34,370 nt of DNA from Polyangiaceae bacterium (GTDB lineage Bacteria; Myxococcota_A; Polyangia; Polyangiales; Polyangiaceae): NCBI GenBank assembly GCA_947502375.1, contig CANMZR010000003.1, positions 1-34,370 of the forward strand. The letters are read 5' to 3'. The notes beneath the pieces were generated by a model. That model was not told where the DNA came from. It saw only the letters and a list, made by a program, of their open reading frames with translations, and ran no database searches. The translations under genes and the position numbers were made by a program. Numbering within the stretch: the first letter of the stretch is position 1; each line of letters opens with the position of its first letter. This document shows positions 1 through 34,370 of this stretch, piece after piece.

Positions 1-1530
1 CTCTTGCGACTCTTGGCCGCGATCCACGAGCGCCTCTTGCCGGGCGGCGTCTTCGTGATGCAGACCCCCAATGGGCAAGGTCTTTTCCCAAACCAGGTGA
101 TCTACGGAGACCTCACGCACGTGACGATCTTCACGCCCGATTCTCTGGGGCAGGTCCTGCGGCTCACGGGCTTCGAGGACATCCTCGTCACCGAAGCTGG
201 CCCCGCGATGAAGTCGCTTATCGGCGTAGCCAGGCTCGGCCTTTGGAATGTAATCAAGGTCGGCGCGAAGGCCGCGCGCATCATCGAGACTGGCAAGAGT
301 CAGGCGATTTGGACGGAAAACATGCTCGGCCGTTGCCGCCGCCCGGGCAGACTACCCGAGCTCGCCATGCCGTCCCCTGCGACGCCGCGCGTCGAGCTCA
401 GCGCACCGAGCGCGGCGTCGCCGTTGCGGTCACAAGAGAGTCGCCCGCGGGTGATAATCATTGGTCAAGCCATCTTCGACATGATGATGGACTCGTATCG
501 TCGCGCGCTCGAGCCGCACTACGAGGTGCTCGTGGTCGATCCTTACTCGATTCTCGCCGACCTCGAGAAGCGCTTATTCGGGCCGCACTTCGGAGCGCAA
601 GTCAACCGAGTCGCCGCGACGTTTTCGCGAGTGATGATGGGCGGAGAACTCGCACTCGCGGAAGGGCGCATCGTTCGCGAAGTCGAAGCCTTCAGCCCGA
701 GCATCATCCTCACCGATAGCGTGCACGACTTGCGCCCCGAGCTCATCGACCGGATCCGCCGCGCGAGCCCAAACGCAAAGCTTCTCGGGAGATTCGGCGA
801 CGCGCTATCGAATTTTGGACGCGGCTACTGCTTTGTCGCCGAGTACGATCGGCTGTTCTTCAAAGACCACTACATCGTCGACAAGCTGCGCGCGAAGCTG
901 CCCTCCAAGCACCTCTACTACCTCCCGCAGTCTTGCGATCGGCACATTCATCGCTCGGTGGCCGTCAGCGACGCCGACCGCCGACGCTATGGCTGCGACG
1001 TTGGGCTTTATGGCAACGGCTACCTCTACCGCGCGGAGTGCCTGAAGCCGCTCCTGGGGCACGACGTCAAGATTTGGGGCGGAGGCTTGCCGCGCTGGGC
1101 GTCTCACGCGACGGCGCCGATGTTCACTGGCCACTACGTTGCGGGTGAAGAAAAATGCCGAGCGATGCTCTCGGCGAAGATCGCTCTGAACCCGAATCAC
1201 TACGCCGAGATCGCGGGCACGAACAAGCGCACCTTCGAGCTCGCCGCAATCGGGGCCTTCCAGCTTACGGACACGCCCGCGCTCGCCGACGTGTTCGACC
1301 CAGCCACAGAAGTCGCACAATACGACACCGCGGATGACCTCCTCGAGAAGATCGATTTCTACCTGGCCCGACCCGAGCTGCGAGCAGAAATGGCCGCAAA
1401 AGCGCAGCGCCACGCGCACGCGGCCCACACCTACGAGCACCGCTGGGTCGCGATGCTCGAGACGCTCGGCTTACGCCCGCCCGAGGGTTTTCCCGTCCAG
1501 CCGGAAGACCTCAGTCTCCGCGCGGTGTGA
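1..1530 (+). CDS. Methyltransferase (C-terminal part) fused to CgeB-like glycosyltransferase; truncated at the left edge
   Basis: Frame is open to base 1. N-terminal 'LLAAIHERLLPGGVFVMQTPNG' resembles the late motif of class I SAM methyltransferases. After a linker, 'RVIIIGQAIFDMMMDSYRRALEPHYEVLVVDPY...KIALNPNHYAEIAGTNKRTFELAAIGAFQLTDTPALADVFDP' matches the CgeB/Glyco_trans_1_2 pattern. Confidence 0.8.
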   Translation, partial: LLRLLAAIHERLLPGGVFVMQTPNGQGLFPNQVIYGDLTHVTIFTPDSLGQVLRLTGFEDILVTEAGPAMKSLIGVARLGLWNVIKVGAKAARIIETGKSQAIWTENMLGRCRRPGRLPELAMPSPATPRVELSAPSAASPLRSQESRPRVIIIGQAIFDMMMDSYRRALEPHYEVLVVDPYSILADLEKRLFGPHFGAQVNRVAATFSRVMMGGELALAEGRIVREVEAFSPSIILTDSVHDLRPELIDRIRRASPNAKLLGRFGDALSNFGRGYCFVAEYDRLFFKDHYIVDKLRAKLPSKHLYYLPQSCDRHIHRSVAVSDADRRRYGCDVGLYGNGYLYRAECLKPLLGHDVKIWGGGLPRWASHATAPMFTGHYVAGEEKCRAMLSAKIALNPNHYAEIAGTNKRTFELAAIGAFQLTDTPALADVFDPATEVAQYDTADDLLEKIDFYLARPELRAEMAAKAQRHAHAAHTYEHRWVAMLETLGLRPPEGFPVQPEDLSLRAV

Positions 1531-1558
1531 GCGTGGCGCTCCGCGACTTAACGCGAGC

Positions 1559-3184
1559 TCACCCTGGATCGACCGCGCGCCTAGCGCCGGTGCCGACCGG
1601 TCCGTTGACGTAACCGCCCCAAAGAATCACTTCGCTTACCGCCTTGCCGGTCCAAACGCCGACATTGTCGCTACGTTTCGTGAGCGCCGCATCTTCTGGA
1701 AAAGACGACCACGTCCCCCCGTTGGCGCCTGGCCGCCAAACGCCGCCATCGCCGAGAACGGTCTCGCAACCGGCATCGTTGCAGCCGCCCCAAAGGAAGA
1801 TCCCTGCGTTCAAGGTGACGCCAAAGTAGCGTGCACGGGGCGAAGGAGCCGCGGGGTCAGCCGGTTTCAATTTGTACCAGTAACCATCGAGGGCATTGGC
1901 AGCGAGATCCCAGAAGAAAAGCGTGTCTCCGTACACATCGCCGCCGTTCCAACCGCCGAACAGGTAAAATCCCAAACCTTGAGTCGGACTTTGTGGAAAC
2001 GCCGACAAACTCTCGAGGACGCCGGTCGGCGGTGAGCCTCCATTGGGCGGCGCGCCAACGCTCATATCGACGACCGTCCAGGCATTGGTGCCCGGATCGT
2101 AGAACGCGCCGTTGCTGAACCAATCAAAGCTGTCGGTTCCGCCCCAAACGTAAAGATAGCCGTTCGGTTTGAGGTTCGTCGGAGGCTGCCAGCCATATGA
2201 AAAATTAGACCGCGCACTCGGCTGACCCGCGGTCGCCATGGCGCCCCACGTGTTGGTTGCCACGGTGTAAACGCCGCCTGTGTTCACGGCACCAGCGGCA
2301 TTGCGACCGCCCCAGACGAGGATCTTTGTGCCGGTGTAGACCATGGCATGGGCTTGGCGCGGAAGGGGCTGAGCAGTGGTCGCCATGGCGGTCCAAGAGT
2401 CGGTCGCGAGATCGTAGATCCCCCCGGTGGGAGCCAGGGCATTCCCAGTGCCATAGCCACCCCAAATGTACATCTTCGTCCCGATCCAGACAGCCTCATG
2501 ATCGTGACGCGCGAGCGGGGCATTCACGGTCGATATCGGCGCCCACGTATCGGTCAGGGGCGTGTAGGCGTAGCCCGTGTCCGTCAGGCCCACCTTCGTA
2601 AAGCCACCCCACACGATCATCTTTGTCCCTGTCCAAATGGCCGAGTGGTTGTAGCGAGCGGAGGGCGCACCCACCGTCGTGATGGCAATCCAGGTGTTGC
2701 AGTTGCCCGCACCGTCGCAAGATGCACCCGTGCCACCATCCTTGTAACAGGCAGAAAACTTCGCGGCAGGGGTGAGCGCGCACATGCCTGCCGCGCACGA
2801 CCAGCCGCAGCTCCCACTCCCACAATCGGCCGCGACCTTGCAGGTCTTGCCACCACCGCTCGCGCTCGACGCCGCCGCCGTCGATTGGGCACTGCTCGAC
2901 GTCACTGTCGTGGCAACCGTACTGCTCGCGGCCATCGTCGAGGTGCTCGCCCCGGCACCGCCCATGCCGACCGTGCCTCCGACTCCTTGAGTCGCGGTTC
3001 CCCCGGAACCCACGGACGCACCTGCGCCACCTACGCCGTTAACGACAGCGCCACCCACTCCACCACCGGAGGCCGTGACCTTCGGAAAGACAACGACACT
3101 GCCATTGTCGCTGCAAGCCACACCGTGAAGAAGCGCGAGACCGATGAGGACGAAGATCGATAGTCGTTTAGGGTCGGCTAGCAT
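1559..3184 (-). CDS. Kelch-repeat lipoprotein with Gly/Ser/Thr/Ala-rich linker and Cys-rich segment
   Basis: Signal peptide with lipobox-like 'LLHGVAC'; low-complexity linker; Cys-rich 'CKVAADCGSGSCGWSCAAGMC'; repeated 'PSARYNHSAIWTGTKMIVWGG..' Kelch units. Confidence 0.85.
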   Translation of the reverse strand: MLADPKRLSIFVLIGLALLHGVACSDNGSVVVFPKVTASGGGVGGAVVNGVGGAGASVGSGGTATQGVGGTVGMGGAGASTSTMAASSTVATTVTSSSAQSTAAASSASGGGKTCKVAADCGSGSCGWSCAAGMCALTPAAKFSACYKDGGTGASCDGAGNCNTWIAITTVGAPSARYNHSAIWTGTKMIVWGGFTKVGLTDTGYAYTPLTDTWAPISTVNAPLARHDHEAVWIGTKMYIWGGYGTGNALAPTGGIYDLATDSWTAMATTAQPLPRQAHAMVYTGTKILVWGGRNAAGAVNTGGVYTVATNTWGAMATAGQPSARSNFSYGWQPPTNLKPNGYLYVWGGTDSFDWFSNGAFYDPGTNAWTVVDMSVGAPPNGGSPPTGVLESLSAFPQSPTQGLGFYLFGGWNGGDVYGDTLFFWDLAANALDGYWYKLKPADPAAPSPRARYFGVTLNAGIFLWGGCNDAGCETVLGDGGVWRPGANGGTWSSFPEDAALTKRSDNVGVWTGKAVSEVILWGGYVNGPVGTGARRAVDPG

Positions 3185-3281
3185 GATGATGCCGAGCTTA
3201 CAGGCGCAACGGCCCTTTGCACAATCGCCATCGATTGCGGTGAGCTTCGAGTTAACTTGGCTCCGGCTAGCTCTCCACCCC

Positions 3282-4418
3282 GTGCGCGTCCTTCAACTCA
3301 ACCCGACCTTCTACCCGAGCACCCGCGATGGTGGTCCGAGCGAAAGCTTGTTGTTGCTCGCACGGGGGCTCCTCGCCGCAAACGTCGAGCTCGAGATCGT
3401 GACCACCAACGGAGACGGTCCGACGAACAGCCACGTGCCGCTCGGCGCGAGCACGTTCTATAAGGGCGTTCCGGTGCGGTACTTCAACCGATTTCCGAAG
3501 CTCGGTTACGCGCCATCCCAAAGTTTGCTGCGTCACCTGAAGCGCGTGGCTCGCGACGTCGATCTTGTCCACGTGCACGCGCTCTTCAATTTCCCATCCA
3601 CGGCGGGGGCCGCCCTTTTGCGATCGATGGGGGTGCCGTACGTGACCTCACCACGAGGGATGTGCGAGCCGTGGGCACTCGGGCATCGCTCGTGGAAAAA
3701 GTGGCCCTACTGGCGAGCCATCGAACGCGGAAACGTCGCCGGCGCGCGAGCGGTGCATGCCACGAGCGATGAAGAGGCGAGCCAGCTTCGGTTGTTGTTC
3801 CCGACGCAAGACGTGTTTGTCGTGCCGAACCCGGTCGAGTTGCCGAGCGAACCTCTCGACGTCGCGCGAGCCGCGAATCGAATTGTTTTTCTCGGGCGCC
3901 TGCACCCGGTCAAAGGCCTCGAGGTGCTCGTCGCCGCGATGAGCCTCCTGACGAAGCGTCATCCCGACGTGGAGTTGGTGCTCGCCGGACCCGACCACCA
4001 TGGCGAGCTTGCCCGCGTCGAAGCGCGCTTGGCCTCGCTCGCACCACGGCCGAACGTTCGCTGGATAGGCGAGGTTCACGGCGACGCAAAGTCTCGGTTC
4101 CTCGCGAGCGCAACCGCTCTCGCGCTCACCTCGCACAGCGAGAGTTTCGGTCGAACCGTGGTCGAGGCCCTGGCGCACGGCACGCCCGTCGTCGTGAGTC
4201 GCGCGTGCCCGTGGGCGAGCGTCGCGCAACATGGCGCAGGTTTCTGGGTCGACAACGAACCCGAGGCCGTGGCCGACGCGTTGGCCCGTATTCTGGAAGC
4301 TCCAAGCGGCGGACACACGATGCGCTTGGCGGCACGAACGCTCGCGAACGATTACGACGTAGACCGCATCGGACGGGCCATGCTGGACGAGTACCGACGC
4401 GTCCTCGCAGCGCCTTAG
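3282..4418 (+). CDS. Glycosyltransferase, GT4/group 1 family
   Basis: Provided ORF starts at 3144, but GTG at 3282 ('VRVLQLNPTFYPSTRDGGPSESL') is the more likely start. GT4 signatures 'RIVFLGRLHPVKGLEVLVAAM', 'LTSHSESFGRTVVEALAHGTPVVVS'. Confidence 0.88.
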   Translation: MRVLQLNPTFYPSTRDGGPSESLLLLARGLLAANVELEIVTTNGDGPTNSHVPLGASTFYKGVPVRYFNRFPKLGYAPSQSLLRHLKRVARDVDLVHVHALFNFPSTAGAALLRSMGVPYVTSPRGMCEPWALGHRSWKKWPYWRAIERGNVAGARAVHATSDEEASQLRLLFPTQDVFVVPNPVELPSEPLDVARAANRIVFLGRLHPVKGLEVLVAAMSLLTKRHPDVELVLAGPDHHGELARVEARLASLAPRPNVRWIGEVHGDAKSRFLASATALALTSHSESFGRTVVEALAHGTPVVVSRACPWASVAQHGAGFWVDNEPEAVADALARILEAPSGGHTMRLAARTLANDYDVDRIGRAMLDEYRRVLAAP

Positions 4419-5962
4419 TCGACTCGTCCTGGGATGATCACCTTCTCCGCGAAGAGCACGACCACCCGCAGCACAACGTAACTGAACGCAGCAGAATGAA
4501 ACGCGCCGACAAGAACATTGCCCGCATCGGACTCGATGTTGAGAAGCCCCGCGAGCGCCGCGGAAGCGAGCAGGAGCATGCCGTCCCCGCCTTGACCGTG
4601 GTTGAAGAGCGCATAAAGCGCCCGGTAATAAAGGCCGACGACGGCCATCCCGACGAAGACGCCGAACATGCCGAAGTTCACGTACATCTCGACGATTTGT
4701 GCAAAGTTGAACGACGTGTCGTGATCGAGGGGGTTCAACAAGCGGTAGCGATGTCCGAACTCTTGCCCGAGGGCCTGAAGCGGACGCTCGGGCGCGAGGA
4801 TACGCGGCACGAAGGCCCAAAACATGACGCGGTAGGTCTCACCGTCGAGGTAGGGGATCCGATGGGGCGTCTGATTGATGATGAAGGCGAACGTGCCGAG
4901 GTAGCTTGTGCGCTCGGTTGACGTGCGGGAAGCGTTCGAGGCGAAGCGATCTCGGTCACTGGTCGCTTGGTCAAACGTCAGGTCGAAAAAGAGGGCCACG
5001 CGGTCGAACGGACCGACGTAGGTGTTGCGGACCTCTTTGCGGAACGCGTGTTTGCTGTGGGCAAACGGCATCGAGAGAAGCACGCAGAGCAAGCCGGCGC
5101 GCCACGGGATGGTACCGCGCTCCGCTACGTACACGAAGAACATCGGGACAAGCGCCCACGCCACCTGCGCCAACGCCCCGCTCGCGAGCGAGAACATCAC
5201 GTAAGTGACGTAACAGAGGAAGGCCGCGATGCGCTGCGGCAGCCGGAGCTTTCCTCGCAGATGGAGGACGAGCATTCCGCCGAGCAGCATGAGCGGCATG
5301 CGCACCGACACGTTCGCAATCGCCTTGAGCGAAGGGGCGATGTCCTTGGATGAGGTGAGCACGACTGCGGAGAGCGCAACACCGCCCGCGGCGAGCACGA
5401 TGCAGTACCAAGCGAGCCTGTCGAGCTCGATGTGCATCTTCAGTCGCGGCAACTTGTCGACGATTTTTCCGAGCGGCGAGTAGAAGGCGAGTTGCATCAA
5501 GAGCAAGCCGCCGAGGGTCACCACAACCGCCGTCGTCACCTCCTCGCCTTCGTAGGGCCGATTCTTGAGAAGCACCGTGCCCAGGAACACCGGCAGACCA
5601 AAATACATGAAGTAAATAAGGTTGATGATGGGGAAGATCGGCGCCTGCTTGGGCTTGCGCCGAACGACATCGAACATCGGCACCGTCGCGACCCAGAGCA
5701 TCGCAGACGCCGCGACGAGCCGGCTGACAGGTAAATCCGCCGGCGCAAAATAAAGCAGCAAAAGATTGAGAATCCCGACGACGGCGACGTACGTCGTCGT
5801 CCTCGTCACAGCACCGACACCCGCCACGAAGCTCGAATCCGATGCGGCCCTGGCTTGAGCACGCCGCGTCACAGCCGCCGCATCGCGACCTGATCCGGTC
5901 CCCACCTGCAACGGAGACCGCGGCGGCGGCGATTCGCCGGGGGGCGTGCTCGCGAGCGTCAT
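4415..5962 (-). CDS. Polytopic membrane protein, O-antigen polymerase (Wzy-like)
   Basis: Multiple hydrophobic segments; a soluble loop and 'FNFAQIVEMYVNFGMFGVFVGMAVVGLYYRALY' near the C-terminus; sits among glycosyltransferases. Confidence 0.65.
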   Translation of the reverse strand: MTLASTPPGESPPPRSPLQVGTGSGRDAAAVTRRAQARAASDSSFVAGVGAVTRTTTYVAVVGILNLLLLYFAPADLPVSRLVAASAMLWVATVPMFDVVRRKPKQAPIFPIINLIYFMYFGLPVFLGTVLLKNRPYEGEEVTTAVVVTLGGLLLMQLAFYSPLGKIVDKLPRLKMHIELDRLAWYCIVLAAGGVALSAVVLTSSKDIAPSLKAIANVSVRMPLMLLGGMLVLHLRGKLRLPQRIAAFLCYVTYVMFSLASGALAQVAWALVPMFFVYVAERGTIPWRAGLLCVLLSMPFAHSKHAFRKEVRNTYVGPFDRVALFFDLTFDQATSDRDRFASNASRTSTERTSYLGTFAFIINQTPHRIPYLDGETYRVMFWAFVPRILAPERPLQALGQEFGHRYRLLNPLDHDTSFNFAQIVEMYVNFGMFGVFVGMAVVGLYYRALYALFNHGQGGDGMLLLASAALAGLLNIESDAGNVLVGAFHSAAFSYVVLRVVVLFAEKVIIPGRVD

Positions 5963-7113
5963 CCGCTACTCGGGTTTGCGCGGCTGAAACCGCGCAGCCG
6001 CCGCTGCAAAGGCAACTCGATGGCGCGGTGTGTGACCATGGCCACGGAGCATAACATGACGAAGAATATCGCGAAGTCCACGCCCGACGACAACCCGCTC
6101 ACGTTTTTCCGCCAGACCAACCAGAGCGGGGCTTGCAGGATATAGATGCCAAAGCTGGCTTCGCCCAAGCGTACGAGTGTCGGCCCGGAAAGCGCGACGG
6201 AAACCGGCGAGGCTTTCAATGCAACGGCGAGCATCACTGCCGCAAAAGCGGGGCTGAGAAGGCCATTGTGAATCAGCGGATGGAATGCGCTCACCGGACG
6301 GCTGACCACGAGCGCAATCGCACCCAGGCCGAGGGCGCCGAGGAGCAGAGGGCGGCGAAGGACGCGCGAGCCATTCGCGGGGTCGGCCAACTGGGCGTGA
6401 AAGACGTCGGCAAGCAGGATCCCGAGGACGAACGTCGGCACGTGCAAGAGCGGCTGGTACTTGACGGCCGCGAGCTGAAGGTCCCCGACGCCGAACATCA
6501 TGTAGAGAATCGGCACGAGCAAAGAGCTCATCCACACGACGAGCGCGAGTCCCCTGCGCGACGTGCGCTGCGATAGCAAACGCGGCAAAACCCAGGGGAA
6601 TATCGCGTAAAAAAAGGCTTCGACGGAGATCGACCAACTGGGCGGGTTCCACCACGCGTGCGCCCCCGGGAGCCAAGCCTGAACGAGTCCCAAGGAGACC
6701 ACGGCCGCGACCACGAGCTTGAGAACGCGCATCAGAGGGGCCGCGTCCGTGGCGAGGCGGTGGGCGACGACGAACGGCGCGGTCACGAGCCAGGCTGTAA
6801 AATAAAGTGGGAAAACCCGCGAAAAACGGTTCATCCAGAACGCGCGGCGGGTACCTCGGAGTGCGACGACCGATGCCGAGCGCTCCGCGTAGGAGTAGGC
6901 GAGGATGAAGCCCGAGAGGAGATAGAAGAAATTGACGCCGAGGTAGCCGTGAGAAGCTGCGTTGCGGAGGCCGGATGGCGTTCGCGTTGGCAAGGCTGCT
7001 GCCGCGTGATGGTAGAAGACCACCCAGGCCGCGGCGAAAAAGCGTAGCCCCGTGAGGGCGGCGAGCGACTCGCGCTTCTCGGCGAGCCTGGGCTGTCGGA
7101 CCACCTCGCTCAT
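5959..7113 (-). CDS. Acyltransferase family 3 (OafA/YrhL-like) membrane protein
   Basis: 'LAALTGLRFFAAAWVVFYHHAAAALP', 'GYLGVNFFYLLSGFILAYSY', 'WSISVEAFFYAIFPWVLPRL' are classical Acyl_transf_3 motifs. 4-bp overlap with the downstream gene. Confidence 0.92.
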   Translation of the reverse strand: MSEVVRQPRLAEKRESLAALTGLRFFAAAWVVFYHHAAAALPTRTPSGLRNAASHGYLGVNFFYLLSGFILAYSYAERSASVVALRGTRRAFWMNRFSRVFPLYFTAWLVTAPFVVAHRLATDAAPLMRVLKLVVAAVVSLGLVQAWLPGAHAWWNPPSWSISVEAFFYAIFPWVLPRLLSQRTSRRGLALVVWMSSLLVPILYMMFGVGDLQLAAVKYQPLLHVPTFVLGILLADVFHAQLADPANGSRVLRRPLLLGALGLGAIALVVSRPVSAFHPLIHNGLLSPAFAAVMLAVALKASPVSVALSGPTLVRLGEASFGIYILQAPLWLVWRKNVSGLSSGVDFAIFFVMLCSVAMVTHRAIELPLQRRLRGFSRANPSSG

Positions 7114-7193
7114 CCTATCCGAGCCTAGCGGTGCGTTTCATCGAATGCCGCTTTTTTGTGTCGCCTCCAGGCTGCATGGCATGGTGACCGCGA

Positions 7194-8123
7194 ATGAGCG
7201 GGGTTGCACACGCGAGGCCGGCGGTTTCGGTACGGCTCTGGGAGGGAGACAACGTTGCGGTGCTCGACGGCCTGGCAAAGGAAGGCGTGAAGGTGGAACT
7301 CGCCTATCTCGACCCACCCTTCTACACGCAGCGCCTGCACCTGCGAACGGTACGGCGTGGCCGTGGCGCCACGCTCGAGCGCGAACAGGTCGCAGCCTTC
7401 GATGACCGGTGGCCATCCTTCGAGAGTTACCTGGATGCCACGGAGGCTCGCATCGTGCGCGTGCGCGAGTTGCTCGCCGACGTCGGCTCGATGGTGCTCC
7501 ACGTCGATTCGACCACGAGTCATTACCTGAAGGTGATGTGCGATCGCATCTTCGGGCGCGATGCATTCGCCAGCGAGATCATCTGGCGATATCGTCGCTG
7601 GCCAGCAAAAACTCTCAATTTCCAGCGGGTTCACGACGTTCTTTTACGCTACGTCAAGGCACCCAAGATGGCGCCGCGCTTCAACCAACTCTACGAACCG
7701 CTCGCCCCATCGACCATCGCAACCTGGGGACGCACAAAGCAACTCGCCGCCTTCGGAGCCGACGGTCGAAGGGTCCGCTCCACCCGCACGGAAGCCGCTT
7801 CACCAGGTGTTCCGATGGGCGACGTCTGGGAAATCGGGGTGATAGCGCCGATCGCGCGTGAGCGAACGGGCTACCCGACGCAGAAGCCTGAAGCGCTCTT
7901 GCGACGCGTCGTGGAGAGCTTGAGCAACCCCGGAGACACGGTGCTCGATCCCTACTGTGGCAGCGGGACAACCCTGGCGGTTGCAGCGGCCCTGGGTCGT
8001 AACGCCATTGGCATCGACGCCAGCGCCGAGGCCCTGACGGTCACTCGAGCGAGGCTGAGCGGTGCCGGGCAATCTGTTATTCTTTCAAAGCTCGATGCGA
8101 CTCGAATGGCGGCAGACGCCTGA
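7194..8123 (+). CDS. Site-specific DNA methyltransferase, beta class (N6-adenine or N4-cytosine)
   Basis: Motif IV 'YLDPPF' precedes motif I 'DTVLDPYCGSGTTLAVAAALGRNAIGIDAS'; 'YPTQKPEALLRRVVESLSNPGD'. Confidence 0.88.
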   Translation: MSGVAHARPAVSVRLWEGDNVAVLDGLAKEGVKVELAYLDPPFYTQRLHLRTVRRGRGATLEREQVAAFDDRWPSFESYLDATEARIVRVRELLADVGSMVLHVDSTTSHYLKVMCDRIFGRDAFASEIIWRYRRWPAKTLNFQRVHDVLLRYVKAPKMAPRFNQLYEPLAPSTIATWGRTKQLAAFGADGRRVRSTRTEAASPGVPMGDVWEIGVIAPIARERTGYPTQKPEALLRRVVESLSNPGDTVLDPYCGSGTTLAVAAALGRNAIGIDASAEALTVTRARLSGAGQSVILSKLDATRMAADA

Positions 8124-8129
8124 GGCGTC
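8115..8129 (+). terminator. Hairpin GACGCC-TGA-GGCGTC whose loop is the methyltransferase stop codon
   Basis: Perfect 6-bp inverted repeat around the stop codon; no T-run, so the role is uncertain. Confidence 0.3.
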
Positions 8130-8166
8130 GGAGCAGCTTCAGCACGCCGGCACGAAGGCTTGACGC

Positions 8167-8182
8167 GAGCCCCGGCGGGCTC
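8167..8182. terminator. Possible bidirectional terminator hairpin between convergent genes
   Basis: GAGCCC-CGGC-GGGCTC perfect 6-bp stem in the convergent gap; no strong T-tract. Confidence 0.35.
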
Positions 8183-8199
8183 ATTGGTATTGCGCCGGG

Positions 8200-8715
8200 T
8201 CATTCGAGGACGAGCGCGTCGAACGCTCCGAGTTGCCGGAACGCCTCATAGGTGACAATCGAGGCCGCGTTCGCGAGATTGAGTGAGCGCACGCCACCAA
8301 TCGTTGGAATACCGTAAACCTCATCGGGATGCTCGGCGAGCAAGTCCTCGGGCAAGCCAATGCTCTCGCAGCCGAACACCAAGGCATCACCTGGCTCGTA
8401 GCGTGCTTCGAGGTAGCTCTTCCGACCGACCGCGGAAAAGAGCCGCATGCGCGCAGTTGGATGTTCGTGACAAAAATGGGCGAGGTCGAGGTTCCGCTCG
8501 AGCTGAACCAACGGCCAGTAATCGAGCCCAGCTCGCCGGACCGCCTTCTCGTCAATCGAGAAGCCGAGCCGCCCAACCAGGTGCAGGGGGCACTGTAGTG
8601 CGGCCGCGAGACGCGCAATGCTCCCCGTGTTTTGCGGGATTTCTGGATCGAGGAGCACGATCCGTGGCGGGTTCGCGAGGCGCGGGGCTCGCAGTCGTGG
8701 GCGCTCCTTGGCCAT
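8200..8715 (-). CDS. trmL: tRNA (cytidine/uridine-34-2'-O)-methyltransferase TrmL, SPOUT family
   Basis: 'PRIVLLDPEIPQNTGSIARLAAALQCPLHLVGRLGFSIDEKAVRRAGLDYW' and 'LVFGCESIGLPEDLL' are TrmL/SpoU motifs. Confidence 0.92.
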   Translation of the reverse strand: MAKERPRLRAPRLANPPRIVLLDPEIPQNTGSIARLAAALQCPLHLVGRLGFSIDEKAVRRAGLDYWPLVQLERNLDLAHFCHEHPTARMRLFSAVGRKSYLEARYEPGDALVFGCESIGLPEDLLAEHPDEVYGIPTIGGVRSLNLANAASIVTYEAFRQLGAFDALVLE

Positions 8716-8799
8716 GACTGAAGGGCGTAAGCGTGTCTCAAGTGACCGGCAACACGCAAACGTCTACCTCGCGACCGCCACCTGTACTAGCGTCGCTGC

Positions 8800-9975
8800 T
8801 TGAGTAGTGGGATGGGTTCGTTCGGAAAACTCCTAGGGTGCGCCTTCGCGGTAACCTCGACGCTCGTGGCGGGTTCCGCGCGGGCGGATAAGATGGATCC
8901 AGCGCTCGAGCGCTACGTCCTGAACAGCCGCTGCATCGCAAGCGTCAACGGGGTGGGGAGTTACTACGCCCCGACCGCAGGTTTTGCTCGCTGCCTCCCG
9001 AACGACCTCGCCTTTTCCAAGCTCGTCGCGCAGATGGGAGCAGCCATCGCTCCCGTTCCTTCGTACTCTGCCAGGACCACCGGATTCGGCGGCTACAAGG
9101 TTGGAATTCAAGGGGTCTACACGACGATCGATTCCGACGCCCCGTACTGGAAAAATGGAACCCAGGGCCCCGTCGACAAGTCGACGAACCAGAGTTCCAT
9201 CATCAACAGCAATCCGGACTCGATGTTGCAGCTCTACTCCGTACGACTCGCAAAGGGATTTCCCTTCGGACTCGAGGTCGGGGCGAGCTTCGGCCACCTG
9301 GTGAACACCTCCCTGGTCGCGGGAGGAGGCGACGTGCGGCTCTCACTCCTCGAGGGTTTTCGAACCAACCTTCCGCTCGGGTATCTGCCGGATCTCGCGG
9401 TCGCGGGCAGCATCCGAACGATCAGCGGAACCTCCCAGCTCAAGCTGACGGTGGCCTCGTTCGACACCATGATCTCAAAGCCTTTTCCGATTGCCGGCAG
9501 CGTCGTCTTTCAGCCGCATGTCGGGTACCAATGGGTGCGAATCTTCGGAGATTCCGGCGTGGTGGACATGACGCCAAACAGCGAGCCCGTGGGGCACTGC
9601 GGGTACACAGGCGACAACAATCCCGCCACGCCAGACGCTTCGAAGACGCCACTCGACGGCCAACCCGTGTGCGCCGGTTCGAGTGCGGACTTCAACAACA
9701 ACGTCGTCTTCGACGCCGTCCGACTCACCCGTCATCGAATCAATATCGGCGCGGACTTCCGTTTTCAGATGGTTTACTTCGGTCTCAACGTGCTCGCGGA
9801 CCTCATCCCGGTCGCCGAAGCGAACACGGCCCTGAAGACCGTACCCGACGGCACCGATCCGAGCGCCTCAAAGACGGTCGCCGTCAACCCGTTTGCGGAT
9901 GATCCTCGCACGATCGAAAACGACGCGGTAAAATCCCAGCTGACCCTCGCCGCGGAGCTCGGCGCCGTCTTCTGA
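8800..9975 (+). CDS. Putative outer-membrane beta-barrel protein with signal peptide
   Basis: Signal peptide 'LLGCAFAVTSTLVAGSARA'; alternating amphipathic strands; ends in Phe (...AAELGAVF). Start may be TTG at 8800 or ATG at 8812. Confidence 0.6.
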   Translation: MSSGMGSFGKLLGCAFAVTSTLVAGSARADKMDPALERYVLNSRCIASVNGVGSYYAPTAGFARCLPNDLAFSKLVAQMGAAIAPVPSYSARTTGFGGYKVGIQGVYTTIDSDAPYWKNGTQGPVDKSTNQSSIINSNPDSMLQLYSVRLAKGFPFGLEVGASFGHLVNTSLVAGGGDVRLSLLEGFRTNLPLGYLPDLAVAGSIRTISGTSQLKLTVASFDTMISKPFPIAGSVVFQPHVGYQWVRIFGDSGVVDMTPNSEPVGHCGYTGDNNPATPDASKTPLDGQPVCAGSSADFNNNVVFDAVRLTRHRINIGADFRFQMVYFGLNVLADLIPVAEANTALKTVPDGTDPSASKTVAVNPFADDPRTIENDAVKSQLTLAAELGAVF

Positions 9976-9998
9976 GCGGTGGATTGAAGAACGGAGCC

Positions 9999-10016
9999 TG
10001 CACCCGGAACGGTGCA
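9999..10016 (+). promoter_or_regulatory. Hairpin TGCACC-CGGAAC-GGTGCA upstream of the acyl-AMP ligase operon
   Basis: Perfect 6-bp inverted repeat in the 76-bp gap, followed by a smaller GAGC-AAA-GCTC hairpin at 10024-10034. Confidence 0.35.
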
Positions 10017-10051
10017 CGCGTTTGAGCAAAGCTCGACTGCGTTGATTCACG

Positions 10052-11731
10052 ATGACCCAATTGACCCGTGAATTGCTCGCCAAACGTCTCGAATTTGGGG
10101 ATCTCGACGAATGCGGCACGCTCCCCGCGCTCCGGCTCAGGTTCGGTCCCGGGAGTTCGCATCGCGCGGTTCCTTTCAATGAACTCGGGCGCCGTGCACG
10201 AGCAGCGGCCCTCGCCTTGGCTAAAGCGGGCGCACGCGAAGGCGACCGCATCGCCCTCTTGATGCCGCATTCGCTGCTGCTGGTGGCCTCGTTTTTCGGC
10301 GCGATCCACGCCGGTATGACTCCGGCGATCATCGCTTGGCCAACCGCCAAAATGGATCCGGACAAGTACCGCCGAAACATCCACGCGGTGGTTTCACGAC
10401 TCGGTGCACGCTTCATCGTCACTGACGCTCGCATGGTAAGCGAGCTTGGCGCCTCGCTCGGAGACGCGACCGTGCTCGATGCGGCACTGCTCGAAGGCGA
10501 GCTCGAGGCCGCCCTGGCTCCGGTCCAACGCCACGAGAACGAGCCGCTGTTCATCCAGTTCTCGGGTGGAACGACGGGCACGCAGAAGTCGGTACCGATA
10601 ACGACCGAACGGCTCTTCCGACAACTCGCCGCCTTCGACGCACGGGTTGAGCTCACCGAGGACGACCGCGTGATTTCGTGGCTGCCGCTCTATCACGACA
10701 TGGGCCTCGTGGCCTGCCTGCTCCTGCCGTTCGCGTTCCGCCTCACAGTGAGCATGTTCGCACCCATGGAATGGGTACTCGACCCAAGCCGTTTTCTCGA
10801 AGCCGTCGCAGAAGACCGTGCAACCTTGTGTTGGCTTCCGAATTTCGCTTTCAGCTTCATGGCGAAACGCGCACGTTTGACGGACGGTGCCGCGCTGTCC
10901 TCGCTCCGAGCGCTCATCAACTGCAGCGAGCCGGTGCGCGACGAAAGCATGTGCGCCTTTCGTGAGCGGTTTCAAGTCAACGGCCTGAGACCCGCGGCCT
11001 TGCAAACTTCTTACGCGATGGCCGAGGCCACCTTTGCGGTGACCCAGTCGGTCGTGAGCGATCCGCCCCGCACGTTACGCGTTTCACGGGACCACCTGAG
11101 TCGCGGGCTCGTCGTTGTCGATCCATCCGGGGAGCGCGTGCTCGTCTCATGCGGCGCGCCCATTTTGGACGTGGAGGTACGCCTCAACCCGAGCACAGCC
11201 GAGAATTCCGTCGGGGAAATCGAGTTGCGTGGCCCTTTCATGATGGACGATTACCTCGCGGGCGAAGAGCAACCGAGGCGGTGGGCCTTCGATCCGGAAG
11301 GCTGGTATCGCACGGGGGATCTCGGTTTCCTTCACGACGCACACCTCTACGTGACGGGGCGAAAGAAGGACGTCATCATCGTGGGCGGAGTGAACATTTA
11401 CCCGGAAGATATCGAGCAAGCGGTATCCGAGCTCGACGGGGTGCATCCCGGTCGCGTGGTGGCCCTCGGGCTGGAGGATGATGCGCTTGGGACGGAGCGA
11501 CTCGTGGTGATTGCGGAAGCGAATACGGCCCTCGACCTTGCGAACGCGGACCTAATCGAAGCGAGCATCCGCAAAACCGTGATCATCTTCGCGGGGCTCG
11601 CACCAAGTCACGTGTTTGTCGTCCCGCCGCGCTGGATCGTCAAGAGCACCGCCGGCAAGATCTCACGAACTGAAACGCGAAAGCGCGTGCTTGAACGCTG
11701 GGACAGCATCGAAGCAAGGACATTTGAATGA
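10052..11731 (+). CDS. AMP-dependent acyl ligase, fatty acyl-AMP ligase-like
   Basis: 'LFIQFSGGTTGTQKSVPIT' P-loop; 'RVISWLPLYHDMGLVACLLLPF'; 'GWYRTGDLGFLHDAHLYVTGRKKDVIIVGGVNIYPEDIEQ'; catalytic Lys region 'TAGKISRTETRKR'. Confidence 0.88.
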   Translation: MTQLTRELLAKRLEFGDLDECGTLPALRLRFGPGSSHRAVPFNELGRRARAAALALAKAGAREGDRIALLMPHSLLLVASFFGAIHAGMTPAIIAWPTAKMDPDKYRRNIHAVVSRLGARFIVTDARMVSELGASLGDATVLDAALLEGELEAALAPVQRHENEPLFIQFSGGTTGTQKSVPITTERLFRQLAAFDARVELTEDDRVISWLPLYHDMGLVACLLLPFAFRLTVSMFAPMEWVLDPSRFLEAVAEDRATLCWLPNFAFSFMAKRARLTDGAALSSLRALINCSEPVRDESMCAFRERFQVNGLRPAALQTSYAMAEATFAVTQSVVSDPPRTLRVSRDHLSRGLVVVDPSGERVLVSCGAPILDVEVRLNPSTAENSVGEIELRGPFMMDDYLAGEEQPRRWAFDPEGWYRTGDLGFLHDAHLYVTGRKKDVIIVGGVNIYPEDIEQAVSELDGVHPGRVVALGLEDDALGTERLVVIAEANTALDLANADLIEASIRKTVIIFAGLAPSHVFVVPPRWIVKSTAGKISRTETRKRVLERWDSIEARTFE

Positions 11732-11751
11732 GTCAGGTCGAATGAGTCAGG
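11726..11751 (+). repeat. 14-bp tandem duplication at the ligase/ACP junction
   Basis: GAATGAGTCAGGTC (11726-11739) followed by GAATGAGTCAGG (11740-11751). Confidence 0.85.
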
Positions 11752-11981
11752 AATTGTTAACGATCCGCGAAACGGTGGCGCGGCATTTGCGGCGCAAACC
11801 CAAAACTTTCGACGACGCGACGCCCATCGTATCGGGTGGCCTCATCGACTCGATGTCGCTCATCGACCTCATCCTCGATCTCGAGACGGCCACCGGCGTC
11901 CGCATCCCGGCGGCCGAAGTGCAACCAGACGATTTCGACTCGATAGCGCTCATCGCTGCGACCGTCGCGCGCTTTCGCTGA
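11742..11981 (+). CDS. Acyl carrier protein (phosphopantetheine attachment site), DltC-like in pattern
   Basis: 79-aa protein 'MSQELLTIRETVARHLRRKPKTF...GGLIDSMSLIDLILDLETATGVRIPAAEVQPDDFDSI'; DS(M) motif for the 4'-phosphopantetheine Ser. The provided ORF is longer (11616) but overlaps the ligase. Confidence 0.88.
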   Translation: MSQELLTIRETVARHLRRKPKTFDDATPIVSGGLIDSMSLIDLILDLETATGVRIPAAEVQPDDFDSIALIAATVARFR

Positions 11982-11994
11982 GACCAGGGCGTCC

Positions 11995-13194
11995 TTGGAA
12001 ACCATACCCACCGCCCCGCCCATTCACGAATTGAAACGCGGACTTTCCGGAGCGCGGCTCCTCGGGCTCGGCGTGGCGGCGCTCGCGTGCATGGCGGCCC
12101 TTGGCCACACGAACGTTCTCGAAAAGGTGGCAACGGCACTGACCGGCGCGGAGGCGCGACTCGTGACGCCGTCGCCCGAACCGGAAGCCTGGGACGAAAA
12201 GCGCGGAGGCACGTTGTTGACGACACTACGAGCCCTGCAGCCGCTGCCCGAGGGCACGCGGCGGGTGCTCATGCTGGGCAACTCGCAGCAATACACCGTT
12301 CCCCCGCCAAAAGATGGGAGCGCAGTAGGGACGTTGCGTCCCCGAATCACCAGCATGCGCCTCAGTGCGAGCTTGGAGGCCGAGGCGCCCGGGAAGCTGC
12401 GCGTCTACAACGGCGCGGTCGACAACCAAAACTTCACCGAGGCGCTCTGGCAATCCCTCTTTTGGCTGGAACTGTCGGCCCAAAAACCCGCCGCACTCGT
12501 GCTCCAGGCGAGCTTCGATACGTTGCGAAAAACGGGAATTCGAGGTGGTTATCAGACTCTCCTCGATGAACCACGTTTTCTCGACGCGCTCCACCTGCGA
12601 CTCACCAAGGGAGCGAGGCCATACCATCCGGACTTCGTCGCCGCCGAAAAACAGTGGCGCGAACGCACGGCACAACTCGCGACCGAGACGACGCCGAACG
12701 AGTGGAAGCAGTGGTCCCCCGAACCCGCGCTTCGGGCCGCGATGAATCACACGGAGCTCTTTCGGCGCCGCGAAGGCTCGAAGGGACAATTGCTCGGGAT
12801 GCTTTACGCCATTCGGGTCCGCGCACTCGGCATCAGCCCGCGCACGAAGCGGCACATCGTCGGAGCGCCGCTCGAACAGAATCTGGCCGCGCTCGATGAC
12901 CTGATGGCGCTTGCCAAGGAAAAACACTGCGCCATCGTGCTCTACAACGCGCCGACGAACCCCGCCGTCGACATGTTCTTCGTGGAAGAATACCAGGCGT
13001 ACGTCGAACAACTGCGAGCCCTGGCGCTGAAGCACGGCGCTGCCTTCGAAGAGCTCGGAAAGGCCGTCCCTGACGCCCATTGGGGGTACCTCATCGACGG
13101 ACCGGACCCCATTCACTTTGACGAAACCGGGCACACCATCGTGCACGACAAATTGCTTCGGCCGCTGCGCATGAGCCTCGGAATGGACCGCTGA
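11995..13194 (+). CDS. Membrane-anchored SGNH-hydrolase-like protein (DltD/AlgJ-like role)
   Basis: N-terminal TM 'LLGLGVAALACMAALG'; 'RRVLMLGNSQQYT' as nucleophile block; C-terminal 'GPDPIHFDETGHTIVHDKLL' as Asp-x-x-His block; immediately upstream of an MBOAT gene. Confidence 0.65.
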   Translation: METIPTAPPIHELKRGLSGARLLGLGVAALACMAALGHTNVLEKVATALTGAEARLVTPSPEPEAWDEKRGGTLLTTLRALQPLPEGTRRVLMLGNSQQYTVPPPKDGSAVGTLRPRITSMRLSASLEAEAPGKLRVYNGAVDNQNFTEALWQSLFWLELSAQKPAALVLQASFDTLRKTGIRGGYQTLLDEPRFLDALHLRLTKGARPYHPDFVAAEKQWRERTAQLATETTPNEWKQWSPEPALRAAMNHTELFRRREGSKGQLLGMLYAIRVRALGISPRTKRHIVGAPLEQNLAALDDLMALAKEKHCAIVLYNAPTNPAVDMFFVEEYQAYVEQLRALALKHGAAFEELGKAVPDAHWGYLIDGPDPIHFDETGHTIVHDKLLRPLRMSLGMDR

Positions 13195-13197
13195 ACG

Positions 13198-14616
13198 ATG
13201 TTGTTCACGAGCTTCACGTACATTCTTTTCCTGTGCCTCGTCATTCCATTGGTGCGGAGCACCGAGGGCGTGTGGCGCGAGCGCGTGCTCCTCGGCGCGA
13301 GCCTGGTTTATTATGCGGCGTGGGACGTGCGATTCGTCGCCCTCTTGCTCGCGCTCGGGGTGTTCACGCACGCGGCGGGTCACCGCATTGCAGCGGCGCG
13401 AAAAAGTGGCACCAAGCCTCGTTTCGGGAACGCCACTGCGCCCGTCGTGGCCATTCTCCTCGTGCTCGCTGCGTTCAAGTACACCCGCTGGCTCATGGAG
13501 TTGCAGAACGCGCTCGGCGGGACCCAGTTCACGCTGCCGAAGATCATTCTGCCCCTCGGCATCTCGTTCTTTACGTTCGAGTGCGTGAGTTACCTGCTCG
13601 ACGTTCAGAAGGGCGGCGCGGAGCTGACCCCATTGCGTCGGTTTTTGCTATTTCCAGCCTACTTTCCGCATCTGGTCGCAGGTCCTATTCTACGAATCAA
13701 AGAGTTCGCGCCCGAACTCGACAAGCTCCGCCGTGCCACCTGGCTGGAGACGCTCGCCGGCATCGACCGAATCGTCATCGGTCTCCTGAAGAAGGTGGTG
13801 CTGGCGGATTCGTTGGCGCTGTTCGTCGACCAAGGCTTCAGTGCCAGCCCCGGTCGTGTCGGAGCCCTCGACGCCTGGGCGCTGACGATCTCTTTCGCGC
13901 TGCAAATATTTTTTGATTTCTCGGGCTACAGCGACATCGCCATCGGCGTATCGAGGATGGTTGGGATCCGGCTTCCCGAGAACTTCAACTTGCCGTACCA
14001 CGCCGAAAGCCCAAGCGACTTTTGGAACCGTTGGCACATGACCCTCTCCAGGTGGGTTCGCGATTACCTGTTTTTTCCGCTCAATATGCGAGCCGGCAAG
14101 CGCGTGTGGCTGCGTTACGTGTTTCTGGTGCTCGTCATGTCCTTCGTGGGCTTGTGGCACGGCGCGGGCGTGGGCTTCGTCATCTGGGGCGCGTGGCACG
14201 GCGTCTTGATGGTGCTTCACCGCGTGGCTCAGAGACGCGTCGGGCATCTTGAGGATGGTCCGCGGATCCCGCTTGAACGCGTCGGGCGCGTGGTATCGCT
14301 CATCCTGCTCGTCGCGGCCTGGGTTCCATTTCGTGCCCCGACGCTCGCCGCTGCAACCGCGATGCTCCGGGCCATGTTCACGCTCCGTGGCTTTCGCCCC
14401 GCGTACTCGATCAACGACTACCTATTCGCGCTCGCATGTCTCGCCGGCTATGTCGTCCTCGTGCCACGCGTCGAACGGTTCGTGCAGCGTGATCCGGAAA
14501 CGCACGAGGTCAACGGTCGTACGTTCTGGCTCCGTGCTCCCCTTTATGCGCTCGCGGTTCAGTTCCTGTTCATGTTTGACCGCAGCAACATCGCGTTCAT
14601 CTACTTTCAGTTCTGA
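13198..14616 (+). CDS. MBOAT family membrane-bound O-acyltransferase (AlgI/DltB-like)
   Basis: 'SFFTFECVSYLLDV', 'FFDFSGYSDIAIGVSRMVGIRLPENFNLPYHAESPSDFWNRWHMTLSRWVRDYLFFPLN', 'GLWHGAGVGFVIWGAWHG' are hallmark MBOAT motifs. Confidence 0.95.
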   Translation: MLFTSFTYILFLCLVIPLVRSTEGVWRERVLLGASLVYYAAWDVRFVALLLALGVFTHAAGHRIAAARKSGTKPRFGNATAPVVAILLVLAAFKYTRWLMELQNALGGTQFTLPKIILPLGISFFTFECVSYLLDVQKGGAELTPLRRFLLFPAYFPHLVAGPILRIKEFAPELDKLRRATWLETLAGIDRIVIGLLKKVVLADSLALFVDQGFSASPGRVGALDAWALTISFALQIFFDFSGYSDIAIGVSRMVGIRLPENFNLPYHAESPSDFWNRWHMTLSRWVRDYLFFPLNMRAGKRVWLRYVFLVLVMSFVGLWHGAGVGFVIWGAWHGVLMVLHRVAQRRVGHLEDGPRIPLERVGRVVSLILLVAAWVPFRAPTLAAATAMLRAMFTLRGFRPAYSINDYLFALACLAGYVVLVPRVERFVQRDPETHEVNGRTFWLRAPLYALAVQFLFMFDRSNIAFIYFQF

Positions 14617-14628
14617 ACGGCCCACCGC

Positions 14629-15423
14629 TCATCCGGGAGTGAGCAACCCCAAAGCCTCCGCGGCCGCAGCTTGCTCGGCAAGCTTCTTCGAGCGGCCATT
14701 GCCCGTTGGAGCCACCGTCCAGCATGGCGAGCCATCTGGCGAGATCTCGTCCGGCTCCGAGCCCGACGCGAGTGGACCGTGGAGGCAAACGACCGCTTCG
14801 ACGCAGAACTCACGGGCGTGGGGAGGTCCCTTTTCGGCGACGACCCGATACCGAGGCGGCGGGAGGCCCCTGGATTGCAGCAACTCTTGCAGCCGACTCT
14901 TGGCATCGCGCTCGGCCCCGCCGGTGGAAACAAGTCTCTCGATGCGCTCGGCGAGTATCCGTTGAACGAGGCGTCGCGAAGCCTCGAGCCCGGCATCGAG
15001 GTAGACGCAGCCCACGAGCGCTTCGAGGGCGTCCGCGAGCACGTTCGGTCGGAGGCGCTCCCCGGTGGTGTCAGCCCCGCGACCGACGCGTAACGCTTTA
15101 TCGAGCTCGTGCTCGCGGGCGAGCTCGGCGAGCACATTTGCGTTGACGAGCGACGAACGCATCATCGTCAACTCTCCCTCGTCGACCCCTTCGAGAGTCG
15201 TCATGAGAAGTTCGCTCACGCACAGCCCAAGCACGGAATCACCGAGAAATTCGAGCCGCTGGTTGTCACTCGGCGCCTCGCTCGCTGGACCGCGATGCTC
15301 GTTCGTGAAGCTCGGGTGCGTCAGCGCCTCCGCCAGGTGGGGCGAAGCCGGATCGATCTCGAGGCGCGCGAGAATGCGCTCGAGCGCAGAGCGTCGTTCC
15401 GTCTCCCTCTCACTTGAGTCCAT
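14629..15423 (-). CDS. rnc: Ribonuclease III
   Basis: 'NQRLEFLGDSVLGLCVSELL' signature; 'NVLADALEALVGCVYLDAG'; C-terminal dsRBD 'KSRLQELLQSRGLPPPRYRVVAEKGPPHAREFCVEAVV'. Confidence 0.95.
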   Translation of the reverse strand: MDSSERETERRSALERILARLEIDPASPHLAEALTHPSFTNEHRGPASEAPSDNQRLEFLGDSVLGLCVSELLMTTLEGVDEGELTMMRSSLVNANVLAELAREHELDKALRVGRGADTTGERLRPNVLADALEALVGCVYLDAGLEASRRLVQRILAERIERLVSTGGAERDAKSRLQELLQSRGLPPPRYRVVAEKGPPHAREFCVEAVVCLHGPLASGSEPDEISPDGSPCWTVAPTGNGRSKKLAEQAAAAEALGLLTPG

Positions 15424-15450
15424 GGCCGGTTACCGGACGTGCTACTCGCA

Positions 15451-15497
15451 GCAAGCGCTTGCGGCAAGCAGCGGCAAGCAGCGGCAAGCAGCGGCAA
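15451..15497. repeat. 12-bp palindrome plus 10-bp tandem repeats in the divergent intergenic region
   Basis: GCAAGCGCTTGC (15451-15462) then GCGGCAAGCA x3 (15461-15490) plus partial GCGGCAA. Confidence 0.9.
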
Positions 15498-15518
15498 AAC
15501 CAGCTATGCTGTCCAGGC

Positions 15519-16151
15519 TTGTCGGACCTTCTCGCTTGCCCCTTTTGCCGCCAACTGTTCGCGCGCCTCGAACGAACCGTCTGCCCCGAGTGCCAGCTCG
15601 GATTGAAGCCCCTCGCAGAGTTGCCTTCTTCCCTCGAAGCGGAGGGGCTCGACCCAATCTTCCCCGCTTCACCCGAAGAAAAAGACCTCGGGTGGTTCTA
15701 CACGGCGCGGGGTCGCGGTCCCTTGCTCGTGCTTTCGGTGATCGGCGCATTGGTGTTCGTTTTTGCCCCATGGCTCGAAGAGCGAGCGCCGGACATTCAA
15801 TCGTTCACGGGACTCCAATTCGCTCGCATCCTGCCGTGGATTTGGGGTGGAGGGATCGGCTGGGTGACGTTGTTCGCACTCGTCCTTTCGCGACGTACGG
15901 TTTACCAGATGCGCAGCTCGCGGCTGGCAGTCGCCATTCTTGCGACGATGATCCTGTCGACGGTTGCTCTGCGACTCTTTTTGCCGGTACCGGCCCATCC
16001 CTATCTCGTGCGGCGTTTTGCCTGGGGCTGGGGTCTCTACGGCGCGGGGCTCCTGTCGATGATGGCGCTTTTCTACGCCTGGCGCTTCGGCGGAGATCCG
16101 AGCGACCTCGTCCCACAAAAGCCCCGCGCAGGCGGAGAAACGCTGCACTAA
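15519..16151 (+). CDS. Zinc-ribbon membrane protein of unknown function
   Basis: 'LSDLLACPFCRQLFARLERTVCPECQLGLKPL' CxxC...CxxC ribbon followed by several TM segments; TTG start at 15519 is proposed. Confidence 0.65.
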   Translation: MSDLLACPFCRQLFARLERTVCPECQLGLKPLAELPSSLEAEGLDPIFPASPEEKDLGWFYTARGRGPLLVLSVIGALVFVFAPWLEERAPDIQSFTGLQFARILPWIWGGGIGWVTLFALVLSRRTVYQMRSSRLAVAILATMILSTVALRLFLPVPAHPYLVRRFAWGWGLYGAGLLSMMALFYAWRFGGDPSDLVPQKPRAGGETLH

Positions 16152-16157
16152 CGTTCG

Positions 16158-16185
16158 AAAAAAACCAGCGAGGCCATCCGCAACG
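16158..16185 (-). terminator. Weak intrinsic terminator candidate for the PpiC gene
   Basis: On the minus strand, a short GC stem (GCGG...CTCGC) is followed by T7 (A7 at 16158-16164 on plus). Confidence 0.35.
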
Positions 16186-16227
16186 GTGCCGCAACCTCAG
16201 CGAAGAGTGCCGCAACCTCAGCGCAGA
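16186..16227. repeat. 21-bp tandem duplication spanning the PpiC gene stop codon
   Basis: GTGCCGCAACCTCAGCGAAGA / GTGCCGCAACCTCAGCGCAGA, one mismatch. Confidence 0.85.
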
Positions 16228-17255
16228 GTGGCATTGTCCGAGCTGGGTGCACCCGGCCGTACGGCCGTGTGCAAACGGGGGAGCGAACCCGGGCGGCGCG
16301 CCGAGGACACAGCGCCACCCAGATCGATGGTGACATCGGAAAGTCGCTCCGGATGAAACTCCTGAACGTACTTCTTTCGCAGCCCCTTAAGCATGGCTTC
16401 CATGCGCTCGCCCTGCTGCTGCTTCGCCAACTGCTGACGAATCGCAGGCGCTTCCGATTCCAGAGTCCGCTCGGGTGTGGTCACTGTGCCGCGGCGTGAA
16501 ACGATGACCCAAACGGAGCCATCTTGGACAGGCTCGGTGGCTATGGCACCCTCCAGCAGCTTGTTCGCCGCTGCGAACAACACGGGGTTGACGCGCACGA
16601 GTTTGTCCTGCGTCGTCCCATCGACGGAAACAAAACCGAGGTTGCCTTTTTTCATCGCAGTGGTCTTATCGATGGACCACTTTCGAGCGAGGTCATCCCA
16701 CTTGCCGACGGCATCCGAGTCCCAAGCCTTGTCATCGCGGATCTCTTTCAGAAGCTTGTCCGCGTCTTCGCGAGTGTTGAGGACGATCTGCCAAATTTTG
16801 AGACGCGTCTCCGAAACGTAGCGCGAGCGATTCAACTCGTAAACCCGGCGCACCGCATCGTCACCGACCGCGGCAGAAGCCAACGCTTCGTCACGCAGTT
16901 TGGCTTCCAAAGCATTCACGAGCACGCGGCGCAGGCGCATGCCAACGTCATCGCGTTCGTCGAGCTTGTCTACGCGCGCACCGGTCGCCAAAAGTTCCAA
17001 GTCGATAAGCTGCTCGATGAGCTTATGGCGCTGCTCGTCCACCGTCGGTCCGAGCTCGCGCAAGCGAAACGCAGGGACCCGGGCGATTCGGGCCTCGATA
17101 TCGGCGACGGTGAGCGGAACCCCACCGATGGTAACCACGACGCGCTCGGTGCGAGACTGCCCAAGCGCACTGACTGCAAACGCACTGACTGCAAACCCCA
17201 AGCCGCCAGCGAGCGCCGAACAAATAAGGAGTGTTTTAACTCGCATCGGGCTCAC
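16218..17255 (-). CDS. Periplasmic peptidyl-prolyl cis-trans isomerase, PpiC/SurA-like
   Basis: Signal peptide; 'VVVTIGGVPLTVADIEARIARVP' SurA-N-like; 'KWDDLARKWSIDKTTAMKKGNLGFVSVDGTTQDKLVRVNPVLFAAANKLLEGAIATEPVQDGSVWVIVSRRG' parvulin-like core. Confidence 0.8.
   Translation of the reverse strand: MSPMRVKTLLICSALAGGLGFAVSAFAVSALGQSRTERVVVTIGGVPLTVADIEARIARVPAFRLRELGPTVDEQRHKLIEQLIDLELLATGARVDKLDERDDVGMRLRRVLVNALEAKLRDEALASAAVGDDAVRRVYELNRSRYVSETRLKIWQIVLNTREDADKLLKEIRDDKAWDSDAVGKWDDLARKWSIDKTTAMKKGNLGFVSVDGTTQDKLVRVNPVLFAAANKLLEGAIATEPVQDGSVWVIVSRRGTVTTPERTLESEAPAIRQQLAKQQQGERMEAMLKGLRKKYVQEFHPERLSDVTIDLGGAVSSARRPGSLPRLHTAVRPGAPSSDNATLR
17166..17195. repeat. Perfect 15-bp tandem duplication within the PpiC signal peptide
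   Basis: CGCACTGACTGCAAA x2, giving FAVSA-FAVSA in the signal peptide. Confidence 0.9.
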
Positions 17256-17671
17256 TTGCCGTTCTCCACAGGCGTGGTCGGATCCTTGTGAAGAGCCGCT
17301 GCTGCCGCGTCACGTGCAGCCTGAACGGCTTTGCGTTTGCGCGCCCGAGCAGAGTACCCGTAGCCGACCAAGAGCGAACACGCGAGCGGCGAAAACGCCA
17401 TTGCGCTCGTGGCTCCGGGGTGTCCGAGGAGCCAATTGTAGGTACCTTGAAGGTAGGGGTCGAGGCTCTCCGCGTAAAAGACGCCAACGAAGAATGCGAC
17501 CGCCAGGACCGAAGCGATGGCGTTCAAGATCAGAAAATAACCCCAGCGCATCACGCCACGCTTGTGGGCATCGGCTGGATTGACTTCTGCTGCGGCTAAC
17601 AGCGCGTCGCGCGTCGCAGCGTCATCCGGCGAACCAACAGCGGACAGCGGCGTGAGGGTGAGCTGAGACAT
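17252..17671 (-). CDS. Small membrane protein of unknown function
   Basis: Two hydrophobic segments ('YFLILNAIASVLAVAFFVGVFY', 'SAMAFSPLACSLLVGYGY'); 4-bp overlap with the PpiC gene. Confidence 0.65.
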   Translation of the reverse strand: MSQLTLTPLSAVGSPDDAATRDALLAAAEVNPADAHKRGVMRWGYFLILNAIASVLAVAFFVGVFYAESLDPYLQGTYNWLLGHPGATSAMAFSPLACSLLVGYGYSARARKRKAVQAARDAAAAALHKDPTTPVENGK

Positions 17672-17715
17672 GGTCGCGCGCAGTATAGCGACATTCAGCC
17701 ACTTTGCAGCCGGCG

Positions 17716-19065
17716 TCAGCGTCTCGTAGGCGATAGAGGCGCGCTGACCTCCGCGAGCTGTGCGCGCGCTCCACGATGGGACGCGTCATCGGAGAGCACG
17801 CGCTCGAAATCCTGCCGAGCGGCCGAGTCCTGGCCGAGCCGCCGGCGCACCATCCCGCGGTAGTGACGCGCAACCACGAAGCTAGGATCGATCAGCAAAA
17901 GCTCGTCGAGCTCGAAGAGCAACACCTTGAGATCGGGTCGCGGCAGCAACACGCGACCCCACACCTGAAGAGCCCGAACCAGGAGGTTTTCGCGGTCGCG
18001 CTCGAGCGCAAGTTCACAGAGCGAAAGCGCATGACCTGGCTCCTCCCGAGCGAGATGATAGGCGATTCGGTCGTGAAGTTCCTCCGTCGATAGGCCCGTC
18101 TCCATACCTGGAGCTGCTGCTCCGGGAAGCGGCACCGACGGCGACGAAGGCCGCGGTTCAGGAGCCCCCATGTTCCCGAGCAGCTCCGAATCCGCACGCG
18201 ACCCTCCAGGCTCGGACGGCGCGGCTCGACTGACGGCGATCCGCTTCAGACCGAGCCGGCTGAGCGTCTGCGGAGTTCCCCTCAGCGGCGCCTCGAGCTT
18301 CGGTAGCGAAGCCGCAGAGGATGGCTGCGACGGCGCGGCACCTCGTGCGCCAGCCGCCAGAAAACGGGCCGCCGCGAGCAGGTAGACGACGCGGCGACAG
18401 ACCTGCGGTGAGCCGATTTCAGACGCGAGCAGCGCCTCATAGGTCGGTTGCGCTGCAAGGATATGGGTAACGACCGTAAGCGCCTCACCGTGAAGCCCAA
18501 AACGCTCGATATGCGCGCCACTGCTGAGGACGAGCGGAGCATCATCGAGCAGCGCTATCACCGCATCGACGCGCCGACTTTCAGGACCATGCGCCTCCAG
18601 CCCAACGGCTAGTGCTCGGAGCGGGTCCACCGGCTCACCTTGGGGCAAGCTCAAAAACCGGGTGTCGTTCGGCACAAAGTGCCAGGTGGCCGAGCTCGGC
18701 AACCCGAACAGCCGCACCAGGCGCGAAACAACTTGGATGACGAGCGCGCGCTTGATCACCGCTTCGTCCACGGCACCGGCGGTGACCAAGGCCTCGCCGA
18801 CAGGCACGCCGGAGCTTGCCAGAGCCGCTGTCAGCTCCTCCTCGGTGACGAGCCCGCGCTCGAGCAAAATTTCCCCAAGTCGTGAATAGTCATCCGAAAC
18901 GAGAACGCGCGACGGCACACCGTCAACAAGCTCAAGGACGGTTTCCAAGCTCGTATCGGCCGTAACGACGAGCGCGCCGGTCAAGCGCCGGTCAAGCGAA
19001 CGAATCAGAAGCTGCTCGAATGAGACGCGCCCCAAGGAGACGCTCCCTTCCTCGTGAGTCCGCAC
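17716..19065 (-). CDS. DUF4388-like/TPR protein
   Basis: 'GRVSFEQLLIRSLDRRLTGALVVTADTSLETVLELVDGVPSRVLVSDDYSRLGEILLERGLVTEEEL' resembles DUF4388/PATAN-type domains; C-terminal helical repeats. Start could be GTG 19065 or TTG 19035 (purine-rich SD upstream) rather than the ORF start at 19110. Confidence 0.65.
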   Translation of the reverse strand: MRTHEEGSVSLGRVSFEQLLIRSLDRRLTGALVVTADTSLETVLELVDGVPSRVLVSDDYSRLGEILLERGLVTEEELTAALASSGVPVGEALVTAGAVDEAVIKRALVIQVVSRLVRLFGLPSSATWHFVPNDTRFLSLPQGEPVDPLRALAVGLEAHGPESRRVDAVIALLDDAPLVLSSGAHIERFGLHGEALTVVTHILAAQPTYEALLASEIGSPQVCRRVVYLLAAARFLAAGARGAAPSQPSSAASLPKLEAPLRGTPQTLSRLGLKRIAVSRAAPSEPGGSRADSELLGNMGAPEPRPSSPSVPLPGAAAPGMETGLSTEELHDRIAYHLAREEPGHALSLCELALERDRENLLVRALQVWGRVLLPRPDLKVLLFELDELLLIDPSFVVARHYRGMVRRRLGQDSAARQDFERVLSDDASHRGARAQLAEVSAPLSPTRR

Positions 19066-19170
19066 CGTGCGACGATAACACGAAGCGTTTCCGCTGGTGA
19101 GCACGCTCAAGGATCCATTCGTTGAAGGACTCCCTGGCGGTGTTCGATTCTATTTTTGAGCCGAAAACCT

Positions 19171-20529
19171 ATGTCCCGTGGTCACATTCTCATCGTCGAC
19201 GACGAGGTCAGCATTCTTCAATCGCTTCGAAGAGCGCTCTCGCTCGAGGGCTACAGCGTCGACGTCGCAGGCGGAGTCGCACTCGCTGAAGAAAAGCTGG
19301 ACAAAAACGCCTACGATTTGCTGGTCCTCGACGTGGCTCTTCCCGATGGCGATGGCGTCCACCTGCTCGAGAAGCTCCGCCGGAGCGGCAACGACACGCC
19401 CGTCGTCATGATGAGCGGGCACGCGACCGTGGATGCCGCCGTGCGCGCAACCCGCCTTGGAGCCAGTGACTTTCTCGAAAAGCCGCTCTCAACGGACCGG
19501 TTGTTGCTCGTCGTCGAAAACCTTCTCAGGATGGTGCGCGCCGAAGCCGAAGCAAAAACCCTGCGTGCCGAGACCGGGCGCGGGAGCGAACTCGTAGGGT
19601 CGAGCCCGCACATGGTGGCCCTTCGCGAGCAAATAGCGCGGGCCGCTCGCTCGGGTGCAACGGTCATGGTGCGTGGCGAGCGCGGCACGGGAAAAGAACT
19701 GGTGGCTCGAGCGATTCACCGCGAGTCCAAGCGTTCGGGCGCGCCACTCGAGAAGCTCAACTGCGCCGCTGTGCCCCACGACCTCATCGAGAGCGAGCTC
19801 TTCGGTCACGAGGCGGGGGCCTTTACTGGCGCGACGAAGCAACGCCGTGGAAAGTTCGAGCGGGCCACCGGCGGCACGCTTTTCCTCGACGAGGTCGGCG
19901 ACATGCCACTTGCGATGCAAGCAAAATTGCTGCGCGTTCTTCAAGAGAAAGAAATCGAGCGGGTGGGGGGCAATGAGACGCTCAAGGTCGACGTGCGGGT
20001 GGTCGCGGCCACGAACCGTGATCTCGAAGCGGCTTGCGAGGCCCACACGTTCCGAGCTGACCTCTACGACCGTTTGAACGTCCTGCCGCTGGTGTTGCCA
20101 CCGCTCCGAGCCCGCCGCGAAGACATCCCCGAGCTCGCCCGCGGTTTTTTGAAGCTCGTGTCCGCCGCGAACGATTGCTCCGAGCCCACCCTCACGGCGG
20201 GGGCACTCGACGCGCTCATGGCTTACAGCTACCCGGGCAACGTCCGGGAGCTTCGGAACGTCATCGAGCGGCTCGTCATTCTCGCGCCGGATAAAACGAT
20301 TGACGAAGGCGCCATCCGAACCTGCCTTGGGACAAGCACGGCACCGAGCGCAAAGGGCCTCTATCGGCCAGGGATCCCGCTGCGCGTCCTGCTCGAAGAA
20401 GCCGAGCGAACCATGATCGACGAAGCGCTCCGACATCACGATGGCCAGATGGCCGGCACGGCTCGAGCACTCGACCTCGAGCGGAGCCACCTTTACAAAA
20501 AATGCAGGGCGCTCGGGCTGCGCGACTGA
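19171..20529 (+). CDS. NtrC-family sigma-54-dependent response regulator
   Basis: Receiver 'HILIVDDEVSILQSL..LLVLDVALPDGDGV'; AAA+ 'GERGTGKELVARAIH', 'ELFGHEAGAFTGATKQRRGKFERATGGTLFLDEVGDMP'; C-terminal Fis-type HTH. Confidence 0.95.
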   Translation: MSRGHILIVDDEVSILQSLRRALSLEGYSVDVAGGVALAEEKLDKNAYDLLVLDVALPDGDGVHLLEKLRRSGNDTPVVMMSGHATVDAAVRATRLGASDFLEKPLSTDRLLLVVENLLRMVRAEAEAKTLRAETGRGSELVGSSPHMVALREQIARAARSGATVMVRGERGTGKELVARAIHRESKRSGAPLEKLNCAAVPHDLIESELFGHEAGAFTGATKQRRGKFERATGGTLFLDEVGDMPLAMQAKLLRVLQEKEIERVGGNETLKVDVRVVAATNRDLEAACEAHTFRADLYDRLNVLPLVLPPLRARREDIPELARGFLKLVSAANDCSEPTLTAGALDALMAYSYPGNVRELRNVIERLVILAPDKTIDEGAIRTCLGTSTAPSAKGLYRPGIPLRVLLEEAERTMIDEALRHHDGQMAGTARALDLERSHLYKKCRALGLRD

Positions 20530-20530
20530 T

Positions 20531-23323
20531 TCACTCTTCCTCGACTTCCGAAGAAGCAGCGCGTTTCGTCGCAGGCAGCGCCTTCGAAAACCCATCCGCT
20601 GCGTCTGCGAAGGCCGGTTTGCCGAGCTTTCGATAACCTTCCGCCATCATCGCGTAAATCTTCCGCGCGAGGTCGGGACCGGGACGAGCGTGCAAGGCGC
20701 TATTCAGCTCAAAGATCGCCGTTTTCGAGCGGCCCGTTCGCGCGAGCGCACGAGCATAAAGAAAATGCGTCTCGGGGGTCATCACGTCGACGAACATGGC
20801 CGCTTCACCGACCCCCACGGCCTCTTGCCACTGGCCTCGCTCAACCAACATGGCGAGCAGCTTGCGCCAGACGCGCCTATCGTGCTGATCGAGCTGTGTG
20901 AGCTGCCGCAAGGCAAAGAGCTGCTCGTCCTCATCCTTTCGTTTGCGCGCCAGGTCATGAATGGCTTGGAGAGGCTCCGCTTGCGAAGGATCCAGCTCGT
21001 GAGCCGCAAACAACTCGCGCCGCATGGCGTCCCGGTCTTCCTTCGCCTCGGCGATATCTGCCGCCTTCATTCGAACGGCGTAGCCATCGTGGCCGGCTGC
21101 CAGCAGTCGTTCGACGAGCTTCCCAGCCAGGTCGAGCTTGTGCCGTCCGAGCGCTAGTTTGAGCTGCAAAAACAAGCCATTTGGCTCCTTCGAGTCAAGG
21201 CCAAGTGCCAGCGCCAACGTAGCCTCTGCCTCATCCGCTTGCCCGGCCAGGAGGAGCGCACGCGCCAACACCACGTGTTTGGAAGCGCTACCGGGATTGG
21301 CCACGAGCGACGCCCGCGCCACCTCCACGGAAGGAGCATCGGCTGCGGGCATGAACTGTTTCGTGTAGCGCTGAAGTCTTGCCGCCTGCCACTCCCCATA
21401 CAGCCGATCGAACTCCACGCTCTCGACACCGTACACCTCACGAAACAGCTCCGGCGTCCGCTTGCCGGCCGCCCAGCCTTTCAGCATCTGCGGGAATTTC
21501 TCAAAGCCGAACCGCTCCCCTGCAAAGACCTGGATTTGACTTGCGGCGAAGTAAGCCATCACGACGTCGAGCGGGCTGTCGACGTGAGTGAACGCGCGAT
21601 TGAAGTCAGCGACCGGTGGAACTTTTTTGTCGCGCATCCCAGAGAACAGCGATGGCTCCTCTTCACGCCGCCACTCTGGGCGCGCGAGAATGGTCTCGTA
21701 CTCAGCGAGCCCTTCGGTGAACCAGCGGGGCACATGGCTTTTGCTCTGCTGAATGTGAAACACATGAGAAAGCTCGTGCCAGACGATCATGCCCCAGTTG
21801 AAGCTGCCGGCTCCGGGAGAGAGCGCGGCGAGCGTCTTTCCAAAACAGACGCCTTGAATACCGACGTTGGGCAGGCCGCTCGTACGAACGCTGAAGTGCT
21901 CGGCGTCGGCGTAGAGCTCAACGCCGATCGGTGCGGCCGGCGTGAAGCCGTAGCGCGCCACCATCGAGGACCTCGCCTGCTCGAGCAGCTGCGGAACGTA
22001 ACGCTCGAGCACCGGCTTCTCGTCCTTGTGATACCGAATCCGAAAGTGGCCGCCGTCCACGGACACGTAGTTCTTCGAGACGGTGTTCTGATAAAAATTG
22101 AGCGTGTTGTAGACTCGGACGTTGAAGTCATCCCGCTCAAACGATTGCTGAAGCGCCACCAGCCCTTCGTCGTCGTTCCCATCACGGATGAGATTCAACC
22201 CGAGCGCCGCATACGCCTTCGCATCCTTCGAATCGACGCGCACCGCTTCACGCATCAAGGTCACGATGTCCGAGTACCGGTGCTCCCACTCGGCAAACTC
22301 TCCGACGACGGTAAAAAAGCGCGCAAACGAGGGGTTGAGCGCGAGCACCTTGTGCTTCAGGGCCGCTACTCCGTTTGCATCATCGGCAAGAAAACGCGCT
22401 GCCGCTTGAACCGATAAGAGGTCGAGGTTCAGCGGATCGACGGCCAGACCGGCCTGGACGGAGTGCTCCGCGGCTTCGAGGTCCAGCGTTCGAAGTGCGA
22501 GGCCGGCGCGCACGAAGTAGGCCTCGGCCAGCTTCGGATCGACCGCGAGTGCCGCCGTCACCTCGCTTTCGGCAGCGGCAAAATCCATTGTTTGCTCGAG
22601 CTTCACGTGAGCGGCCATGACGTGCAGGAGCGGGTCGTTCGGTGCGAGCTTCAGGGCCTCGCTGACAGCTTCGGCCGCATGACCCGGGTCGTATTTGTCG
22701 ACAAAAAGCTCAGCGCGCCACCGCAAAAGCTCAACACTCTTCTTGGAGCCAGCGTCCTCGGCGAGGGTGTAGAGCCGGTTCGCATCCTTGGCTTGACGCA
22801 TTAAAAACGCGGCGCGTCCCGCCAACGCGAGGCCTTCGGCGTCCGTGGCCGTGATGCGATCGTCGTTGTAAGCGTCGATCACCTTCATCAGCACGAGCTC
22901 GGCTTCGTCACGACGTCCCGCTCCGATGAGCAACTGGCCTTTCAGGACGTGCGCGCGGTGAGCTTGGTCGTCGGTGTTCAGGGGCTCGAGCTCGCGGATG
23001 GCCGCGTCGTGCTTCCCGGTGCGAGCCAGCGCCTCGGCGGCAATGGGCACGGCCGAACGACCCAGACTTCCAGTTTTTCCGACCGCTCGCGCCAATCGAA
23101 GGGCCTCGTCGTAGTGGCCAGTCACAAGGGCGAGCCGCGCGTCGAGGACGTCGAGCTCGGCGCTAGCTCCCGGTCGTGGCACCTGCGCGAGTTGCCGCTT
23201 GGCTTCGTCGTAACGACTGGCGTCGAGCAACGCGCGCACCTGCGCTTCGGAGCCTTGCCCAAACGCACGTGAAGCGATGAAAAAAAGGACGGTACCGAGG
23301 AACGCGGACGGAATTCGAATCAT
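20531..23323 (-). CDS. TPR-repeat protein with peptidase MA-like metalloprotease domain
   Basis: Signal peptide; helical repeats; 'WGMIVWHELSHVFHIQQSKSHVPRWFTEGLAEYE' HExxH...E gluzincin motif. Confidence 0.85.
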   Translation of the reverse strand: MIRIPSAFLGTVLFFIASRAFGQGSEAQVRALLDASRYDEAKRQLAQVPRPGASAELDVLDARLALVTGHYDEALRLARAVGKTGSLGRSAVPIAAEALARTGKHDAAIRELEPLNTDDQAHRAHVLKGQLLIGAGRRDEAELVLMKVIDAYNDDRITATDAEGLALAGRAAFLMRQAKDANRLYTLAEDAGSKKSVELLRWRAELFVDKYDPGHAAEAVSEALKLAPNDPLLHVMAAHVKLEQTMDFAAAESEVTAALAVDPKLAEAYFVRAGLALRTLDLEAAEHSVQAGLAVDPLNLDLLSVQAAARFLADDANGVAALKHKVLALNPSFARFFTVVGEFAEWEHRYSDIVTLMREAVRVDSKDAKAYAALGLNLIRDGNDDEGLVALQQSFERDDFNVRVYNTLNFYQNTVSKNYVSVDGGHFRIRYHKDEKPVLERYVPQLLEQARSSMVARYGFTPAAPIGVELYADAEHFSVRTSGLPNVGIQGVCFGKTLAALSPGAGSFNWGMIVWHELSHVFHIQQSKSHVPRWFTEGLAEYETILARPEWRREEEPSLFSGMRDKKVPPVADFNRAFTHVDSPLDVVMAYFAASQIQVFAGERFGFEKFPQMLKGWAAGKRTPELFREVYGVESVEFDRLYGEWQAARLQRYTKQFMPAADAPSVEVARASLVANPGSASKHVVLARALLLAGQADEAEATLALALGLDSKEPNGLFLQLKLALGRHKLDLAGKLVERLLAAGHDGYAVRMKAADIAEAKEDRDAMRRELFAAHELDPSQAEPLQAIHDLARKRKDEDEQLFALRQLTQLDQHDRRVWRKLLAMLVERGQWQEAVGVGEAAMFVDVMTPETHFLYARALARTGRSKTAIFELNSALHARPGPDLARKIYAMMAEGYRKLGKPAFADAADGFSKALPATKRAASSEVEEE

Positions 23324-24222
23324 GGAGCGGCGCTGTCGAGAGTACGCCTTGCGACCGCTTCGAGGGCATCGATGAAACGGGGACGCGTATCGAGGGCTGG
23401 CATCCTTCCAAAACCTGTGAAACCGAACTTTTCGGCGAACCCGCGGGCCTCAACGTCGATATCGTAAAGCGTTTCGACGTGCTCGGTCACGAAGCCAATC
23501 GGCGCAATAAGGAGCTGTCGATGCGTCGAGGCAAGTTCGGAAAAAGTCGACTCGAGGTCGGGTCCGAGCCAGGCGTCGCGGCTCCCCATCCCCTGGCTCT
23601 GAAATGCCACACGCATGGAATTGGCCGAAAAACCGGCGCTTACGAGCGCTCGCCCAACGCTGTCCGCCATCGCGCGAAACTCGCTCTCGTAGCCATCACC
23701 AGCGGCGATCACACGGCGCGGCAAGCTGTGAGCGGACAGGACGACCGCGAGCGCTTCTCGCTCGACCGCGAAGTGTGACGCGGCCTCCGTTACGGCCTCG
23801 ACGAACGCCTCGATGAGCCGGGGCTCGTGACCCCACGAAGCTGCCCGCAGGACCCGCATGCCGTGCTCACTCGCAGCGGCTTCGACGCCTGGGTGGTAGA
23901 TGCCTACGGACTGTGGCGCCAGCGGCAGGGAGACCAGTGTCGTGACGCCGAGCGCCGCCAACTCGGGCAAGACGTCCTTGGCGTAAGGGTGCCAGAGCCG
24001 CGCCGCGATGCGGACGGGCATGCCGAGCCGCACCTCGAGCGCACGAGCTTGTGCCTCGGCGATGCGGGTGAGCGGCGAGCCGCCAATGTACTCGAGGCGA
24101 CGCCGCACCTCGTCTACGACCTCGGCCGGCGCCGGCTGCCCATGACGAATGTTGCGGACGAACTCGGGGACGTCATCGACGTTCGAGACCGTCCCGTGGT
24201 AACTGAGTAGAACCCCGATCAT
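23320..24222 (-). CDS. hemH: Ferrochelatase
   Basis: 'LSYHGTVSNVDDVPEFVRNIRHG', 'RLEYIGGSPL', 'VVLSAHSLPRRV', 'AFQSQGMGSRDAWLGPDLESTF', 'GFVTEHVETLYDIDVEA' match the ferrochelatase pattern. Confidence 0.93.
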   Translation of the reverse strand: MIGVLLSYHGTVSNVDDVPEFVRNIRHGQPAPAEVVDEVRRRLEYIGGSPLTRIAEAQARALEVRLGMPVRIAARLWHPYAKDVLPELAALGVTTLVSLPLAPQSVGIYHPGVEAAASEHGMRVLRAASWGHEPRLIEAFVEAVTEAASHFAVEREALAVVLSAHSLPRRVIAAGDGYESEFRAMADSVGRALVSAGFSANSMRVAFQSQGMGSRDAWLGPDLESTFSELASTHRQLLIAPIGFVTEHVETLYDIDVEARGFAEKFGFTGFGRMPALDTRPRFIDALEAVARRTLDSAAP

Positions 24223-24279
24223 GGGGCATGGTCTAGCGCCGCCACGGGAGCGCTGCCACGAAGAGACGCGCCTTTGTGC

Positions 24280-26103
24280 TCAAGCCGCTTGCGCTTTGGA
24301 CCCCGGTCGAGGCGCAGTTTGGGTATCCGGCGTTCGCTTCGCGGTGGAACGGATCGCGGCGACGTCGGTCACCCGAAGTGCGAGCGCGACCAGAATTTCA
24401 GCGGTCATCGCAGCGGTGGGTAGGCGCGGCGAGAGGGTGAAGACGCGCTCATCGGGCTTGCGCCCTAACGTGATTCGAGCACTTCGACTGAGCGCTGCGA
24501 GAGCGAGATCGCAGGCCGAACCCTCGACCACGCGGAGGAGAATTTCAGGCATGGGCACGCGCGCACCCAAGCCGACGGCATAGGTCATCCCGACCTCGAT
24601 CGACGTAAACCCACGCAGGGGCAATCGTGGCACGACCATGAGGCGCAGCTCATCCGCGTCGACGTCGCCCGAGGGAATACGAACCCGCGGGACGAGTCGA
24701 AGCCCGGCCGTCCCGCTGCGTTTACGAAGGTTTTTTACGAGCCTTCGAAAGAATACCGCCGGCTCGACGGCGAGGTCCGGCGGCAGGGTGCCAAGCCGCC
24801 CCGTACCGAACACTGCGAGAACCACCACGACGTCGAGGGCGACCTGGACAGCTTGTTGTGGAGCGCGCGACCAAAGGAGGGTGGCCCCGACGAAAAATGG
24901 CGCCATTGAGAGCAAAAATAGGAGTTTCCCCGAGGTCGTCGCAAGGTCGAGCGGCGCGCCTCGAGGCCGCACGGGCTTCACGAAAGCATCGGCCTCGCTT
25001 ATCGCAAGCCAACGCCCTGGGCCACGGAGGGCCGCGGCCTGATCGAGGCAGGCGACGCCATGGGCCGCCAAGAAAACAGCCATCACAATCGTGAGCGCGC
25101 CGAGAACGGGACGACTGGCGAGCAGCTGTAAATAGATTCCGGCGACCAGGGCACCGGCGGCCATCGGCACGCGCAGCCACTCGGGCCCCGGCACGACCGG
25201 CGGCATGGTGGACTTGGCGGCCGCGGCAAGCCTTCGGACCTGGCGTCCTTTCAGCCCAATCAACAACGCATAGAGGACGAATACGAGAGCCCCAACACCG
25301 CGAAGCGCGCGCCCATGGAGCATCTCGAAAACGGGTTCGAGTGGGGCGGGAAGCGGGTGGAGCAGGTCGGGGGGAAGAGCCAATCCTTCGACGGCCCGTG
25401 CGTCGGCGCGGATCATCCACACGACCGCGGCACCTTCTGGCACGTAAGCACGAACGAGGTCGACCTCATCGCTGGCGCTGGTCCGTCGCACCTCGCTCAA
25501 GAAAGCGACGCCGTCGGCATCTTCCGAAGATTCCACCGCGCGGGGAGCGGTGGGGGCGGGCGGCAGTGAAAATACCACACGCACATTGTCGAGGCCGACG
25601 CCAACGCGTGGACCGTGCCACTCGACGAGCATCATCGCCGCCTCGCGACGAACGAGGCCGCGCCCCTTCAAGTCGGTACGGTAGCGAAAGACGAAGACGT
25701 AAGCCCCGCGGCCCAGGCCCTTTGCATCGTCCACACTGAGGTCGAGATCACGGGCGTCGCTTGGGCTCGCCGGACCATCCGCCTGGAACGGTGCTTCCAC
25801 GAGGGCAAGCTTCAGCGGCACAGCCGAAACCAACGAGTTCCCGAGGGCTTCCGTGGCCGGGACCACGTAAGCATTGGGGAGCGGAACCGCATCCGGGTCG
25901 ACGCTCTTCAAGACGACGCCCCGCTGCCGTTCGTTGCCGTTGAGACGCACTGCGAGACGATGCTCCACCGTCGCGGTACCCGTTGAGTCGAGTTCGATCC
26001 GCACCTCATCGCTGGTGATGCGATTGTCTCGCCACGCGTAAGCGGGCCGCGCAACCGCAAAGCTCGCGAGGGCGCAGAGCCACCAGACAACACGACGAAT
26101 CAT
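24280..26103 (-). CDS. Large membrane protein of unknown function, DUF2207-like topology
   Basis: Signal peptide 'MIRRVVWWLCALASFAVARPAYA'; extracytoplasmic beta-rich N-terminus; several TM segments. ATG at 26103 preferred over 26121. Confidence 0.6.
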   Translation of the reverse strand: MIRRVVWWLCALASFAVARPAYAWRDNRITSDEVRIELDSTGTATVEHRLAVRLNGNERQRGVVLKSVDPDAVPLPNAYVVPATEALGNSLVSAVPLKLALVEAPFQADGPASPSDARDLDLSVDDAKGLGRGAYVFVFRYRTDLKGRGLVRREAAMMLVEWHGPRVGVGLDNVRVVFSLPPAPTAPRAVESSEDADGVAFLSEVRRTSASDEVDLVRAYVPEGAAVVWMIRADARAVEGLALPPDLLHPLPAPLEPVFEMLHGRALRGVGALVFVLYALLIGLKGRQVRRLAAAAKSTMPPVVPGPEWLRVPMAAGALVAGIYLQLLASRPVLGALTIVMAVFLAAHGVACLDQAAALRGPGRWLAISEADAFVKPVRPRGAPLDLATTSGKLLFLLSMAPFFVGATLLWSRAPQQAVQVALDVVVVLAVFGTGRLGTLPPDLAVEPAVFFRRLVKNLRKRSGTAGLRLVPRVRIPSGDVDADELRLMVVPRLPLRGFTSIEVGMTYAVGLGARVPMPEILLRVVEGSACDLALAALSRSARITLGRKPDERVFTLSPRLPTAAMTAEILVALALRVTDVAAIRSTAKRTPDTQTAPRPGSKAQAA

Positions 26104-26252
26104 GACACCCTTGGTTCCCACTTTCCGGCGGTACTGGCCAAGTTAAAACGCTGAAAGGATAGCGATCGGGGCCTAAGGCAACGAGTCCGGTGGAGCGGGT
26201 ATCGAGAGGGTATTGGCCCGCCTTGAATTGTTCACAGTCGCCGGGATCGTGC

Positions 26253-26277
26253 CGAGCCCGCAACGCCGGCGGGCTCG
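26253..26277 (+). promoter_or_regulatory. 9-bp-stem hairpin upstream of the small protein/sigma factor pair
   Basis: CGAGCCCGC-AACGCCG-GCGGGCTCG, 26 nt before the ATG at 26304. Confidence 0.5.
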
Positions 26278-26303
26278 TGCCGATAACCCATCGTGAGAGC
26301 ATT

Positions 26304-26573
26304 ATGAACACCGACATCACGGATGATATTTTCGAGTCCCGGATCCGCACCGGAATTCCCATGGTTCGAAGCGCCGCGTGCCGCACCTGGTCCGCCATTC
26401 GCTGCGGCTGTGAATTCGACGCGTTGGTCGACGCCGGCGCCTGCGTGCTCGTTCGAGTCGCAACTCAAGCGGCCAACGACAACGAGTTCATGGAGCGCTT
26501 GCTGCGCGATTTACCCGACGCTTTGCGACACGCCGCGAACGACGCGGTCAAGGCACGAAAGAGCTCACTGTGA
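26304..26573 (+). CDS. Small hypothetical protein (89 aa) coupled to a sigma factor gene
   Basis: 'MNTDITDDIFESRIRTGIPMVRSAACRTW...' ; its stop overlaps the GTG start of the next gene (GTGA). Confidence 0.6.
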   Translation: MNTDITDDIFESRIRTGIPMVRSAACRTWSAIRCGCEFDALVDAGACVLVRVATQAANDNEFMERLLRDLPDALRHAANDAVKARKSSL

Positions 26574-27154
26574 CGCCCGCGGTATGTCAGGGCAGCCCCA
26601 AACTCGGTCGGCCGGAAGTCGCCTTGGTGGCCCAAGTGGCGCAAGCGATGGCCCGGCGCCTCTGGCATCGGCCGAACGCGTGCGACCTCGAAAGCCTCGG
26701 ACTCGTCGTTCTGTGCGAGGCCGCAGAACACTACGATCCGTCACGAACCGCCTTCGCTCCATACCTCGTCGAACGGCTGCGCTGGGCGATGGTGAGCGAC
26801 GCGCGACGAGCTGCGCGACGAGAACGGCTGCTCGATGAGGCCACTCCAAGCCAACCGGCAAGGCGGCCCCGGGGAGGCTCCCAAGATGAGGGTTCGGAGT
26901 CCCAGGAGCGGGACGCCGAGCCCCTCGTGGATCCCGAAACGGCGGCGGAAAAACAGCTCCTTCGCGCGCGCCTGCACGACGCCCTAGCGAAGCTTCCAGG
27001 GGAAGCCCGCTCGGTCTTGATAGGACACTACTTCGGCGGTCAGAGTCTCGAGGCGGTCGCAAGCGAGCTTGGGCGCAGCAAAGCAACGGTGACACGCATT
27101 CATCAGGCCGGACTGCGCGAGCTCGCGCTCAGCCTCGGCATGCCGTTGGAATAG
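26570..27154 (+). CDS. Sigma-70 family RNA polymerase sigma factor
   Basis: Region 2-like 'CDLESLGLVVLCEAAEHYDPSRTAFAPYLVERLRWAMVSDARRAAR'; region 4-like 'ALAKLPGEARSVLIGHYFGGQSLEAVASELGRSKATVTRIHQAGLRELA'. Confidence 0.85.
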   Translation: MTPAVCQGSPKLGRPEVALVAQVAQAMARRLWHRPNACDLESLGLVVLCEAAEHYDPSRTAFAPYLVERLRWAMVSDARRAARRERLLDEATPSQPARRPRGGSQDEGSESQERDAEPLVDPETAAEKQLLRARLHDALAKLPGEARSVLIGHYFGGQSLEAVASELGRSKATVTRIHQAGLRELALSLGMPLE

Positions 27155-27199
27155 GCGCGCCGTTCGATGGCGAAACCATGAGCGAGGGAGCTCCGCGGG

Positions 27200-28024
27200 T
27201 CAGCTTTCCTTCGAGCCGGACATCAGCTCGACGATGATCCCCGCCGTCTCTTCCACGGTGCGTGCCGTCATGTTCACGATGGGCCACGTCGCGTGGGCAG
27301 CGAACACCGCCTCCGCTTCGAGGATCTCGCGCTCGACATGGACTCGAATTCGCGTGTCGGAAGGCATCCCGAGTCGGCGCAGCTGTTCTTCCCGCATCTC
27401 TGTGAGGCGGTCCACGTCAATGGTGAGCGCAACAATACGCCCGGGGGCGACGGCCTCGAACTCGGCCGGCAACGGCTTGCCCGCCCTCAGCGCATAGTTG
27501 GCGACTTTCAATCCACGCTGAGCGAGCACCATCGCGACAGGGGTCTTCGAGGTTCGCGGCAAGCCGACAATCACGATGTCCGCTTTGACGAAGTTCTGCG
27601 GGTCGCGCCCAGCGTCACTCCGCACCGTGAATTCGACGGCTTCGATGCGACGAAAGTACTCCGCGCTGAGTGGCAGGAGCGTGCCCGGACGTTGCACCGG
27701 CTGGTCACCGAGAAAGCTCTCGAGCTTGCCAATCACGCCACCGATGACGTCGATCGCTTCGATTCCTAGCTCCACGGTCTGCATGTGAATGAAGCTCGAC
27801 AGCTCGGGACTCACCACCGAAAACACCAAGAGCGCGCTGTCCGCCGCGACTTGTCGCAAGATCGGCTCAGCACGCTCCTTCGTGCGGACTCGAGCGTGGC
27901 GTCGTAGCTCGACGTCACCCATTGGAAATTGCAGCAAAGCGGCACGGATCACGCGTTCAGCGGTCTCCCCCGTCGAGTCACTCAGCACGTCGATGTATCG
28001 GATCTCTGGCATCTGGTCGCTCAC
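27200..28024 (-). CDS. ppsR: Pyruvate, water dikinase / PPDK regulatory protein (bifunctional kinase/pyrophosphorylase, DUF299)
   Basis: 'VLSDSTGETAERVIRAALLQF', 'ADIVIVGLPRTSKTPVAMVLAQRGLKVANYAL' (P-loop), 'WPIVNMTARTVEETAGIIVELM'. Confidence 0.93.
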   Translation of the reverse strand: MSDQMPEIRYIDVLSDSTGETAERVIRAALLQFPMGDVELRRHARVRTKERAEPILRQVAADSALLVFSVVSPELSSFIHMQTVELGIEAIDVIGGVIGKLESFLGDQPVQRPGTLLPLSAEYFRRIEAVEFTVRSDAGRDPQNFVKADIVIVGLPRTSKTPVAMVLAQRGLKVANYALRAGKPLPAEFEAVAPGRIVALTIDVDRLTEMREEQLRRLGMPSDTRIRVHVEREILEAEAVFAAHATWPIVNMTARTVEETAGIIVELMSGSKES

Positions 28025-28058
28025 ACTCGTCGTTGGTCACAGAAGTTTGCTTGAGGAT

Positions 28059-29162
28059 TCAGTTGAACAGATCTTTCAGCTTGTCCAAAAAAGTCCGCTG
28101 TTGCGGCTGGACAGCTTCGCCGAGTTCTTTGGCAAGCTCTTCGACGAGCACCTTTTGTCGCTCCGTGAGATTCGTCGGGATCTCCACTTGCACCTCGACG
28201 AGTTGATCCCCGCGACCGCCCATCACACGCTTTGGGATCCCCTTGCCGCGAACCCGCAAGGTGGTTCCCGATTGGGTTCCAGGTGGAACGCGCAGCAGCC
28301 CCTTCCCTTCCAGGGTCGGGATCTCAACCTCGTCGCCGAGGACCGCTTGGGCAAACGTGATCGGCAGACCACAGAGAACGTTGTCACCGGCGCGCCGAAA
28401 AAATTGGTGCGGTTTCACACCCACGAGCAGCTCGAGGTCCCCGGCGCGCCGGCTCTTCATCAGGTTGCCCTTACCCTCGATCCGACGCGTGGACCCCGCC
28501 TCGACGCCCGCCGCAATGTCGACCTCGAGGGTTGCCCGCTTCGAGCAGAGACCCACGCCATTGCAAGTGCGGCAAGGCTCCGAGACGACGCGACCTGAGC
28601 CCTGACAGCGGCTGCAGCCCCGCTCGATGTGGATCGGAAAAACGCCTTGCTGTAGGCGAACTTTTCCTCGACCGCCGCACGCAGCGCACGACGAGAGTTC
28701 GCTGCCCGGCACCCCTCCAGAGCCGCTGCAGTCATCGCACGTCGTCACCCGATCGTACGAGATGGTCTTTGTGCAACCGAACGCAGCTTCGTCAAAACTG
28801 AGCTGAATTTCAACCCGTACGTCCCCACGATCGCCAACGCGAATACCGAGAGCATCGAGCAAATCACCGAAGATCCCATCGACATTGAGATCGCTGAAGT
28901 CGGTCGGCATGCCTTGAAAAGGGGAACCGGAACCGCCTCCGCCACCCAGGCCCGCGGCGCCAAAACGGTCGTACATGGCGCGCTTTTTGGGGTCGCTCAA
29001 AATTTGGTAGGCAGCGTTGATCTCTTTGAAGCGCTGGAGCGCCTGTTCATCCCCCGGATTGCGATCCGGGTGGTGCTCCTTGCCCTGCTTGCGGAAGGCG
29101 CCTTTGATGTCACCCTCCGTCGCGTTACGCGGCAGGCCGAGAATGTCGTAAGGGTCTTTCAT
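28059..29162 (-). CDS. dnaJ: DnaJ chaperone
   Basis: 'DPYDILGLPRNATEGDIKGAFRKQGKEHHPDRNPGDE' J domain with HPD; G-rich linker; four CxxCxGxG motifs. ATG at 29162 preferred over the ORF start at 29330. Confidence 0.95.
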   Translation of the reverse strand: MKDPYDILGLPRNATEGDIKGAFRKQGKEHHPDRNPGDEQALQRFKEINAAYQILSDPKKRAMYDRFGAAGLGGGGGSGSPFQGMPTDFSDLNVDGIFGDLLDALGIRVGDRGDVRVEIQLSFDEAAFGCTKTISYDRVTTCDDCSGSGGVPGSELSSCAACGGRGKVRLQQGVFPIHIERGCSRCQGSGRVVSEPCRTCNGVGLCSKRATLEVDIAAGVEAGSTRRIEGKGNLMKSRRAGDLELLVGVKPHQFFRRAGDNVLCGLPITFAQAVLGDEVEIPTLEGKGLLRVPPGTQSGTTLRVRGKGIPKRVMGGRGDQLVEVQVEIPTNLTERQKVLVEELAKELGEAVQPQQRTFLDKLKDLFN

Positions 29163-30898
29163 CTCGCGGAGCCCGTCTTGGACGATGCGTCCGGCAGCGT
29201 CCTGGACATCGAAGCCGGCTGGGGCTCGCGCAGCTCGCGCTTCAAGATTTTTCCAGTCGGATTCCGGGGCAGCCTTTCGAGCACGGTCACGCCGCGAGGC
29301 CGCTTCGGGCCAGCCAGCCGCTCGCGGCAAAACTCAAGGAGCAGACCCTCGTCGACGACCAGGCCCGCTCGCGGCTCGACGAAAGCGTGAACGCGCTCGC
29401 CCCACTCGAGGTCAGGCAGTCCCACCACCGCCACATCGCCGACACTCGGAAACTCAGCCAGGACACTCTCGACCTCGCGAGGGTAAACATTCACGCCTCC
29501 GGAGATGATCATGTCGCGCTTGCGACCTTCGATGAAAAGGTAGCCGCGAGCGTCTCTTCGGGCGAGATCCCCGACCGAAAAGTATCCCTCGCGCATCGAC
29601 TCGTCGGTGGCCGCCCGATTGGCGTGGTAGCCCGCGACCAGGTTGCCACTCTTGACAAAAAGCTCGCCGACTTCACCAGGGGCGACCGACTCGCCCGCCT
29701 CGTCCAGAAGGCGAACGTCATTGCCAGCGATCACCCGCCCAATGGTACCTGGAGCAACTCGAAGATCGTGCGGTTTCGCAAGCGTGACGAGGCCCGTTTC
29801 TGTCGCACCGTAAAAATTGTAAAGTTTGTCACCGTAGGCAGCCATCGTGCGTTCTGCGAGCGCACCCGAAAGTGGAGCGCCACCACTGAACAAGGCCACG
29901 AGGCTCGACGTGTCGGTCGCCCGCACGGCGTCCGGGCCAAGCTCGAGTGTGCGAAAGAGCTGAGTCGGAACGACGGCAGAGTGATGAATTCGATAACGTT
30001 CGAGAGCCGCGAGAAATGCGCGTGGCTCAAAGTCCAGCAAGACGACGGTGTTGCCGAGCAGAAACGAGAGCCCCACAAACCCAAACGCCGTCGCGTGGTA
30101 GAGCGGGCAGACCGCCAGGTGACGCTGCCCAATTCGGAAGGGGGTCTCCGCCAAAAAACCAAGGATTTGAAGAGTGGACGACCGATCAAATTTGCGGACC
30201 GCGCCCTTCGGCTTACCCGTGGTACCGGACGTGTAGATGACGAACGACGCGTTCGCGCTCGCCGACTCGTTCACGACCCCGTCGGTCGTGGCATCGAGCA
30301 GCTCGTCATAACTTGGAAACCCAGGGACGACCGCACCCACGCTGATGGCCCGCGTGCCGACCGAGTGGGTGGAGTTCAGGAGAGCCGCCCGCACGACGGA
30401 CACACCGTCAGCCGAAAAAAAAGCAGCTTTTGCCTTCGAATTCTCCAGCAAAAAACCTAGCTCTGGTGCCGTCGAACGGGACGAGACGGCGACCGCCGAG
30501 CCCCCAAGCCGACTGAGAGCAAGCTGTAGAAAAACAAACTCGGGCCCGTTCTCGAGCATCACGAGGACGGGATCGCCCGGGCCCACCCCGAGCCGCACGA
30601 GCATGCGAACCGTGCGGTCGACCAGCCGGTCAAACTCGGCGAACGAAAAGCGCCGGCCGGACTGAGCGTCGATCAACGCGGTGCGGTGGGGCGAATTGGC
30701 CGCGTGGAAACGCACCGTCATCGAGGGGGTCAAACGTCCTCGGCCTCGTAGCAACGCCAGGATCCCCGAGAGCGCGAGGTCATCAAGGAGGCCGGTCTGG
30801 GCGAGAAAACGCCGCGCCTTCACGGCACGCAGCAGTTCCTCGCGACCGAAGTCGCGACCGGCCTGCCAGATGCGAGACGGGTCGAACATCGGGGTCAT
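29159..30898 (-). CDS. AMP-dependent (long-chain) acyl-CoA synthetase
   Basis: 'FVIYTSGTTGKPKGAVRKF', 'YNFYGATETGLVTLA', 'GYFSVGDLARRDARGYLFIEGRKRDMIISGGVNVYPREVE', 'NPTGKILKRELRE'. Confidence 0.92.
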   Translation of the reverse strand: MTPMFDPSRIWQAGRDFGREELLRAVKARRFLAQTGLLDDLALSGILALLRGRGRLTPSMTVRFHAANSPHRTALIDAQSGRRFSFAEFDRLVDRTVRMLVRLGVGPGDPVLVMLENGPEFVFLQLALSRLGGSAVAVSSRSTAPELGFLLENSKAKAAFFSADGVSVVRAALLNSTHSVGTRAISVGAVVPGFPSYDELLDATTDGVVNESASANASFVIYTSGTTGKPKGAVRKFDRSSTLQILGFLAETPFRIGQRHLAVCPLYHATAFGFVGLSFLLGNTVVLLDFEPRAFLAALERYRIHHSAVVPTQLFRTLELGPDAVRATDTSSLVALFSGGAPLSGALAERTMAAYGDKLYNFYGATETGLVTLAKPHDLRVAPGTIGRVIAGNDVRLLDEAGESVAPGEVGELFVKSGNLVAGYHANRAATDESMREGYFSVGDLARRDARGYLFIEGRKRDMIISGGVNVYPREVESVLAEFPSVGDVAVVGLPDLEWGERVHAFVEPRAGLVVDEGLLLEFCRERLAGPKRPRGVTVLERLPRNPTGKILKRELREPQPASMSRTLPDASSKTGSAR

Positions 30899-30946
30899 TC
30901 TAGCCCCGAAACCGCGGCGAAGTCGGCTGTAAATACGCTAACTTCT

Positions 30947-33208
30947 GTGGCGTGCTACGGTTCGGCCGTGCCTCATTGGAGCCTCGTCCCTCGCCCGCGG
31001 CTTCGGCCGTTCGCTCACGCTGCCGCCCTCTTGCTCGGGGTCACTGGCTGTCATGCTGGCGCCGCGCCCGCGCACCCGACAGCGGAAACTCAGGCGACGG
31101 TGGGCCGTCCGAACAACCTGAAAAACGCTCATTTTGCCGAGGCCGCACACGAGCTGCTCCGCGATGGCAAGCGAACGCCCGCGCGGGCAGCTCGACTTTC
31201 GTCGGTGGTCCGATTGCAGCTCGAACACGCTGGCGCGCTTTTCGCGCGAGGCCTGGACGTCCGGGGTGCGAACGCGGTGGTGGGCGCATTTTTTTTCCTT
31301 CGCAGCGACGAAGCCAATGACGCGCTCATCGACGCCGCAAGCCTCGGAGCCATCGATGGCGCCATCCGCCGCTTCAGTGCGCGTGGCAACGAAGGTCGAA
31401 CGCTGGCACTCCTGGCGTTGAAGGGCAGGCTCGTCACCGCAGGAAGTCGTCAAGAGCAGGACATCAAAGGGCACGTTGATGCGCTGCAAAAGTGGACGGA
31501 ACAGACGCGCACCGGCGGTCCGATGCAAGTGCTGACCGCCGCCCAAAAACAGGCTGTTTCGAGAGCGCTCTTTGAGCCCAGCCCCGCGCACCTAACCCGC
31601 GCCGTGGACGCGGTCTCGAAGTGGATCGAGCAGGCCGTGGCCATCAACGTCGCGTTCCAGGAAACGCGCCAGACGCCGGACCACGACGAGGCCATCGAGG
31701 CCTTTCGCGCGCTACAAAACGGAGCCTACGTGATGGCGGCGCTTTACTTGCGACAAGGTCTCGCCGTCGAATCGCTAGCGGCCATCGAGGGCTCTGCGGC
31801 TAGCCGGATCGCGCGGCCTGGTTTTTTTTCAAAGTTGCGCGCCGCAGCCGTCGACGGTCGGGCGGAGGACTGGCGAATGCTCGCGCGCGAGGTAGGCCAG
31901 ATTGGCTCCGACACCGAATCCGAAGAGGGGCCCCTCGAAGCGGAAATTCTAGATGCGTCCATGTGGGGGATTGGCCTCGAAGCCTACCGGCGCGATCCGA
32001 AGAGCCTCGCTATCGCCCACCTTTTGGCCAACGAACTCATCGAACATGAACTGCCGGAAGTGGCGCCGCTCGTGCTCGCGGACGCACTCGGAGCGAAGCC
32101 GGCAGCCGCCTCTCTCAGCAGTGCTCTCGAGCTTGTCGCCAACGCGCTCAACGTGGATGTCCGCGAAGGCTCGGTTGACTCGGCCCGCCGTATATTCGCG
32201 GCTTCAGCTCGACTTTTTGCGCTCGCGGACTCGAAGCTTTACGAAAACACGCTGCTGACGACGGCGGCCTCGCTGCGGCAGCGAATGGCGGCTCTGGAGC
32301 TGCGCGCTGGGAACGCCGATGCCGCGCGAACGCTGATGCTCGAAGCGCTGAAAGTGGAGCCGACCGTCTCGGGGCTGACGACGCTCGCCACGCTCCAACG
32401 CCAGCTCGGCGATACGGGGGCTGCCCTCGAAACAGCCGAGCGCGCGTTTCAGCTGGGGTCCCATGGAGCAGCCGAACTTGCCGCCGCGCAGGCACGGCTC
32501 TTGGCGTTTGAAATCCACCGCGATGCCGGCGCCGAAGATGCTGCACGCCGGGCGTTGGACGACGCCTTAGGGGTTGTCCTCGTCGTCCGCCGACTCGGCC
32601 GCTCGAGTGAACTTGGGGTCGGTGCGGAGACGACGCTCGCGCGAGTCTTCGACGGCTACGGCGAACACGAGCGAGCTTCGCAAGCGATGGCGCGGGCCTT
32701 GGACCTGGCCGAGCAGCACCCGAGCGTCCTCGCGCAGACGATGCTGGCCGCGATTGCGCGTGCTGTGACGCAGCGGCAGGTGACGGAAGGACGCGCCGCA
32801 TTGGGTCGCGGGATCAAGGCGGACACGGACACGGACTCGCTCGTCTACGGTGCATTGTGGCTCAACGCCCTCGAGCGCTCCGTCGGCGCAACCTCGGATG
32901 GAAAGGTCGAGCGCGTATTCGCTGAAGCCGTCAACGGTGAGAGCTGGACGACGCGACTTGCGCGCTGGGCAGGTGGCGGAGTGACGGACGAAGAACTCGT
33001 AAAAGCAGCAAAAAACCACGCCGATCGAGTGGAAGCTGAATTTTATGTGGCGTTGCGAGCTCGTACAACGAACGGCGCCGGCGCTGAATTGCGCATGACG
33101 AAACTCGCGCAGAACCCGCTCGTTGACCTTTTCGAGGTGCGCCTCGCGCGGGACCTCCTTGCTCGGCAACTCAAGCTCCCGCTCCCAGACCGCGTCACCC
33201 TTCCTTAG
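30947..33208 (+). CDS. TPR-repeat lipoprotein
   Basis: Lipobox 'LLLGVTGC'; long alpha-helical repeat region ('AARTLMLEALKVEPTVSGLTTLATLQRQLGDTGAALETAERAFQLG'). GTG start at 30947 or 30968. Confidence 0.75.
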   Translation: MACYGSAVPHWSLVPRPRLRPFAHAAALLLGVTGCHAGAAPAHPTAETQATVGRPNNLKNAHFAEAAHELLRDGKRTPARAARLSSVVRLQLEHAGALFARGLDVRGANAVVGAFFFLRSDEANDALIDAASLGAIDGAIRRFSARGNEGRTLALLALKGRLVTAGSRQEQDIKGHVDALQKWTEQTRTGGPMQVLTAAQKQAVSRALFEPSPAHLTRAVDAVSKWIEQAVAINVAFQETRQTPDHDEAIEAFRALQNGAYVMAALYLRQGLAVESLAAIEGSAASRIARPGFFSKLRAAAVDGRAEDWRMLAREVGQIGSDTESEEGPLEAEILDASMWGIGLEAYRRDPKSLAIAHLLANELIEHELPEVAPLVLADALGAKPAAASLSSALELVANALNVDVREGSVDSARRIFAASARLFALADSKLYENTLLTTAASLRQRMAALELRAGNADAARTLMLEALKVEPTVSGLTTLATLQRQLGDTGAALETAERAFQLGSHGAAELAAAQARLLAFEIHRDAGAEDAARRALDDALGVVLVVRRLGRSSELGVGAETTLARVFDGYGEHERASQAMARALDLAEQHPSVLAQTMLAAIARAVTQRQVTEGRAALGRGIKADTDTDSLVYGALWLNALERSVGATSDGKVERVFAEAVNGESWTTRLARWAGGGVTDEELVKAAKNHADRVEAEFYVALRARTTNGAGAELRMTKLAQNPLVDLFEVRLARDLLARQLKLPLPDRVTLP

Positions 33209-33360
33209 CTAGACCCTCGCCACGATGCTTGTTGGCTCTTCGGGCGGGTTCGCGGAAGGCACAGGAAGTGCCTATCGCTCGCGCGTGTTATTTAATAAAA
33301 AATGCCTAGGGATTCGTCGCTCGCGACGCTTTTGGGCGAGGGTCCCCCGCGTTGGCCAAT

Positions 33361-33411
33361 TGCAAGAGCCAGTAAGGTGCAAGAGCCAGTAGGGCCTTTT
33401 CGGCAAGAGCC
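33361..33411. repeat. 17-bp tandem repeat plus partial third copy in a convergent intergenic region
   Basis: TGCAAGAGCCAGTAAGG / TGCAAGAGCCAGTAGGG, then GCAAGAGCC at 33403-33411. Confidence 0.85.
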
Positions 33412-33494
33412 TTAGCTATCCGCGAAGCAGCGTCGGGGACCGGGGACGGGGCGTTGCGAAACACGGCACCCAGAACGCAGCTGAAGCCATGGGC

Positions 33495-34370
33495 TCACCC
33501 TTTGGTCGATTTTTGTGCGGCAGGGGAAGGGCGTGGCCCTTTCGAGCCGTTCGCTGTGCCGCCGCCGACAAGCTTTCCTCCTCCGTATGGGACGACGCGC
33601 GGAAGCTTTGCCCACGACTCATCGAAGAGCTGTTTCATCCGCGCGAGTTCGGGCGCGTACTTTTTGTCACGCGCGAGATTTTTCAATTCACCTGGATCGA
33701 GTTCGAGATCGTACAGGCTGAGTCGGGCCGCTTCTCCGTCCACGATGAGCTTGAGGTTCCCTTTGACCAGCGCGCGCGTCGGAGGATTGTTGCTGTCCGC
33801 GGGCAGGTCCGTGAGGATCGGTTCGCGGTCCTGTGGAGACTCCAGGCCGTAGACCTCTGGAACCAGTGATTTTCCGACAAACCCAGGTGAAGGCGCGACG
33901 CCGAGAAGGTCCACAATGGTCGGGGCGAGGTCAATATCGGAACGCCGCGCATCGATGGTTTTTGCCGTGATGCCAGGACCGGAGATGAACAGTGGCACGC
34001 GTGTCAGCACCTCCCATAACGCGAAGGCATGACGGTACATCTTGTGCTCGCCGAAGGCCTCGCCATGGTCGGCGCTGACGATGACGGCCGTCCGTCCCCA
34101 CCAGGGTTGCTGGCGCGCAAACGCGAGCAATCGCTCGATCTGAAGATCGGTGTAAAAGACCTCTGAGTCGTAACGATCGCGATTCTCCTTGCCGAACTTC
34201 GGCGACTCCGGATGAGGCCGATACTGGTCGTGCGGGTCCATGTCGTGGAGCCACATAAAGAACGGCCCCTCGGTGTTCTTCGACTCGCGCAGCATGTCGA
34301 TGGCGAGGTCCGTCGTCTTGTCGCCGGTCACGGATTCGTCGGTGGTGTTGTTGACCTTGATCCCGGGGAC
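33495..34370 (-). CDS. Sulfatase family hydrolase, C-terminal part; truncated at the right edge
   Basis: 'PFFMWLHDMDPHDQYRPHPE', 'GRTAVIVSADHGEAFGEH', 'VPLFISGPGI', 'DIDLAPTIVDLLGV' are sulfatase motifs. Frame is open to 34370; the active-site CxPxR region lies outside the window. Confidence 0.9.
   Translation of the reverse strand, partial: VPGIKVNNTTDESVTGDKTTDLAIDMLRESKNTEGPFFMWLHDMDPHDQYRPHPESPKFGKENRDRYDSEVFYTDLQIERLLAFARQQPWWGRTAVIVSADHGEAFGEHKMYRHAFALWEVLTRVPLFISGPGITAKTIDARRSDIDLAPTIVDLLGVAPSPGFVGKSLVPEVYGLESPQDREPILTDLPADSNNPPTRALVKGNLKLIVDGEAARLSLYDLELDPGELKNLARDKKYAPELARMKQLFDESWAKLPRVVPYGGGKLVGGGTANGSKGPRPSPAAQKSTKG

Follow-up and report, generated by a model that had tools for sequence, protein, structure and literature searches.

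A four-gene myxobacterial operon with a fatty acyl-AMP ligase, a carrier protein, an SGNH protein and an MBOAT: a possible carrier-fed acyl relay to an exported acceptor

The window considered here, a stretch of 34,370 nucleotides from a Polyangiaceae bacterium, holds an operon of four genes, all on the forward strand, which is described in Table 1 together with its flanking genes and a nearby polysaccharide locus. An earlier note on this DNA had reported four co-directional genes with gaps of 10, 13 and 3 nt, encoding an acyl ligase, a carrier with a DS motif, a membrane-anchored SGNH-like protein and an MBOAT. The open reading frame calls give the same intergenic gaps, and Pfam and fold searches agree with the four assignments. 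Inside the operon, no sigma-70 promoter was found and terminators were in no clear excess. The operon recurs in a second species (locus L004, genome G004) with 72–86% identity and an unchanged gene order, which shows coding frames and a gene set under maintenance. Its GC content (61–64%) equals that of the flanks, so that composition does not support a recent arrival of foreign DNA.

Table 1. Positions of the operon, its flanks and the polysaccharide locus in the window
Feature	Position	Strand	Remarks
Fatty acyl-AMP ligase (FAAL)	10052..11731	+	ATG, 559 aa; proposed acyl-AMP activation and carrier loading
Acyl carrier protein (ACP)	11742..11981	+	ATG, 79 aa; DS attachment motif in GLIDSMS
SGNH-family protein, membrane-anchored, predicted acyltransferase	11995..13194	+	TTG start, 399 aa
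MBOAT, DltB-related	13198..14616	+	ATG, 472 aa; conserved His321 (LWHG)
C-terminal FIYFQF of the MBOAT, an acyl-shuttle motif (FxYxxF)	14596..14613	+	from sequence; motif definition PMC12148441
Left flank: no Pfam family, secreted or outer-membrane-like	8800..9975	+	left edge of empty site in sister species
Right flank: ribonuclease III	14629..15423	-	right edge of empty site
Polysaccharide locus, candidate acceptor pathway	1..7113		
Glycosyltransferases of the locus	1-1530; 3144-4418		
Wzy-like gene of the locus	4415-5962		
AT3 acyltransferase of the locus	5959-7113		

The ligase matches PF00501 (E 3e-48), and its best NCBIfam models are those of fatty acyl-AMP ligases (PRK07768/PRK09192). 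The FAALs 3kxw and 3pbk are among the matches of a PDB sequence search, in which ranks 1–18 are all FAALs or carrier-loading adenylation domains and CoA ligases come far lower; in the fold search, ranks 1–22 are FAALs and the first CoA-forming ligase appears at rank 39. The FAAL-specific positions that reject CoA have been defined previously (PMC8460268). In the alignment, W210, M217 and F265 correspond to the residues W224, M231 and F279 that block the CoA pocket of EcFAAL, P245 matches P259 at the end of the FAAL-specific helix, and P97 and P212 match the pocket prolines P107 and P226. These pocket motifs are retained in a positive control, a FAAL from the same genome (L166), and are lacking in two negative controls, a CoA ligase of the window (29159–30898) and the amino-acid ligase of locus L041. 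The FAAL-specific insertion of the N-terminal domain is also present, with about 20 residues beyond the CoA-ligase control, aligned with the FAAL region. Lys536 lies within STAGKISR. Placement in a CoA-ligase family, named beforehand as a refuting outcome, did not occur: FAALs lead both the solved-structure and the fold matches, and a CoA ligase could be rejected on these matches, the CoA-rejecting residues and the alignment controls. With TIGR01733, the model for amino-acid adenylation, the ligase reaches 103 bits for a cut-off of 317, and DltA models are absent from its best 25 matches. The earlier impression that the enzyme is closer to FAALs than to amino-acid-adenylating ligases is thus borne out by structure and fold matches and by the CoA-rejecting residues. 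A fatty acid, or another carboxylic acid without an amino group, is the probable cargo; FAAL membership leaves chain length unfixed, and we give even chances to a medium- or long-chain fatty acyl cargo.

The carrier protein matches PF00550 (29.2 bits, cut-off 20.8; E 1e-6) and is 86% identical to its L004 counterpart. The match of the SGNH-like protein to PF13472 (GDSL/SGNH) is below cut-off (E 7e-4), with support from the fold search, where SGNH esterases, DltD and PatB are retrieved. Ser97 (LGNSQ), Asp371 and His374 (both in GPDPIHF) are invariant in six diverged SGNH sequences (24–72% identity), and the absence of a Ser/Asp/His site, another refuting outcome named in the earlier note, was therefore not encountered. 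The protein has one N-terminal hydrophobic segment (residues 19–37), modelled as a helix from 19 to 50; the structure models are of moderate confidence, with mean pLDDT of 69 and 72.

The MBOAT matches PF03062 (E 7e-23), and the closest solved structure in the PDB search is DltB (E 1.5e-32); against the DltB equivalog model TIGR04091 it scores 187.9 bits, half of the cut-off of 375. Its C-terminus, FIYFQF, fits FxYxxF exactly and is invariant in the MBOAT alignment. The same hexapeptide, or a variant differing at the first F only, ends 44 of the 46 complete MBOATs surveyed. The hexapeptide shuttle was reportedly first described in a 2023 paper and restated in 2025. Its tyrosine carries the acyl group from the MBOAT to the SGNH protein in PatA/PatB and also in the Dlt system, where the motif lies on DltX (PMC12148441).

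FAAL, ACP, SGNH protein and MBOAT are co-located, as what we call a type I set, in six myxobacterial genomes (G000, G004, G104, G115, G126 and G124) from four genera and in two gene orders, and G034 carries a deleted remnant containing these parts. In the tree, a clade of 13 FAALs with 100/100 support contains all ten MBOAT-linked FAALs. The junction between the flanking genes is empty in sister species, among them G002, where the stop codons of the flanks are 74 bp apart; in the window the operon occupies 4565 bp between these flanks, in keeping with a gene set that behaves as a unit. A chance neighbourhood could be rejected from the linkage in six genomes and from this empty site, and the synteny survey proposed in the earlier note does find the four genes linked in related genomes.

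G002 has a related set elsewhere (L041), in the order SGNH protein, MBOAT, DltA-like amino-acid adenylation ligase, ACP and GNAT acetyltransferase. Its SGNH protein and MBOAT are 36–40% and 54–55% identical to those of the window, and the MBOAT also ends in FIYFQF. Both sets are carrier-fed, but L041 has an amino-acid ligase, which passes the adenylation cut-off (340 bits for 317), and an added GNAT, so that an amino acid or an N-acetyl amino acid is its probable cargo. Since the SGNH–MBOAT pair is joined there to an amino-acid ligase, a carrier and an acetyltransferase, the donor half of the system appears to be exchangeable. The C-terminal FIYFQF, the donor swap and the empty site are points absent from the earlier note, as is the wider conservation of the polysaccharide locus compared with the operon.

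A possible sequence of events can be proposed from these families. The FAAL would use ATP to form an acyl-AMP and load the acyl group onto the phosphopantetheine arm of its dedicated ACP, a step strongly supported by family membership. By analogy with PatA and DltB/DltX, the MBOAT would accept the acyl group from acyl-ACP on the cytoplasmic side, and His321 would mediate transfer to Tyr469 of its own FIYFQF, on the periplasmic side. The anchored SGNH protein would then take the acyl group onto Ser97 and form an ester on an exported acceptor, for which a surface polysaccharide is the most likely candidate. We consider this mechanism quite probable, and a single relay from FAAL–ACP through MBOAT and SGNH protein to an exported acceptor is the probable explanation of the four genes as a whole. 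The earlier note had likewise suggested that an ACP-bound acyl group passes through the MBOAT to an exported acceptor; this appears supported, none of its three refuting outcomes having occurred.

Each half of such a relay has known relatives. The Dlt system for teichoic acid D-alanylation (DltA, DltC, DltB, DltD and DltX) shares a ligase, a dedicated carrier, an MBOAT and an SGNH protein in one operon. However, DltA stands there in place of the FAAL, and FxYxxF is on the separate DltX whereas it is here fused to the MBOAT; no DltX microprotein is found inside the operon, where the gaps leave no room for one. As the earlier note had remarked, no teichoic acid genes are seen in the window, and the host is a Gram-negative myxobacterium, unlike those of Dlt. 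The Gram-negative PatA/PatB pair, like AlgI/AlgJ/AlgX and WssH/WssI, combines an MBOAT with C-terminal FxYxxF and a membrane-anchored SGNH protein, and the MBOAT histidine, the FxYxxF and the anchored SGNH triad of this type are found here. These pathways are described as carrier-less and dependent on acyl-CoA (PMC12148441), whereas FAAL and ACP are built into this operon. In lipopeptide and polyketide pathways, a FAAL with the same CoA-rejecting residues stands beside a small stand-alone ACP, but here the acceptor is the membrane MBOAT relay, with no downstream PKS/NRPS.

The same relay could serve an acceptor other than a polysaccharide, such as peptidoglycan, LPS core or lipid A, an outer-membrane lipid or a secreted protein, a reading that we find rather unlikely. 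Peptidoglycan is indeed the substrate of PatA/PatB (PMC12148441), the gene directly upstream encodes a secreted or outer-membrane-like protein, and sequence similarity of SGNH proteins does not name the acceptor. Yet four of the six type I sets, all distinct from that of the window, lie with the G034 remnant in polysaccharide loci, the four being surrounded by glycosyltransferase, Wzz/Wzc, Wzy and nucleotide-sugar genes, and peptidoglycan is common to all myxobacteria whereas this particular SGNH family occurs in 8 of the 184 genomes of the order. Two separate neighbouring pathways, with FAAL and ACP feeding a lipid precursor and the MBOAT using acetyl-CoA for plain O-acetylation, would fit the 36 of 40 loci (L075–L114) in which an MBOAT of the order ending in this motif lacks an adjoining FAAL match, as well as an SGNH–MBOAT pair without a carrier (L125). 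Such a split appears improbable given the linkage kept across several genera with the halves in either order, the single clade of MBOAT-linked FAALs, and the replacement, rather than loss, of the FAAL–ACP half by another carrier-loading half in G002.

What is known of FAALs comes mainly from the assembly of polyketides and peptides (PMC11837247), and one of the same clade lies inside a polyketide synthase (L157), as would suit an operon that makes a small lipid or natural product for secretion instead of decorating the envelope. This is very unlikely, since no PKS, NRPS or ketosynthase genes are seen around the operon, only a membrane relay follows FAAL–ACP, and SGNH protein and MBOAT face the envelope. 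The least probable alternative is a true Dlt system, placing D-alanine or another amino acid on a glycan. The four functions are identical as a set, DltB and DltD are recovered in the structure and fold searches, the carrier matches DltC models weakly, and the sister-species set employs an amino-acid-adenylating ligase; the low adenylation and DltB scores, the FAAL-specific residues and insertion, and the location of the shuttle motif on the MBOAT nevertheless argue against it. A true Dlt system was rejected, the DltA and DltB cut-offs being missed and DltX absent.

Within the preferred FAAL-fed relay, a polysaccharide acceptor is somewhat favoured. The earlier note had pointed to the polysaccharide locus at the start of the window, which lies 3 kb from the operon and is kept in three species. 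This locus still stands as a candidate, but it is conserved more widely than the operon: it is also found in G002, where the junction lacks the operon, so that proximity by itself is not enough to identify the acceptor.

The operon appears to join a Dlt-like carrier-fed front half to a back half resembling PatA/PatB or AlgI/AlgJ/AlgX, a combination of which we found no description. A literature search retrieved no paper containing both MBOAT and FAAL, and the words MBOAT, O-acyltransferase and polysaccharide are absent from a 2025 review of bacterial FAALs. Because, outside Dlt, descriptions of MBOAT/SGNH systems have no carrier in them and acyl-CoA as donor (PMC12148441), the operon would be new as a variant. 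The shuttle has been worked out at two endpoints, Dlt with a carrier donor and the motif on DltX, and PatA/PatB with a CoA donor and a fused motif; a system that pairs a carrier donor with the motif fused to the MBOAT supplies the missing combination, and allows what sets the donor choice of an MBOAT to be tested. Should the cargo be a fatty acid, this would be a bacterial route to amphiphilic surface polysaccharides. We tentatively suggest a CoA-independent, carrier-fed tyrosine-shuttle export of whole fatty acids, in place of acetyl or D-alanyl groups, across the inner membrane and onto an exported polysaccharide, in which swappable donor (FAAL–ACP or amino-acid ligase–ACP–GNAT) and transfer (SGNH–MBOAT) halves might let myxobacteria alter their surface chemistry. 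The exchange of FAAL and amino-acid ligase on one SGNH–MBOAT chassis is a natural experiment in cargo tolerance.

FAALs of the same clade also occur in type II clusters, where FxYxxF is absent, which implies that FAAL-fed MBOATs need not all use the shuttle route. A scan of genome contigs with a single SGNH protein as query returned one relative only. Neither ligase nor carrier was found near plasmid MBOATs in the three neighbourhoods inspected, and the plasmid search yielded one FAAL of the clade, in Chloroflexota and without an MBOAT.

The four genes of the operon (see the table) follow one another with gaps of 10, 13 and 3 nt. All four, in identical order, are also found in locus L004 (contig G004:C5) of a second species, itself recorded as Polyangiaceae bacterium, at 74% identity for the ligase, 86% for the carrier, 72% for the SGNH-like protein and 81% for the MBOAT. 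This genome, G004, is assigned to the window's genus, so the host is a myxobacterium, and the Gram-negative host proposed in the earlier note is borne out.

Features and loci discussed, with their coordinates
Sequence	Feature	Coordinates	Strand	Match or content
window	ligase gene	10052-11731	+	AMP-binding, Pfam E 3e-48
window	carrier gene	11742-11981	+	PP-binding, Pfam E 1e-6
window	SGNH-like gene, TTG start	11995-13194	+	GDSL_2, Pfam E 7e-4 (below cut-off)
window	MBOAT gene	13198-14616	+	MBOAT, Pfam E 7e-23
window	polysaccharide locus			Wzc-like kinase, nucleotide-sugar epimerase, glycosyltransferases, flippase-like, Wzy-like, AT3 acyltransferase
window	Wzy-like gene	4415-5962
window	AT3 acyltransferase	5959-7113
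window	putative DNA methyltransferase	7194-8123		N6/N4
window	flanking gene	8800-9975
window	flanking gene	14629-15423		RNase III
window	ORF	24280-26121		613 aa
window	CoA ligase	29159-30898
L039	second-kind set	4059-8574		ACP-FAAL-MBOAT-SGNH
L156	second-kind set	3924-8352		ACP-FAAL-MBOAT-SGNH
L189	second-kind set	6391-10905		ACP-FAAL-MBOAT-SGNH
L190	second-kind set	3704-8591		ACP-FAAL-MBOAT-SGNH
L040 (G002:C12)	clade FAAL and next gene	5630-8853
L041 (G002:C46)	SGNH-MBOAT, ligase, ACP, GNAT	2216-7448		ligase to GNAT, 4875-7448
L124 (G034:C31)	SGNH/FAAL fusion, then ACP	6224-7666
L183 (AP024711.1)	clade FAAL	11833-13515		annotated hypothetical

The top NCBIfam models for the ligase are fatty-acyl ligases (PRK07768, PRK09192 and MbtM), all below cut-off, and it scores 103 bits with the amino-acid adenylation model, whose cut-off is 317. 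Its best relatives of solved structure are FAALs (3kxw, 3pbk, 7wua). The CoA-excluding FAAL residues W224, M231 and F279, the end of the FAAL-specific helix at P259 and the pocket prolines P107 and P226, all described in 2021 (PMC8460268), correspond in the alignment to solved FAALs to W210, M217, F265, P245, P97 and P212. In one joint alignment, the pocket motifs are kept in an ordinary FAAL from the window's genome (L166) and absent from both the window's CoA ligase, which in the region of the FAAL insertion is some 20 residues shorter, and the L041 amino-acid ligase of the sister species G002. The fold of the predicted model (pLDDT 72) matches FAAL structures exclusively at ranks 1-22, the first CoA-forming ligase appearing at rank 39. 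Residues, control alignment and fold ranking thus make the prediction of a FAAL a firm one.

The solved protein nearest to the MBOAT is DltB (E 1.5e-32), yet with the DltB model, whose cut-off is 375, it scores 188 bits. The C-terminus of the window's MBOAT, FDRSNIAFIYFQF, is an exact FxYxxF shuttle motif. Since 44 of 46 complete MBOATs surveyed end in this motif, or in a variant with the first residue alone altered, the motif is widespread among MBOATs, but an adjacent carrier module is not: a ligase match lies beside the MBOAT in three of 40 loci (L075-L077, among L075-L114), and a fourth such locus, L086, is broken by a contig end. A PDB sequence search with the SGNH-like protein gave no match. 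Six relatives (24-72% identity) share with it GxSQ with Ser97, Asn144, and DxxHF with Asp371 and His374. The model derived from their alignment (pLDDT 69) matches the fold of SGNH esterases (E 6.5e-5), DltD (3bma, 6e-4 across 384 columns) and PatB (8tlb, 1e-2), and a single membrane segment spans residues 19-37. From its MBOAT partner, we infer a transferase and not an esterase.

As read from sequences and models, the operon joins, in conserved linkage, a FAAL, a carrier, a DltB-like MBOAT to which the shuttle motif is fused and an SGNH protein with an intact triad. By analogy with PatA/PatB and Dlt, the acyl group would pass from acyl-ACP to Tyr469 via His321, then to Ser97 and finally to the acceptor. 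The operon fits the MBOAT-SGNH class, carrier excepted, and differs from Dlt in three tested features; dlt genes have been reported beyond Gram-positives, for example in Dickeya. A literature search, most subscription papers being outside its reach, found no paper joining MBOAT and FAAL; a review of FAALs from 2025 is silent on both MBOAT and polysaccharide.

Type I sets, with the motif, occur in the order FAAL-ACP-SGNH-MBOAT in the window and G004, and SGNH-MBOAT-FAAL-ACP in genomes G104, G115, G126 and G124, the last spread over two contigs (L086, and L158 with the FAAL-ACP half). In the MBOAT tree, the sequences of the window, G004 and G002 group together (support 100), as do those of the four other genomes (98), and both clades are separate from 39 other MBOATs. 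Members of the SGNH family are rare, being present in 8 of 184 genomes from the order and in 7 of a sample of 377 from the phylum. In genome G034, the N-terminal part of the SGNH protein is fused into the C-terminal part of the FAAL, followed by an ACP and no MBOAT; this remnant of a type I set could reflect a deletion or an assembly fault.

In a tree of 58 FAALs, all ten MBOAT-linked FAALs fall in one 13-row clade (support 100/100), apart from 45 others, a purity that may be overstated because sampling was steered by these FAALs' own profile. Four of the ten (G002, G176, G217, G239) belong to second-kind sets, whose MBOATs end about 80 residues early, without the FxYxxF hexapeptide, so that their shuttle step must differ. 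The three other members are L157, in a polyketide synthase, L040 of G002, in a sugar-nucleotide locus with no MBOAT and directly followed by a protein beginning MTMQIVGNSHVSVFSRG (GNSH motif), and L183 on a plasmid of Leptolinea sp. HRD-7 (Chloroflexota), 38% identical and with no annotated MBOAT nearby.

The nearest SGNH-MBOAT pair in G002 (36-40% and 54-55% identity, FIYFQF end) is followed by a ligase that scores above the amino-acid adenylation cut-off (340 against 317 bits), and then by genes for an ACP and a GNAT acetyltransferase. One transfer half is joined to two different carrier-loading halves inside one genus. This locus, L041, is probably a Dlt-like aminoacyl surface system in a myxobacterium, its cargo perhaps being N-acetylaminoacyl.

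Each of the genus's five genomes contains the two flanking genes. They enclose the operon (4565 bp) in the window; in G002 a distance of 74 bp separates their stop codons, and they lie near each other in G003 with no such operon in between. The operon, whose GC content is like that of its flanks, was gained or lost as a single block.

A polysaccharide locus, within which the window's contig starts, lies 3 kb upstream and is retained in G000 (the window's own genome), G004 and G002, in the last without the operon beside it. The G104, G115 and G126/G124 sets, like the remnant in G034, are surrounded by genes for glycosyltransferases, Wzz/Wzc, O-antigen ligase and sugar dehydratase. These gene neighbourhoods favour a polysaccharide as acceptor. 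The AT3 acyltransferase adjoining the Wzy-like gene brings another, unrelated type of surface acylation gene into the vicinity. The putative DNA methyltransferase has the polysaccharide locus on one side and a SpoU-family RNA methyltransferase on the other, and is kept beside these neighbours in G001, G002, G003 and G004, with no adjoining restriction gene seen. The 613-aa ORF has no Pfam match at 1e-4.
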